In this document: piece by piece, positions 1 to 55,748 of the stretch
How the letters are laid out: every line of letters begins with the position of its first letter
Position numbering within the stretch: position 1 is the stretch's first letter
Assembly: GCA_015056055.1 (NCBI GenBank)
Contig: SVHC01000019.1
Coordinates: 1 to 55,748, forward strand
Length of the DNA: 55,748 nucleotides
Reading direction: 5' to 3'
From: Clostridiales bacterium
GTDB lineage: Bacteria > Bacillota > Clostridia > Christensenellales > Aristaeellaceae
The notes under the pieces: model-generated
Told to the model about the DNA's origin: nothing
Database searches by the model: none
What the model saw: only the letters and a program-made list of their open reading frames with translations
Program-made: the position numbers and the translations under genes

Positions 1-103
1 CAAGAGGGATCCACCTGTTCCCATACCGAACACAGAAGTTAAGCCTCTTAGCGCTGATGGTACTTGGCTGGAAACGGCCCGGGAGAGTAGGTCGTCGCCG
101 GAT
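1..103 (+). rRNA. rrf: 5S ribosomal RNA, copy 1 (5' end outside window)
   Basis: Structural RNA of the large ribosomal subunit. The core 5S sequence is readable (CCCATACCGAACACAGAAG, then the GATGGTACT and GGGAGAGTAGG blocks), ending in the 3' acceptor strand GTCGCCGG. About 14 nt at the 5' end, including the other strand of helix I, lie outside the window. It is identical to the complete copy at 199-315 except for two adjacent bases (AT at 9-10, TC at 221-222). It is probably the last part of an rRNA operon entering from the left. Confidence 0.93.
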
Positions 104-110
104 TCCAAAT

Positions 111-136
111 AGAGCATCTTCGAAAGAAGATGCTCT
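111..136 (+). terminator. Hairpin between the two 5S genes
   Basis: A perfect 11-bp stem (AGAGCATCTTC / GAAGATGCTCT) with a GAAA loop directly follows 5S copy 1. The downstream tract CTATAAAAG is poor in T, so this may be a processing hairpin or a weak terminator that lets transcription reach the second 5S gene. Confidence 0.5.
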
Positions 137-198
137 CTATAAAAGAATCAGCGATACCTGCATATCAGCAGAAATCGATTTCAAAATTACATACAATT

Positions 199-315
<117 letters not shown>

Positions 316-320
316 TCCAA

Positions 321-354
321 TAAGGCATCTTCGATGAAGGTGCCTTTATTTTTT
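321..354 (+). terminator. Intrinsic terminator of the rRNA operon
   Basis: Stem TAAGGCATCTTC / GAAGGTGCCTTTA with a GAT loop, followed by a run of T (346-354). It closes the 5S region before the next promoter at 369. Confidence 0.85.
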
Positions 355-368
355 ACCCAGAAACTCCC

Positions 369-397
369 TTGCGCAGCATACATAAATACGATATAAT
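369..397 (+). promoter_or_regulatory. Sigma-A promoter of the phosphoesterase gene
   Basis: -35 TTGCGC (369-374), 17-nt spacer, -10 TATAAT (392-397). The expected start of transcription is near 404, giving a short leader before the RBS GAGGAGA at 416-422. Confidence 0.6.
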
Positions 398-430
398 ATT
401 TGCCAATGATTCTATGAGGAGAACGATTGA

Positions 431-1318
431 ATGAAACTGGCGGTATTTGCCGATATACATACCAACTACCATGCTTTTAAGGCCTGTTTTGAACGGGCAA
501 AGCAGGAAAAGGCAGAGGGATTTATTCTGCTGGGCGACTATATCACGGATATGGCCTATCCCGGCAGAACAATGGATCTGGTATATAAAATAAAAAACAC
601 CTATCCCTGCCACATTGTGCGCGGCAATCGAGAAGCCTATATCCTGGCGCACCATGCAGGGCGTGAAAATTTTCTGCCGGGCTCGAATACCGGTTCCCTG
701 TACTATACTTATCAGAATCTGCGGGAAGCGGATATCGCCTTTATACAATCGCTGCCCTATGCGGCAAAAATCAGGATTGACGGTGCGCGAATTGCAATTG
801 CGCATTCTACGTTTGAAAGTGACAGATTCTATTTTGATCCTTCACGCCCTTCCATGCAGGAGGCGTTTGCCAAAATGCCGGAGAAAGTCCTGCTTACCGG
901 CCATTCGCATATCCAGTATGCAGCGCAGCGTGGTGGGAAAACCATTATAAATCCCGGTTCCGTCGGCTATGCGACGAACGTGAAAGCGCGTGCACAGTTT
1001 GCCATGCTTGATGTGGAAAAGGGAAGAATGGATTGGGAGATGTTCTCCATACCATATGATCTTCGTGCAACGATTGAGGATCAGTTTGAAAGCGGTCTGG
1101 TCGACTGTGCGCATTACTGGGCGCTGAGCATACTCAATACACTTCTCATGGGAAGAAACATGGCGATGGCTGTTCTGAAGCGCGCAGAAGCCTACCGTGA
1201 TGCCGGTGAGGACATGACAACCGAGGAAGTATGGCAGAAGGCTTCGGAGGATGCCGGGCTGATTGTGGAAAAAGATAAACTCATCCGTATGTGTGAGGAG
1301 GTTTGCATGAATGATTAA
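431..1318 (+). CDS. Calcineurin-like metallophosphoesterase
   Basis: A 295-residue cytoplasmic protein of the YfcE/MJ0936-type metallophosphoesterase family, which hydrolyses phosphoesters with two metal ions. The metal-binding motifs appear in order: DIHTN (residues 8-12), GDY near 35, GNRE in place of the usual GNHE/GNHD near 65, and GHSH near 157 followed by NPGSVG. The C-terminal ~110 residues after the catalytic fold are a helical extension of unknown role. The ATG at 431 follows a GAGGAGA RBS. The next gene overlaps its last 8 bases, so the two are translationally coupled. The substrate cannot be told from sequence; cyclic-nucleotide or protein phosphatase activity are both possible. 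Confidence 0.88.
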   Translation: MKLAVFADIHTNYHAFKACFERAKQEKAEGFILLGDYITDMAYPGRTMDLVYKIKNTYPCHIVRGNREAYILAHHAGRENFLPGSNTGSLYYTYQNLREADIAFIQSLPYAAKIRIDGARIAIAHSTFESDRFYFDPSRPSMQEAFAKMPEKVLLTGHSHIQYAAQRGGKTIINPGSVGYATNVKARAQFAMLDVEKGRMDWEMFSIPYDLRATIEDQFESGLVDCAHYWALSILNTLLMGRNMAMAVLKRAEAYRDAGEDMTTEEVWQKASEDAGLIVEKDKLIRMCEEVCMND

Positions 1319-1694
1319 GGTAGTCTTGTGGATTCTGGTCGCGATCATTATGATTTTTGTCGCGGACAGATGCGGATTTCTTGTGCTGCAGATGAAGCGT
1401 GCACTTATGTATACGGCTTCCATGGACGGGAAAAAAGCCAGGTTTTCTGCTTGCAGCGGCTATACAAAACGAAGCCTGTATTTCCCGGAAAGCAGAATAT
1501 ACCATTTTGAACTTCTACAGGAACTGACGAAAGGAAACGTTTCGGTGGAAATTCTTGATTATCAAAAGCAGCAGATTCTTTTGCTGGATGGGGAAACGAA
1601 AACCGGCGATATTGACGCACAAAAGGGAAAGCGATATTGCATGATCGTGCGTTTTAAGGGCGCGACTGGGCGATATGAGATTGATTGGCAATAA
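1311..1694 (+). CDS. Small membrane-anchored protein of unknown function
   Basis: A 127-residue protein I do not recognise. Residues 2-20 (VVLWILVAIIMIFVADR region) form one hydrophobic segment, so it is likely anchored in the membrane by its N-terminus. The remaining ~105 residues are mixed, with a predicted beta-rich region (VSVEILDYQKQQILLLDG) and no known motif. Its ATG lies inside the end of the phosphoesterase gene, 8 bp before that stop codon, with the RBS GAGGAGG inside the upstream gene. This suggests a functional pair. No homologue can be named. Confidence 0.7.
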   Translation: MIKVVLWILVAIIMIFVADRCGFLVLQMKRALMYTASMDGKKARFSACSGYTKRSLYFPESRIYHFELLQELTKGNVSVEILDYQKQQILLLDGETKTGDIDAQKGKRYCMIVRFKGATGRYEIDWQ

Positions 1695-1751
1695 ATGGGG
1701 CAGCCGAATTTTCCGGCTGCCTTTTCTCATGCAATTCTAATTTTCCGATTC

Positions 1752-1781
1752 TTGACATGTACAGTAGTGTACTGTTATAAT
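1752..1781 (+). promoter_or_regulatory. Consensus sigma-A promoter of the ytr-like operon
   Basis: -35 TTGACA (1752-1757), 18-nt spacer, -10 TATAAT (1776-1781). Both hexamers are perfect, so the promoter should be strong unless repressed. It is overlapped by palindromes that fit repressor binding. Confidence 0.85.
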
Positions 1782-1810
1782 ACAACTGTACTAATACAAA
1801 TAGTACAGTT
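1761..1810 (+). promoter_or_regulatory. Two palindromic operators for the GntR/YtrA regulator
   Basis: Operator 1 (1761-1775) is the perfect palindrome ACAGTA-GTG-TACTGT lying between the -35 and -10. Operator 2 (1784-1810) is AACTGTACTA-N7-TAGTACAGTT, perfect over 10 bp per arm and just after the -10. Both share the half-site ACTGTAC/GTACAGT. The position fits autorepression by the regulator encoded immediately downstream; that link is inference. Confidence 0.75.
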
Positions 1811-1823
1811 TGGGGGTGAGGAC

Positions 1824-2213
1824 GTGCTTCGAATTGATCTGCATACGGGAAAGGCACTGTATGAGCAAATCATAGAGGGCGTAAAGGCGGAAATCCTTTC
1901 GGGTGTGCTGCGCGAAGGGGAAGCGCTGCCCTCGATACGGCAGATGGCGCTGGAGCTGCGCGTAAATCCCAATACCGTGGCGCGCGCATATCAGGAACTG
2001 GAACGGCAGGGCGTTGTTACCACGGCACAGGGCAGGGGTGTATTTGTATCCGGTGAAAAGCCGGGATACAGCCCGCAGGAAATGGCTGCGTGGAAAAAGC
2101 AGCTTGTGCGCCTGATTACAGAAATGCGGTTCCGGGGAGTAACGGAAAATGAGATAAACGCCCTTCTGGACGGGCTGAAGGCAAATACGGAGGTGGATGA
2201 AAATGACGCTTGA
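1824..2213 (+). CDS. GntR-family transcriptional regulator, YtrA subfamily
   Basis: A 129-residue DNA-binding repressor. Residues about 10-75 form the GntR winged helix (LYEQIIEGVKAEILSG, LPSIRQMALELRVNPNTVAR, ending in GRGVFV). The short tail of ~50 residues without an effector domain is typical of the YtrA subfamily, which controls ABC exporters. The likely start is GTG at 1824 after the RBS GGGGGTGAG (1812-1820); a longer frame upstream would run through the promoter and operators and is rejected. The stop overlaps the ATPase gene by 11 bp. YtrA-type regulators often respond to cell-wall antibiotics or envelope stress; the inducer here is unknown. Confidence 0.9.
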   Translation: MLRIDLHTGKALYEQIIEGVKAEILSGVLREGEALPSIRQMALELRVNPNTVARAYQELERQGVVTTAQGRGVFVSGEKPGYSPQEMAAWKKQLVRLITEMRFRGVTENEINALLDGLKANTEVDENDA

Positions 2214-3090
2214 GGTGACGAAGCTTACCAAGGCTTACGGGAAAAATGTAGTGCTGGACAGGCTTTCGCTCACGCTGGAGGGCGGGCATATACATGCGTT
2301 GGTTGGCGAAAACGGCGCAGGAAAAACGACGCTTTTGAACACGCTTGCCGGAATTTATCGACCGGATTCGGGGCGGGTGCTGCTGGATGGCAAGCCGATT
2401 TTCGACAATGCGCAGGCAAAAGCGCGCATCGGCTTTGTAACGGCGGGAAACACGTATCCTGTCGGTACGAGCGTAGCGGAACTGGCGAAACAGCACGCAT
2501 GCATTTACCCGAAATTTGACATGAACAAATGGGAAACGCTGATGGAACGCGCAAAGCTTACGCCGGACAAGTCCATCCGCAGCTATTCGCGCGGTGAGCA
2601 GATGCTGATTTCCATTCTGCTGAATCTGAGCATTTGCCCGGATGTACTGCTCCTGGATGAACCGTTTGCAGGACTTGACCCGGTTCTGCGCAAGATTGTA
2701 TTTTCCCTTTTAGTGGAAGAGTCCGCCGAACACGGTACGACCATGCTGATTTCCTCGCACGATTTGAGCGAGCTGGAAAGGCTATGTGAAACGGTGTTTT
2801 TCCTGAAGAACGGTAAGATTGAGCGAGGCGGTTCCATCGATGAACTGAAGGCCGAATATAAGCGCATTCAGGCGATTTTTGCAGGAGATGCGCCGGATAT
2901 TTCCGAATGGCGGGGCGTAAAGGCTGTAGAGCGCGCAGGGCGTGTGCTGCGATTTGTTGCAAATGAACTTACCGATGAACTGCGTGAAAAGCTGGAGGCA
3001 GCGGGTGCAATTGCCGTTGAGGAAATCGATCTTTCGCTGGAGGAAATGTTCCTGCACATGAATCAGAGCCGTTGGGAGGGATTCCGATGA
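2203..3090 (+). CDS. ABC transporter ATP-binding protein, YtrB-like
   Basis: A 295-residue ABC ATPase. Walker A GENGAGKT at residues 35-42, degenerate signature YSRGE at 128-132, Walker B VLLLDEP at 148-154 with D-loop AGLD, and H-loop SSHD at 184-187. The last ~80 residues form the C-terminal extension usual in drug/peptide export ATPases. Two ATGs are possible (2197 and 2203); 2203 is chosen because GGAGG at 2189-2193 then has normal spacing. The gene overlaps the regulator upstream and shares an ATGA with the permease downstream. It should power the two membrane proteins encoded next. Confidence 0.92.
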   Translation: MTLEVTKLTKAYGKNVVLDRLSLTLEGGHIHALVGENGAGKTTLLNTLAGIYRPDSGRVLLDGKPIFDNAQAKARIGFVTAGNTYPVGTSVAELAKQHACIYPKFDMNKWETLMERAKLTPDKSIRSYSRGEQMLISILLNLSICPDVLLLDEPFAGLDPVLRKIVFSLLVEESAEHGTTMLISSHDLSELERLCETVFFLKNGKIERGGSIDELKAEYKRIQAIFAGDAPDISEWRGVKAVERAGRVLRFVANELTDELREKLEAAGAIAVEEIDLSLEEMFLHMNQSRWEGFR

Positions 3091-4055
3091 AGAGATATTA
3101 TCCGCTTCTCAGGCGTGAGGCGATACGGCTTGCCGGACCCATGGCGATCATTTTGATTACGCTGTTTACCTATCTGGGAAACCTCGGTCAGGATATGGCG
3201 GTTGAGGGCAGAACTTTTGAGCACTATGGCATGTATTATAACAATATGCATCCTTCAAACCTGCTGCAGCCCGGATATTTCGTGTTTGCCGTGTGCTTTG
3301 GAATGGCGCTGAGCCTTGTGCAGCATTTTGCGGAGAGAAGCTCGCAAAGTTCCCTTTACTGGGAAATGCTGCCCTATTCCCGATGGGAAAAGATGTATGT
3401 GAAAACGATGTGCGCCATGGTTCCGGTTGCGGTTATCTGCGTGATCGGATACAAGTGGATGAACGGCATCGTTTCCGCCAATGCAGACTGGATTGCACAG
3501 ATCAATACAAGCATGCCCGGGCTAAGCAGAATCGACGATCTCTTGCGCACCGACCGCATTATGGCGCACTGGATGTTCCTGTTTGCGGGCGCTTTTTCGG
3601 GATATGCGCTGATTACTTGCCTGTGCCAGATTTTTGGCACCTGGTGGCGTGCGGCGCTGGTTGGAAGCATGGTATTTTTAATCGCGGCAGATACGTGTCG
3701 GAGCGGCGCAAGGAGCTATATCTACTGGAGCAGCGTGGTCGATGGACGGGAAAGATGGTTCCATGTGCAGGATGCAAGGATACTGGTGCCGGAGATACTG
3801 GTGATGCTCATCGCCGGGGCTGGCATGCTGTTTGCTGCGTTTGTGCTGGAAAAGAAGCGTCCCTTTGAGCGCACGGGGCATGCGCTTTATCGTCCGCAGA
3901 TGCAGGGCTACGTCGTTGGCGCGCTCGTGATACTGGGGATTTTGTCAACAGCCGTGTGGAGTGGTATCCACCCGTTCATTTTCGTTTTTGTGCTTGCGGT
4001 GATTGTGCTGGTTACGCCGTTTGACTTGCCGAAGGTATTCCGCTTCCGGAGATAG
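3087..4055 (+). CDS. ABC transporter permease subunit, YtrC/YtrD-like, first paralogue
   Basis: A 322-residue polytopic membrane protein. Hydrophobic segments are visible near residues 15-30, 54-72, 100-118, 155-175, 182-200, 228-250, 270-288 and 292-312. The start ATG at 3087 overlaps the ATPase stop (ATGA) and has the RBS GGGAGGG. It is clearly paralogous to the next gene: both begin with RYYPL(L/I)RREAIRL and share the FALxxGMxLSLVQH and LPYSRWE(K/R) blocks. Paired related permeases next to a YtrA regulator match the B. subtilis ytrABCDEF layout. Substrate unknown. Confidence 0.85.
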   Translation: MKRYYPLLRREAIRLAGPMAIILITLFTYLGNLGQDMAVEGRTFEHYGMYYNNMHPSNLLQPGYFVFAVCFGMALSLVQHFAERSSQSSLYWEMLPYSRWEKMYVKTMCAMVPVAVICVIGYKWMNGIVSANADWIAQINTSMPGLSRIDDLLRTDRIMAHWMFLFAGAFSGYALITCLCQIFGTWWRAALVGSMVFLIAADTCRSGARSYIYWSSVVDGRERWFHVQDARILVPEILVMLIAGAGMLFAAFVLEKKRPFERTGHALYRPQMQGYVVGALVILGILSTAVWSGIHPFIFVFVLAVIVLVTPFDLPKVFRFRR

Positions 4056-4087
4056 GAAAAGAGGAGTATTGGAAAGGAGGGGACACG

Positions 4088-5056
4088 ATGAATCGGTATT
4101 ATCCCCTGATTCGCAGAGAGGCGATTCGCTTGCTTGCGCCGACTGCCATTGCGCTATATACACTGGGCTACCAGATGTGGGCGCTGGGCGGATCGTTTCA
4201 ATTATGGCTGTGGAAGTTCAGCACATATGAGAATTATAGTATGCATCCGTCAACGCTTCTGAAGATGGACTGGTTCGCGTTCGCGCTGCTGATAGGAATG
4301 GTATTAAGCCTTGTGCAGCACGCTGGTGAGAGAAGCGCACGTCCCTCCCTCTGGTGGGAAAAGCTGCCTTACTCCCGCTGGGAACGGCTTTGCGTGAAAA
4401 CAGTTTGCAGCATGGTTCCTCTTATCCTTTTGTGCGCGGTAGGGTTTGTATGGACAAAGGTAATTCTTTCCGATAATTCCGAGTGGATTGCGCGGATGAA
4501 CGCCGGGATGAACGGCATCAATGCGGCGGAGCGCCTTTTGCAGACGGACAGGCTGGCGATATACTGGTTGTTCCTGCTGACGGGCGGCGCTATGGGATAT
4601 GCATTCTTTGGCCTGTTGTGCCAGATTTTTGGTCATTGGTGGCGCGCGGTTTTAATTGGCGCGGCAGTGTGGATTCTGTCGTTGTACTGCATACCGGCGA
4701 TGACTGTAGGGCAAGTGACAGGAAAGGTAGTGATTTCCGGAGAACCGCGCTGGTACACTGCGCAGGATATGGAGCTGCTTTTGCCGGTTGTGAAATGGAT
4801 TGCGGCTGGAATAGCTGCAATGTTGACAGGTACGTTCCTTTTGGAAAAGAGACGTCCATTAGAAAGAAGCGGACTCGCAATGCTGTATCCGAAGGCGAAA
4901 TGGTATGTTGCCGGTGCTATTGTTGTTATTGGAATTGCCGTTATGCTGATGCACAGGAGGCTCGGGTATATTCCTATGGGCGGCGTGGTTGTTGCGACGT
5001 TGATACTTTTCGTTACGCCGTTTGAGATATCGAAGAAAATGAAGTGGAAAGGGTAG
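4088..5056 (+). CDS. ABC transporter permease subunit, YtrC/YtrD-like, second paralogue
   Basis: A 322-residue integral membrane protein, a tandem-duplicated relative of the preceding permease and of the same length. Conserved between the two are the N-terminal RYYPLIRREAIRL, the SLVQHAGERS and LPYSRWERL motifs after the second membrane segment, CQIFGHWWRA in the middle, LEKRRPLERSG before the last two helices, and TPFEISK at the C-terminus. The RBS GGAAAGGAGG (4071-4080) precedes ATG 4088. The two proteins probably form a heterodimer with two copies of the ATPase. The last gene of the operon; hairpins follow from 5104. Confidence 0.85.
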   Translation: MNRYYPLIRREAIRLLAPTAIALYTLGYQMWALGGSFQLWLWKFSTYENYSMHPSTLLKMDWFAFALLIGMVLSLVQHAGERSARPSLWWEKLPYSRWERLCVKTVCSMVPLILLCAVGFVWTKVILSDNSEWIARMNAGMNGINAAERLLQTDRLAIYWLFLLTGGAMGYAFFGLLCQIFGHWWRAVLIGAAVWILSLYCIPAMTVGQVTGKVVISGEPRWYTAQDMELLLPVVKWIAAGIAAMLTGTFLLEKRRPLERSGLAMLYPKAKWYVAGAIVVIGIAVMLMHRRLGYIPMGGVVVATLILFVTPFEISKKMKWKG

Positions 5057-5103
5057 TTCCTTCTTCATCAGTCAGAAGATAATATGCTAAGCAGACGCAA
5101 AAT

Positions 5104-5131
5104 ACCGCCGAAGGCTTTTGCCTCCGGCGGT
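5104..5131. repeat. Hairpin repeat, copy A
   Basis: ACCGCCGAAGGC-TTTT-GCCTCCGGCGGT, a 12-bp stem with one mismatch. The same sequence recurs at 5408-5437. Only a weak T tract follows, so its role as a terminator for the permease operon is uncertain. Confidence 0.7.
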
Positions 5132-5156
5132 CAGACCACTGCTAAAGCCTGCAAAC

Positions 5157-5200
5157 GCAAAAATCATTACGAACAAAGGAAAGTTTGTAATGATTTTTGC
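5157..5200. terminator. Long perfect hairpin, probable bidirectional terminator
   Basis: GCAAAAATCATTAC pairs perfectly with GTAATGATTTTTGC; a further four base pairs including one G-T extend the stem to 18 bp around an 8-nt loop. The A- and T-rich flanks of the stem allow termination from either side, between the convergent ytr-like operon and gyrA. Confidence 0.55.
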
Positions 5201-5407
5201 TTGCTGTGTCAAGAATAGCGGACGGACGCGCAGCGTCGTCGCGCGGACCGGCGGATTCGAAGGAATACGCCGGTATTCTTGCTGTGTCAGCTAGACTTGC
5301 AGCCTGCGGTCACTTACGTCCATGTAAGCTCCCTTGGATGCAAGTTTGCTTCCTTGCCTTGCAGGCTTTTTCAGGTTCTGGCAAATCGTCGACTTTGTCA
5401 ACGATTT

Positions 5408-5437
5408 GACCGCCGAAGGCTTTTGCCTCCGGCGGTC
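5408..5437. repeat. Hairpin repeat, copy B, next to the gyrA stop
   Basis: GACCGCCGAAGGC-TTTT-GCCTCCGGCGGTC, the same hairpin as at 5104-5131 in the same orientation. On the plus strand it is followed by TGCTATTTTT. It lies 14 nt past the gyrA stop codon on the minus strand, so it probably takes part in gyrA 3'-end formation or RNA stability. Confidence 0.65.
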
Positions 5438-5450
5438 TGCTATTTTTGGA

Positions 5451-7976
5451 TTATTCGTTTTCTTCGGATACGGGTTCGGTGTTTTCGTCAGCGGCATCGA
5501 ATACCTCGTCCGGCGTATCGTAGTTCACGGCGGAATCCTCGGTTTCTTCCTCGGCTTCTGCGCGGGCTACACAGACGACCTTGCTTTCATCGGCAACGCG
5601 CATCAGGCGGATACCCTGCGTGTTGCGGCCCTGGATGGAGATGGAAGCAACGGGCGTGCGGATAACGGTGCCGTCATCGGTGATGATGAGGATATCCTCG
5701 TCCTCGTGAACCATCATCTGGCCGGTGAGCAGACCGGTCTTATCGGTGAGGTTCATGGCCTTGACACCCTTACCGCCGCGGGTCTGCGTGCGGTATTCAT
5801 CGGTTTCGGTGCGCTTACCGTAGCCGTTTTCGGTGATGGAGAGAACCTGTTCGGTTTCGTCTACCATACTCATGGCAACGACTTCGTCACCCTCTGCCAG
5901 CTCAATGGACTTGACGCCCATGGAAACACGGCCCATGACGCGGACATCTTCTTCGGCAAAGCGGATTGCCATACCGCCGCGGGTACCGAAGAGCAGGTCG
6001 CGCTTGCCGTCCGTCAGAGCGACGCTGATGAGGGCATCCTCATCACGCAGCACGATTGCAATCAGGCCGGATTTGCGCAGGTTTGCAAAGTCGGAAAGCT
6101 CGGTGCGCTTTACAAGGCCAAGCTTCGTAGCCATGACGAGATAATGGCCGGAGAGCTTTTCTTCCGGTACGGGCAGCATTGCGGTGACCTTCTCGCCGCC
6201 GTCCAGCGGGAGCAGGTTGACAATTGCTGTGCCGCGTGCGGTGCGGCCTGCTTCGGGAATCTCGTAGCAATGCATCTGATATACACGGCCGCGGTCAGTG
6301 AAGAACATGATGGAATCATGCGTGGAGGTGACGAACATCTGCTCCACGAAGTCCTCTTCGCGTGTGGTCGCGCCGATGATGCCCTTGCCGCCGCGCTTCT
6401 GTGCGCGGTAGGTGGCCTTGGGCAGACGCTTGACGTAGCCGAAGTGCGTGAGCGTTACGACCATATCCTCTTCCTGAATCATATCCATCAGGTCGATTTC
6501 GCCCTCAAGGGTGGTCAGCTCGGTGCGGCGTTCGTCGTTGTAGCGGCGCTTGATATCGGAAAGTTCGGTCTTGATGATGTCCAGAACCATCCACTCGTTC
6601 GCGAGAACCGCTCTCAGGTGGGCGATCAGCTGCTGGAGCTCATCATATTCAGCCTGGATCTTGTCGCGTTCCAAACCGGTCAGACGGCGCAGACGCATAT
6701 CGAGGATTGCGACTGCCTGACGCTCGGACAGGCCGAATTTTTCCATCAATCCGACCTTTGCTTCCGCATCGCTTGCGGAGGCGCGGATCAGGCGGATAAC
6801 TTCGTCGATGTGATCGAGCGCAATGAGAAGACCTTCCAGAATGTGAGCGCGTGCTTCGGCCTTGTTCAGTTCGTAGCGCGTGCGGCGGACAATAACTTCC
6901 TTCTGGTGCTCGATGTAGTGATAGATCATCTCGCGCAGCGAGAGATACTTGGGCTCGCCGTTTACAAGCGCAAGCATGATCGCGCCGAAGGTTTCCTGCA
7001 TCTGGGTGTGCTTGTACAGGAAGTTGAGGACGACGTTTGCATTCACGTCCTTCTTCAGCTCGATAACGATGCGCATACCGCGGCGGTCGGACTCGTCACG
7101 GATGTCGGAAATGCCTTCAAGGCGCTTTTCGTGAACCAGCTCGGCGATCTTCTCGACCAGGCGGGCTTTGTTGACCATATAGGGGATTTCGGTAACGACG
7201 ATGCGGTCACGCGAGGCGGACATGGGCTCGATTTCCGTCTTGGCGCGCACAATGATGCGGCCGCGGCCGGTGCGGTAAGCCTCATGGATGCCGTTTTTGC
7301 CCAGAATGACTGCGCCGGTGGGGAAGTCAGGTCCCTTGATGAACTGCATCAGATCCTCAACCGTGCAATCGGGATTGTCGATCATGTGGCATACGCCGTC
7401 GATGACCTCGCCCAGATTGTGCGGCGGGATGTTCGTCGCCATGCCGACTGCGATACCGGAGGAACCGTTTACCAAAAGGTTCGGATACCTCGACGGAAGC
7501 ACGGCAGGCTGCAGGAGCGTTTCGTCAAAGTTCGGATAGAAGTCCACGGTCTCTTTTTCAAGATCGCGGGTCAGCTCCATGCAGATTTTGCTCATGCGGG
7601 CTTCGGTGTATCGCATTGCTGCGGCATCGTCGCCGTCGATGGAGCCGAAGTTGCCCTGACCGTCTACCAGGGGATAGCGCATGGAGAAGGTCTGTGCCAT
7701 GCGGACCATACTGTCATATACGGCGCTGTCACCGTGCGGGTGATATTTACCCAGAACGTCGCCGACGATACGCGCGCTTTTGCGGTACGGCTTATCGGGG
7801 GTAACGCCCAGTTCGGTCATGGCGTAGATAATGCGGCGGTGAACGGGCTTGAAGCCGTCGCGCACATCAGGCAGCGCGCGGCTTACGATAACCGCCATTG
7901 CATAGGATATAAAGGATTTTTTCAGCTCGTCCTCGAGCTCGATCGGCGAAAGCTTGCCGATGTTCTGATCGTCCAT
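5451..7976 (-). CDS. gyrA: DNA gyrase subunit A
   Basis: An 841-residue subunit of the ATP-dependent type IIA topoisomerase that introduces negative supercoils. The catalytic tyrosine is Tyr123 in AAMRYTE. The quinolone-determining region reads [17 protein letters not shown] with Ser84 and Asp88, the sensitive-type residues at E. coli positions 83 and 87. The GyrA box appears as QKRGGKG near residue 530, which separates gyrase from topoisomerase IV, and the C-terminal domain shows the repeated beta-pinwheel pattern. The acidic tail is short. The RBS GGAGGG overlaps the gyrB stop; 12 nt separate the genes, so it is one gyrB-gyrA operon. Length is normal for the family. Confidence 0.98.
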
Positions 7977-7988
7977 AATGCCCTCCGC

Positions 7989-9959
<1,971 letters not shown>

Positions 9960-9966
9960 CTATTAT

Positions 9967-9977
9967 ATTATACCAGA
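9967..9977 (-). promoter_or_regulatory. Extended -10 promoter of gyrBA
   Basis: Read on the minus strand, TGGTATAAT gives a perfect -10 (9967-9972) with an extended TG. A second overlapping TATAAT lies at 9962-9967. No good -35 is present 17 nt upstream (TGGATT). The leader to gyrB is about 30 nt. Gyrase promoters are often supercoiling-sensitive; nothing here proves that. Confidence 0.6.
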
Positions 9978-10055
9978 TTTGCGCGATGTAATCCAGTGAA
10001 AAGCACATATTTAACCGGGTAAAACACAGCTTTTTTGCGGTATGCAATTCTTTTC

Positions 10056-10084
10056 TTGCCAACCGAAAAAAATCATGATATAGT
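10056..10084 (+). promoter_or_regulatory. Promoter of the pseudouridine synthase operon
   Basis: -35 TTGCCA (10056-10061), 17-nt spacer, -10 TATAGT (10079-10084), leading to the RBS GGGAGGCG and ATG 10103. It is divergent from the gyrBA promoter, about 85 bp away. Confidence 0.65.
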
Positions 10085-10102
10085 ACACTGGGAGGCGATG
10101 AC

Positions 10103-10810
10103 ATGCGACTGGATAAACGGGTAACTGCACTTGGACTTACGCGCACACAGGCGAAGAAAATGATCGCACAGGGCGCGGTAAGCGTCAACGGATGCGTGGA
10201 AAAGGACCCGGGCGCTGCCGTAAAGGATACGGATGATGTACGCGTTCAGGGCGCAAAGGCCACGGTTCGCGGGCATGTGCACTATATGGTTCATAAGCCC
10301 AAGGGCGTGCTTACTGCCACGCGGGACGGGCGCGAAAAGACGGTTGTCGATCTCATCGATTCGCCGCCGAGGGATCTTGGTCCTATCGGCAGACTGGATA
10401 AGGATGTAACCGGTCTTGTATTGCTTACGACGGACGGGCAGCTTGCGCACAGGCTGATTTCGCCGCGTTTCGAGGTGGGCAAGCTCTACCGGGCGCATGT
10501 GGAAGGCGCGTTGGATGAAAGCGCCGTTCAGGCGTTTGCGGCGGGCATCCCGCTGAAGGATTTTACAGCCCGGCCCGCAAAGCTTACGCTGGAGGGCGAA
10601 AGCTGCGCGCTGGTCGAGGTTTGTGAAGGAAAATACCATCAGGTCAAGCGCATGTTCCAGGCAATCGGGCATCCGGTTGTTGAACTGGAACGGCTGCGCA
10701 TTTCGGATGTGTGGCTGGATAAAAATCTTGCACCCGGCGAGTACCGGGAACTGACCGAAGAGGAAACCGCGCTGCTTTACGAAGCCGCCGGCATGAAACA
10801 GGAGAATTGA
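10103..10810 (+). CDS. rRNA pseudouridine synthase, RsuA/RluB family
   Basis: A 235-residue enzyme that converts a uridine in rRNA to pseudouridine. The N-terminal S4 RNA-binding domain (about residues 1-55: MRLDKRVTALGLTRTQAKKM, then GAVSVNG) is followed by the catalytic domain, whose active-site motif is GRLDKDVTGLVLLT with the nucleophilic Asp near residue 98. Further family motifs are VHKPKGVLT and EGKYHQVKRMF. The size and layout fit RsuA (16S U516) better than the longer RluB/RluE group, but the site cannot be fixed by eye. First gene of a three-gene operon with a methyltransferase (1-nt gap) and an exporter. Confidence 0.9.
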   Translation: MRLDKRVTALGLTRTQAKKMIAQGAVSVNGCVEKDPGAAVKDTDDVRVQGAKATVRGHVHYMVHKPKGVLTATRDGREKTVVDLIDSPPRDLGPIGRLDKDVTGLVLLTTDGQLAHRLISPRFEVGKLYRAHVEGALDESAVQAFAAGIPLKDFTARPAKLTLEGESCALVEVCEGKYHQVKRMFQAIGHPVVELERLRISDVWLDKNLAPGEYRELTEEETALLYEAAGMKQEN

Positions 10811-10811
10811 T

Positions 10812-11399
10812 ATGCAGCATTATTTCAGTTCCGATCCGCAGACGGAGCACGATGAGCGCACCTTTACCGTGAAAATCGATGGAGCAACCGCCGAGTTCAC
10901 CACAGATGCGGGCGTGTTTTCCCGCGCGGAAATGGACTTTGGAAGCCGCCTTCTGGTGGAAACGGTGTACCCGCATGTGAAGGGCGAAATGCTCGATGTG
11001 GGATGCGGCTGGGGAGCCATGAGCGTCATGATGGCAAAGCTCTGCCCGGGCATCGGCATCACCATGTCGGATGTGAACAAGCGGGCAGTGGGTCTTGCGC
11101 TTTCGAACGCGAAGGCAAACGGAATCGCGGCAAAGGCGCTCGTCAGCGACGGATACGAGTCCATCGAAGGCAAGTACGATGTAATTATCACAAATCCCCC
11201 CATCCGCGCCGGAAAGCAGACGGTATACCGCATTCTGGATGGGGCGAAGGATTTCCTCGCGCCGGGTGGCAAACTCTATCTCGTCATCCGCAAGGAACAG
11301 GGTGCACCCAGTGCTATGGCGCATCTGAAGGAAGTATATGCCTCCGTAGAGCTGCTTGAGCGCAAGAAGGGCTACTGGATTCTGTCCTGCGGCATGTGA
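10812..11399 (+). CDS. Class I SAM-dependent methyltransferase, RsmC/YbxB-like
   Basis: A 195-residue methyltransferase with the small MTS domain. Motif I is LDVGCGWGAMS near residues 59-69, the acidic loop after beta-2 is SDVNKRAV, and the catalytic NPPIRAG motif near residue 128 matches the NPP-type N-methyltransferases of the RsmC/RlmG group (rRNA guanine N2). The N-terminal HYFSSDP is also typical. It begins one base after the pseudouridine synthase stop, which supports a shared rRNA-modification role. The protein is much shorter than E. coli RsmC because it lacks the non-catalytic N-terminal half, like B. subtilis YbxB. Confidence 0.88.
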   Translation: MQHYFSSDPQTEHDERTFTVKIDGATAEFTTDAGVFSRAEMDFGSRLLVETVYPHVKGEMLDVGCGWGAMSVMMAKLCPGIGITMSDVNKRAVGLALSNAKANGIAAKALVSDGYESIEGKYDVIITNPPIRAGKQTVYRILDGAKDFLAPGGKLYLVIRKEQGAPSAMAHLKEVYASVELLERKKGYWILSCGM

Positions 11400-11416
11400 C
11401 GGCGGAAAGGGCAAAA

Positions 11417-12775
11417 ATGGCGAAAGAAAAATCGATTGCCCGGAGCATGACGGAAGGAAAGCCGCTGGGACTTCTGCTCCGGTTTGCGCTGCCTCTGATG
11501 CTGGGAAATATATTCCAGCAGATGTATGTGGTGGTGGATACCGCCATCGTCGGTCAGCTTGGCGTTACGGCATTGGCTTCGGTCGGCGCGGCGGACTGGC
11601 TGCATTGGCTGTTCACCGGCATTGCTCAGGGATTTACGCAGGGATTCGGCGTTTTGATGGCGATCAAATTCGGCGAAAAGGATACAGACGGCCTGAATGA
11701 TGCGCTTAGCGCATCGGCGCTGCTTTCCGCTATACTGGCGGCAGTGCTTTTGCTGCTGGGGCAGACGACGCTCCCGTGGATTCTGCGCATTATGGATACG
11801 CCCGGCGACGTATATCCCGGCGCGCGTCTGTATATCGGCACGCTGTTCTGGGGACTGCCGTTCAGCGTGGCATTCAACTATAGCGCATCGGTTCTGCGCG
11901 CATTGGGCGACAGCAAAACGCCGCTCAAGGCAATGACGGTAGCTTCGTTTACCAACATTGCGCTGGATATCCTGTTTGTTTTCGGATTCAAGTGGGGCAT
12001 TGCGGGCGCGGCTGTTGCCACCGTGATCGCACAGGGAATTTCGGCGGCAATCTGCTTTTGCGGCATGCGGCGCATATCGTTCCTCCGGTTCCGCGGAATC
12101 CTTCTCAAAGGCTTTGGCGCGTTGTATGCAAAACTTATGCGGCTGGGCGTGCCGGTTGCATTTCAGAATGTCATTATCGCCGTGGGTGGTCTGATCGTTC
12201 AGGCTACGGCAAACGGATTCGGCACGCTGTTTATCGCAGGCTTTACGGCCACAAACAAACTGTATTGTCTGCTGGAAATTGCAGCGGTTTCGCTTGGACA
12301 CGCAATTTCCACCTATGTGGGGCAGAATTTTGGTGCGAGAAAATTCCTTCGCCTGCGTACCGGCGTTCGCACGGGCGCGTGGGTAGCTCTGGGGATTTCC
12401 GTATTGATATCGGCAGTAATGCTCACGTTCGGGCGTTTTTTCTCGCAGATATTCATTACCGGAACGCCCGAGGAAATTCTGAGTGCGACGGATACCGCGG
12501 TTGCCTATCTCAGGGCAATGAGCCTGTATCTGCCGGTGCTGTATATGCTTTATGTCTATCGCAGCGCGCTGCAGGGCATGGGGGATACGACGATTCCCAT
12601 GGTTTCGGGCATTGTGGAATTTGTGTGCCGCGTGGGCATTGTCAAAACGATGCCGCAGGTCTTCGGTCCGCATGCGGTGTTTTATGCCGAGGTGGCGGCA
12701 TGGGCAGGCGCGGCAATATTGCTTGTGGCGGCTTATTATATCGAAATTCGGCGTGTGCCAAAATCGGATGCATAA
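11417..12775 (+). CDS. MATE family multidrug/Na+ exporter
   Basis: A 452-residue membrane protein with about 12 hydrophobic segments arranged as two repeated bundles. Family marks include LPLMLGNIFQQMYVVVDTAIVGQ-like text in the first helices (split motif LPLMLGN then DTAIVG), FNYSASVLRALGDSKTPL in the middle, and YVYRSALQGMGDTTIPM in the second half. It exports organic cations or drugs in exchange for Na+ or H+. A GTG at 11396 overlapping the upstream stop is possible, but the ATG at 11417 has the RBS GGAAAGG at 6-nt spacing and gives a normal family length. It ends at a strong bidirectional terminator. Confidence 0.92.
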   Translation: MAKEKSIARSMTEGKPLGLLLRFALPLMLGNIFQQMYVVVDTAIVGQLGVTALASVGAADWLHWLFTGIAQGFTQGFGVLMAIKFGEKDTDGLNDALSASALLSAILAAVLLLLGQTTLPWILRIMDTPGDVYPGARLYIGTLFWGLPFSVAFNYSASVLRALGDSKTPLKAMTVASFTNIALDILFVFGFKWGIAGAAVATVIAQGISAAICFCGMRRISFLRFRGILLKGFGALYAKLMRLGVPVAFQNVIIAVGGLIVQATANGFGTLFIAGFTATNKLYCLLEIAAVSLGHAISTYVGQNFGARKFLRLRTGVRTGAWVALGISVLISAVMLTFGRFFSQIFITGTPEEILSATDTAVAYLRAMSLYLPVLYMLYVYRSALQGMGDTTIPMVSGIVEFVCRVGIVKTMPQVFGPHAVFYAEVAAWAGAAILLVAAYYIEIRRVPKSDA

Positions 12776-12812
12776 AAAAGATCCTCTGCAGTTTTTGCAG
12801 GGGATCTTTTTT
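12774..12812. terminator. Bidirectional intrinsic terminator
   Basis: AAAAAAGATCCTCTGCA pairs with TGCAGGGGATCTTTTTT around a short T-rich loop (one imperfect pair). T runs are present on both strands. It lies between the MATE gene (plus) and the hydrolase gene (minus), which converge here. Confidence 0.9.
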
Positions 12813-12822
12813 GTAATAAGCG

Positions 12823-13641
12823 TTATAGAAATGTTCTGTACCAGCCGCGCAGATAATCGCATACGGCGGAAGCATTGGTTTCAGCGGGGCAGTGCGCGGC
12901 ATACTGCAGGGTATAAACCTCGGCGCCGGTAATGTCGGTTTGACCAAATTTTGCGTAGCGGTCATTTTCGCCGAAGAGCACCATCGTGGGACACTGCGGG
13001 GAGTAGGCCTTTTCCGGCAGGCGATAGCTTTCGCGCAGAAAGGGAACGATGGAGTTTGCGATTCCGCGGCGCATAAGGGGTGCGCGAAGGCGGCGCAGCA
13101 TTGCAGGCGTCGGGCGCATGCCATACGCTTTTTCGGCCAGCTCGGCAAAATTGCGGGCGTTTCCGATGTTCCTGTGATACCAGCCGGCGGCAATGTTGCG
13201 GCCATACTTGCTCATCAGGAGGGCGTACATAAGTTTTCCGACCGGCGCTTCCAGCACAGGTGCGATCAATACGAGAGAGGCAACGCTTTCCGGCTGTTCC
13301 AGTGCCATTAAAAGCGCGGTGGCACAAGCGGAGCCGTGGGCGATAACGTGCCATGTGCGCACGCGACCCGCGCGCTTATCAAGTTCGTCCAGCACGCCCC
13401 AGAGAAAGCCTGCACGGGTTTCGTTGGAACTATCACCTCCGCCAAGCCCGAGGCCGGGAAGTTCGGAGGAAACGCAGAATATGTTGGCTTTCAGAAGCTC
13501 CGGAACAATACGCTTCCAGCTTTCGCCGGTTTCACCGGGGCCGGCAATCAATAAAGCACAGCCTTCGGCGCGTTCTTTGGGGCGGGCGGTGGAAAAATGG
13601 ATGGAACGCCCCTGAAAATACAAAGTTTCGTCCTGATACAT
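12823..13641 (-). CDS. Alpha/beta-hydrolase fold protein with altered nucleophile elbow
   Basis: A 272-residue alpha/beta-hydrolase. The oxyanion region is LIAGPGETGESW near residues 31-42, the acid is probably the Asp of FGENDRYA near 227, and the catalytic His lies in AAHCPAE near 248. At the nucleophile elbow the usual G-H-S-x-G reads A101-H102-G103-S104-A105, so the expected Ser position is Gly and the Ser is displaced by one. It could be inactive, or use a shifted Ser. The start ATG at 13641 has the RBS GGGGAGGCGAGG. It has its own promoter at 13679-13707 and shares the terminator at 12774. Substrate unknown. Confidence 0.8.
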   Translation of the reverse strand: MYQDETLYFQGRSIHFSTARPKERAEGCALLIAGPGETGESWKRIVPELLKANIFCVSSELPGLGLGGGDSSNETRAGFLWGVLDELDKRAGRVRTWHVIAHGSACATALLMALEQPESVASLVLIAPVLEAPVGKLMYALLMSKYGRNIAAGWYHRNIGNARNFAELAEKAYGMRPTPAMLRRLRAPLMRRGIANSIVPFLRESYRLPEKAYSPQCPTMVLFGENDRYAKFGQTDITGAEVYTLQYAAHCPAETNASAVCDYLRGWYRTFL

Positions 13642-13678
13642 TTCCTCGCCTCCCCTTCAATGTATAATAAGTCACTTT

Positions 13679-13707
13679 ATTCTACCACGGATTTTGAAAA
13701 CTGGCAA
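13679..13707 (-). promoter_or_regulatory. Promoter of the alpha/beta-hydrolase gene
   Basis: On the minus strand: -35 TTGCCA (13702-13707), 17-nt spacer, extended -10 TGG-TAGAAT (-10 at 13679-13684). The leader to the start codon is about 30 nt. Confidence 0.65.
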
Positions 13708-13733
13708 TCGTTTAAGGGGAATTTTTCAATATA

Positions 13734-13861
13734 AAATACTGCCCCACAGAAATGTGGGGCAGTACGAAATCAGAGGCCGCGAAGCGACTGAAGGGATGAG
13801 GACAGGGCGCAAGCCCTCCGCAATCCCGGAACACTGCGCAAGCAAAGCGCAGGGCAATGCG
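13734..13861. repeat. 128-nt structured direct repeat, copy 1
   Basis: Contains, in order, the hairpin ACTGCCCCACA-GAAA-TGTGGGGCAGT, a GCCGCGAAGCG segment, the hairpin AGGGCGCAAGCCCT and the hairpin CTGCGCAAGCAAAGCGCAG. About 121 of 128 bases match copy 2, 183 bp away. No reading frame of interest. Confidence 0.85.
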
Positions 13862-13916
13862 TTAATGGAGGCCGCGAAGAGGCTGAAGTGGTGAGCACAC
13901 GAAGTGCGCAACCACG
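13862..13916. other. Spacer between the repeats, with its own hairpins
   Basis: Includes GTGGTGAGCACACGAAG followed by TGCGCAACCAC, an imperfect hairpin, and a GGAGGCCGCGAAGAGGCTG element resembling the GGCCGCGAAGCG segment of the repeats. It reads as a diverged partial unit. Confidence 0.5.
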
Positions 13917-14044
13917 AAATACTGCCCCACAGAAATGTGGGGCAGTACGGAATTAGAGGGCGCGAAGCGGCTGGAGGGATGAGGACAGGGCACAAGCCCT
14001 CCGCAATCCCGGAACACTGCGCAAGCAAAGCGCAGGGCAGTGCG
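13917..14044. repeat. 128-nt structured direct repeat, copy 2, abutting glnA
   Basis: Same series of hairpins as copy 1 with about seven substitutions, several of them transitions. It ends 3 nt before the glnA stop codon. The sequence CGAAATCAGAGG, which spans the glnA stop, also occurs inside copy 1 after its first hairpin and in altered form in copy 2, so the unit seems to have formed by duplication of the glnA 3' end. Confidence 0.85.
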
Positions 14045-14047
14045 AAA

Positions 14048-15472
14048 TCAGAGGTTATAATACTTATCAAACTCTGCCGGATGCGGGATGGAAGCCATAT
14101 CGCGGCATTCCTTGCGCTTGGTGGCGATGAAGTTTTTGAGCAGGATTTCGGGGAATACGCCGCCGGCGGTGAGGTAATCGTGATCGGCCTCGAGTGCATC
14201 GAGAGCGGCATCCAGCGAGGTGGGCAGACCCTTGAGCTTGCTCTTTTCCTCATCGGAGAGGTTATACAGATTCATATCGTACGGACCCCAGCCGTTCTCA
14301 TGCGGATCGATCTGGTTCTTGATGCCGTCGAGACCTGCCATGAGGATCGCTGCATAGCAGAAATAGGGGTTGCAGGTTGCATCGGGGTTGCGCAGTTCGA
14401 AGCGGCGCAGCTTGGGCTCCTTGGCATATGCCGGAATGCGGATAACGGCGCTGCGGTTGGAGGTGGCGTAGCCGACGGTTACGGGTGCTTCGAAGCCGGG
14501 AACCAGACGCTTGAAGGAGTTGGTGCTCGGGTTGGTCAGTGCGCACAGGGAAGCGATGTGCTTGAGCAGACCGCCCATGAAGTAGTGTGCGGTTTTGCTG
14601 AGGTTGGAATAGCCGTTATCATCTGAGAAGAGCGGTTCGCCGTCCTTGAGCAGCAGCATATGCACGTGCATACCGCTGCCGGCCTCGCCGTAAACGGGCT
14701 TGGGCATGAAGGTTGCGCTCTTGCCGTACTTGAGGGCGGTGTTGTGGATGATATACTTGATCATCATGGTAGCGTCCGCCATGGTGGACATCTTGCCCAG
14801 CTGGGGCTCGATTTCAAACTGACCGGAAGCGCCTACTTCGGGATGATGATATTTGATCGGGATGCCGGCTTCCTCCATCAGGAGGCACATTTCGCTGCGG
14901 CATTCGTAGGTGGGATCGTAGGGCTTGGCAACGTGATAAGCCTTCTGCTTGGGAATGACCAGACCCATACCGTCGGAATCGCTGTTCCAGTGTGCCTGAT
15001 TGGCGTCGATGGACATGCCGATGGCATTGGGCTGAACGCTCCAGCCGACCTGATCGAACAGATAGAATTCAAATTCCGGCAGAATCAGCATGGTATCGGC
15101 AATGCCCTGATCCTGCATGTATTTTTCGGCAGCGAGGACGATATTGCGCGGATACTGCGGCAGCGGACGATTTTCGGGGCTGTCGATGATCATGGCATTG
15201 CCGGTCATGGAGAGGGTGGGAATCTCGCAGAAGGGATCGATAACGGCGGTATCGGGATCGGGAATGAACACCATATCGCTCTTTTCGACCACGGCATAGC
15301 CATAGTTGGATGCATCGAAGCCGATGCCGTTCTTCATCGTGCTTTCGGAAAAATTCTTGGCGGGGATGGTGACGTGGCGGTACTGACCGTTGATATCAAC
15401 CATCTTGAAATCGACCATTTTGATGTCCTGCTCGCGGATCATCGCCATAATATCCTGTACGGTCTTGGGCAT
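14048..15472 (-). CDS. glnA: Type I glutamine synthetase
   Basis: A 474-residue cytosolic enzyme that makes glutamine from glutamate, ammonia and ATP. Typical GSI elements are visible: the N-terminal MVDFKMVDINGQ beta-grasp part, DPDT near residue 72, EFEFYLFD, the HHPEVGASGQFEIE metal-binding block, GSGMHVHM, NPSTNSFKRLVPGFEAP and RIPAYAKEPKLRRFELRNPD. The adenylylation-loop motif NLYNLS keeps the Tyr, and the C-terminus ends with HPAEFDKYYNL as in the longer GSI-beta forms; whether it is adenylylated here is unknown and no glnE is in the window. The single promoter has -35 TTGAAT and -10 TATAAT. The RBS is AGGAAG. Confidence 0.96.
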   Translation of the reverse strand: MPKTVQDIMAMIREQDIKMVDFKMVDINGQYRHVTIPAKNFSESTMKNGIGFDASNYGYAVVEKSDMVFIPDPDTAVIDPFCEIPTLSMTGNAMIIDSPENRPLPQYPRNIVLAAEKYMQDQGIADTMLILPEFEFYLFDQVGWSVQPNAIGMSIDANQAHWNSDSDGMGLVIPKQKAYHVAKPYDPTYECRSEMCLLMEEAGIPIKYHHPEVGASGQFEIEPQLGKMSTMADATMMIKYIIHNTALKYGKSATFMPKPVYGEAGSGMHVHMLLLKDGEPLFSDDNGYSNLSKTAHYFMGGLLKHIASLCALTNPSTNSFKRLVPGFEAPVTVGYATSNRSAVIRIPAYAKEPKLRRFELRNPDATCNPYFCYAAILMAGLDGIKNQIDPHENGWGPYDMNLYNLSDEEKSKLKGLPTSLDAALDALEADHDYLTAGGVFPEILLKNFIATKRKECRDMASIPHPAEFDKYYNL

Positions 15473-15524
15473 GGGAAGGCTTCCTTTCTATAATCAGTAT
15501 ATGCCGCAAATTTTGAGTGATATT

Positions 15525-15553
15525 ATTATATATCTGCCATATTAAGCATTCAA
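15525..15553 (-). promoter_or_regulatory. Sigma-A promoter of glnA
   Basis: On the minus strand: -35 TTGAAT (15548-15553), 17-nt spacer, -10 TATAAT (15525-15530). The leader is about 45 nt and contains the palindrome GGAAGGCTTCC just before the start codon. No clear GlnR or TnrA site was recognised. Confidence 0.75.
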
Positions 15554-15620
15554 GCGCAGCTGTCGAAATAACGGGGCGGAACACTTTTTTAATTTAAAAT
15601 TCGATTTAACTTATGATTAA

Positions 15621-15666
15621 CGAAAAAACTGTCACGCAAACCCGCTGAGCGGAAACTTATATATAG
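15621..15666 (+). promoter_or_regulatory. Probable ECF-type promoter of the sigma/DUF6273 operon
   Basis: Putative -35 TGTCAC (15630-15635), 16-nt spacer, putative -10 GAAACT (15652-15657), followed by TATATAG. The 16-mer at 15621-15636 matches the one at 19475-19490 at 13 positions, and both sites share GAGC(G/A)G(A/T)AACT at the same distance. This is not a sigma-A promoter. Self-activation by the sigma factor downstream is inferred. Confidence 0.6.
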
Positions 15667-15716
15667 AAGGAGGAAATACAGCCGTTTGCACGCGGCAAGA
15701 AAAAATTCGGGTAGCA

Positions 15717-15725
15717 TGGTACAAT
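15717..15725 (+). promoter_or_regulatory. Possible second, extended -10 promoter
   Basis: TGGTACAAT gives an extended -10 without a good -35 (AAGAAA at 17 nt). If used, it would give a basal transcript starting near 15732, ahead of the TTG start at 15763. Confidence 0.35.
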
Positions 15726-15762
15726 AAGATTGCGCAGTCTAAAGGAACAAGAGGGATTGACG

Positions 15763-16365
15763 TTGTTTAAGTGGAAGCTGTTTGGAAAACGGAAAGAAGC
15801 GTTTTCTGCGAAAGAGTCTGATTTGCATGAGCGGCTGAGACGGGAGCATGAGAAATTCATGTATGCATATGCGAGGCGGCTTTCGCGGTCGGATGCTGAG
15901 GTGCAGACGCTTATTTCGGACGCGTGGTACATACTGATGCGCAAGGAAGACGAACTGGAGGAGATCATAGATGATCCGGTACGCACGCGCAGCTATATCG
16001 CCCGCGTGATTCTCTATCAATCGAAGCGCATTCTGCGCGACAATGCAGTGCGCAGCAAATACGAGGAGCTGTATCGCCAGATCAATACGGACATCGGAAC
16101 CGAGCCGGCCGCCGGTGAAGCGGCGGAGCGCAGGATCCGGCATCGGGAATTTGTGCAGGCTATAGAAAAGCTGCCCACCCCGTTCCGGGAAGTGATTCTG
16201 ATGCGGTATTATGAGGGGCGGTCAAGCGAGGAAATCGCGGCGCAGCTGGGAATCGCGCCCGGGAGCGTGAATCAGTATGCAAAGCGTGCAAGAGAGAAGC
16301 TGAAGGTGATATTGCTCGAGAACCAAACTGTGGAAGAAGGATATGATTATGAACGAAAAATTTGA
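15763..16365 (+). CDS. RNA polymerase sigma factor, sigma-70 family, ECF-like
   Basis: A 200-residue sigma factor that should direct RNA polymerase to a special set of promoters. Residues ~27-95 correspond to region 2 (EHEKFMYAYARRL, then ARVILYQSKRILRDN), and residues ~130-185 to region 4 with the helix-turn-helix LPTPFREVILMRYYEG / SSEEIAAQLGIAPGSVNQ. Region 3 is absent, as in ECF types. The probable start is TTG at 15763, 6 nt after AGAGGGA; a TTG at 15730 lies too close to the -10. It overlaps the next gene by 17 bp, the usual sigma/anti-sigma coupling. An ECF-type promoter lies upstream and another in front of the second cassette. Confidence 0.88.
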   Translation: MFKWKLFGKRKEAFSAKESDLHERLRREHEKFMYAYARRLSRSDAEVQTLISDAWYILMRKEDELEEIIDDPVRTRSYIARVILYQSKRILRDNAVRSKYEELYRQINTDIGTEPAAGEAAERRIRHREFVQAIEKLPTPFREVILMRYYEGRSSEEIAAQLGIAPGSVNQYAKRAREKLKVILLENQTVEEGYDYERKI

Positions 16366-17377
16366 TCGCAAAACAGCGGCGCAGCTGAGAGAGGAGATAG
16401 CGGAACTGCAATTGGAACTCGCCTTCCGGGAAATGGAAGAGGAAGCGTATGCGCAGATCGCTTTCGAGGCTGAGAAGGATGAAAGTCTGGAGGAATGGAT
16501 GCGCAAAAACAGGCCGCAGCCTTTCTCTGAAGCAGACAAAGCCAAAATTCGGAAAAAAAGAAAGGAGCGAAAACAGATGTTTAAAGGGAATATGCCCGCG
16601 TATGCCTGGCGCGCCGTCGCCATGTGCATGGTATTTTTCCTGCTCGGTTCGGGTGTGGGCGGCGCGACTGTAGCCTATGTGCAAAAGCAGGCAGCGCCCC
16701 AAATCGAAAAGCGGGAAGGAATGTTCGGCGAATACATTACCTTCGGTTCATATGAACAGGATAACAATCTGGAAAACGGCGCGGAGCCCATTGAATGGCG
16801 CGTGCTGAAAAAGGAAGATGGCAAGGCGCTTGTGATCAGCGTGGACGCGCTGAAGCTTATGCAGTATCACAACACCATTGCCGAGGACAGCTCCGTTGCT
16901 TGGGAAACCTGGGATGTGCGCGCGTGGCTGAACGGGGAATTTTTGGAAACGGCTTTCACGGAGGAGGAACGGCTGAGAATTCCCACCGTAACGGTGTGGG
17001 CGGAATACGGACCTCAGAGCAAAGCGGAACCGGGAAACGATACGCAGGATAAGGTATTCCTTTTGAGCTTTGAAGAGGCGGATGAGTATCTGCCCGGCAA
17101 CAGTGCGCGGCAGTGCAAGCCGACGACATATGCGATTGCGGAATATGAAGCCGCAAACGGAAAAGCATGGGAGACAAACGAACCCTGGTATACCGACGCC
17201 GTTGAAGGAAACTGCTCCTGGTGGCTGCGCACGCCCGGTATGTTTGACGGCAGCGCGACCAATGTCCTGCGCAATGGCAGCCTGGCTTCGTTTACCAGAA
17301 TAACTTTGAACAATGTCGGCACGTCGGATTTCAATTACGGTGTGCGCCCGGCGATCTGGATCGATCTGGAACCGTAA
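16349..17377 (+). CDS. Membrane DUF6273 protein, probable anti-sigma factor/sensor
   Basis: A 342-residue single-pass protein. Residues 1-80 are charged and helical (coiled coil likely at 10-45, very basic at 64-76) and should be cytoplasmic. One membrane segment spans about 87-110. The outside part, residues ~125-342, is a DUF6273 domain: EWRVLKKEDGKALVIS, WDVRAWLNGEF, DKVFLLS, WWLRTPG and the final GVRPAIWIDLEP. The domain is uncharacterised and has the look of a C-type-lectin/SUMF-like fold. Overlap with the sigma gene and the topology make it a likely anti-sigma factor that senses an extracellular ligand, but it has no zinc-binding HxxxCxxC motif. ATG 16349 is chosen over 16343 for RBS spacing (GAAGAAGGA). 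Confidence 0.8.
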   Translation: MNEKFDRKTAAQLREEIAELQLELAFREMEEEAYAQIAFEAEKDESLEEWMRKNRPQPFSEADKAKIRKKRKERKQMFKGNMPAYAWRAVAMCMVFFLLGSGVGGATVAYVQKQAAPQIEKREGMFGEYITFGSYEQDNNLENGAEPIEWRVLKKEDGKALVISVDALKLMQYHNTIAEDSSVAWETWDVRAWLNGEFLETAFTEEERLRIPTVTVWAEYGPQSKAEPGNDTQDKVFLLSFEEADEYLPGNSARQCKPTTYAIAEYEAANGKAWETNEPWYTDAVEGNCSWWLRTPGMFDGSATNVLRNGSLASFTRITLNNVGTSDFNYGVRPAIWIDLEP

Positions 17378-17437
17378 AAATTCCAAATGCTTTTCGCATA
17401 TGCAAAGCATATCAATCATGAAAAGGAGGACGAAAAA

Positions 17438-19306
17438 ATGAAACGCACGCGAATTATGGCATGGATGCTTGCAATGGTTTTGCTGCTGGGATGCATGAGC
17501 ATTCCGGCAGGCGCGGACGAAGAGAGAAACCTGCTTTCCATCGTTGCTGTAGAAGGGGATACAATCTGGGTACATACGACCGAGGGTCTGGCTCCCTTTG
17601 ATGAAGAAGGACAGCAAACCGGAGAAGCCCTGTACCCCGGTGCGGACTGTTATGCCATCGGACCGGACGGACATATGTATTACGCTGTGGGCGGCGATGT
17701 TTTTGAATTCGACCGCGAAGGAAACGAAATCGACAAGTGGGAAACGGAGGCAGACCGCTTTTCCAAAATGCTGGCGAATGAAAAGTACATTGTTCTGATG
17801 TCCGATGGGCAGTACACGGTGATCAATGCCGATGCACATACGGTGGCAAGCGGAGTATCGGAAGAACTGTTTGACATCTGCCTGTGTGATGCGGAATCAT
17901 TCATGATTGCCGAGGACGGAATGCTGGCCAGATATGCGCGGGTGGACTTTGAAACGCTGGAAGTGATCGAGGCAAGGTTCAACGTTGCTTTCGAAGGCAT
18001 GGCTTTCAGCAGTCCGGACGAAGGATTTTATCTGTATGACGGAGGAGACGTCTATCATATGGATTTCGCGGACGGAGAAGAGCAAATCTACCGCTGCCTG
18101 CTGGATGTGCAGCATGTTTGGGATCTCCGGCTGATCGGGGAGAATATTTACGCCATTGCGGATGATGGTCTGCGCGTATATCCCCGCGAGAATGAGATGG
18201 AAGCCACAAAAGTTCTGAAGATCCACGGCGCAGATTTTTATAACAACAGGAAGCTCAAAAAAGCGATCGCGATATTTACCCAGCTCTATCCGGAATACAG
18301 GGTGGAACTCACCGGCGATGTTGTAAAAAAGAGCGTGCATGACGAACTGATGACGACTACAGCCAAATATGACATTCTGCTTCTGGCCCCGGATGATACG
18401 AATTACAGACTTTCCGGCCTGATGATGGATCTTTCGGACTGTGAGCAGCTCATGGAAAATCTGAATGGGTATATCGATATGCCTTTCCTGTGGGAAAGCG
18501 ACGGAAGCCTTTACGGCATCCCTATGAGAGTGGATCCCTGCGGATTCGGCGTAAAGGCGAACCTGTGGAGGAGAATGAAGGATACGTTCCCGGATGAATG
18601 GACGATGGAAGATCTGTATTCCTACGTGGATCTGGCGAACGAAAGGGGCGTTAAGCTGGTTTCCACGGATTATCGCTGGTCGGCGCTGCGTCAGCAGTAT
18701 GAAACGGGATTCTGTGATCTTATGGGCGGCGTTATGGAATATGAAAACGACACCTTCCGCTCGCTGGTATCCCTCTGGAAACAGCTGGATGCAGAAGGGC
18801 TGATCGAATACAGCGTGGTCGGCACCGGAAACGCGCTGTTCTCGTACGGTTCCATGTCCATCACCCAGACCATGAACAAATGGAATCACGTCAGCATCGG
18901 AATGCCGCTTCTGAATGGGGAGGAAGTAACGCCGATTGAGTTGTATGGATTCTACGTTTACAAGTACAGTGAAAATACCGATGCGGCGGTGAAATTCCTG
19001 GAAATCTACACTTCTCCCGAGGTTCAGATCATGGCCGAAGGACCGGAAGGAGCGTTCCTGAAGGGTGTAAAGATGGAAGAATATCCCAATTCCACATACT
19101 GGACGCTTGGTATTGACTGCATGCCTACCGAGGAAGAAGTGGAAAAATGGGAGCATTTCCTCAGAACCGGCAGACTGGTCGAAAGGATCCCCGCATATGA
19201 AGAGGAGGTCAAGGATGCTGTGATCAGCCTTTTGACCGATGCAATGACTGCGGACGAATTTGTCACATGGGTTCAGGCGCAGGCGGATGGGCTGCTGGAG
19301 AAGTAG
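17438..19306 (+). CDS. Secreted propeller-like/solute-binding fusion protein, paralogue 1
   Basis: A 622-residue exported protein. The signal segment MLAMVLLLGCMSIPAGA could be cut by signal peptidase I after AGA, or act as a lipobox (LLGC). Residues ~30-255 contain repeated short beta blades with YAIGPDGHMYYAVGGDVFEFD and similar text, resembling a beta-propeller. From ~258 to the end lies a family 1 extracellular solute-binding domain (FTQLYPEYRVEL, FLWESDGSLYGIPMRV, GVMEYENDTFRSLVSLW, NTDAAVKFLEIYTSPEVQ). RBS AAAGGAGGA precedes ATG 17438. It closes the sigma operon and is followed by two terminators. It shares its architecture with the protein at 20427. Ligand unknown; oligosaccharide or cell-wall glycan are guesses. 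Confidence 0.82.
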   Translation: MKRTRIMAWMLAMVLLLGCMSIPAGADEERNLLSIVAVEGDTIWVHTTEGLAPFDEEGQQTGEALYPGADCYAIGPDGHMYYAVGGDVFEFDREGNEIDKWETEADRFSKMLANEKYIVLMSDGQYTVINADAHTVASGVSEELFDICLCDAESFMIAEDGMLARYARVDFETLEVIEARFNVAFEGMAFSSPDEGFYLYDGGDVYHMDFADGEEQIYRCLLDVQHVWDLRLIGENIYAIADDGLRVYPRENEMEATKVLKIHGADFYNNRKLKKAIAIFTQLYPEYRVELTGDVVKKSVHDELMTTTAKYDILLLAPDDTNYRLSGLMMDLSDCEQLMENLNGYIDMPFLWESDGSLYGIPMRVDPCGFGVKANLWRRMKDTFPDEWTMEDLYSYVDLANERGVKLVSTDYRWSALRQQYETGFCDLMGGVMEYENDTFRSLVSLWKQLDAEGLIEYSVVGTGNALFSYGSMSITQTMNKWNHVSIGMPLLNGEEVTPIELYGFYVYKYSENTDAAVKFLEIYTSPEVQIMAEGPEGAFLKGVKMEEYPNSTYWTLGIDCMPTEEEVEKWEHFLRTGRLVERIPAYEEEVKDAVISLLTDAMTADEFVTWVQAQADGLLEK

Positions 19307-19345
19307 AAATATATCGGAGTTGCGTCTGTAAACGTCTATAAACGT

Positions 19346-19378
19346 ATGGCGGGGAAGGCTACTTCCCTGCCATTTTGT
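19346..19378 (+). terminator. Terminator after the first cassette
   Basis: ATGGCGGGGAAG-GCTA-CTTCCCTGCCAT (one mismatch) followed by TTTTG. It ends the sigma-DUF6273-binding protein operon. Confidence 0.75.
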
Positions 19379-19409
19379 CAGGTGTGCCGGAATATCACAG
19401 GCGATGTAT

Positions 19410-19444
19410 AAATGTCCGCAAGCAAATGCGTGCGGGCATTTTTG
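19410..19444 (+). terminator. Second terminator after the first cassette
   Basis: AAATGTCCGCA pairs with TGCGGGCATTT (one mismatch) around AGCAAATGCG, followed by TTTT. A similar CCGCA/TGCGG hairpin follows the second cassette at 23169-23194. Confidence 0.7.
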
Positions 19445-19474
19445 CAGCAAAGAAATGATTTAATAAAAAAATAA

Positions 19475-19517
19475 CGTAAAAAGTGTCAGGAAATGATGCC
19501 GAGCAGTAACTATATAG
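19475..19517 (+). promoter_or_regulatory. Second ECF-type promoter, upstream of cassette 2
   Basis: Putative -35 TGTCAG (19484-19489), 16-nt spacer, putative -10 GTAACT (19506-19511), then ATATAG. Alignment with 15621-15666 has no gaps from CG(A/T)AAAAA(C/G)TGTCA(C/G)G through GAGC(G/A)G(A/T)AACT. The first reading frame downstream is the 26-codon one at 19530. Confidence 0.6.
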
Positions 19518-19529
19518 TGAAAGGAAAAA

Positions 19530-19610
19530 ATGGCAAGATGGAATGAGAATAAGGAGATATGTCACGGCTTGCGGCGGCGGAGAAGATTGATTTCTATTAG
19601 TGGGGATTAA
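19530..19610 (+). CDS. Possible 26-residue small protein
   Basis: ATG 19530 follows AAAGGA at 5-nt spacing, immediately after the ECF-type promoter, and the frame ends at TAA 19608. The peptide has an Arg-rich core (GLRRRRRLIS) and no recognisable motif. It could be a leader peptide, a small regulator, or chance. Nothing else codes between 19307 and 20004. Confidence 0.25.
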   Translation: MARWNENKEICHGLRRRRRLISISGD

Positions 19611-19746
19611 AAAAGAAAATCGGAAAAAGTCACGGGGACTGCTTTGAATGCAGTGAAACGTGGCGGCTTAGTTATGTTTTGTATATATGCACTATATTTT
19701 GATCTTATGATTGCAACATAGTGCTAAAAATATTTTATAAATATTA

Positions 19747-19775
19747 TTGACAAATTGAGTTTGATGTGTTATATT
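19747..19775 (+). promoter_or_regulatory. Sigma-A promoter of the second cassette
   Basis: -35 TTGACA (19747-19752), 17-nt spacer, -10 TATATT (19770-19775). The start of transcription would be near 19782, leaving a leader of about 220 nt before ATG 20005 that holds the stems described at 19792-19890. Confidence 0.75.
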
Positions 19776-19791
19776 GGATACAGAAAGCAAT

Positions 19792-19890
19792 CGGTGCAAT
19801 GAGAGAAATTCCTGCACCGCGGCGCTTTCCGGTCGGTGATCCACCGGCGATTGGGGTATAGCCCCGCGCACTCCGAAAGGAACAGCGGCG
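19792..19890 (+). ncRNA. Structured 5' leader, candidate regulatory RNA
   Basis: Within the long leader several stems can be drawn: CGGTGCA/TGCACCG (19792-19819, 14-nt loop), GCGC (19822-19825) with GCGC (19866-19869) closing a junction that contains CGGTG-ATC-CACCG (19834-19846) and GGGG-TATAG-CCCC (19853-19865), then CTCCGAAAGGA. The GC content is far above the AT-rich flanks. The part ACCGGCGATTGG / AGCCCCGCG recalls pieces of the FMN riboswitch, but the full consensus is not present. It may be a riboswitch-like or attenuator element; the class is unknown. Confidence 0.4.
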
Positions 19891-20004
19891 AAACGGCAAA
19901 AAATGTTGCACAGAACTTACTCGTCTAACTTTCTCGATTGGCACAACGACCTTAGTTTCCGTAATGTAATTATTGCGGCTGAATCAAGAAGGGAGAGTAT
20001 ACCA

Positions 20005-20334
20005 ATGAAAAGAAAGCTGATTTCCATGTTGCTTGTTGCGGTTCTTCTTACCACGGTTGCAGTTCCGGCCTTGGCGAGTATATATTATCCTAATCGATCT
20101 TGTCCGGTGTGCGGAATAAAAGGTCAATGGTATAGATGCTCGGGAATGAAGCTGAATCACGGTTATTATAATCATACAGTGGATGGATCGCTTTGTCTCT
20201 ATACCGAGTCATACTATATCACATATGTTGACTGTGGTTATGGATGTGGCACCAACACAAACGGAACTCACTATGAGTGTGAAACACACCAAATTTGCTT
20301 TGGTGGACAGCCGCAATATGACTGCAGGGTATGA
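20005..20334 (+). CDS. Small secreted cysteine-rich protein
   Basis: A 109-residue protein I do not recognise. Residues 1-27 form a signal peptide (MKRKLISMLLVAVLLTTVAVPALA, cleavage after ALA; written here in parts: basic MKRK, hydrophobic core, ALA-S). The mature ~82 residues hold nine cysteines, including CPVCG near the start, VDCGYGCG in the middle and ECETHQIC near the end, which suggests a zinc-ribbon-like or disulfide-bonded fold. RBS GGGAGAG precedes ATG 20005. It is the first clear gene after the structured leader and lies 92 bp before the second binding protein, so it may be part of that system. Confidence 0.7.
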   Translation: MKRKLISMLLVAVLLTTVAVPALASIYYPNRSCPVCGIKGQWYRCSGMKLNHGYYNHTVDGSLCLYTESYYITYVDCGYGCGTNTNGTHYECETHQICFGGQPQYDCRV

Positions 20335-20426
20335 GATATATAGAGGAGAAATAGTAACTAATATTTAGCTGAGCAATTCGCCGCTGTTTCCGATAATCAA
20401 TCAAATGTAATGAAAGGGGATAAGAA

Positions 20427-22286
20427 ATGGAGAATTTAAGAAGGACAACGTGGCTGCTTACGGTGATTATGCTACTGTGCAGCATAGCATTTCCGGCAGC
20501 TGCGGAAGAGGAGATGCAGTTTCTTTCCATCGTTGCGGTTGAAGATGAAACCGTCTGGATTCATACTTCGCATGGTCTTGTCCCCTTTGATGAAGCGGGG
20601 CGGCAAGCTGGCACGGCTCTGTATCCGGGTGCCGATTGCTATGCCATCGGCCCGGATGGGCACATCTATTACAGCATTGAAGGCGATATTTTTGAATACG
20701 ATCGTGATGGAACCGAACTCGATAAGTGGGAGACGCCCATAGATAATTTCACCAAGATTTTGGTGAATGACACATATATAATTATCATGGGTGATGAGGA
20801 ATATGGCGCGATTCATAAGGAAAATCACAGGCTGAAAAGCGGTGTTGTGGAAGGCATGCAGGACATTGGATTCTACAACGAAAATTCATTTGTACTTTTG
20901 CAGGAAGGAATAGCATCGCTGCTTGTGCAGATCGATTGCAATACGCTGGAAGATATTGCGCTTGCGCCGCTTTCCCACTATGATGGCATTGCATTCAGTT
21001 CCGAGCATGAAGGGTGCTATGTGTATTTCAAAGACAGTATTCATTTTTTGCGTTCGCTTGATGAAACGGTGAATACTTATATGACGTTACAAAGCGACGC
21101 TTATATCTATGATATGTGCATTGGAGAGGGGACAATTTATATTCTTACGGATGAGGGGCTTGAAATTCATGCACGCAAGGCAGAGGTTGCTAAAACCAAG
21201 GTGCTCACGATTTATGCCGGACTGATGTGGAGCAATACTACGACATTTCAGAAGGCAATACAAATTTTTACGCAGAGGCATCCGGAATATGAGGTGAAAT
21301 TGACCGATTCGGTATTGGCAGAAAAGTTGAATACCGATTTGATGGCAAATGCACCGGGATATGATCTGATGGTCTTAGAAGGAAATAACAGTGCCATGGT
21401 TAAAGCCTCCGGAATTCTGGCAGAGCTTTCAGAGAATAAAGTGATTACGGAAAATATTGATCAGTATTTGGAAATGCCCTTTTTGTGGGAAAGTGATGGG
21501 CGATTGTATGGCGTGCCGGTGCATGTTTCTCCTTTTGGTTTCAAGATTTCAAAGGCCTTGTATGAGCAGGCTGGACTTGAGATCGAGCGGGATTGGACAT
21601 GGGAGGATTTTTATGCACTTAAAGATGCGGCATGGGAAAACGGCTTAATGCTTACCTCCGGGGACAGATACTGGCAAGTATTTCGTCGGCAATATGAAAG
21701 CGTATATTGCGATTACATAATGGGTGAGGCCAATTATGAAACGGATGCATTCCGTATGTTGGTGACACTATGGAGCAATCTTGAAGCGGAGGAAATGATT
21801 GCGCCGCTGGCAAATTCCAATATACTCATGCAGTATGACAGCATGGCTCCGGTGCTGCAAAACGATGCAAAAAGCAGAGGGACGATATTTATCGGTATGC
21901 CTACGCTGGATGGAGAATATGCAACTCCCATTTATATGTCTGCGCTTTATGCCAATCGGCATAGCGAACATGCGGATGCAGCGATTGAATTTCTTGAAAT
22001 CTATTCTTCGGCCGAAGTTCAGTATGAAAGTCAAAATATGATTTTTTTGCCGGAACTTGAAAACTATGCAGAGTATAAATGGTGGGAAATGCTGGATACA
22101 GTGCCCACGGAAGAGAACATGGAATTGTGGAAGCATTTTCTGAGTACCGGAAAGTTGTTTGAACGAAATATGGAATTTGACCAAAATATAGCCCAGTTGG
22201 TAAATGCACTTCTTGCGGAGCGGATGACGATAGATGAGTTTATTTCGGAGGTACAGGAACGGGCGGATTTGATGGTTGGCGAATAG
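20427..22286 (+). CDS. Secreted propeller-like/solute-binding fusion protein, paralogue 2
   Basis: A 619-residue exported protein with signal peptide ending AFPAAA before EEE. It has the same two-part architecture as the protein at 17438: residues ~28-255 propeller-like (LSIVAVEDETVWIHTSHGL, ADCYAIGPDGHIYYS) and from ~256 a family 1 solute-binding domain (FTQRHPEYEVKL, MPFLWESDGRLYGVPV, DAAIEFLEIYSSAEVQ). Nearly every block aligns with paralogue 1, so they arose by duplication, but codon use is clearly more AT-rich here (many TTT, GAT, AAT, ATT). RBS AAAGGGG precedes ATG 20427. It probably delivers a ligand to the permeases encoded at 23365-24977. Confidence 0.8.
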   Translation: MENLRRTTWLLTVIMLLCSIAFPAAAEEEMQFLSIVAVEDETVWIHTSHGLVPFDEAGRQAGTALYPGADCYAIGPDGHIYYSIEGDIFEYDRDGTELDKWETPIDNFTKILVNDTYIIIMGDEEYGAIHKENHRLKSGVVEGMQDIGFYNENSFVLLQEGIASLLVQIDCNTLEDIALAPLSHYDGIAFSSEHEGCYVYFKDSIHFLRSLDETVNTYMTLQSDAYIYDMCIGEGTIYILTDEGLEIHARKAEVAKTKVLTIYAGLMWSNTTTFQKAIQIFTQRHPEYEVKLTDSVLAEKLNTDLMANAPGYDLMVLEGNNSAMVKASGILAELSENKVITENIDQYLEMPFLWESDGRLYGVPVHVSPFGFKISKALYEQAGLEIERDWTWEDFYALKDAAWENGLMLTSGDRYWQVFRRQYESVYCDYIMGEANYETDAFRMLVTLWSNLEAEEMIAPLANSNILMQYDSMAPVLQNDAKSRGTIFIGMPTLDGEYATPIYMSALYANRHSEHADAAIEFLEIYSSAEVQYESQNMIFLPELENYAEYKWWEMLDTVPTEENMELWKHFLSTGKLFERNMEFDQNIAQLVNALLAERMTIDEFISEVQERADLMVGE

Positions 22287-22352
22287 TGCCTCGGTTGCGA
22301 GGCCGCTATATAGTAAGAATGGTGTTTTCGGCAAAAGAAAGGAGAGGCCGGT

Positions 22353-23147
22353 ATGAGATACAATGTAATAACAGCATGGATTATGGTAGTGATATTGAGC
22401 TTGTGTGGTGTCGTTTTACCGGCGAATGCAGAAACAGCTTTTTCGGAAACGATTCGCCAAGCACCTCCGGAGATCACAAGTTTGCCAGGGCGATTTGGAA
22501 AATATATCATATTTGGCTCCTATGAGCAGGACAACGACCTTGAAAATGGTCCGGAACCAATTGAATGGCGTGTGCTGGAAGTAAAGGATGGAAAAGCTCT
22601 TGTAGTAAGTCTATATGCGCTGGAACTGATGCAATATCATGGTATCATTGCAGCGGATGAGTCTGTAACGTGGGAAACGTGGGACATCCGCGCGTGGCTG
22701 AATGGAGAATTTATGGAGGCTGCTTTTACTGCAGCGGAAAAACTCAGAATTCCTGATGTTACGGTGCGGGCGCAGTGGCATCGATATTCGAATGCCACAT
22801 TGGGAAATCATACGCAGGATCATATCTTTTTGCTTAGTCTTACAGAGATAGAGGAATATTGGCCGCAAAAGGGGTCCCGAAAATGTAGTCCGACCGCTTA
22901 TGCAATTGCAAACTATGAAATCAGAAATGGGGAGGAATGGCCTGATACCGAAGTGGGATATAAAGCTGGTGATAAAGGAAACTGCAACTGGTGGGTACGT
23001 ACACCCGGTGAATTTGATGGGAGTGCATCATGGATAAACCGTAATGGGACGATCGCTTTTTTAAATTATCAAAATTTGTTACAGCTCGATACCCGTAATT
23101 TTGACTATGGCATCCGTCCCGCAATGTGGATTGATTTGGAACCATAG
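22353..23147 (+). CDS. Secreted DUF6273 protein
   Basis: A 264-residue protein with a signal peptide (cleavage after PANA) and one DUF6273 domain, residues ~45-264. It is a paralogue of the outside part of the protein at 16349: both carry the FGSYEQDN(N/D)LENG block, EWRVLE, WDIRAWLNGEF, HIFLLSLTE, NWWVRTPG and the final GIRPAMWIDLEP. It lacks the cytoplasmic anti-sigma-like region and the membrane helix, so it is a free or loosely bound version of the sensor domain. RBS GGAGAGG. A perfect GCCTCG-GTTG-CGAGGC hairpin (22288-22303) separates it from the binding protein. Possibly a decoy, co-receptor or processing partner; this is inference. Confidence 0.78.
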   Translation: MRYNVITAWIMVVILSLCGVVLPANAETAFSETIRQAPPEITSLPGRFGKYIIFGSYEQDNDLENGPEPIEWRVLEVKDGKALVVSLYALELMQYHGIIAADESVTWETWDIRAWLNGEFMEAAFTAAEKLRIPDVTVRAQWHRYSNATLGNHTQDHIFLLSLTEIEEYWPQKGSRKCSPTAYAIANYEIRNGEEWPDTEVGYKAGDKGNCNWWVRTPGEFDGSASWINRNGTIAFLNYQNLLQLDTRNFDYGIRPAMWIDLEP

Positions 23148-23168
23148 GATATCTGAGACAATTATCTT

Positions 23169-23194
23169 TGCCCGCAGGTGAATGCTTGCGGGCA
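23169..23194 (+). terminator. Hairpin after the second cassette
   Basis: TGCCCGCA-GGTGAATGCT-TGCGGGCA, a perfect 8-bp stem followed by a weak T tract (TTCGTT). Probably a terminator separating cassette 2 from the permease operon. Confidence 0.6.
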
Positions 23195-23213
23195 TTCGTT
23201 GCTGGCGTTATGT

Positions 23214-23266
23214 CATTTCAGACGCCCAAAACGACATTTCAGACGCCAAAATGTACTTTTCAGACA
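23214..23266 (+). repeat. Three 21-bp-spaced direct repeats upstream of the permease operon
   Basis: TTTCAGAC occurs at 23216-23223, 23237-23244 and 23258-23265, each exactly 21 bp apart; the first two share the longer CATTTCAGACGCC. Two helical turns between sites puts them on one face of DNA, just upstream of the -10 at 23297. This looks like an activator binding array. The spacing is like that of LytTR-type regulators, but no such gene is in the window. Confidence 0.65.
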
Positions 23267-23270
23267 GAAA

Positions 23271-23302
23271 TTGTTTAATGTTAAGGAAATGTGTGTTATA
23301 AT
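23271..23302 (+). promoter_or_regulatory. Promoter of the permease operon
   Basis: -10 TATAAT (23297-23302) is perfect. The -35 is poor: TTGTTT (23271-23276) is 20 nt away and TTTAAT (23274-23279) is at 17 nt. A weak -35 next to a direct-repeat array is typical of an activated promoter. Confidence 0.55.
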
Positions 23303-23364
23303 ATAGGTGTAATAAGAACCGGGTAAACGGGCGATAAAAATACAGATCAAGGAGGAAGGTGCGT

Positions 23365-24159
23365 ATGAAAAAGACAAACAGAAGGCTTTTAATGCTGGCT
23401 GCGCCGTTTGTGGCGGGATTTCTGTTGTTCTATGTTCTGCCGCTGTTCCGCTCGATCTGGTATTCGCTGGTGAATAACACGGTGGAACAGGAGTTTGTGG
23501 GACTGAAAAATTACATCGACACGATGAGGAACGAAAATTTTCTCCTGAGCGTGAAGAACACGATGGAAATTCTGGTTCTGGGCGTGCCGCCGGTGGTGCT
23601 GTTTTCCCTTCTGTGCGCGCTGGTGGTGCAGCATATCGGCGAAAAGATGCCGCTGCTGCGCATTGCGCTGGTGCTGCCGATGCTTTTGCCCAGCGCTTCG
23701 GTTGCAGGTGTTTTTGAAAAGATGGGCATTGAAAGCTCGCGTCTTACGCTGATTGTGATCTACATATGGAAAAATGCGGGTTTTCTGATGCTGATATTCC
23801 TGGCGGCGCTTTCGACCGTGCCGAAGGAATTGCATGAAGCGTTCGCACTGGACAGCGCAAGCCGGGTCAAGGCATTCTGGTACATTACGCTGCCCCTCAT
23901 CATGGGAACTATGCTTTTCACGGTGATGCTGGCGATCGCGTATAATCTGCGCCTGTTCCGCGAGGCATATCTGCTCTATGGCGCATATCCGGATAAGACG
24001 CTGTATCTGATGCAGCACTACATGAACAATCACTTCAACAAGCTCAATTATCAGAAGCTTACAACGGCTGCAACGCTGTTCCTCGTTCTGCTGTTGGCGA
24101 TCATAGGCTGTTTTATGGGGCTTGTGCGCAAATTTGGCAAGGGGAGTGATCTGCGGTGA
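23365..24159 (+). CDS. ABC sugar-type permease, MalF/UgpA family
   Basis: A 264-residue membrane permease with six predicted helices (first at 8-28, LLMLAAPFVAGFLLFYVLP). The cytoplasmic EAA loop that contacts the ATPase reads EAFALDSASRVKAFWYITLP near residues 155-175. ATG 23365 is chosen because GGAGGA (23351-23356) is 8 nt upstream; a GTG at 23359 is too close. Its partner begins inside its stop codon. MalF-type permeases import sugars or oligosaccharides captured by family 1 binding proteins such as those at 17438 and 20427. No ATPase gene follows, so a shared MsmX-type ATPase encoded elsewhere is expected. Confidence 0.9.
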   Translation: MKKTNRRLLMLAAPFVAGFLLFYVLPLFRSIWYSLVNNTVEQEFVGLKNYIDTMRNENFLLSVKNTMEILVLGVPPVVLFSLLCALVVQHIGEKMPLLRIALVLPMLLPSASVAGVFEKMGIESSRLTLIVIYIWKNAGFLMLIFLAALSTVPKELHEAFALDSASRVKAFWYITLPLIMGTMLFTVMLAIAYNLRLFREAYLLYGAYPDKTLYLMQHYMNNHFNKLNYQKLTTAATLFLVLLLAIIGCFMGLVRKFGKGSDLR

Positions 24160-24977
24160 AGAAAGTGAAACGGATTCTTCTGATGGCAATCAGCACCGCT
24201 ATGATTATTACCTTCTTCCTGCCGCTGGTCATGACGGTAATCTGTTCGTTTATGAACTCGGCGGAGCTGGCGGTTGTCTTTGGCGATGAGCATCCCTTCC
24301 GCTGGATTCCCTATCAGGTTTCGGTAAGCGGATATTTTCAGGTTTTGTTTGCCAATGAAACCTACCTTGCCACATTCTGGAATTCCATGCTGATTGCAAT
24401 CGCATCGGTGGCGCTGCAGGTGCTTTCCTCCCTGATTGTGGGTTATACGCTGGTTCGCGGAAAATTCCGGGGAAGAACCGCACTGTTTTATCTCTACATG
24501 ATCGTTATGCTGATTCCCTTTCAGGTCACGCTTTTGCCTACCTACATTCTTGCAAAGGATACGGGAATCTACAATACGTGGCTGGCTCTGGTTCTGCCGG
24601 GCGGATTCGCGGCATTGGGCGTGTTTCTGATGCGGCAGTTTATCCTGAGTTTTCCGGATGATATTCTGGAGGCGGCGAAGCTGGATACCGATTCCAACCT
24701 GAGGATCATTTTTGAAATCGTGGCTCCGAATGTCAAGGGCGGTTTGATCGCCGTTGCGGTACTCGCATTCGCCGAGAACTGGAACATGATCGAGCAGCCG
24801 CTGATTCTGCTGGAAAATGAATGGCTGTATCCCTTGGCGCTGAAACTGCATGAACTGCCGGAAAGCCAGTATGCAGTGCGGTTTGCCGGGTCGGTACTGT
24901 ATATGCTCCCGTCCATACTTCTCTTCTTCCTGTTCGAAAACGAACTGGTGGACGGCGCAAAGCACATGAAACTATAA
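24156..24977 (+). CDS. ABC sugar-type permease, MalG family
   Basis: A 273-residue permease with six helices and the MalG-type EAA loop (EAAKLDTDSNLRIIFEIVAP near residues 170-190). The N-terminal FFLPLVMTVICSFMNS is typical. Translation starts at GTG 24156, overlapping the TGA of the previous gene (GTGA), with GGGGAG upstream, so synthesis of both subunits is coupled. The pair forms the channel of an importer. The long outside segment after helix 1 (AELAVVFGDEHPFRWIPY) is longer than that of many MalG proteins and could contact the fused binding proteins. Confidence 0.9.
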   Translation: MKKVKRILLMAISTAMIITFFLPLVMTVICSFMNSAELAVVFGDEHPFRWIPYQVSVSGYFQVLFANETYLATFWNSMLIAIASVALQVLSSLIVGYTLVRGKFRGRTALFYLYMIVMLIPFQVTLLPTYILAKDTGIYNTWLALVLPGGFAALGVFLMRQFILSFPDDILEAAKLDTDSNLRIIFEIVAPNVKGGLIAVAVLAFAENWNMIEQPLILLENEWLYPLALKLHELPESQYAVRFAGSVLYMLPSILLFFLFENELVDGAKHMKL

Positions 24978-24998
24978 TTGTACATGGGAGGCGATAGA

Positions 24999-26129
24999 AT
25001 GTCTAAAAAGAGAACTGTGATAATTACATCCATCTTTTTCTCGGTAATGATCCTTTTGACCTTCTGTTCGCGAACCGTGTACAGGAGCATGCTTCCGAAG
25101 GTCAATGTGACGAATCCGTTCGGCGGTACGCTCACCTACAATATGGGTACGAGTGATTTCGAACTGTACACGGAAAATGTGCTGTACGAGTACATTCCGT
25201 TCCGGCTGAACGGCAGCCTGTCTGTGCTGGAAACGTACGCAGAGGAAGGCAAAAGAATCGCTGCGGGCGATGCACTGGTGAAATTCTATCCGCCCGACGG
25301 AGAGGCGCTCTTGAAAACGGCCCGCGAAACAACGGAATCGGCGCGGATTTCCGTGCGCGTATGGGAAGAGCGCATGGCCGATGCATGGGATTCGCTGGAT
25401 GCGCGCATGCAGGCAGCGACGGATGCAAAGACCTTTGCCGATTTGCAGGATGAGCAGGATATGCTGAAGGACGGTATCGTAGACGGTACTTCCATTGACC
25501 GGTACTATGATGCACTCAGCGCGGCGGAGGAGCAGGAGGCTTTCCTTCAGGCACTTTCGGATTCCGATTGGATTCTGTACGCGCAGCACAGCGGCGTGGT
25601 CTGCGAAACGGTTTTGACGGCGGGCGGAAGCTATTCCGGTATGTCCCGCATCTGCACGACGGCGCATCCCGATTATCCCGTGCATGTGCGCGGTACGGTT
25701 GCCGGGCTTCCCGATATGTCCGAGGGGAAATGGTCCTGCGATGTGACGGCATATGCCCGCGGCGGCAGGATGAGCAGAATCGATACCTACGAGATTGATA
25801 AAAACGTCATCAGCTTCTGCCTGGATGACTATAATCTGGATGCGGCGGATTTGCTGTCGATAGCGATGGATATTGAGTCCCCGTATCAGAGATGCCTCGT
25901 TGCAAACGATATGATTCAGGGCGGCGGTCAGCTCTATGTCCTTGTGACTACGACCGGCGCATGGGGTAAAAATGAGTATAAGGTAGACCTCATAGAGGTG
26001 GAAACCGGCGCAAGCGACAGGAAAAATACCGTGATCAAATCCGAACTTGATCGCGGTGTAAAGATCATTACCGGCTGGACCGAACCCATTTACGCCGGAA
26101 TGACCGTCCTTCCGGCAGGTTACGAATAA
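24999..26129 (+). CDS. Membrane-fusion-like (HlyD-type) extracytoplasmic protein
   Basis: A 376-residue protein with one N-terminal membrane segment (residues ~7-28, VIITSIFFSVMILLTFCS) and an outside part. Residues ~60-105 resemble the first half of a lipoyl domain (VLETYAEEGKRIAAGDALVKF), ~105-185 are helical and coiled-coil-like, and ~190-225 the second lipoyl half (ILYAQHSGVVCETVLTAGG). This is the layout of membrane-fusion proteins that serve as adaptors for exporters. It follows the MalG permease by 21 bp (RBS GGGAGGCG) and ends at a strong terminator. An adaptor downstream of importer permeases is unusual. It may dock the large binding proteins; that is inference. Confidence 0.65.
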   Translation: MSKKRTVIITSIFFSVMILLTFCSRTVYRSMLPKVNVTNPFGGTLTYNMGTSDFELYTENVLYEYIPFRLNGSLSVLETYAEEGKRIAAGDALVKFYPPDGEALLKTARETTESARISVRVWEERMADAWDSLDARMQAATDAKTFADLQDEQDMLKDGIVDGTSIDRYYDALSAAEEQEAFLQALSDSDWILYAQHSGVVCETVLTAGGSYSGMSRICTTAHPDYPVHVRGTVAGLPDMSEGKWSCDVTAYARGGRMSRIDTYEIDKNVISFCLDDYNLDAADLLSIAMDIESPYQRCLVANDMIQGGGQLYVLVTTTGAWGKNEYKVDLIEVETGASDRKNTVIKSELDRGVKIITGWTEPIYAGMTVLPAGYE

Positions 26130-26152
26130 TTCCGGGCTGTGAAAAATACGAA

Positions 26153-26196
26153 ATCCCCACCGTTTGTATTCAGACAAACGGTGGGGATAGTTTTTT
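26153..26196. terminator. Intrinsic terminator
   Basis: Perfect 15-bp stem ATCCCCACCGTTTGT / ACAAACGGTGGGGAT with a 6-nt loop (26153-26188) and T run 26191-26196. It lies between the plus-strand permease operon and the convergent aldolase gene and can serve both directions in part. Confidence 0.92.
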
Positions 26197-26212
26197 GCTG
26201 TGTGCATATGGT

Positions 26213-27502
26213 TTATTTCAGATTGAATGCGACCTCGATGGCGTCGACTTCTTCGGGAGTGATCATGCTGACCGGGCCGATATCGCGTGCGGAAAGGATG
26301 GATGCGGCGCTGTATTCCAGCACTTCGAGCCGGTCAAACGCGTTGAGCAGGCTGCTTCCTGCCACAAGCACACACTGGTTATCAACAATCTGAACCGGCG
26401 TCTTGGCGGAGAAGCCCTTCGCGGTGCCCTCAATATCCAGCGTGCTGGCGGCAAAGGGCAGGCGCTTGATATCGCGCAGCATGATGTAGCTTTCCGGAAT
26501 CAGGCGAGAATCAAATTCCGCGCCCGTGACCGCGAATGCCATGATGGCCGGCGGATGCGCGATGATCAGGGAATTGATCTCCGGGTGCAATTCGTACACC
26601 TTCTGATGCAGAAGGGCGGAGCGGCTGGGACGCTTGTTGGCCTCGCACATACCGTTTTTGATGCGGACGATATCGTTGGGTTCCAGATACTTTCTGTCCA
26701 CCATGTAGGGAGTGATCAGGAAGGAACCGTCCGACAGGCGCATGGAGAAGGTGCCCTGCGTGCTGTTGAACAGGCGCTGGTCATAGGCTCTGTGAATCAG
26801 CGTGCACATATCGCGACGGCCTGCGCATTCCTCGCTGGAAACCGAATGTGGAATGTATGCGTCCAGCGGCGGATGCGCCTTGGTGCTGTCCATGTTGATC
26901 TGCTCGTCGGTAAGGGAGCGCGGCGTGCCTACCTTGTTGGCCTTGATTTCAAGCCGGCCGCAGAAATCCAGCGTTTCAAATGCCATGAATGCGCGGAAAA
27001 GATCCTTTGCACCGCAGATGACACCGTGGTTTTCCATCATGACGGTGTTGTATCCCTCGGCAAATTTCTCCGCAATGTTCGCGCCAAGCTGCTCGCTGCC
27101 GGGAACATCGTATTTTGCCATCGCCACATTGCCGCAGACGAGTTTGGCATTGGCGATCATGTGCGTGTTGGGAATTTTGCGGACGAGGCTGAATGCGACC
27201 AGGGCTGGCGGATGGGCGTGAACAACCGCGCGCAGATCGGGACGCAGCTTATAGATATTTCTGTGGATGGGAAGCTCTACGGAGGGCTTGTGGATGCCTT
27301 CCATGGAGCCGTCCGGATGCACGACAACGATATCCTGGCGTGTGAGAGATCCCTTGTCAATGCCCGAGGGCGAAATCCAGATATCGCCGTTGCTGTCCAG
27401 AATCGAAAGGTTGCCGCCAGAGGTGGTGGTCATGCCGTAGCTGTAAATGCGGTCCATGAGCATCACGATCTGATCGGCCGGATGCAGAAGATCAAAGCGC
27501 AT
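26213..27502 (-). CDS. Class II aldolase/adducin family protein with two domains
   Basis: A 429-residue protein with two tandem aldolase II domains. Domain 1 (about 1-200) is complete: TTTSGGNLSI, SPSGIDKG, HAHPPALVAFS and ENHGVI carry the zinc-binding histidines. Domain 2 (about 205-425) keeps NSTQGTFSMRL and IIAHPPAIMAF but has lost most of the remaining metal ligands and looks degenerate. The family includes L-fuculose- and L-rhamnulose-phosphate aldolases and L-ribulose-5-phosphate epimerase; the exact substrate cannot be told. ATG 27502 follows AAAGGAG; the GTG nine bases before is too close to it. It has its own promoter and lies next to the fucose/arabinose-type glycosidase region, so deoxysugar breakdown is plausible. 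Confidence 0.82.
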   Translation of the reverse strand: MRFDLLHPADQIVMLMDRIYSYGMTTTSGGNLSILDSNGDIWISPSGIDKGSLTRQDIVVVHPDGSMEGIHKPSVELPIHRNIYKLRPDLRAVVHAHPPALVAFSLVRKIPNTHMIANAKLVCGNVAMAKYDVPGSEQLGANIAEKFAEGYNTVMMENHGVICGAKDLFRAFMAFETLDFCGRLEIKANKVGTPRSLTDEQINMDSTKAHPPLDAYIPHSVSSEECAGRRDMCTLIHRAYDQRLFNSTQGTFSMRLSDGSFLITPYMVDRKYLEPNDIVRIKNGMCEANKRPSRSALLHQKVYELHPEINSLIIAHPPAIMAFAVTGAEFDSRLIPESYIMLRDIKRLPFAASTLDIEGTAKGFSAKTPVQIVDNQCVLVAGSSLLNAFDRLEVLEYSAASILSARDIGPVSMITPEEVDAIEVAFNLK

Positions 27503-27651
27503 ATATATCACTCCTTTAGGAATCGCTGATTTATTCGATGCCGACAGTGGCGTTGCCTTTTACGGCATCTGCTGCAAAATTCTTCCGCCACTGCATCATC
27601 TCATTAAAACATCGCTTACTTTAATAAGATTCGGAAGGGTTTGCTGTTAAA

Positions 27652-27680
27652 ATTATACCGCGAAGTGTAGAGAGCGTCAA
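27652..27680 (-). promoter_or_regulatory. Sigma-A promoter of the aldolase gene
   Basis: On the minus strand: -35 TTGACG (27675-27680), 17-nt spacer, -10 TATAAT (27652-27657). The leader of about 145 nt contains no clear structure apart from A/T-rich stretches. The -35 lies 18 bp past the stop codon of the AraC gene, so the gene is transcribed on its own. Confidence 0.75.
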
Positions 27681-27697
27681 GGAATTTTTGTGCCTGG

Positions 27698-28576
27698 CTA
27701 TATGCGCACGGCGGTGTACGGCCTGTCCCGCATCCGGATGCGGAATTCGCGGGGAGACAGTTTCAGATGCCGCCGGAAAACCTTGCTGAAATAATTTGCA
27801 TCCGCAAAACCGCTGCGGCGGCTGATTTCGGTAAGGGGCAGGGCAGTGCTGGTGATCAGGCGGACGGCTTCCTCCAGACGCAGGCGTGTGAGGTATTCGA
27901 TGGGGCGCTGCCCCGTTTCGCGGAGAAAAGCGCGGGAAAGATGGCTCTGGCTGACGCAAAGGGTTGCGCACGCATCCTGCAGGCCGATCGGAAGATGAAA
28001 ATTTTCCCGCAGATAAAAGATGGATTTTTCCACCAGCGGCGAATGGGGGCGTTCTTTGGTTTCGGGAGCTGCGCATAGGCTGCATACAAAATCAAAAATA
28101 CGGCTGCCGGCGGTGAATGGGTCGCGGATGCTGCCGGCGCGCGAATCTTCCAGCAGGCATTTGAGTTTTTCCACCGCAGGATGCCCGTCGCCCAGGGGAA
28201 GGATATCTCCGTAGCGTGCCAATGCATATTCGCAGTATGGGCGTACGGCCTCGCCTGTGAATACGGCAAAATAGAATTCCCATGGTTCACTTTGCGTTTT
28301 TTCATCAAAGTAATAGGCGGTATCTCCGGGCATGTAAAACAAAAAGGCGCTGCCGGGCGGTACGGAAAAGATTTCGTCCTTTATGCGCACGGTGCCGCAG
28401 CCGCTTACTGTGTACTGAAACAGCCATCCGTCTGTGCGCGTTCTGTTGTCAAAAGAATATTCGCCGCTTGCGCGGAATTCGTGGCCTACAATGCTCAGGT
28501 GCACGGGCGGATTGGCCACGTCATGCAAAAAATGGAAACCGTATCCTTCAAGGGAGTCCTTATCGGCGGGATACAT
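27698..28576 (-). CDS. AraC-family transcriptional regulator
   Basis: A 292-residue regulator. Residues ~40-150 form the cupin-type ligand-binding half (FSVPPGSAFLFYMPGDTAYY, PWEFYFAVFTG). Residues ~195-290 carry two helix-turn-helix motifs: LQDACATLCVSQSHLSRAF with TGQRPIEYLTRLRLEEA, and LTEISRRSGFADANYFSKVFRR with SPREFR. Upstream ATGs exist, but ATG 28576 has AAGGGGAA at 7-nt spacing and gives the usual family length. It is divergent from the GH4 gene, which it most likely controls through the 150-bp shared region containing GTACA-AG-TGTAC. Confidence 0.9.
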   Translation of the reverse strand: MYPADKDSLEGYGFHFLHDVANPPVHLSIVGHEFRASGEYSFDNRTRTDGWLFQYTVSGCGTVRIKDEIFSVPPGSAFLFYMPGDTAYYFDEKTQSEPWEFYFAVFTGEAVRPYCEYALARYGDILPLGDGHPAVEKLKCLLEDSRAGSIRDPFTAGSRIFDFVCSLCAAPETKERPHSPLVEKSIFYLRENFHLPIGLQDACATLCVSQSHLSRAFLRETGQRPIEYLTRLRLEEAVRLITSTALPLTEISRRSGFADANYFSKVFRRHLKLSPREFRIRMRDRPYTAVRI

Positions 28577-28648
28577 CAAAAAATTCCCCTTTTCCATCAA
28601 ATAGTTACGCTTGAAAGCGCACGGATTCTCATGTATCATTAAATTACA

Positions 28649-28660
28649 GTACAAGTGTAC
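28649..28660. promoter_or_regulatory. Palindrome between divergent AraC and GH4 genes
   Basis: GTACA-AG-TGTAC. It lies about in the middle of the 152-bp divergent region and is the only clear dyad there. Possible operator for the AraC-type regulator, but such regulators often use direct repeats, so this is a weak call. Confidence 0.35.
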
Positions 28661-28728
28661 CATTGGATGCCCCAAAAGTAAAGGGTCAAAAAAGTACCAT
28701 CAGAACACAATCAGGGGAGGTAAAGAGT

Positions 28729-30210
28729 ATGTCTTTCAAGCTTGCATTTATCGGCGCAGGCAGCGTCGGCTTCACGCGCGGTCTTCTGTCTGACATTCTT
28801 ACGGTGCCGGAGCTTCGTGATATTGAAGTTTCCTTCACTGATATCAATGAAAAGAATCTGGAAATGGTTCGTGCGCTCTGCCAGCGTGATATCGAGGCAA
28901 ACGGCCTGAATATCAAAATTCACGCAACGCTTGACCGCCGCGAGGCTCTCAAGGATGCAAAGTACGTCATCAACTGCGTCCGCGTTGGCGCTCTGGAGGC
29001 ATTTGCCACCGATATTGAAATTCCCCTCAAGTACGGCGTTGACCAGTGCGTAGGCGATACGCTGTGCATCGGCGGTATCATGTATGGTCAGCGCGGTATC
29101 GCTGCGATTCTGGATTTCTGCAAGGATATCCGCGAAGTTGCACTTCCCGGATGCATCCTGCTGAACTATTCCAACCCCAACGCTATGATGACCTGGGCCG
29201 CCAATAAGTACGGCAAGGTGCCTACCTACGGTCTGTGCCACGGCGTACAGGGCGGTCATGCTCAGATTTCCCAGGCGCTGGGGCTCGACCCGAAGGATGT
29301 TGACATCATCTGTGCAGGTCTTAACCATCAGACCTGGTACATCAGCGTTAAAACCAACGGCGTTGAGCGCACCGGCGAGCTGCTTGAACTGATGAAGAAG
29401 CAGCCCTATGCCGAGCACGAGAACGTTCGTCTGGACGTGATGAAGAACTTTGGCTTCTATTCCACCGAGTCCAACGGTCACCTGTCCGAGTACCTGATGT
29501 GGTACCGCAAGCGCCCCGAGGAAATGGAAAAGTGGATCGATTTCAGCGACTGGATTCAGGGCGAAACCGGCGGCTATCTGCGCGTCTGCACCGAGGGCCG
29601 CAACTGGTTCGACACCGACTTCCCGAACTGGCTGAAGGAGCCTGCCCGCGAGTATATTCCCGAGAAGCGCTCCGGTGAGCACGGCAGCTACATCATCGAA
29701 TCTCTTGAAACCGGTCGCGTCTATCGCGGTCACTTCAATATCATGAACAATGGAACCATCACCAACCTGCCCACTGAGTGCGTTGTCGAAGTTCCCTGCT
29801 ATGTTGACGGCAACGGCATCTCCGTGCCGAAGGTAGGCGACCTGCCGCTGGGCTGCGCCGCTATCTGCTCTCAGAGCGCATGGGTACAGCGTCTGGCAGT
29901 TGAAGCCGCAGTACATGCCGATATCATGCTCCTGCGTCAGGCTGCCATGATGGATCCCCTGACCGGCGCCGTCTGCACACCGGATGAGATCATCCAGCTG
30001 GTGGATGATATGCTCGTCGCTCAGGCAAAGTGGCTGCCGCAGTACGCAGAGGAAATCGAGCGCGCCAAGGTTCGCCTTGAAAATAAAAAGGTTCCCTATC
30101 GTCCGGCAAAGGGCTTCCTCATGCACACCAAGACCGTTGAGGAAATGCAGGAAGAAAAGGAAAAGTATCGTGCACTTACCGCAGCCGCCAAGAAGGACGG
30201 CATCGAGTAA
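28729..30210 (+). CDS. Family GH4 glycosidase (NAD+/metal dependent)
   Basis: A 493-residue enzyme that cleaves alpha-glycosides by an oxidation/elimination route using NAD+ and a divalent metal. The Rossmann motif LAFIGAGSVGFTRGL is at residues 5-19, the LNYSNPNAMMTW metal/nicotinamide region is near 145, and the class-defining motif is CHGV at 170-173. From family knowledge, CHSV marks alpha-galactosidases/glucosidases, CHEV galacturonidases and CHGx alpha-glucuronidases, so an alpha-glucuronidase-like specificity is suggested. ATG 28729 follows AGGGGAGG; the longer frame starting at 28663 lacks an RBS. Codon use is strongly biased to C-ending codons, hinting at high expression. Ends at a bidirectional terminator. 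Confidence 0.9.
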   Translation: MSFKLAFIGAGSVGFTRGLLSDILTVPELRDIEVSFTDINEKNLEMVRALCQRDIEANGLNIKIHATLDRREALKDAKYVINCVRVGALEAFATDIEIPLKYGVDQCVGDTLCIGGIMYGQRGIAAILDFCKDIREVALPGCILLNYSNPNAMMTWAANKYGKVPTYGLCHGVQGGHAQISQALGLDPKDVDIICAGLNHQTWYISVKTNGVERTGELLELMKKQPYAEHENVRLDVMKNFGFYSTESNGHLSEYLMWYRKRPEEMEKWIDFSDWIQGETGGYLRVCTEGRNWFDTDFPNWLKEPAREYIPEKRSGEHGSYIIESLETGRVYRGHFNIMNNGTITNLPTECVVEVPCYVDGNGISVPKVGDLPLGCAAICSQSAWVQRLAVEAAVHADIMLLRQAAMMDPLTGAVCTPDEIIQLVDDMLVAQAKWLPQYAEEIERAKVRLENKKVPYRPAKGFLMHTKTVEEMQEEKEKYRALTAAAKKDGIE

Positions 30211-30221
30211 TTCAAAAATTT

Positions 30222-30252
30222 ATGCCCCAGCCGATTGGCTGGGGCATTTTTT
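30222..30252. terminator. Bidirectional terminator after the GH4 gene
   Basis: Perfect 11-bp stem ATGCCCCAGCC-GATT-GGCTGGGGCAT with T run TTTTTT on the plus strand and an AAAAATT flank serving the minus strand. It sits between the converging GH4 and YfcC genes. Confidence 0.93.
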
Positions 30253-30256
30253 GTGC

Positions 30257-31660
30257 TTAATAGCCGATAAAAAGTCCGAACAGCAGGATCGCACTTGTAA
30301 GCAGCAGATTCAGAAGCTGGAAAGAACGGCTCCATTGGAACCATTTTCCGTAGCTGATATCCGAAAGCCCGAGGCTGATCAAAAGTGCCGGATTTGTGGG
30401 ATAAATTACGTTGGAAAATCCGTCGCCGAAAGCGAATGCCACAATGCAAAGTTGCGTGGAAATGCCGAAAATCTGCGCCATGGGCACAATCAGGGGAATC
30501 AGCATGAATGCCTTTGCCGAGCCGGAGGGAATAAAGAAGTTCATCACAAGCACGATCAGATAGATGAAAAGGATCACAGACCATTTGGGCAGATTTTCCG
30601 CAATGGAAACTGCGCCGTGCAGAATCGTGTCCAGAACATGTGCTTCTTCCAGGGTGAACTTGATGGAGGCGGCCATCAGGATCATAATTACAGCGGGGAA
30701 AATGCTTACAATGCCGCTGATGACTGATTTGAAAAGATTCTTTGCGCCCATGCCGGAAACCAGCGTGGAAACAATGCCTGCAGCAAGGAACATTACGGCC
30801 ACAATGATCATTGTGTAATCCTGCAGCGCCGGAATGAATCCGGAACACAGGATGATCGCAATGCCGGTTCCGAGAATCGAGGAGAAGAGGACAAGCGCCC
30901 TGTCCATTTTTGCATTGGGAACAAAGTGGTCCGCTGCGCAGATTTCATTCAGGGGCTTTTCGATTCGCTTTGCGTGGCGGTGCAGGAAGAACAGAAGCAG
31001 TGCGTAGATCAGTGCAAAGGACAGGATTCTCAGCCATGCGCCGGAAAACATCGGCAGCCCTGCCAATTGCTGCGCTACGCCCACGGTAAACGGATTGGTG
31101 ATGCCCGCGGAAAATCCGCATCCTGCGGCAAGCAGGCTCATGCCCGCGCCGGTCAAAGCATCCCAGCCGAGGCTTACCGACAATGCCACCACCAGCGGAA
31201 CCAGTGGTACGCATTCTTCAAAGGAACCGATCATGGCGCCCATTCCCATAAAGAACAGAATTACAATGCTCATCAACCGGTAGCGCACAGCGCTGAAATG
31301 ATGGGTGATTTTATCCAGCATGTATCGCATCAGCCCGCATTTGTCCAGCGCGGTGAATATGCCGCCGATTACAAGCAGAAAGGCAATTACCGAAATCAAT
31401 GTAACATTGCCGGATGCACCCAGCACCAGAATGGGGGAAAGCAGCCATTTCCAGAAGGGGATTCCGCCTTCAACGGTGGTAAAGCTGCCCTCGGTATCAA
31501 TCAGCATGTTTCCGGCGGCGTCTTCAAACCGTGCGTAGGAACCGCCGGGGACGAAAAAGGTCAGTGCGTAGCTTGCCACCATCAGCGCAAGGATTACGGC
31601 AATCGCCGTGATAAAGGAACGGACGCTGATGTTCAGGCTGCCGGAAGAATTCTTCTGCAT
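30257..31660 (-). CDS. YfcC/DcuC-family membrane carrier
   Basis: A 467-residue integral membrane protein with about 12 hydrophobic segments. Residues ~40-60 (FFVPGGSYARFEDAAGN) outside helix 1 and the blocks GAMIGSFEECVPLVP, GFSAGITNPFTVGVAQQLAGLP and FIPSGSAKAFMLIPL match the YfcC branch of the DcuC/C4-dicarboxylate and amino acid carrier family. The start ATG is only 4 nt after the stop of the M20 peptidase gene, with AGAGG overlapping that stop, so both come from one transcript. Uptake of the peptide or acyl-amino acid hydrolysed by the peptidase is the likely role. A strong terminator follows. Confidence 0.85.
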   Translation of the reverse strand: MQKNSSGSLNISVRSFITAIAVILALMVASYALTFFVPGGSYARFEDAAGNMLIDTEGSFTTVEGGIPFWKWLLSPILVLGASGNVTLISVIAFLLVIGGIFTALDKCGLMRYMLDKITHHFSAVRYRLMSIVILFFMGMGAMIGSFEECVPLVPLVVALSVSLGWDALTGAGMSLLAAGCGFSAGITNPFTVGVAQQLAGLPMFSGAWLRILSFALIYALLLFFLHRHAKRIEKPLNEICAADHFVPNAKMDRALVLFSSILGTGIAIILCSGFIPALQDYTMIIVAVMFLAAGIVSTLVSGMGAKNLFKSVISGIVSIFPAVIMILMAASIKFTLEEAHVLDTILHGAVSIAENLPKWSVILFIYLIVLVMNFFIPSGSAKAFMLIPLIVPMAQIFGISTQLCIVAFAFGDGFSNVIYPTNPALLISLGLSDISYGKWFQWSRSFQLLNLLLTSAILLFGLFIGY

Positions 31661-31664
31661 ATTA

Positions 31665-32984
31665 TTATACCTCTGTGATGATGTGGCGGTAGAAATCCAC
31701 CGCAGGTGCAAGGGTGGAGAGGGAAACATTTTCATCGATGCCGTGAATGGTATCCAGCTGAGCGTTATCGATGCGGAACGGAGCAAACCGCAGGCAGTTG
31801 TCGCATATGCGGCTCATGAAGCGGCTGTCGCTTGCGCCGGTCATCATGTAGGGCGAAGTTCTTACGCCCGGGAATGTGCGGGAAACGGCGCTTTCTACAA
31901 GGCGGAATGCATCCGTTTTGTAATCCGAAAGAGGGGAAGAAAAGCCGGGAGAAAGAACTTCGGTTTCGATATCGAACTTTTTGGCCAGCCAGGAAACGGC
32001 TGCAATGCTGGCCTCTCCGCCCTGATGGTGGGAAAAGCGCATGTTTCCCACGACCCATGCTTCCTGTGGAAGCACGTTTGTGCCTTCCGAGCCGGAGGCC
32101 ATTGTGAAAGCCAGCGTGGTTTTGAGCATGGCTCCCGCTGCGCCGGATACCATGGGCATGACCTTGATAAGAATCGGCGCAAACAGGCGCGAGTGCGAAA
32201 GGATGAATTTCAAAGGGCCGTTCATGGAATCTGCCAGCCGTGAGAACATTTCATGCACCGTGGGGGAAATTTCTGCGCGGAAGATGCTGCTTTTTTCGAC
32301 TGCCGCCATAAATTTTCCGAGTCTTACAAGGGGCGTATTCTTTCCGGGCGTGGAAGCGTGGCCGCCGGAGGAACGGGCGGTGAATTTCAGGTCTGCGCAG
32401 CCTTTTTCGCCGAGTCCGACCATGGCAAAATCGCCGTTTGCGCCGCCGATGGGTTCGTGCACGATCATTCCACCTTCATCCAGCACCATATCCAGGCGGA
32501 TTCCGCGGTCAAGAAGCGTTTTTGAGATGCGGTCTGCGCCGGTGCCGCCGCATTCTTCATCGCAGGTGGAAAGAAAGTATGTATCACGCCGGGGAGAAAA
32601 TCCTTCGGCAGCAAGCTCGTCCGCAGCCTGCAGCATGGCCCAGAGACCGCCCTTTGTGTCCAGCGTTCCGCGGCCCCAAAGGCGTCCGTCTGCGATTTCG
32701 CCGGCAAAGGGGGCATGCGTCCATTTGCCCGGGGCTTCCACAACATCGTGGTGGTTCATGAGGAGAACGGGATTTTCTCCGGTGGTTCCCTTCCACAGCA
32801 TCAGAAAGCTGCCATCAAAATCCTCAAATGTGCATGCGGAAAAAATATGCGGGAACATGCCGCGCAGAATATCGTGAAAGCGATAGAATTTGCTTTTATC
32901 ACTCTGGTTTTCCTGCGATATGGTTTCTGCCTGAATCAGCCGGGAAAGCATTTCGGCATACTTTTGTGTTCGTGTATCCGGCAA
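31665..32984 (-). CDS. M20 family metallopeptidase, PM20D1/Cps1-like
   Basis: A 439-residue zinc peptidase. The di-zinc site is readable in order: MNHHDVV (His78-type ligand), GRGTLDTKGG (bridging Asp), STCDEECGG (catalytic Glu pair), VLDEGG, and near the end DTIHGIDENV. The dimerisation domain with SSGGHASTPG is present. The extended length and LDEGG motif fit the carboxypeptidase S/PM20D1 branch, which cuts dipeptides or N-acyl amino acids. The start is TTG 32984, 7 nt after AGAGGCG; no ATG near the N-terminus has an RBS. It is the first gene of a two-gene operon with the YfcC carrier, behind a promoter at 33038-33066. Confidence 0.9.
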   Translation of the reverse strand: MPDTRTQKYAEMLSRLIQAETISQENQSDKSKFYRFHDILRGMFPHIFSACTFEDFDGSFLMLWKGTTGENPVLLMNHHDVVEAPGKWTHAPFAGEIADGRLWGRGTLDTKGGLWAMLQAADELAAEGFSPRRDTYFLSTCDEECGGTGADRISKTLLDRGIRLDMVLDEGGMIVHEPIGGANGDFAMVGLGEKGCADLKFTARSSGGHASTPGKNTPLVRLGKFMAAVEKSSIFRAEISPTVHEMFSRLADSMNGPLKFILSHSRLFAPILIKVMPMVSGAAGAMLKTTLAFTMASGSEGTNVLPQEAWVVGNMRFSHHQGGEASIAAVSWLAKKFDIETEVLSPGFSSPLSDYKTDAFRLVESAVSRTFPGVRTSPYMMTGASDSRFMSRICDNCLRFAPFRIDNAQLDTIHGIDENVSLSTLAPAVDFYRHIITEV

Positions 32985-33037
32985 GGGATTCGCCTCTTTT
33001 CGGGGCGGCTTTCGGGCCGCTTCAGAATAATACCGTG

Positions 33038-33066
33038 ATTATATCGAATTTGATTGGAATAATCAA
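33038..33066 (-). promoter_or_regulatory. Sigma-A promoter of the M20-YfcC operon
   Basis: On the minus strand: -35 TTGATT (33061-33066), 17-nt spacer, -10 TATAAT (33038-33043). The leader carries a small GCGGCCCGAAAGCCGC hairpin before the RBS. Confidence 0.75.
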
Positions 33067-33113
33067 CACATAAAAAGGCTTCCTTATGTAAAAGGGAAGG
33101 ACATATTCTTTTC

Positions 33114-33142
33114 TTGTGGTGGATGAGGATTTCGTGTATAAT
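33114..33142 (+). promoter_or_regulatory. Promoter of the MFS-methyltransferase-GH127 operon
   Basis: -35 TTGTGG (33114-33119), 17-nt spacer, -10 TATAAT (33137-33142). It is divergent from the M20-YfcC promoter. Confidence 0.65.
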
Positions 33143-33178
33143 GTCATTGAAACATCGATGCACAGAAGGGTTGATTTG

Positions 33179-34393
33179 ATGAACCGGATTAAAGACATTT
33201 TCCGGAAGGAAACGAAGTTTGGAATGCTGCTGATTTCCATCCTGATCACCGGCATTTCCTATGGCTTGTACAAAGGCGTGCTGGACAATTTTCTGGCGGA
33301 AGTTGTGCACATGGGCGAAATGGACCGCGGCGTGACGGAATTCTTCCGCGAGCTGCCGGGCATTCTGCTGGTGTTTATTCTGGCGGCGTTCTATATGCTT
33401 TCGGCCGAGAGCATGTATAAGGTCGGTGCTGTGATTATGCTTGCGGGTATGGGTATGCATGCTGTCCTTCCGCCGACAAAGGTTCTGATTACGCTTGCCA
33501 TCTGCATGTATTCTCTGGGTGAGCACATCCAGCTTGGCTTGAAAAGCTCAATCACGATGAACTATGCAAAGTCCGGCAAGGGCGGCGCTGCGCTGGGCGT
33601 GCAGGGGTCTGCGGCGCAAATCGGAACGCTGGCAGGCTATCTTGCAATTGTGTTTGCCTTCTCCGCTTTCGCGGGCGGTGAAGCAATGTACAGGCTGTTT
33701 TTTGCGCTGGCTGCGGTATTGGCGGGAGTGAGCGCCATATGCTCCATGCGTATCAACGGAAACAGCCAGGCGGACCCTTCCAAGCGCCGCTTTTATTTCC
33801 ATAAAAAGTATACCAAGTACTATATGCTGGAAATGTTCTATGGTGCGCGAAAACAGGTGTTTCTCACGTTCGGTCCGTATGTGCTGATTCTGTTCTACGG
33901 TGCAAATGCCGCTACGATCAGTCTTTTGTTTGCCGTGTCTGCGGTTGCGTGCTTCATTGCTTCGCCCATCATTGGACGCATCATCGACCGACTGGGCTAT
34001 AAGACGGTTATGGTGGCGGACACGCTGATTCTTGTGGTGGTATGCTGCCTTTACGGATTTGCGCACCGCATTTTCCCGAGGGATGTGGCATTCATTGTTT
34101 GCTGTGTGAATTATGTGATGGATGCGATCATTTCCATGGCGTCCATGGCATCCAATGTGTACGTAAAGGATTTGGCGGACAGCGAGGACGAGGTCAAGGC
34201 CACCATTTCCACCGGTGTTTCCATCAACCACGTTATCACCATCTTCATCGCTCTTTTCGGCGGCTGGATCTGGGAAAGCCTTGGTATCGAAACGCTGTTT
34301 ATTACCTCCGCGATTCTGGGTGTATGCAACAGCGCCTATGCTCTGACGATAAAAAGCAAGAAGCAGCTCCTGGCCGCAGGGAAAGGCGAATAG
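33179..34393 (+). CDS. Major facilitator superfamily transporter
   Basis: A 404-residue transporter with about 12 hydrophobic segments in two halves separated by a basic loop (residues ~200-215, DPSKRRFYFHKKYTKYY). The second half has the loop motif GRIIDRLGYKTVMVADT, a version of MFS motif A. ATG 33179 follows AGAAGGG. The substrate is unknown. It is the first gene of an operon with a methyltransferase (2-nt gap) and a GH127-like enzyme, so export or import of a sugar derivative is possible. Confidence 0.85.
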   Translation: MNRIKDIFRKETKFGMLLISILITGISYGLYKGVLDNFLAEVVHMGEMDRGVTEFFRELPGILLVFILAAFYMLSAESMYKVGAVIMLAGMGMHAVLPPTKVLITLAICMYSLGEHIQLGLKSSITMNYAKSGKGGAALGVQGSAAQIGTLAGYLAIVFAFSAFAGGEAMYRLFFALAAVLAGVSAICSMRINGNSQADPSKRRFYFHKKYTKYYMLEMFYGARKQVFLTFGPYVLILFYGANAATISLLFAVSAVACFIASPIIGRIIDRLGYKTVMVADTLILVVVCCLYGFAHRIFPRDVAFIVCCVNYVMDAIISMASMASNVYVKDLADSEDEVKATISTGVSINHVITIFIALFGGWIWESLGIETLFITSAILGVCNSAYALTIKSKKQLLAAGKGE

Positions 34394-34395
34394 TT

Positions 34396-35004
34396 ATGGC
34401 CATTCATTCTGCGGACGGGGAAAAGTGGGAACGGAGGCTGGGCATCTCCACGGAAGCGGCGAACTTTGAAAAGGAGGACGCTGCCCACTGCCGGTATGAA
34501 CCCACTTCCTATGCGGTACTTGAGCGCCTCGCGGCAAGCGGTTTTCTGAAACGGGAAGATACGCTTGTCGATTACGGATGCGGAAAGGGGCGCGTAGGAT
34601 TCTTTTTGAATTACACAGTCGGCTTAAAAACGGTCGGGGTGGAGTATAATCCTGTGCTTTTTAAGCTTGCGCAGGAAAATCTTGCCGGTTATGCGGGCAG
34701 GCGGACGGGTGTTTCGTTTGTCTGCGAAAATGCGGAAAGCTACGATGCGTCCGGCGCGAATTGTTTCTATTTCTTCAATCCCTTTTCCGGCGAGATCCTG
34801 CAAAGCGTGCTCGGCCGGATTTTCGAATCCTGGTATGATTGTCCGCGGCACATCTATCTGTTTTTCTACTATGCAACGGATGCATACCTTGCGCATCTGA
34901 TGACGGATGATAGGCTCCGCTTTGCGGGGGAGATCGACTGCAGGGACCTGTTTCCCGGAAACGATCCGAAGGAAAAAATCACGGTATTCGAACTGGACTG
35001 TTAG
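34396..35004 (+). CDS. SAM-dependent methyltransferase-like protein
   Basis: A 202-residue class I methyltransferase. SAM motif I reads VDYGCGKGRVGFFL near residues 55-68, followed by the acidic end of beta-2 (GVEYNPVLFKLA) and an aromatic region NCFYFFNPFSGE instead of a plain NPP motif. The N-terminal ~45 residues (GISTEAANFEKEDAAHCRYEP) are typical of a group of Clostridia methyltransferases of unknown substrate. ATG 34396 is 2 nt after the MFS stop with GGAAAGG upstream, so it is translated together with the transporter. Confidence 0.8.
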   Translation: MAIHSADGEKWERRLGISTEAANFEKEDAAHCRYEPTSYAVLERLAASGFLKREDTLVDYGCGKGRVGFFLNYTVGLKTVGVEYNPVLFKLAQENLAGYAGRRTGVSFVCENAESYDASGANCFYFFNPFSGEILQSVLGRIFESWYDCPRHIYLFFYYATDAYLAHLMTDDRLRFAGEIDCRDLFPGNDPKEKITVFELDC

Positions 35005-35045
35005 TAATAATTTATGCACGAATATACAGAAAGAGGCGATGATTT

Positions 35046-36326
35046 ATGAAATTCCCCATTCCCGCAACCGAGCTTGCGGCGCGCATTGAACTGAACCGAA
35101 ACCGTCTTGCCACCGGCGAATGCTATCAGATTCCCCGTGCATTTTCGGCAAAGGAATATGAGTGGTTCGGCGACCGAGAGGGACGCGTGATTCTGGCATT
35201 CATGTCGCACTACAAGATCAATGGCGAAATCATTCCTACCCTGAAGCAGGTAATGGAACTGATGCCCGGCTACCTGAATGAGAAGGGATTCTTCGGCCCG
35301 ACTTTTGAAGGCAAGATCCATGAACAGCAGCTTTCGGGCCATTCTTGGCTCCTGCGCGGACTGTGCGAATATTATGAGCAGTTCGGCGAAGAAAGCGTTC
35401 TGGCTTCCATTCGCGCCATCACGGAGAATCTGTTCCTCACGAAAAAGGGCGGCTTCTCCGATTATCCCGTGGACCGTGAGAAGATGGATGTCGGCGATGT
35501 GTGCGGCGATGTAATGGGCAATCTGGGCAAATGGATTTTGTCTTCCGATGTCGGCTGTGCTTTCATGGCAATTGACGGTCTTTCCCATGCCTATCGTGTT
35601 CTGAAGGATGAAAAGGTAGCCGAACTTGTGCATGAAATGTGCGAAGTGTATCTGGGAATCGATAAGGTTGCCCTGCGCGTGCAGACGCACTGTACCCTGA
35701 GCGCAGCGCGCGGCATGATTAGAATGTATCATCTGACGAAGGATAAGTTCTATCTCGAAGGTGCACAGAGCATTCTTGATCTCTATGCCAACGGCGGCGG
35801 TATGACCCGCACCTATCAGAATCTGAACTGGTGGGGACGCCCGAATACATGGACGGAACCCTGCGCTATTGTGGATTCCCTTATGGTGGCGACGGAGCTT
35901 TATAAAATCACGGGCAGGGAAGAGTATCGTGAACTGGCTGCACGCGTATATCACAACGGATTTGCCAGCGCACAGCGCGCAAACGGCGGTGCAGGCACGG
36001 ATTCCGTTGTTGCGCCCGGCGGTGAAGATACGCTGTTTATGACGGGCTATGAGGCGGATTTCTGCTGCACCATGCGCTTTGCGGAAGGCCTGTGGTATAT
36101 CCATGAAAATGCGGATCTTCTGTATGCGCAGACCACCGGTGAGGTTGTAAAGAACGATGGCGTATATATGGATGGCGATATCGTTTATGCGCTTCCCTCG
36201 GATGATCTTGCTCCCTATGTGGAGAAGACTGTGGAAGCTGACGGCCTCAAACTTTCTCCTCTCGCAAAATACTATAAGCTGCCCGACGAGGTTGCAAAGC
36301 GCGCACGGCAGAAAATCGTATTCTGA
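35046..36326 (+). CDS. GH127-like (beta-L-arabinofuranosidase-type) glycosidase, short form
   Basis: A 426-residue protein with an (alpha/alpha)6-barrel pattern of alternating helices and aromatic residues. The family GH127 zinc/nucleophile pattern is recognisable: E271-P-C273 (TWTEPCAIVD) and the Cys pair C340-C341 (ADFCCTMRF), corresponding to Glu338, Cys340, Cys417 and Cys418 of the B. longum HypBA1 enzyme. The usual acid/base Glu about 16 residues before E271 is not evident. The C-terminal beta domains of GH127 are missing, so the protein is much shorter than family members (~650). Third gene of the MFS operon, 41 bp after the methyltransferase. Substrate unknown, perhaps an arabinofuranoside. 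Confidence 0.65.
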   Translation: MKFPIPATELAARIELNRNRLATGECYQIPRAFSAKEYEWFGDREGRVILAFMSHYKINGEIIPTLKQVMELMPGYLNEKGFFGPTFEGKIHEQQLSGHSWLLRGLCEYYEQFGEESVLASIRAITENLFLTKKGGFSDYPVDREKMDVGDVCGDVMGNLGKWILSSDVGCAFMAIDGLSHAYRVLKDEKVAELVHEMCEVYLGIDKVALRVQTHCTLSAARGMIRMYHLTKDKFYLEGAQSILDLYANGGGMTRTYQNLNWWGRPNTWTEPCAIVDSLMVATELYKITGREEYRELAARVYHNGFASAQRANGGAGTDSVVAPGGEDTLFMTGYEADFCCTMRFAEGLWYIHENADLLYAQTTGEVVKNDGVYMDGDIVYALPSDDLAPYVEKTVEADGLKLSPLAKYYKLPDEVAKRARQKIVF

Positions 36327-36372
36327 GAAGGTCTGTGAGCCAAAATCGCACAAACACTTTTCAGAAAAAACC

Positions 36373-36401
36373 TATACAAATTACGGAATCAGTGATAAAA
36401 T
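36373..36401 (+). promoter_or_regulatory. Promoter of the purC-like gene
   Basis: -35 TATACA (36373-36378), 17-nt spacer, -10 TAAAAT (36396-36401), just before the RBS GGAGGCG (36421-36427). No PurR box or purine riboswitch is visible in the 109-bp gap. Confidence 0.5.
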
Positions 36402-36435
36402 ATGTGTTAGTCATTAAGCAGGAGGCGCTGTGCAT

Positions 36436-37119
36436 ATGAAAAAGGTATATGAAGGCAAAACCAAGGACGTTTACTCTCTGGATAACGGCAATGTAATGCT
36501 CAAGTTCAAGGACGACTGCACCGGAAAAGACGGCGTATTCGATCCCGGCGAGAACACCGTTGGTCTGACCATCGAGGGCATTGGCAAGGCCAATCTTGAA
36601 ACTTCCATTCGCTATTTCGAACTGCTGAAGAATGCCGGCATCAAGACGCACTATGTCAGCGCCAATATTGAGGATGCCACCATGGAAGTTCTTCCGGCAA
36701 CCGTTTTCGGTCATGGTCTGGAAGTTATCTGCCGTCTGGTTGCAACCGGCAGCTTCATCCGCCGCTACGGCGAGTATATCAAGGATGGCACCCCGCTCGA
36801 GGGCGGCTATGTTGAGTGCACCTTCAAGAACGACGAAAAGGGCGATCCGCTGGTAACCGGCGAAGGTCTGGCTGCTCTGGGCGTAATGTCCCCCGCTATG
36901 TTCGAAAGCATGAAGGAGCAGACCCTCAAGATCACCAAGATCGTTGCTGACGACCTCAAGTCCATCGGCCTCGACCTGTGGGATATCAAGTTCGAGTTCG
37001 GCTACAACAACGACGAAGTCATCCTCATCGATGAAATCGCTTCCGGCAACATGCGCGTCTACAAGGACGGCAAGATCGTTGAGCCCGTTGAGCTGACCCG
37101 CCTGATCCTCAATCGCTAA
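36436..37119 (+). CDS. purC: Phosphoribosylaminoimidazole-succinocarboxamide synthase (divergent)
   Basis: A 227-residue enzyme that joins CAIR and aspartate in purine synthesis. Recognisable PurC parts are the N-terminal EGKTKDVYS nucleotide loop, [13 protein letters not shown] (for the usual RNVAAGS-type motif), VECTFKND with DPLV, and the metal-site [12 protein letters not shown] near the C-terminus. The usual DRISAFD substrate motif is replaced by [12 protein letters not shown], marking a divergent PurC type. ATG 36436 is preferred over a GTG six bases earlier for RBS spacing. It stands alone with its own promoter and terminator, far from any other pur gene. C-ending codons suggest high expression. 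Confidence 0.85.
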
Positions 37120-37125
37120 AATTGC

Positions 37126-37155
37126 AAAAAGCACGGTGCAAGCCGTGCTTTTTTT
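37126..37155 (+). terminator. Terminator after purC
   Basis: AAAAAGCACGG-TGCAAG-CCGTGCTTTTT followed by further T. Clean intrinsic terminator. Confidence 0.9.
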
Positions 37156-37198
37156 GTGCAGGGAAAAAGAGAATGTACTACCATTTTCAGGCGGTATT

Positions 37199-37207
37199 TG
37201 ATATAAT
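37199..37207 (+). promoter_or_regulatory. Extended -10 promoter of the glycosidase pair
   Basis: TGA-TATAAT (-10 at 37202-37207); the -35 position holds TACCAT at 17 nt, which is weak. The leader before ATG 37251 includes GGGAGGCG as RBS. Confidence 0.55.
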
Positions 37208-37250
37208 GTAGCTATATATCAGCTGCGATACAAATGGGAGGCGTTACTTT

Positions 37251-39002
37251 ATGAATGCATTCGAAAGAATGAAGTTTGCTATGGAAAACTTTATGATCGA
37301 TCATCCTGAGGAAATCAGCGAGTTTGGTCGCAGGGGGCTGTTTGGCGCATATTATATTCCGGAACCGCACCTGAATATGGATCAGTGGTGTGATGCCGAT
37401 TTGACTTCCCGTGCCATGGATGCATGGCTGTTTGCCCGTAAAGTGACCGGCGATTATGAAACCGGCAAAGAAGTGGAAGCCGAACAGGAAAAGTATTTCT
37501 TCAATCTGATCAATCCTGAAACAGGACTGGCATTTGTTCGCGAGAACAGCAGACCTTATAGGGATGGCTATTATTACCATATGTGGGATCAGGGTCGTGC
37601 GCTGAAGCACTTGGTCAATCGCTATGCTTTGCTGGCGAATACCGAGAAAGAAAAGAATCGCCTGCACACCATGATCGATAAAATGGTGGAAAGCTGCCTG
37701 AAATTCAGCAAGACTGCGAAGGAAGCAGACGGCAGAATCAGCCGCTACTGGGAAGCGGATGCCTTTTTTGATGAGCGTCCCATTCAGAAGGGCGAGGACT
37801 TTGGTCCTTCGCATATCCTGAATTTCACCAGTGGCTGCGGTCAGCTGCTGGATCCCATGATCAAGTTCTACGTGGCTACGAAGGAAAAGAAATATCTGGA
37901 TCTGGTTCTGGAACTGGCAAGCGGCTTTATTGAGGGCTATGAGGAGCGCAGATGCAGCACTCGTCCCATGTTCGGCCCGGATGGCAAATTCGCAGGACAC
38001 TTCCATACCAATATCAGCACGCTTTCCGGTATCGTTGTAACTGCACGCGAGGTTTACAAGCTGGGCAACGAAGCGCTTGCACGCGAATATATGGAAATCG
38101 CCGTGAAGGCATGGAAATGGATTTTCTCCGAAGGCAATCAGAACCGCGGCAGCAGCCTCGGCTGGTTCCCGGAATGCACGGATGATAACCATGTATGTGA
38201 TACGAATGAGTTCTGCTGCACGGCGGATATGATCGAATTTGCCGCTGCGCTGGCGGAAACGGCGGAAGTAATTCCCGGATACGAGTGGCTGGATAATATG
38301 TGGGACGATGCGGATCGCTTCACGATCAATGAGCTGTACGCAATGCAGATTCTGAATCCGGAGCAGCTCAGAAAGTACCTGCCCGATCAGTCTGCGGAGA
38401 ATATGAAGCGCTTTGACCGTCAGGTCAAGCTGGGGCTTGGCGGCTGGGGCACTTCCCGCAACTGGCTGCCCGAAATGATGCGCTATATCGATGGCAATTA
38501 CAGCATTTTCACCATCGGCTGCTGTCTGTACTCCGGTCAGAGAGGTCTTTACAGCTATTGGAAATCGATGGTATCGGAAAATGCGGGCAAGATCCGTATC
38601 CGTTTTGCGGGAGACTATCAGAGCGATAAGCTTGTTATCAATCAGCTTCCTGAGGGCGGCATGGAAATCTGCCTGAAGGAAGATGCAGCACTGGAAATCC
38701 GCATTCCCACCACGGCGGATAAGGCATCGCTGCGCATTCAGGCGGCGGGTGAAGATGTTGCCCATGCAGCAATGCAGAGGGGATATATTGCCTTTGATGG
38801 CAAAGCCGGTGTTGGGTATACGGTTTCCTGGAACGATCTGGAATGGGAGATCACGGAAACCGTAGGCTGCATCAACGAAGGCCATGTACCCTTTGCCGAG
38901 ATTGGCAAAAAGGTTCCCATGACGATCCGCTACAAGGGCAATAAGGTCATTGGATTTGCGCAGGACATGAATGCAGTCATTCCTTTTGATAAAGGTATGT
39001 AA
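37251..39002 (+). CDS. GH127-like glycosidase, long form
   Basis: A 583-residue protein without signal peptide, so cytoplasmic. Residues ~1-440 form an (alpha/alpha)6 barrel and ~450-583 beta-sandwich material ending in VSWNDLEWEITETVG. The GH127 metal pattern is visible as E320-F-C322 (TNEFCCTAD) and C424-C425 (FTIGCCLYS). It is only distantly related to the protein at 35046, but both share these four ligands and the Tyr-rich surface. RBS GGGAGGCG precedes ATG 37251. The GH95 gene starts 32 bp downstream in the same operon. Likely hydrolyses an arabinofuranoside or a related five-ring sugar brought in by a transporter; exact activity unknown. Confidence 0.68.
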   Translation: MNAFERMKFAMENFMIDHPEEISEFGRRGLFGAYYIPEPHLNMDQWCDADLTSRAMDAWLFARKVTGDYETGKEVEAEQEKYFFNLINPETGLAFVRENSRPYRDGYYYHMWDQGRALKHLVNRYALLANTEKEKNRLHTMIDKMVESCLKFSKTAKEADGRISRYWEADAFFDERPIQKGEDFGPSHILNFTSGCGQLLDPMIKFYVATKEKKYLDLVLELASGFIEGYEERRCSTRPMFGPDGKFAGHFHTNISTLSGIVVTAREVYKLGNEALAREYMEIAVKAWKWIFSEGNQNRGSSLGWFPECTDDNHVCDTNEFCCTADMIEFAAALAETAEVIPGYEWLDNMWDDADRFTINELYAMQILNPEQLRKYLPDQSAENMKRFDRQVKLGLGGWGTSRNWLPEMMRYIDGNYSIFTIGCCLYSGQRGLYSYWKSMVSENAGKIRIRFAGDYQSDKLVINQLPEGGMEICLKEDAALEIRIPTTADKASLRIQAAGEDVAHAAMQRGYIAFDGKAGVGYTVSWNDLEWEITETVGCINEGHVPFAEIGKKVPMTIRYKGNKVIGFAQDMNAVIPFDKGM

Positions 39003-39034
39003 TATATATCGCAACAGAAGAAAGGCTGAACACC

Positions 39035-41290
39035 ATGTACGATAAACTGCATTTTGTTACTCCGTCCGATGAATTTCAGACGGGTTCTCCCCTTGGTAAC
39101 GGAACCATCGGTACCATGCACTGGGGGATGCCCGGGCAGGATGTTTTTACCTTCAATCACGATAGCCTTTATCGCAACAAGCCGCATGAGGACGTCAAAA
39201 CAGGCCATGCAATGGAAACCATGCGCGAACTGGTGAATTCCGGAAGGGCGCGTGAAGCGGAGGCTTTTTATAACGAGCAGGTGGGCGATATACCGCGATG
39301 TGCCAATCCGTATCAGCCGTTTATGGATGTTACCTTTGCGATGGATATGGGCGGCGAATATCGCAATTACCGGAAGACACTTGATATGGAAAATGCGCTG
39401 CTCCGGTTCAGTTATGAACTGGATGGGAAGAACATCCGCTGGGAAGCATTTGTCACTGCTGTGCATGGCGTGAGCGTTATTCGCGTAGCGTGCGACAGTC
39501 CCATCTGCTGCACGCTGATTCCGAGCCGCCCGGAGGATCCGGAATGCACCTTTACCATTGCGGATGAAGACGGAATGTTTTGCACTTATGGTGATTTCCC
39601 GGAGAATCATCCATTCCTTTCCTGCAGTAAGATAAAAACCGACGGTATTCTTCGATGCGAGGATGGCAAGGTGCGCATGGAAGCATTTACTGAATGCACC
39701 GTCTATACCGCTTTGTCCGTGGATGAGAGCGAAAATACGTCCCTGAAGGCGATTCTTTCGGCTTTGCCCGGCTATGAAGAGATTCTTTCGGCTCATACGA
39801 AAGATTTCAGCGATATCTACCGACGCATTAAGTTTGATCTAAATGCTCCGGAAACCAAAGCAGAGGATGCATGGAAAGCCTCCGTGGAAGGGGAAACGCC
39901 GATCGCCATGTATGGCTATCTGGTGAATTTCAGCCGGTATTGCATCATCAGCTCCTCACGAAAAGGCAGTCTGCCGATCAATTTGCAGGGACTTTGGAAT
40001 CGCGAAATCGATCCGCCGTGGCTTAGCGGATATACTATGGATATCAACATCCAAATGGCCTATTGGCCCGCGCAGATTCTGAATCTGTCGGCACTTGAGG
40101 AGCCCCTGTTCGATTGGGTACTTTCCAATTGGGATACGATGCAGAAGCATGCTCAAAATATCTTTGGAGCAGAGGATGCCGTATATATCAACCAGACTAC
40201 GGATATGTATATGACGCCCAACTGTGAAGATTGGGTGGCTGCTTTTCAGGCGCTGTGGAGCGGTGCATGCGCATGGATTGGTCAGCATTTTTACAATTAC
40301 TGGCGCTATACCAACGATGATGAATTCATGCGCACGAAGGGATTCCCGTATCTGAAGGCCTGCGCAAAATTCTATTTTTCCTTCCTGTACAAGAATGCAG
40401 AAGGCAAATACGAAATTTCGCCCTCCTTTAATCCGGAAAATACCACCGTCGACGGTGTATGGACCGTGAATACGGCTACCATGGATATCCTTCTGGTACA
40501 TGAACTGATGCAGAATTTGATTTCTGTGAATCGGGCGCTGAACTTGAACGATCCGGATGAGGAAAGATGGCGCGAAATCGACCGGAACATGAAGGACTAC
40601 TATTATCTGGAAGACGGAACGCTGCACGAATTTTCGGATGCAACGGTGGAAAAAGACACCTGTCACAGGCATCTTTCGCATCTTTACGGCCTTTTCCCGG
40701 GCGACCTCTGGATTCGCGATGAAAAATTGAAGGAAGCTTCCATCAAGGGTGTATTCCGCCGCCTTTCCAAAGGGCTTTCTTCCACTTCCAGCTGGTGTGT
40801 TTCCTGGCATGCCTGCTGCTTTGCTGCCATGGGCGATGGCGATCGCGCATTGGAATTTGTGGATCATCTGATCCGAAGCAGCTTGATGGAAAATTTTCTG
40901 ACCTCGCACTATGACTGGCGCGATGGCACAGCATATGCATGGGGACCCAAGCGTTTCCAGATCGACAGCCTGATGGGAATCTCGCGTGCTATTGCGAATA
41001 TGTTCCTGCGCAGCGATGATCTGTGCACGACCATCCTTCCCGCCTTGCCGAAGCGACTTCCGAACGGCAGTTTCTGCGGTCTGCGCGGATACGATTCCTT
41101 TGAGTATGATATTTATTGGGAAAACGGTCGCCTGAAGAAACTGGTTGCCTATGCAAACCGGGGCGGAAAGATTCGTCTGCGCATTGCAGAAAATGGAATT
41201 TGCTGCAACCGTCCCTATGATCGGAAAGATCAGGACTACATTTTTGAAAACCTGCAGGTTGGGGACAGAATCGAGATCACCGTGGATTGA
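39035..41290 (+). CDS. Family GH95 glycosidase (alpha-L-fucosidase type)
   Basis: A 751-residue cytoplasmic enzyme without signal peptide. The N-terminal beta domain begins with SPLGNGTIGTM and the catalytic barrel holds LPINLQGLWN, YTMDINIQMAYWP and HRHLSHLYGLFPG, all GH95 hallmarks. From the AfcA structure, the general acid corresponds to Glu468 (SFNPEN), the partner residues to Asn338 and Asp644 (FQIDSLMG). The first active-site Asn (Asn421 of AfcA) is Asp336 here, so specificity or mechanism may differ, for example towards alpha-galactosides or L-galactosides. RBS AGAAAGG precedes ATG 39035. Second gene of the GH127-like/GH95 operon, ending at a bidirectional terminator. Confidence 0.9.
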   Translation: MYDKLHFVTPSDEFQTGSPLGNGTIGTMHWGMPGQDVFTFNHDSLYRNKPHEDVKTGHAMETMRELVNSGRAREAEAFYNEQVGDIPRCANPYQPFMDVTFAMDMGGEYRNYRKTLDMENALLRFSYELDGKNIRWEAFVTAVHGVSVIRVACDSPICCTLIPSRPEDPECTFTIADEDGMFCTYGDFPENHPFLSCSKIKTDGILRCEDGKVRMEAFTECTVYTALSVDESENTSLKAILSALPGYEEILSAHTKDFSDIYRRIKFDLNAPETKAEDAWKASVEGETPIAMYGYLVNFSRYCIISSSRKGSLPINLQGLWNREIDPPWLSGYTMDINIQMAYWPAQILNLSALEEPLFDWVLSNWDTMQKHAQNIFGAEDAVYINQTTDMYMTPNCEDWVAAFQALWSGACAWIGQHFYNYWRYTNDDEFMRTKGFPYLKACAKFYFSFLYKNAEGKYEISPSFNPENTTVDGVWTVNTATMDILLVHELMQNLISVNRALNLNDPDEERWREIDRNMKDYYYLEDGTLHEFSDATVEKDTCHRHLSHLYGLFPGDLWIRDEKLKEASIKGVFRRLSKGLSSTSSWCVSWHACCFAAMGDGDRALEFVDHLIRSSLMENFLTSHYDWRDGTAYAWGPKRFQIDSLMGISRAIANMFLRSDDLCTTILPALPKRLPNGSFCGLRGYDSFEYDIYWENGRLKKLVAYANRGGKIRLRIAENGICCNRPYDRKDQDYIFENLQVGDRIEITVD

Positions 41291-41307
41291 GCCTTACAAA
41301 AGTACAC

Positions 41308-41354
41308 AAAAAATCAGCTGTTGCCAATTCAAATTTGGTAGCAGCTGATTTTTT
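41308..41354. terminator. Bidirectional terminator
   Basis: AAAAAATCAGCTG pairs with CAGCTGATTTTTT, with a smaller internal CCAATTCAAATTTGG stem. It separates the GH95 gene (plus) from the converging symporter gene (minus). Confidence 0.9.
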
Positions 41355-41365
41355 ATGTTGGGGAA

Positions 41366-42934
41366 TTAAGCTTCTTCTACCTTGCTGTTGCGTACGGCTT
41401 CGAAGTCCGCTTCGATCTCCTTGGAGGGAGCCTTGGTCAGAAGGCTTACAACCACGATGCAGATGGAGGAGAAGATGAATGCGGGCAGCAGTTCGTAGAT
41501 GGCGAATACGCCGCCCAGATTGCTGATAACCAGCTTCCAGAGGAATACCATGCCTGCGCCGCTGATCATGCCTGCGATAGCGCCTGCGCGGTTTGTGCGC
41601 TTCCAGAACAGGGAGAACAGCATCAGCGGGCCGAAGGTTGCGCCGAAGCCTGCCCATGCGAAGGAAACGATCTGGAAGATGATGCTGTTTTCATCCAGTG
41701 CGATCAGAACGCCGATTGCAGCCAGAACCAGCAGCGTGATGCGGGAGATGAGCATAACCTGCTTATCGCTGGCCTGCTTTTTGCAGATGCCCTGGAAAAT
41801 ATTCTTGGCAAATGCGGATGCGGCAATCAGCAGATACGAGTCGGAGGAGGAGATGGTAGCGGCCAGAATACCGGCCATTACGAAACCGGCCAGAATTGCC
41901 GGGAGAGAGCTGGTAGCGAGGGTAATGAAGATGTTTTCGGCGGTGGACTTGGTCAGGTGCTCGGTCGGGAAGAGCTGACGTCCCATGAGGCCGATAAATA
42001 CGGCGATGCCCAGAGAGATCACTACCCAGATCATTGCGATGCGGCGGGAGCGTGCCAGTTCATTCTCCTTGCGGATAGCCATGAAGCGCAAAAGCACCTG
42101 CGGCATGCCGAAGTAACCAAGACCCCATGCCATCATGGAGCATACGGTGAGAAGACCGTAGGGAGCAACGTCGCCAAACACCGGTGCGCCGGCTTCCACA
42201 ACCTGTGTGCCGTTTTCAAGAACGGGAGAAGCAAGGCCGAAGAACTCCAGGAAGCCCGGGATAGCGCGGGCATTTTCGATAACGTCGCTGATGCCGCCGG
42301 CTTTTACGGTGCCGATTACAACGATTACTGCGAGAGCCGCGATCATTACGATGGCCTGCATAAAGTCGGATGCGCTCTCTGCCAGGAAGCCGCCCAGCAG
42401 GGTGTAGAGCAGTACGAATGCAGCGCCCAGAATCATCATGGAAACGTACGAAGTGCCAAACAGCGTGGAGAACAGCTTTCCGCAGGTTACGAAGCAGCTG
42501 GAAGCGTACACCGTGAAGAAAATCAGGATGAAAGCCGCAGCGATGAACATAATAACCTTTTTATTCTCGCGGAAACGGTTGGAGAAGAATTCGGGCAGCG
42601 TGATGGCATTGTTTGCGCGCACGCTGTATCTGCGCAGGCGGCGGGAAACGAGCAGCCAGTTCAGATATGTACCCACTGCAAGACCGATAGCCGTCCAGAA
42701 AGCGTCGGCAAGGCCGCACCAGTATGCAACGCCCGGCAGACCCATCAGGAGCCATCCGCTCATATCGGAAGCCTCTGCGCTCATTGCCGTGACCCACGGA
42801 CCCAGCGAACGACCGCCGAGGAAGTATTCTTCGGAGTTCTTGTTGGCGCGCTTTGTATAAAGCAGGCCGATGCCGATAACTGCCGCCATATAAATCACCA
42901 TGGCGATCAGAATCTGAATGGTGTTCGAGTTCAT
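41366..42934 (-). CDS. Sodium/solute symporter, PutP-like
   Basis: A 522-residue transporter of the SSS family with about 13 membrane helices. The N-terminal IGIGLLYTKRANKNSEEYFLGGR is cut here as YTKRANKNSEEYFLGGRSLG, followed by AMSAEASDMSGWLLMGLPG, the classical PutP motif with sodium-binding serines, and later AGILAATISSSDSYLLIAAS, the second Na+ site. The proline permease PutP is the closest named group, but other solutes are possible. ATG 42934 follows GGAGGG. A single gene with its own promoter at 42991-43019 and a shared terminator at 41308. Confidence 0.92.
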   Translation of the reverse strand: MNSNTIQILIAMVIYMAAVIGIGLLYTKRANKNSEEYFLGGRSLGPWVTAMSAEASDMSGWLLMGLPGVAYWCGLADAFWTAIGLAVGTYLNWLLVSRRLRRYSVRANNAITLPEFFSNRFRENKKVIMFIAAAFILIFFTVYASSCFVTCGKLFSTLFGTSYVSMMILGAAFVLLYTLLGGFLAESASDFMQAIVMIAALAVIVVIGTVKAGGISDVIENARAIPGFLEFFGLASPVLENGTQVVEAGAPVFGDVAPYGLLTVCSMMAWGLGYFGMPQVLLRFMAIRKENELARSRRIAMIWVVISLGIAVFIGLMGRQLFPTEHLTKSTAENIFITLATSSLPAILAGFVMAGILAATISSSDSYLLIAASAFAKNIFQGICKKQASDKQVMLISRITLLVLAAIGVLIALDENSIIFQIVSFAWAGFGATFGPLMLFSLFWKRTNRAGAIAGMISGAGMVFLWKLVISNLGGVFAIYELLPAFIFSSICIVVVSLLTKAPSKEIEADFEAVRNSKVEEA

Positions 42935-42990
42935 AAAAATCCCTCCAGCGTGATGGAAACAGCTTACGACTGTTTCGCGACATGTGCACC

Positions 42991-43019
42991 AGTTTACCAT
43001 GCTAAAACGATAAAGTCAA
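42991..43019 (-). promoter_or_regulatory. Promoter of the symporter gene
   Basis: On the minus strand: -35 TTGACT (43014-43019), 17-nt spacer, extended -10 TGG-TAAACT (-10 at 42991-42996). Confidence 0.7.
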
Positions 43020-43144
43020 CCCGTTTTGAAGGATTTTGTGAATAAAATTGCAAAAATACGGATAAAAACCGAATGAATGACCGATGTATGGAAGAGGCAT
43101 CACACAATCCTGCTGAATTAACAGAGGGGAAGGCGCGAAATTCC

Positions 43145-43173
43145 TTGCTGTAAACGGCAAAGCAGAGTATAAT
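43145..43173 (+). promoter_or_regulatory. Promoter of the MazG-like gene
   Basis: -35 TTGCTG (43145-43150), 17-nt spacer, -10 TATAAT (43168-43173). The leader is very short, with GGAGGATG as RBS. Confidence 0.7.
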
Positions 43174-43195
43174 TATGCCGAATGGAGGATGAAAG

Positions 43196-43516
43196 ATGAA
43201 CTGCAAAGAATATCATAAGCTCGTCCGGGACAGGATTCCGGAGATTATCGCAGAGTCCGGCAAAAGCTGTACAACGGAAATTCTGACGGACGCAGAGTAT
43301 CTTAAAATGATCGATTCGAAGCTCGATGAGGAACTCGCGGAATACCATAAGGATCAGAATATCGAGGAACTTGCCGACTTGATTGAGGTCATTTATGCCG
43401 CGGCAAAGGCGCGCGGATATACGGTTGAGCAATTGGAGAACGTGCGCGCCGAAAAAGCGGCAAAAAGAGGCGCGTTTGAAAAGAAGATCCTTTTGAAGGA
43501 AGTAATTGAGAATTAA
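43196..43516 (+). CDS. MazG-like nucleotide pyrophosphohydrolase (PRA-PH-like)
   Basis: A 106-residue all-alpha NTP pyrophosphohydrolase. The N-terminal YHKLVRDRIPEIIAESG is typical of the phosphoribosyl-ATP pyrophosphohydrolase-like house-cleaning family. The two acidic motifs that bind Mg2+ are LDEELAEY near residues 43-50 and EELADLIEVIYA near 57-68. No his gene is nearby, so a role in removing damaged or excess NTPs is more likely than histidine synthesis. Monocistronic, with hairpins downstream. Confidence 0.87.
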   Translation: MNCKEYHKLVRDRIPEIIAESGKSCTTEILTDAEYLKMIDSKLDEELAEYHKDQNIEELADLIEVIYAAAKARGYTVEQLENVRAEKAAKRGAFEKKILLKEVIEN

Positions 43517-43575
43517 AGGAAGTCCATGTGTATACTGCTTTGAATGCGTGCACATGGACTTTGTTATGCCGAAAA

Positions 43576-43609
43576 AACAGCCCCGGCAGGCTTTCCTGCC
43601 GGGGCTGTT
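43576..43609. terminator. Bidirectional terminator between MazG-like and flavodoxin genes
   Basis: Perfect 15-bp stem AACAGCCCCGGCAGG-CTTT-CCTGCCGGGGCTGTT, with an A run on the left that gives a T run for the minus-strand flavodoxin gene. Just before it, GTCCATGTG / CACATGGAC (about 43524-43558) forms another stem behind the MazG-like gene. Confidence 0.9.
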
Positions 43610-43627
43610 GAAAATCAATCCAGAGAA

Positions 43628-44053
43628 TTAGTCAGAAATCTTATTGACGCATGCGCGTGCCCACTTGGCAGCTGCTGCGAGTTCATCGGCATTGGGATGC
43701 TTGCCGCCGCTGAAGAGGCCGCCCTTACCGTTGCAGACATATGCCTCGTCCAGAACATTAACGCCTACGGCCTTCAGAGCATCGCGCATCTGATTGATGG
43801 CGTTATCGCTCTTCTTGGCGTTGCAGCAGAACAGAGCTGCATTGGCAACACGCTTGGGGTTCATGGTGCTGATGAAGCCCAGGGTGGTCTTATCGGCCTT
43901 GGTGCCTTCGCAGCCGAGGAACATCAGGGCAATGCCTTCGGGCATGTAAGCGGGAAGCAGAGCTTCCTTAATCATATTGACTTCCTTACCGATTGCATCG
44001 GCTACCATTTCAGCAGAGCCGTAGGGGCTGTCATAATGCAGGCGACCTTTCAT
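43628..44053 (-). CDS. Flavodoxin-like protein
   Basis: A 141-residue protein with a flavodoxin fold pattern. The phosphate-binding loop is weak and starts late (HYDSPYGSAEMVADAIGK in place of SxTGNT). The middle ALMFLGCEGTKADKT and the end CNGKGGLFSGGKHPNADELAAA fit flavodoxin family strands 3 and 5. ATG 44053 is chosen: it follows AAGGAG, whereas the frame extends far upstream through the promoter. It may serve in electron transfer with FMN, though the loop is divergent. Own promoter with consensus hexamers, suggesting strong expression; C-rich codons agree. Confidence 0.78.
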   Translation of the reverse strand: MKGRLHYDSPYGSAEMVADAIGKEVNMIKEALLPAYMPEGIALMFLGCEGTKADKTTLGFISTMNPKRVANAALFCCNAKKSDNAINQMRDALKAVGVNVLDEAYVCNGKGGLFSGGKHPNADELAAAAKWARACVNKISD

Positions 44054-44141
44054 GGGGAATCTCCTTCTTTCTCCGAATTCTATTTGATTTTTCGGACAAA
44101 TGCCGAAAAATAATACTGTGGGTAAAATACCCTGTATACTT

Positions 44142-44169
44142 ATTATACGGGAAAATTTACAAATGTCAA
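44142..44169 (-). promoter_or_regulatory. Consensus promoter of the flavodoxin-like gene
   Basis: On the minus strand: -35 TTGACA (44164-44169), 16-nt spacer, -10 TATAAT (44142-44147). Just downstream of the start is the dyad GGGTA-TTT-TACCC (44120-44132), a possible operator. Confidence 0.8.
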
Positions 44170-44224
44170 GGGCGTACAAAAAAGAAGGGAATATTATAGT
44201 GGGGTAAAAGTGCTGCGGCATGGT

Positions 44225-44260
44225 AGAAAAATACCGTCGGATTCGGAGAAATCCGACGGT
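44225..44260 (-). terminator. Terminator of the giant LRR gene
   Basis: Perfect 10-bp stem ACCGTCGGAT / ATCCGACGGT with an 8-nt loop and, on the minus strand, the T run ATTTTT. It lies 38 bp beyond the stop codon of the giant gene. Confidence 0.85.
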
Positions 44261-44297
44261 CAGAACAATGGCAAAGGGCAGTTTGGAATCGGGAGTT

Positions 44298-47200
44298 TTA
44301 TTCGGCCACGTAGAAATAATCCCTGAATGATACGAGCTCCCGGATTTCCTGCAGAATGGTGTAATCGTTGTTACCTTCAATGTGGTTCATGGAGCGCAGA
44401 CACCGCAGCACGCGTATGCCGGCCAGTCGAGTCACGTTGAAAGAGGTTATCAACGATTGCAGTGCTTCATCAGAACGATCACCGTTATAGACGGTATCAA
44501 AATGCTCCTGATAGGAATAATACGCATTCACATAGGTCATGTAGATCGTCATGAACTTCGTATACTCCTCCGGACCCTGATAGAAATCCGTCTTTTCGGT
44601 GTAGGTTTTCCAGAAGATCTTAGCGATGCCCAGAATCACTTTGACTTCGCCTCCGAGGGTGATGCCAAAAGTGACCTCGATAGCGGTTGTAAATGCCTTT
44701 GCAAGCGTTTTTTCACCTGCCTTGATCGCCAGTGAGATAGATTCCTTCTGCAGGTAATCGAACATCTTGTCAAGGCGTGCGCAGTAATCACCGATATACT
44801 GTTCACGCAGTTCGTCGATTGCCATTTTGTAGAATACTTCCTGCTCGTCATTACCCGTATGAGAATTTTCCAGATAGTCCAGCACATTCAGACCGCAGGT
44901 AAAATCCTGGCAAATGCGGAACAGCAGCTCACTGAATTCTTCGAAGTCATCGGCGGAGTCTATGCAGTCCAGCAAGGGTTCAAGCGGTTCAATATTTTTG
45001 ATGAGCATAGTCATGAGTTTTTGCTCATCCTTGGAAACACCGATGTTGGAAAGATCTTTGACGACCAGACCCTTGAGGGAGGGATAGGCGGCGATAGTTT
45101 CCTGAACCTGGTAGGAAAGCTCTGCGTTATATCCAACAGAGTCGATCCATTCGGCACCCACCGCATTGATGAAGCTTACGATCTCATCCTTGTAGATGTT
45201 GACGTAGTATTCGTTTTTGTCCGCCGTTGTGGGAGTGAGGAATTCATCCAGGAACTGGCCCACCATGCCTTCCTTGTATCCATCCTGTTCAAGCAGATAC
45301 AATTGGAGAATCATCCTATCCGTATCCGTAGTTGCATACTGCTTTGCAACATTTTGAGCATAGCTGCTGTAATAATCGAAGAAATCTCTGTTATCACGGA
45401 CTGTTACAAAGGTATTCAGCTTTTGCGTATCAAGAATCAGGCCGGATGCCGTGACATTGTCTGTGACGATATAGTCCGCTTTATACACTGTACGAGTCTG
45501 ACCATCCGCAGACACGGTGATCGTCATGTGGACTTCGGAATTTTGAGCGGTGTAATAGTACGCTCCAAGCTTGCTCAGGTCATAATTCTTCGTGTTTCCG
45601 GTGGTGTAATCGGAATAGGTCACAGTGTTGGATTCCGTTATGTCGCCGTCATCGTTGACTGCGTCATAGGCAAATGTTACTTCCACGGCAGTAATGGCGT
45701 AGTTGGATTTAAGCGTTCCTGTAAGCGGCTGTTCGCTGTTCAGAGCCATGTACATTCCGGGACCATCAAAATTAGCTGTTTTTACAGACAGAGGTTCTTT
45801 GATGATTCGGAAATCACATGAGTAGAAGACCTCGGATGTCAGCCGCGTTGATGCTTCAAGGCGGAAATGGTATTTTCCGAGAGACAGCGAGGCGAAATCG
45901 AATGCACGATTGACGGCTCCTGCAAGGTTGTAATCCGTTTCTCCGGGTTCAACCGTTATCGACTGGAGTACGGCACCGCTTTCGTCGTACAGTGTGGCTG
46001 TTACGGAGGCTACGTTGGTGCTGCTGCGGACATAACCGTAGAGATTGAAGGGATAGCCCAGATACAATGTACCTGACGGCTTCTGATGACCTGTCAGAGA
46101 GAGATAGTAATAGGGGATTCCCTGCTCGATGGCATAGCTGATAGCATATGCGTTGTACTCGCTCTCTATAGTCAGGTTTTCGCCACATTTCTCAAAGGCT
46201 GTCTTGTGAATGTTTGTGACTGAAGTGGGAACATAGGTCCAGCCGAGAGATGTACAGCCGCTGAATGCATAGCTGCCGATTGTTTCAAGCCCGTACGGCA
46301 GGTTCACGCTTTCCAGTGCGCTGCAGCCGGTGAATGCGCCGAAGCTCCACGAGTTGGCGTTATCGATTTTCACCAGAGTCGACGGCAGGGTCACTTCCTC
46401 AAGTGCCGGTGCGTTGCTGAAGAATGCTGCTGCCAGCGTGGTTACGCCTTCGGGCACCACGATATGCGTCAGGCGCAGGCAGTTCTGGAAAATGCCGTCG
46501 GAATAACCTTGGCAGCTGGTAAGAGACAGCGGGTAGTTGACTTCCGTCAGAGCGGTGCAGTTTGCAAACGCTTTTTCGTAGATCGTCGTTACCGTATTTG
46601 CAAGATGTGCCGATTTCAGACTTGTGCAGTTTGCAAATGCGGATTTTCCCACTGTTTTCAGGCCGTATTTCTGCAGATCATCGCCATCTTCCGGTTCCGG
46701 GAAATTCAACGCCGTGATAGAAGTGCAACCGGAATATGCCCCGTCGCCTACAGTTTGCAGCACCTTGGAGAACACCGGATTGGGCAGAGATGTACAGCCG
46801 CTGAACGCATAGCTGCCGATTGTTTCAAGACCGTACGGCAGGTTTACGCGTTCCAGCGCAGTGCAGCCCGAGAATGCGCCGACATCCCAAGCGTTGGCGT
46901 TATCGATTTTCACCAGAGTCGACGGCAGGGTCACTTCCTCAAGTGCCGGGGCATTGCTGAAGAATGCTGTTGCCAGCGTGGTTACGCCTTCGGGCACCAC
47001 AATATGCTTCAGGCGCAGGCAGTTCTGGAAAATGCCGTCGGAATACCCATGGTAGCTGGTAAGAGACAGCGGGTAGTTGACTTCCGTCAGAGCGGTGCAG
47101 TTTGCAAACGCTTTTTCGTGGATTGTCGTTACCGTATTTGCAAGATGTGCCGATTTCAGACTTGTGCAGTTTGCAAATGCGGATTTTCCCACTGTTTTCA

Positions 47201-50200
47201 GGCCGTATTTCTGCAGATCATCGCCATCTTCCGGTTCCGGGAAATTCAGCGCCGTGACAGAAGTGCAACCGGAATATGCCCCGTCGCCTACAGTTTGCAG
47301 CGCCTTGGAGAACACCGGATTGGGCAGAGAGGTACAGCCGCTGAACGCATAGCTGCCGATTGTCTCAAGACCGTACGGCAGGTTTACGCGTTCCAGCGCA
47401 GTGCAGCCCGAGAATGCGCCGACATCCCAAGCGTTGGCGTTATCGATTTTCACCAGAGTCGACGGCAGGGTCACTTCCTCAAGTGCCGGTGCGTTGCTGA
47501 AGAATGCTGCTGCCAGCGTGGTTACGCCTTCGGGCACCACGATATGCGCCAGGCGCAGGCAACCCAGGAAAGCACCTTTGGAATACCCTTTGCTGGTAGT
47601 AAGGGACAACGGGTAGTTGACTTCGGTCAGGGCGGAGCAATTGCTGAATGCTTCATCTTCCACTTGCGTTACCGTATTGGCAAGATGTATCGATTTGATG
47701 TTTGAGCAGTTCTTAAATGCAGCTTCCTTGATCGTTTTCAAACCGTAATCCAGCGGATCATCGCCTTCGTTCAGTTCCGGGAAATTCAGTGCCGTGATAG
47801 AAGTACAGCCGTAATATGAGTGAGTACCGATGGTTTGCAGCGTCTTGGGGAATGCCGGATTGGGCAGAGAGGTACAGCCGCTGAACGCATAGCTGCCGAT
47901 TGTCTCAAGTCCGTACGGCAGGTTCACACTTTCCAGTGCGCTGCAGCCGGTGAATGCGCCGACATCCCACGAGTTGGCGCTGGCGATCTGAACCAGAGTG
48001 GAGGGGAGAACAACTTCCTTCAGAGCCGGTGCGTTGCTGAAGAATGCTGCCGCCAGCGTGGTTATGCCTTCGGGCACTTCCATATAAGTCAGATTCAGGC
48101 AACCCAGGAAAGCACCTTTGGAATACCCTTTGCTGGTAGTAAGGGACAGCGGGTAGTTGACTTCGGTCAGGGCAGAGCAATTGCTGAATGCTTCATCTTC
48201 CACTTGCGTTACCGTATTGGCAAGATGTATCGATTTGATGTTTGAGCAGTTCTTAAATGCAGCTTCCTTGATCGTTTTCAAACCGTAATCCAGCGGATCA
48301 TCGCCTTCGTTCAGTTCCGGGAAATTCAGCGCCGTGATAGAAGTACAGCCGTAATATGCGTGAGTACCGATGGTTTGCAGCGTCTTGGAGAATGCCGGAT
48401 TGGGCAGAGAGGTACAGCCGCTGAATGCATAGCTGCCGATAGTTTCAAGTCCGTACGGCAGGTTCACACTTTCCAGTGCGCTGCAGCCGGTGAATGCGCC
48501 GACATCCCACGAGTTGGCGCTGGCGATCTGAACCAGAGTGGAGGGGAGAACAACTTCCTTCAGAGCCGGTGCGTTGCTGAAGAATGCTGCCGCCAGCGTG
48601 GTTATGCCTTCGGGCACTTCCATATAAGTCAGATTCAGGCAACCCAGGAAAGCACCTTTGGAATACCCCTTGCTGGTGGTAAGAGAAAGCGGGTAGTTGA
48701 CTTCGGTCAGAGCGGAGCAATTACCGAATGCTTCTCCTTCGATTTGCGTCACTGTGTTGGCAAGATATACCGATTTGAGGCTGGAGCAGTTTTTAAATGC
48801 AGCTTCCTTGATCGTTTTCAAGCCGTAATCCAGCAGATCATCGCCCTCTTCCGGTTCCGGGAAATTCATCGCCGCGATGGATGCGCAGTTATAGAATGCC
48901 TGCGAACCGATTGTGATGAGGTTCTTGGTGACATTTACGGTTTTCAATGCGGTACAGCCGCTGAAAGCGCTGTTGCCGATGGTTTGTACATCTGCCAGAT
49001 CGACGCTCAGCAGTGCGGTGCAATTCTGGAATGCGCTGGTACCGATGGAAGTTACTGTAGACGGGAGAATAACACTTTCAATTGCGGTATTACCCTTGAA
49101 TGCGTTGGCACCAATGGCCGTGATTGTAACATTATTAATGGAAGGCGGAACAACGATAGCCGCATCTGTGCCTTTATATGCGGTAATTGTTCCGTTGGAA
49201 ACGGTAAAGACGCTCTCATCCGTCGTAGTTTCCGGGTTCGATACGGCTACAGCCGCTCCGGAAATTTCAAAGGTCGTGCCTGCGGCATCCGTCACGGAAA
49301 AGACGACGGTATATTCGCCGGCGGTCAGCGGCGCATAATCCATTTCGGCGCTTTTTGTGCTGAGTTCGTAAACGGACTCAGAGTCACACAGGATTTGCCA
49401 ATCGTATGTCAGAGGCTGCTTGCCCCCAGCGACGTCGGCGGTCCAGCGGATTTTGTCACCAATGAATGTTGTGTCGGTGGAAGATTCAATACCGTTGAGT
49501 ACAAGATGATCGTATACGGTCAGTTTTGTACTTCCGGTTATTTTGCTGACGGTACCTGCAGAATCGCGGATATACAGTACGATCGTATACTCACCCGCGG
49601 TGTCGGCTGTGTAGGAAAGCGTATTGGAGAGGGAATAGCTTGTTGCCTTCACAAGTTCATTGCCGCTATAGATTTCGAAGGAATACCTGAACGGTTTCTG
49701 TCCGCCTTCGCCCTTTGCGATGAGCGACACAGCAGTACCAATTTCAATAACCGATTCGGGGAGTTCAACATCGAGTGCTTTCAGCGGTTTGAGAGCAACG
49801 TTCATAATATCGCTGTTTTTCGTTGTGGTGTTATGTGCACTGTCGCGAACATAGACTTCAATATAATACTCACCGGGATCTTCGGGGGTGTAGATAAATA
49901 CATTTTCATTCTGGTAAGAGGTGGAGTCAAGTTCTTCACCATCCATAAACAGGATGAATGCATAGGTGTAATCCCCGGTTCCGCCGATGACATCAACGGT
50001 CCATGTTACTTCATCTTCAGTCTGTGCATTTTTTGGAGTGGCGGTGATGGCGGCAATTTCCAGCGGCTGGAGAGCGACAGAAATGGGAGCTGCTTTTTCT
50101 GCCGTATTTCCGTTTGCATCCGCAACAGATACGTTCAGCGTATAACTACCCGGCTTGTCAAATACATGGGTGAATATACCGCTGTCGTTGGTTTCGGTAG

Positions 50201-51554
50201 TGTCGCCGATGGAGAAACTGTAGCTGTAGGGCTGCAGACCATCTTCTGCAACGACTGTCCACGTTACCTCTTCGCCCGTGAACGGTTCTTCGGGATTAAC
50301 GGTAATGGATGCGATTGACAGTGCCTCGACGAAAACTTCGAATCCTTCGTATACAGTGCTGGCGCTATTGTTGTCTTCGTCCAGTACGCTGACTGTCATG
50401 GAGTAGAAGCCCGGCGTTGCGATTGTGGTGCTGAAGGTGTTGGAAGAGTTATAACTGCAATATGCAACACGTTTGCCGCTTTCGTCTTTTAGTTCGAAAG
50501 AATAGCGGTACAGACCGACGCCGTTATCGGCGTTTGCTGTCCAGATAACGGTTTCGTTCACTTTTGCGGAGGGAACGGAGGGCATGATTTCGGTCACTTC
50601 AATGCCTGCGCCAACATTGCGCACGACGAAAGTATCCGTTGTCAGGGATACATTGTCCATGTTGCCGTCACGCACGTTGACAACGAGATGATATTCTCCT
50701 GCATCCAGGAACGTATAGCTGTAGGAAGACGAGGTGGTGTAGGCAGTCTGCTCAAGGCGCGTGCTGCCGTAATAGAGGGCAAAGCGGTATTTGTACGGCT
50801 CGGTGCCGCCGACAGCGTTTGCCGTCCAGGTTACAGTATCGCCGACCGTGTAGGGCGATACCACATCCGCAGTAACGGAAAGCAGAGTCAACTCGTTCTG
50901 GTTCTGACGGATGATTTCTGCATGAGGTACATCGGAAAAGGCGGTCTGATCCTCGGTGACATTGCTGCTCAGTATAATGGTCGTTACCTGTTCCAACTGC
51001 CAGAATGCATGCGGACCGATAGCGGTGACGGGATATCCGTTGACTTCAGCAGGGATCGTAACGACAACGGGTATCTCAACATCCTCGACGGCACAAAGCA
51101 GAGTTGCCTGCCCGTTCTGAATATTGTAATAGAATCCATTGCTTTCAATCAGTGCATCGGTGCTGATGAAGGCAGCATGTGCGTTCATTGCGCTTGATGC
51201 CGGGCCGAATATATAGCGTGCGCCGCTGACATTTGCTGCGGTAGTCAATGCACCTTCAAGATACAGGTAGGCAATGGACTGGTCGCCGGAAAGGCCAAGC
51301 GTATCGATTTCAGCGACTTCTGCGGGAAGGCGCAATGCATAAAGATTGCTGCCTCTAAAGGCATTATCGCCAATGGTTGTTACTCCGGCAGGAAGCGTCA
51401 ATGTTCCCGTAAGCAGGGTATTCCCATCGAAAGCCTCGGCCTCAATTTTTTTCAGAGACGAGGGCAGCATGAACTCTGCCAATCCGGCAGGGGCGATGTT
51501 AATAACCATTATCAGCGCCAGAATCATAGAAAGGCTTCGCTTGGATTTATACAT
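44298..51554 (-). CDS. Giant secreted BspA-type leucine-rich-repeat protein
   Basis: A 2418-residue exported protein. Signal peptide at residues 1-27 (SLSMILALIMVINIAPAGLA). Residues ~30-200 hold a first block of LRR_5 (BspA/TpLRR) repeats with SLKKIEAEAF and VTTIGDNAF. Residues ~221-781 hold six PKD/Ig-like repeats of ~90 residues, each with (E/D)xVTWT(V/A) near the start and AGEY(Y/T)(I/V) near the end. Residues ~795-1790 are a long LRR_5 array (IGSYAFSGCTSL pattern) that includes near-identical 180-residue units. The last ~620 residues are beta-sandwich and then helical, without LPXTG, SLH or choline-binding motifs, so how it is retained is unclear. ATG 51554 follows AAGGAGG. Such proteins bind host or matrix surfaces. 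Confidence 0.88.
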   Translation of the reverse strand: MYKSKRSLSMILALIMVINIAPAGLAEFMLPSSLKKIEAEAFDGNTLLTGTLTLPAGVTTIGDNAFRGSNLYALRLPAEVAEIDTLGLSGDQSIAYLYLEGALTTAANVSGARYIFGPASSAMNAHAAFISTDALIESNGFYYNIQNGQATLLCAVEDVEIPVVVTIPAEVNGYPVTAIGPHAFWQLEQVTTIILSSNVTEDQTAFSDVPHAEIIRQNQNELTLLSVTADVVSPYTVGDTVTWTANAVGGTEPYKYRFALYYGSTRLEQTAYTTSSSYSYTFLDAGEYHLVVNVRDGNMDNVSLTTDTFVVRNVGAGIEVTEIMPSVPSAKVNETVIWTANADNGVGLYRYSFELKDESGKRVAYCSYNSSNTFSTTIATPGFYSMTVSVLDEDNNSASTVYEGFEVFVEALSIASITVNPEEPFTGEEVTWTVVAEDGLQPYSYSFSIGDTTETNDSGIFTHVFDKPGSYTLNVSVADANGNTAEKAAPISVALQPLEIAAITATPKNAQTEDEVTWTVDVIGGTGDYTYAFILFMDGEELDSTSYQNENVFIYTPEDPGEYYIEVYVRDSAHNTTTKNSDIMNVALKPLKALDVELPESVIEIGTAVSLIAKGEGGQKPFRYSFEIYSGNELVKATSYSLSNTLSYTADTAGEYTIVLYIRDSAGTVSKITGSTKLTVYDHLVLNGIESSTDTTFIGDKIRWTADVAGGKQPLTYDWQILCDSESVYELSTKSAEMDYAPLTAGEYTVVFSVTDAAGTTFEISGAAVAVSNPETTTDESVFTVSNGTITAYKGTDAAIVVPPSINNVTITAIGANAFKGNTAIESVILPSTVTSIGTSAFQNCTALLSVDLADVQTIGNSAFSGCTALKTVNVTKNLITIGSQAFYNCASIAAMNFPEPEEGDDLLDYGLKTIKEAAFKNCSSLKSVYLANTVTQIEGEAFGNCSALTEVNYPLSLTTSKGYSKGAFLGCLNLTYMEVPEGITTLAAAFFSNAPALKEVVLPSTLVQIASANSWDVGAFTGCSALESVNLPYGLETIGSYAFSGCTSLPNPAFSKTLQTIGTHAYYGCTSITALNFPELNEGDDPLDYGLKTIKEAAFKNCSNIKSIHLANTVTQVEDEAFSNCSALTEVNYPLSLTTSKGYSKGAFLGCLNLTYMEVPEGITTLAAAFFSNAPALKEVVLPSTLVQIASANSWDVGAFTGCSALESVNLPYGLETIGSYAFSGCTSLPNPAFPKTLQTIGTHSYYGCTSITALNFPELNEGDDPLDYGLKTIKEAAFKNCSNIKSIHLANTVTQVEDEAFSNCSALTEVNYPLSLTTSKGYSKGAFLGCLRLAHIVVPEGVTTLAAAFFSNAPALEEVTLPSTLVKIDNANAWDVGAFSGCTALERVNLPYGLETIGSYAFSGCTSLPNPVFSKALQTVGDGAYSGCTSVTALNFPEPEDGDDLQKYGLKTVGKSAFANCTSLKSAHLANTVTTIHEKAFANCTALTEVNYPLSLTSYHGYSDGIFQNCLRLKHIVVPEGVTTLATAFFSNAPALEEVTLPSTLVKIDNANAWDVGAFSGCTALERVNLPYGLETIGSYAFSGCTSLPNPVFSKVLQTVGDGAYSGCTSITALNFPEPEDGDDLQKYGLKTVGKSAFANCTSLKSAHLANTVTTIYEKAFANCTALTEVNYPLSLTSCQGYSDGIFQNCLRLTHIVVPEGVTTLAAAFFSNAPALEEVTLPSTLVKIDNANSWSFGAFTGCSALESVNLPYGLETIGSYAFSGCTSLGWTYVPTSVTNIHKTAFEKCGENLTIESEYNAYAISYAIEQGIPYYYLSLTGHQKPSGTLYLGYPFNLYGYVRSSTNVASVTATLYDESGAVLQSITVEPGETDYNLAGAVNRAFDFASLSLGKYHFRLEASTRLTSEVFYSCDFRIIKEPLSVKTANFDGPGMYMALNSEQPLTGTLKSNYAITAVEVTFAYDAVNDDGDITESNTVTYSDYTTGNTKNYDLSKLGAYYYTAQNSEVHMTITVSADGQTRTVYKADYIVTDNVTASGLILDTQKLNTFVTVRDNRDFFDYYSSYAQNVAKQYATTDTDRMILQLYLLEQDGYKEGMVGQFLDEFLTPTTADKNEYYVNIYKDEIVSFINAVGAEWIDSVGYNAELSYQVQETIAAYPSLKGLVVKDLSNIGVSKDEQKLMTMLIKNIEPLEPLLDCIDSADDFEEFSELLFRICQDFTCGLNVLDYLENSHTGNDEQEVFYKMAIDELREQYIGDYCARLDKMFDYLQKESISLAIKAGEKTLAKAFTTAIEVTFGITLGGEVKVILGIAKIFWKTYTEKTDFYQGPEEYTKFMTIYMTYVNAYYSYQEHFDTVYNGDRSDEALQSLITSFNVTRLAGIRVLRCLRSMNHIEGNNDYTILQEIRELVSFRDYFYVAE
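46200..48830 (-). repeat. Five tandem 540-bp units inside the giant LRR gene
   Basis: The text encoding IGSYAFSGCTSL recurs at about 46250, 46790, 47330, 47870 and 48410, exactly 540 bp apart, as does YGLKT at about 46660, 47200, 47740, 48280 and 48820. Each unit is 180 residues, or about eight LRRs. Two sequence types are visible: one with YGLKTVGKSAFANC and EPEDGDDLQK (46660-47540), one with YGLKTIKEAAFKNC and ELNEGDDPLD (47740-48830). The middle unit starts as the second type and continues as the first, so it is a chimera. The last unit is partial and runs into unique sequence. Confidence 0.92.
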
Positions 51555-51582
51555 AAGACGTCCTCCTTGACAAGTTGTTAAA

Positions 51583-51611
51583 ATTATATCATATAAATTT
51601 TCTGGAAACAA
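51583..51611 (-). promoter_or_regulatory. Promoter of the giant LRR gene
   Basis: On the minus strand: -35 TTGTTT (51606-51611), 17-nt spacer, extended -10 TGA-TATAAT (-10 at 51583-51588). Short leader with a strong RBS. Confidence 0.75.
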
Positions 51612-51754
51612 GAAGATGACTGCGAATAAATAAGCAAACACCTAAAAGGAAATATGGTATCTTGGAGAACGGCAAGGCAGATTCCAAGGGGCATTTTGTC
51701 TGGAGGATCCTCTTACGGCGGATTTGCGACTGGTGCTTATGCTGCAGTATATAT

Positions 51755-51791
51755 AAAAAAACAGTCCCGGCAGAGTTATCCGCCGGGACTG
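51755..51791 (-). terminator. Terminator of the broken binding-protein gene
   Basis: Stem CAGTCCCGGC / GCCGGGACTG with a 10-nt loop (51762-51791) and, on the minus strand, seven T after the stem. It ends the transcript from 51833-55748. Confidence 0.88.
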
Positions 51792-51832
51792 AATCGTGTT
51801 TTACGAACACTCGCTTTTTTAGGGTTTGTCAA

Positions 51833-52083
51833 TTAATTGCCATAGCCAAGCTGGCTAACTACCATCTCCATATAATCCTTATAAAGCTGGTTCATCTTGC
51901 CGCCACCCATTGCGGTCAGCTCAGCAATATAGTCGTCGTACTCGTCCCAGGAACGCTCGCCGGAGACGAACATAGCTTCCTGAGCGCGGGTAAAGCTGGA
52001 ACAGGCAGAAGCGTATGTGTCATAAATCTCCTGCTGCTCCGGCGTCCAGTAGCCGCCGATGTACTGCGGCATTTCGTAAGGGG
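51833..52083 (-). pseudogene. C-terminal part of the solute-binding domain, shifted frame
   Basis: About 83 codons in the frame after the frameshift, containing MPQYIGGYWTPEQQEIYD, DEYDDYIAELTAMGGGKMNQ and the stop after QLGYGN. These are the typical last helices of YtcQ/LipO-type binding proteins. If one base is removed from the run of five G at 52080-52084, the upstream frame continues smoothly as NNTPYEMPQYIGGYW. No RBS precedes the internal ATG at 52072, so it is not a separate gene. Either a true mutation or a sequencing/assembly error. Confidence 0.75.
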
Positions 52084-53345
52084 GTGTTGTTCTGGGCTAT
52101 GGTTGCCTGATAGCGCGCCTCTTCCTCATCCCACTCCTTGCCGTAGGTCCAGTCTTCAAAGTAGCGGCTCATGGCAGTGGAAGCTTCCAGGCCGAAACCT
52201 GCGCCATCCATAATGGAGTTGTACTCGAGATGGTTGCTTCCGTTCGGATAGTAGATGCTCTGGGTTTCGGCATCATATACCCAGCCGGTGCCCCAATAAT
52301 CGTACACGCCGCCGTATTCCGGACCGTAGGTGTAGCAGATGGCCATGTAAGGATCGTACCAGAGGTCACAGAAGCGTACGCACAGTTCCGGATACTCGGT
52401 CTCGGAGCTGATGGTCCAGGTGAACAGGTCAATCGGAGCACCCTTCCAGGTGTTGCGCGTGATGGTATCATCCGCTACAAAGGGATTGCAGGCATCATAC
52501 TGGGACCAGAGGGAACGGGAGCCGGTAGCGCTTTCGCGGTTTGCATCGATAGAGAAGCCGACAACCGCATATTCCGAGGAAGCCTGCATGACGCTTTCAA
52601 GGTCGCTGCCGGAATCGCTGAAGTAGCCATGATAGAGGAGGCCCTCATCGTACAGCTTCTTCATGAATGCAAGCGCTTCCTTATAACGCGGGTGATAGGG
52701 GGCCCAGTAACCTTCAAGCGTAGTGGAGTCAACCGCATCGGTGCGATAGCCGTTGATGCCGAATGCCCACTTGATTACCATGAGTTCCGGATAGCCGCTG
52801 CTGTTCGTTCCTGCCCACGGGATTTCATCGGTGGGGTCGCCGTTGCCGTTGGCATCCTGATCGCGGAAAGCGCACAGCACGTTGTAGAATTCATCCAGCG
52901 TATTGGGCATTTCAAGCCCCAGGTTCTCCAGCCACTGACGATTGATGATGGTGGGAATACCCATGGACTGGCCTTCATGCGGCTGACGAATGTTGGAGAA
53001 TCCGTAGGTATGTCCGTCCGGCGCAGTGGTGGCTGCAATCAGTTCGGGCTGTCTGCTGATTTCAGCGAAGTAGTTCGGGCAGTATTCGGCGTACTCGTCG
53101 ATGGCGAGGAACATGCCATCATCGCAGCCCCAATCCACGACATTGTTTTCCCAGACGGTAGCAGATGCCATGATCATGTCAGGCATAGAGTCAGTAGCCA
53201 TGACGATGTTGAGCTTTTCGGTGAAAACAGAGGAATCGACATACACTACATTGAACTTGACGTTCAGCTCACGTTCACAGAATTCGATGAACCACTTGGT
53301 GCCGAATTCATTGCTCGGCACATCGCCGCGGATAAGGATATCCAG
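52020..53345 (-). pseudogene. Solute-binding domain (YtcQ/LipO type) downstream of an in-frame TAG
   Basis: About 440 codons of a family 1 extracellular solute-binding domain: DSMPDMIMASATVWENN, then SMGIPTIINRQWLENLGL, MPNTLDEFYNVL and DANGNGDPTDEIPW are the hallmark blocks of this lipoprotein/oligosaccharide-binding family. The frame continues without a shift from the gene segment at 53346-55748 through a single TAG at 53346-53348 (PELT-stop-LDILIRGD). There is no RBS or signal peptide after that stop, so the domain needs the upstream part to be exported. The reading frame runs into unrelated codons after the frameshift at 52080-52084. Most likely one gene carrying two lesions, or one lesion plus an error. 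Confidence 0.75.
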
Positions 53346-55748
53346 CTAGGTCAACTCGGGAACAAGGGGTTCCACAACAACGCCCGGCGCAGTCAGGGAA
53401 ACGGTGATTTCACGCTCGGTAAGCACTTCTTCGCCTGCGGTTGCAGTGATGATGAAGGTGGCTTCACCGGTTTCATCGCCGATCTGGCGCATGTGGAAGT
53501 TTGCGAAGAGACCATAGTCAGAGGTATCGTTCAGATACAGTTCTACCGGAAGATATTCGGGATCATCTTTCGGCGCTACAGTCCACTCAACGTCGATTCC
53601 GGCGGGCGGTGCGTAGTCATGGATGGACGCTCCGGTTACGAATACATCGTCCTGACCCGGTGCCATTTCAAATGTCTGGTCATCCCAGTCAACACCGAAG
53701 TTTTCGGATACGCCGGTGCCCACGGTGAGGGTGACGCGGCGGGTGATCATGTAGTTCCCGATAAAGGAAGATACGTTGAAGATGAAACGACCATCAGCAT
53801 CGGGGGAAACGTGGAAACCATTATCGAACCATTCAAAGCCGTTCTGTTCCCACAGGTTCGTAAGCAGGTAGATCTGCTTGCGCGCCCGTTTGCCTTCCGG
53901 TATCTGGTCCTCCGGGAAGCCGAACATGTCAAATGTGAAGGTGAATTCTTCACCGGGCTGGATGGAGAAATCATCGCATTCCACCCAAAGCTCTTCGGGC
54001 ATGTTTTCCGGCAGCTCCACAATCGCCATATAGATGGAGGTGGAAGCAACTTCGATACCGTTTACGGTGCAGGTCAGAATGTATTCCTCGGTGGCGTATT
54101 CCTCGCGGGGATTATCCGCTTCGATGGACAGTCCCATGCGATCATCGCTGATGCCGGAAATCCACAGATTTACCAGCGGTTCTTCGGGGTTGTTTTCATC
54201 GGTATAGCGTTCCAGCGTCCATTCAACGTCATCGCTGCTCAGAATATTGTAGTTTTCCAGATACCAGTCGCCGATCCAGGCACCGCCGCAACCCGGATAC
54301 ATTTCTTCGACTGCATATTCGCCGGTGATCTGGGCGTTGGAAAGGTTTCCGTCGCCCACGGTGATGACGATGGGGCATTCAATGTGGTAATCCGCCGTCA
54401 GGATAACGACAGTCGTGAACTCGTAGCGGCCTGCCTCGTTGAAGGTGATGCGGAAACCGTCTTCAAATCCTTCAACGCCGATATCGTGCATTTCCTGGGG
54501 CAGCCAGAAATCATACGAGTAGGGGAAATCTTCGGGCAGCATGCTGTCGTCAAAGATAATATCATCGAAGGTGCAGACGTATTCTTCGCCGACTTCAAGG
54601 TGGATGTTCGTTTCGCGCATGGTCAGCGCGTCGTTGCCGGGCAGTTCATCGGGTCGTTCGATGAAGGCGATGGTGAACTCCTCAGACCAGCAGGCAATGT
54701 CGCTTTCAAATGCAGTTACGCGGAAGGTCATTTCGCCTGCTTCGCCGGTCAGGTCACTGAGGAAGATGTTTGCGTTCAGCGAATCGTCGCTGATTTCGCC
54801 GATGCGGATATGGCCGAGAGGAGCCTCATTGTTGTTTACCGGCTCTACAGACCAGGAGATCCACTGGTTATCTGTGATGTGGAAGTTTTCAATCCAGAAA
54901 TCACCTATCCAGAAATCACCTTCAACATCGGAGAAGATTGCGTTGTTGACGTTCGAATGCATGGAGGCGCCTTCGCCAACGATAAGTACGATATCGCGTC
55001 CGGCTATGTTGTGGTTATTGATGGTTACGCACGGATAGAAGTAGTAATAACCGGGCTCGGGGAGAGTTGCGATGATTCCGTCATCGGTCCACTGGATATC
55101 GCCCATGTCAAAGAACTCTCTGTAGAAGACAACATCCTTGTAGACGTATGCTCCCTCCGGAACGAAGGCGCCTTCGGGCAGTTCGAAGTTGGAGAAGCTG
55201 TACTCGAAGGGTTCGCCAACGCCGACATAGTAGACGTCACTGTCGAGCCAGAGTTCATTGCAGATGTCCTCCGGCAGTTCAACCACGTTCACGGTGATTT
55301 CCGTGGCGGCCAGTTCTTCGCCGTTCAGGATGCAGGCGATGCGATACGTTTCGCTGCCGGTCATATTTGCTGTACGACCACTGGTAACAATGTTGTCGTA
55401 CAAGTCATTGGAGACTCGCAGTTCGACGATGGGTTCCTCGGTGCTGTTTTCATCCGTAATGCGGGTGATCTGCCATTCTACGCTGTCGCTGTCGAAGAAG
55501 CAGAAGTTCTCCAGATACACTCTGCCGATGTAAGCACTGGGACTGTCGGTATACAGGGTGTAAACTTCCTGCTGATTGGAGATGCAGACGCTTTCGTAAT
55601 CAATTTCGCCTACGGTGATGCGGATTTCTTCCACTACTGCGTAGTTGTTGATCTTGCGGGCTACGTAGAAGTGATAGCGACCGGGCTCATAGAAAGTGGC
55701 ACGGAAGCCGGAATCAATCCTGCCGCGATCCTCTTCGAATCCTTCAAA
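53346..55748 (-). CDS. Extracellular repeat region of a solute-binding fusion protein (5' end outside window)
   Basis: At least 800 codons, open to the window edge; the start and any signal peptide lie outside. It consists of about four ~185-residue repeats. Each unit ends with a strand pair such as ITVGEG or LTVGTG, and contains blocks like W(I/L)GDWYLENYNI, EWTLERYTDENNPEEPL, VELPENMPEELWVE and FEWFDNGFHV. The acidic, Tyr/Trp-rich beta pattern is that of Ig- or MG2-like extracellular domains. The frame ends at TAG 53346 but continues in the same frame into a binding domain, so the intact protein would be a repeat-binding-domain fusion of about 1300 or more residues. Confidence 0.78.
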   Translation of the reverse strand, partial: FEGFEEDRGRIDSGFRATFYEPGRYHFYVARKINNYAVVEEIRITVGEIDYESVCISNQQEVYTLYTDSPSAYIGRVYLENFCFFDSDSVEWQITRITDENSTEEPIVELRVSNDLYDNIVTSGRTANMTGSETYRIACILNGEELAATEITVNVVELPEDICNELWLDSDVYYVGVGEPFEYSFSNFELPEGAFVPEGAYVYKDVVFYREFFDMGDIQWTDDGIIATLPEPGYYYFYPCVTINNHNIAGRDIVLIVGEGASMHSNVNNAIFSDVEGDFWIGDFWIENFHITDNQWISWSVEPVNNNEAPLGHIRIGEISDDSLNANIFLSDLTGEAGEMTFRVTAFESDIACWSEEFTIAFIERPDELPGNDALTMRETNIHLEVGEEYVCTFDDIIFDDSMLPEDFPYSYDFWLPQEMHDIGVEGFEDGFRITFNEAGRYEFTTVVILTADYHIECPIVITVGDGNLSNAQITGEYAVEEMYPGCGGAWIGDWYLENYNILSSDDVEWTLERYTDENNPEEPLVNLWISGISDDRMGLSIEADNPREEYATEEYILTCTVNGIEVASTSIYMAIVELPENMPEELWVECDDFSIQPGEEFTFTFDMFGFPEDQIPEGKRARKQIYLLTNLWEQNGFEWFDNGFHVSPDADGRFIFNVSSFIGNYMITRRVTLTVGTGVSENFGVDWDDQTFEMAPGQDDVFVTGASIHDYAPPAGIDVEWTVAPKDDPEYLPVELYLNDTSDYGLFANFHMRQIGDETGEATFIITATAGEEVLTEREITVSLTAPGVVVEPLVPELT

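What the first reader, a model, noticed from the sequence alone, without database searches (positions are those of the whole stretch)
15621..19306. ECF-like sigma, DUF6273 membrane sensor and propeller-binding protein as one operon
The sigma gene overlaps by 17 bp a gene for a single-pass protein whose outside part is the uncharacterised DUF6273 domain, followed by a secreted propeller/solute-binding fusion. This looks like a signal system in which a binding protein or its ligand is read by DUF6273, which controls a sigma factor. DUF6273 as an anti-sigma sensor is, to my knowledge, not an established function.
Basis: partly seen in the sequence, partly recalled or inferred. Interest (0 to 1): 0.82.

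Follow-up and report, generated by a model that had tools for sequence, protein, structure and literature searches.

The report
Sigma switch with swapped surface sensor
A bacterium appears to carry a membrane-anchored brake on a gene-switching (sigma) protein whose outer sensing part was replaced by an uncharacterised surface domain, and related bacteria attach solute-binding proteins to the same kind of switch, which suggests a mix-and-match way to sense the outside world.

Summary
The anti-sigma idea gains support: the protein's inner segment and membrane helix are homologous (hhalign 95-98%) to those of membrane proteins behind sigma genes in other genera. Those proteins, and two paralogues here, carry DUF4367 outside; in the window DUF6273 replaced it. 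A shared upstream element (5 copies in 2.83 Mb, control 0) precedes two sigma genes and three propeller-SBP units, suggesting an autoregulated regulon. In 11 of 309 family genomes an anti-sigma-like N-terminus is fused to a propeller-SBP behind a sigma gene; once the SBP is fused to a BlaR1-type protease. Binding proteins thus repeatedly look like inputs to transmembrane regulators. What DUF6273 binds is unknown; structure jobs did not finish. New variant of a known kind.

The parts
15618..15668 (+). Conserved upstream (promoter-like) element of the sigma operon; pattern match 15630-15657
   Evidence: One of 5 genome copies at up to 3 mismatches, reversed-pattern control 0; aligned with the other copies
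15763..16365 (+). ECF-type sigma factor, 200 aa, TTG start
   Evidence: TIGR02937 77.1 bits; Pfam region 4 E 1.7e-17; paralogues 55% and 46%
16349..17377 (+). Anti-sigma candidate: cytoplasmic segment (about residues 1-85), one TM helix (about 88-111), outer DUF6273 (158-339)
   Evidence: PF19789 E 1.2e-22; hydropathy; N-terminal/TM module homologous to those of sigma-linked DUF4367 proteins
17438..19306 (+). SBP1: secreted, N-terminal propeller-like domain plus solute-binding domain, 622 aa
   Evidence: SBP_bac_8 E 7.7e-5, under cut-off; 41% identical to SBP2
19484..19511 (+). Second copy of the upstream element, ahead of the second gene unit
   Evidence: Exact match to the pattern, of which it was one source; 92% over 51 nt with the element of the C40 sigma gene
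20008..20334 (+). Small secreted Cys-rich protein 'x' (inner start chosen by eye; listed ORF is 19903-20334)
   Evidence: ORF; homologue before a propeller-SBP in another genus, L251, 34%; a similar-looking protein in L281 (by eye)
20427..22286 (+). SBP2: paralogue of SBP1
   Evidence: SBP_bac_1 58 bits
22353..23147 (+). Secreted DUF6273 protein without cytoplasmic part
   Evidence: PF19789 E 4.9e-21; 57% identical to the membrane protein
23216..23267 (+). Array of 21-bp repeats (TTTCAGACGCCAAAATGTA type), second regulatory element
   Evidence: Exact unit at 23237-23255; neighbours from the alignments
23365..24159 (+). ABC permease, MalF/UgpA-like
   Evidence: PF00528 E 6.1e-14; UgpA 55.6 bits, under cut-off
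24156..24977 (+). ABC permease, MalG-like
   Evidence: PF00528 E 2.1e-12
24996..26129 (+). Membrane-anchored HlyD/adaptor-like protein
   Evidence: Weak EmrA and RND_mfp matches, E about 0.002, under cut-off; no Pfam match; homologues beside the same permeases in L244, L245, L249

Best explanation
A transmembrane sigma/anti-sigma switch. Step 1 (supported by homology): the inner segment of the DUF6273 protein holds the adjacent ECF-type sigma at the membrane. Step 2 (inferred): an outside event on the DUF6273 domain, most likely docking of a ligand-loaded propeller-SBP or of the glycan it handles, leads to loss of the anti-sigma, probably by two-step proteolysis as in RsiV/RsgI. Step 3 (suggested by shared DNA elements): the freed sigma transcribes its own operon, so SBP1 rises with it, and other propeller-SBP units that carry the same element. 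The present form arose when the outer DUF4367 usual in this sigma clade was replaced by a DUF6273 taken from the secreted DUF6273 proteins of the same genome, several of which are encoded next to propeller-SBPs.
For: Module: own-genome paralogues C62 and C40 pair a 55%/46% sigma with a protein matching residues 1-115 (46%/34%) but with DUF4367 outside. A profile of the three modules hit 6 of 251 family genomes; 7 of its 8 hits (3 own, 4 of 5 others) lie directly behind a sigma gene. hhalign: 98.1%, E 8e-14 to 8 sigma-linked modules, 4 of which that profile had itself found; 95.2%, E 2.6e-8 to the other 4 alone. DUF4367 proteins: 20 of 24 have a sigma gene within 300 bp upstream by script; two of the misses have one in other calls (32, 66). 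Sigma tree (28 rows I chose): window+C62+C40 100/99, inside a 13-row clade 100/98 whose other 12 partners are DUF4367-type. DUF6273 tree (37 rows): the three sigma-linked DUF6273 domains fall in three places within the own-genome set. Element: 5 copies, control 0, 78-524 nt upstream of genes of this set. SBP as input: 12 matches with the N-terminus in 11 of 309 genomes; 11 of the 12 have a sigma gene directly upstream, the twelfth starts at a contig end. L051: sigma gene, then TM-DUF6273-DUF6273-SBP in one protein.
Against: No curated anti-sigma domain was recognised in residues 1-80. No sigma/DUF6273 pair outside this genome in the sample (0 of 121 ORFs in 79 loci). The genus mate G001 has neither the module nor a propeller-SBP match. 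The anti-sigma-like modules of the SBP fusions are not detectably homologous to this one's relatives (hhalign 3.8%), so the fusions support the principle, not this protein. DUF4367 also occurs in 2 of 14 control genomes, both archaeal, so it is not a mark of anti-sigma factors by itself. The element pattern was built from four of the five copies it finds; the C62 sigma has only a diverged copy that the scan missed. By eye no -35/-10 assignment fits standard ECF spacing. No interaction, fold or expression data.
Confidence: 0.66

Rival explanations
1. Same sigma/anti-sigma pair, but DUF6273 senses a surface glycan or envelope state directly; SBP1 and the other propeller-SBPs are only target genes and take no part in sensing.
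For: DUF6273 is reported as C-type-lectin-like in phage receptor-binding proteins (PMC10743442, passages). RsgI anti-sigma factors of C. thermocellum bind polysaccharides with their outer modules (PMC4711584, passages). The element places SBPs downstream of the sigma.
Against: The fusions in which SBP and anti-sigma-like N-terminus are one protein, and DUF6273-DUF6273-SBP in L051, point to SBP as part of the input.
Confidence: 0.24
2. The permeases and SBPs form a working solute importer with a shared ATPase encoded elsewhere, and the sigma responds to transport rather than to ligand binding.
For: Two BPD_transp_1 permeases lie downstream in the window. In 13 of 13 other-genus loci read, matches to both permeases are present, in 12 of them straight after the SBP (in L244 other genes lie between).
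Against: No ATPase gene was seen between SBP and permeases in those loci (by inspection of the called genes). The window's permeases are separated from the sigma operon and carry the other regulatory element.
Confidence: 0.2
3. The DUF6273 protein is just a co-expressed membrane-anchored surface protein; the sigma has another regulator.
For: No recognised anti-sigma domain; sigma/DUF6273 pairing not seen elsewhere in the sample.
Against: Homologous N-terminal/TM modules behind sigma genes in other genera and in two own-genome paralogues; 17-bp overlap.
Confidence: 0.06
4. The shared upstream element is an operator or a remnant of segmental duplication, not a sigma-dependent promoter, so the proposed regulon is wrong.
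For: No canonical ECF -35/-10 spacing was found by eye; nearly identical pairs (C9 sigma/C68 SBP; C9 unit 2/C40 sigma) could reflect copying.
Against: In the BLAST of upstream regions the shared blocks are 45 and 51 nt and the genes they precede differ in type within each pair. A fifth copy, found by the scan, lay upstream of another propeller-SBP.
Confidence: 0.2

Closest known systems
SigI/RsgI systems of Clostridium thermocellum (PMC4711584, PMC6056542: passages; PMC12203970: abstract and outline)
   Same: Several paralogous sigma/anti-sigma pairs in one genome; conserved inner module with exchangeable outer binding modules; autoregulation; sigma-specific promoter variants before unlinked genes for surface or secreted proteins. 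In the window's genome the last two are inferred from sequence only.
   Different: Sigma is ECF-type here; no RsgI N-terminal domain found; outer domain is DUF6273 (DUF4367 or propeller-SBP in relatives), and the candidate targets are binding proteins, not cellulosome enzymes.
ECF sigma/RsiV-RsiP type systems of Bacillus (PMC8844934: passages; PMC4183432: abstract start in a listing)
   Same: ECF sigma, single-pass anti-sigma, outside domain that receives the signal; in SigP a separate surface protein (PbpP) is the sensor.
   Different: No DUF4179 match here; signal and proteases unknown.
DUF6273 domains in phage tentaclins and gut-bacterial proteins (PMC10743442, PMC11792537, PMC12402451, PMC13432834, PMC9145396: passages)
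   Same: Same Pfam domain on secreted, surface or phage proteins; modelled C-type lectin fold in PMC10743442.
   Different: None of the passages seen places DUF6273 on a sigma-linked membrane protein.
BlaI/BlaR1 (peptidase M56) sensors
   Same: In G070 the same propeller-SBP/permease module is fused to an M56 sensor beside a BlaI-type repressor.
   Different: A different transducer; the only full-length match listed in 309 genomes.

Membership tests
ECF-type sigma factors | Sigma-70 regions 2 and 4 without region 3 | tested here: met
   TIGR02937 77.1 bits over cut-off 42.9; region 4 E 1.7e-17; region 2 20.8 bits, under its cut-off 24; region 3 only E 0.37. Region 2 is divergent.
Membrane anti-sigma factors | Encoded directly after and overlapping the sigma gene | tested here: met
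   17-bp overlap
Membrane anti-sigma factors | Single-pass, N-terminus inside | tested here: met
   Hydropathy, charge distribution; prediction only
Membrane anti-sigma factors | Inner segment homologous to that of other sigma-linked membrane proteins | tested here: met
Membrane anti-sigma factors | Recognised anti-sigma domain by curated model | tested here: not met
   No Pfam match at E up to 1 and no fitting NCBIfam match at E up to 0.1 in residues 1-80
Membrane anti-sigma factors | Binds and inhibits its sigma | not testable with these tools
RsgI family | RsgI N-terminal domain | tested here: not met
   No such Pfam match at E up to 1
DUF6273 (PF19789) | Score over gathering cut-off | tested here: met
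   81 bits against 23.5
C-type-lectin-like fold | Fold of the outer domain | not tested
No PDB sequence match at E up to 1
ABC solute importer | SBP plus two permeases | tested here: met
   in the window they are spread over stretches with separate regulatory elements
ABC solute importer | ATPase in the cluster | tested here: not met
   None among the genes read in 15700-26200 of the window, by inspection of the ORF lists; a shared ATPase elsewhere was not looked for

The most novel reading that the evidence does not exclude
A portable outside-sensing cassette (propeller-like/solute-binding protein with two ABC-type permeases, sometimes an adaptor and a lectin-like DUF6273) has been plugged several times independently into unrelated transmembrane regulators: at least two ECF sigma/anti-sigma lineages and one BlaR1-type protease sensor. 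Binding proteins thus become the ligand-reading ectodomain, or partner, of the regulator, and DUF6273 is a docking or glycan-reading head that can replace DUF4367.
Probability: 0.45. Interest if true: 0.76.

Novelty: new variant of a known kind. Interest (0 to 1): 0.63.

Why it matters
The signal of most sigma/anti-sigma pairs is unknown (general knowledge, not from a call). Here the same outer parts recur in different regulators, so the input can be guessed from the parts: a solute-binding protein. If right, it gives DUF6273, DUF4367 and orphan secreted binding proteins a testable role, and shows how new extracellular sensors are made by swapping outer domains onto a kept sigma-binding module.

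Tried and rejected
Conserved sigma/DUF6273 pairing across genomes: looked for and not found. PF19789 matches occur in 174 of 251 family genomes (0 of 14 control genomes). I fetched 80 stretches around hits listed there; 79 held DUF6273 ORFs, 121 in all, and none had a sigma ORF within 4 kb upstream on the same strand. The hits come from the listed, best-scoring part of the search and some ORFs are nested frames, so rarer or weaker pairs could be missed.

A genome-contig scan with the sigma alignment gave 3 weak loci (not used). A viral scan with the DUF6273 part found nothing. Rfam found nothing in 15000-26500, and a structured-looking leader at 19775-19935 is not special (z -1.07). G062 hit of the module profile: no sigma gene beside it, taken as chance. 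That the 21-bp repeats might be IS21-like ends is a recalled idea that I did not test directly; against it, 10 of 12 places lie upstream of genes or units of this set. A standard ECF -35/-10 reading of the element was tried by eye and does not fit. Common ancestry of the two kinds of anti-sigma module was tested and not supported. M56/SBP fusion as a frequent alternative: only G070 matched over its full length among 309 genomes (two candidates scored per genome). Class-wide survey with the fusion profile: own genome plus 3 others of 391, SBP part only. Papers: in the listings of ten full-text searches I saw no paper on sigma-linked DUF6273, DUF4367 or anti-sigma/SBP fusions; only papers under open licences are held.
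Full report
WHAT IS THERE. The three genes are as described. The sigma gene most likely starts at TTG 15763, which aligns with the starts of two paralogues. It overlaps the next gene, ATG 16349, by 17 bp. That protein has an inner hydrophilic segment, one membrane helix at about residues 88-111 and an outer DUF6273 (158-339, E 1.2e-22). The third gene (17438-19306) encodes a secreted protein with an N-terminal repeat-rich, propeller-like part and a solute-binding part. The propeller label is not confirmed: it rests on motifs seen by eye and weak Pfam hits in a relative. On the same strand follow a small secreted Cys-rich protein, a second propeller-SBP (41% identical), a secreted DUF6273 protein (57% identical to the membrane protein where they align), two ABC permeases and an adaptor-like protein (weak matches under cut-off).

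ANTI-SIGMA ROLE. The own genome has two close sigma paralogues, C62 (55%) and C40 (46%). In both, the next gene matches residues 1-115 of the window's DUF6273 protein (46% and 34%), but its outer domain is DUF4367 (E 1.6e-7 and 7.3e-8, over the cut-off). A profile of only the three N-terminal/TM modules hit 6 of 251 family genomes. Of its 8 hits, 3 are the own ones and 4 of the 5 others overlap or abut a sigma gene; the fifth (G062) has none. An alignment of 8 sigma-linked modules from DUF4367 proteins matches ours with probability 98.1% over 111 columns; 4 of the 8 had been found by our own profile, and the other 4 alone still give 95.2%, E 2.6e-8. DUF4367 in 61 relatives: 24 matches, of which 20 have a sigma gene within 300 bp upstream by script; of the four misses, two (G031 C47, G019 C82) have the sigma in other calls and two (L331, L336) were not resolved. 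DUF4367 is also found in 2 of 14 control genomes, both archaeal, so the domain alone does not make an anti-sigma factor. In a tree of 28 sigma factors that I chose, the window's sits with C62 and C40 (100/99) inside a 13-row clade (100/98). The other 12 rows have DUF4367-type partners: Pfam for those; by BLAST to the own DUF4367 only for L068, L069, L070 and L072, the last over 28 residues. So the inner module is kept and the outer sensor was most likely swapped from DUF4367 to DUF6273. This is strong evidence for an anti-sigma role, though binding is not shown and no curated anti-sigma model matches.

ORIGIN OF THE OUTER DOMAIN. The own genome has 11 DUF6273 matches. In a 37-row tree (11 own, 26 of the best-scoring from other genomes) the own ones group together (80/48; 99/84 without the TPR protein), and the three sigma-linked ones (window; two in C39) fall in three separate places among the secreted ones. 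The window's is next to the secreted DUF6273 proteins of C68 and of the window's second unit (85/83) (two rows have very long branches and the bootstrap had not settled). This reads as recruitment of a local secreted domain, at least twice. DUF6273 and propeller-SBP are neighbours at C68, C33, C79 and in the window, DUF6273 is fused to a propeller-like part at C7, and is combined with an SBP domain at C39, where a different ECF sigma gene is followed by one protein with TM, two DUF6273 and SBP.

REGULON. Comparing upstream regions gave a block shared by the window sigma operon and the C68 SBP (91% over 45 nt), and by the C40 sigma and the window's second unit (92% over 51 nt). The 28-nt pattern built from these four finds five places in 2.83 Mb at up to 3 mismatches (control 0). 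The fifth, with 2 mismatches, lies upstream of another propeller-SBP at C60 that I had not seen before. Distances to the start codons are 78-524 nt. The C62 sigma has a diverged copy that the scan did not find and that shows only in the alignment. A second element, arrays of 21-bp repeats ahead of what looks by eye like a sigma-70-type promoter, was found at 12 places (20 matches; control 2). Ten are upstream of propeller-like, SBP, DUF6273 or permease genes of this set (one of these, at C5, leads with a gene that is propeller-like by eye only and is followed by a propeller-SBP); the exceptions are C63 and a single one-mismatch match inside a gene at C76. The own genome has 12 propeller-domain genes: four lie in units led by scanned copies of the first element (C9 two, C68, C60), two behind the diverged copy (C62), and six in units led by the repeats (C33, C79, C7 two, C5 two). 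For the window's second unit a good sigma-70-like promoter (19747-19775) lies between element and genes, so its control is less sure. Autoregulation plus control of other binding-protein genes is my inference from these positions.

BINDING PROTEINS AS INPUT. Searching 251 genomes with SBP2 gave matches in 13 others, and I read one locus from each. All 13 have matches to both permeases, 12 straight after the SBP. Five encode, directly behind a sigma gene, one protein with a short N-terminus, a TM helix at about 43-53 and a propeller-SBP, followed by two permeases. A profile of these five searched the 309 family genomes held: matches in 19 genomes, own included (three candidates scored per genome, so a lower bound). 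Twelve matches in 11 genomes include the N-terminus; two of them are cut at contig ends further on, and five are the profile's own rows. In 11 of these 12 a sigma gene lies directly upstream; the twelfth begins 33 bases from a contig end. The searches were by SBP and by the fusion protein, so the sigma neighbours were not selected for. Two more loci have a sigma/DUF4367 pair beside a separate SBP-permease-adaptor set (L249) or after permeases and adaptor (L244). One locus (L247) has a sigma gene 0.9 kb upstream of a secreted SBP. L245 has a BlaI-type repressor (E 4.3e-24) and a BlaR1 M56 protein (E 6.1e-34) fused to the propeller-SBP, the only full-length match in 309 genomes. L251 shows no regulator upstream on the held stretch; L248, L250 and L256 are cut by contig ends, and the fusion profile also hit G172 C26, a contig end that carries the N-terminal half of such a fusion behind a sigma gene. 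The 8 fusion-linked sigma factors in the tree lie in another clade (100/98) together with 6 others and the C39 sigma, and their N-terminal modules are not detectably homologous to the DUF4367-type modules, so the coupling arose more than once.

HOW IT PROBABLY WORKS. Shown or well supported: sigma; membrane protein with a sigma-linked inner module; outer DUF6273; shared upstream elements. Inferred: inhibition of the sigma by the inner module; signal through DUF6273 by docking of a propeller-SBP or its glycan; proteolytic release; positive feedback on SBP1. C. thermocellum SigI/RsgI is the closest functional model (PMC4711584 and PMC6056542 passages, PMC12203970 abstract): paralogous pairs, exchangeable outer carbohydrate-binding modules, autoregulation and paralogue-specific promoters.

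LIMITS. The genome and its relatives are unnamed; that the family looks like Clostridia is recalled from domain distributions and was not tested. The DUF6273 neighbour survey is a sample of high-scoring hits. Literature absence refers to the ten searches named in Tried and rejected.

Noticed in passing
23216-23267; also own-genome C5, C7, C8, C28, C33, C60, C63, C79: Arrays of 21-bp repeats (TTTCAGACGCCAAAATGTA type) ahead of sigma-70-like promoters (by eye), at 10 of 12 places upstream of genes or units of this set; the binding factor is unknown.
   Followed up: partly
L241:2049-2090 (own-genome C63): One copy of the repeat array stands before genes that look like an NfeD/SPFH-type membrane-protein operon (by eye), the exception to the rule.
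   Followed up: no
L245:5576-8861: A BlaI-type repressor beside a BlaR1 M56 protease sensor whose outer part is a propeller-SBP, followed by two permeases: a beta-lactam-type sensor apparently turned to a solute.
   Followed up: partly
20008-20334; L251:6774-7121; L281:86-433: Small secreted Cys-rich proteins recur just before propeller-SBP genes in other genera (L281 by eye).
   Followed up: no
about 13694-14030: Two near-copies of a stretch of roughly 120 bp, seen as nearly the same peptide in ORFs 13694-13894 and 13904-14626, at the 3' side of a glutamine-synthetase-like gene (by eye).
   Followed up: no
44298-51641 (-): A 2447-aa secreted-looking protein with long internal repeats resembling leucine-rich BspA-type repeats (by eye).
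   Followed up: no
L053:5163-5633 and L043:9710-10123: Similar-looking small secreted proteins follow two of the sigma/DUF4367 pairs of this genome (by eye).
   Followed up: no
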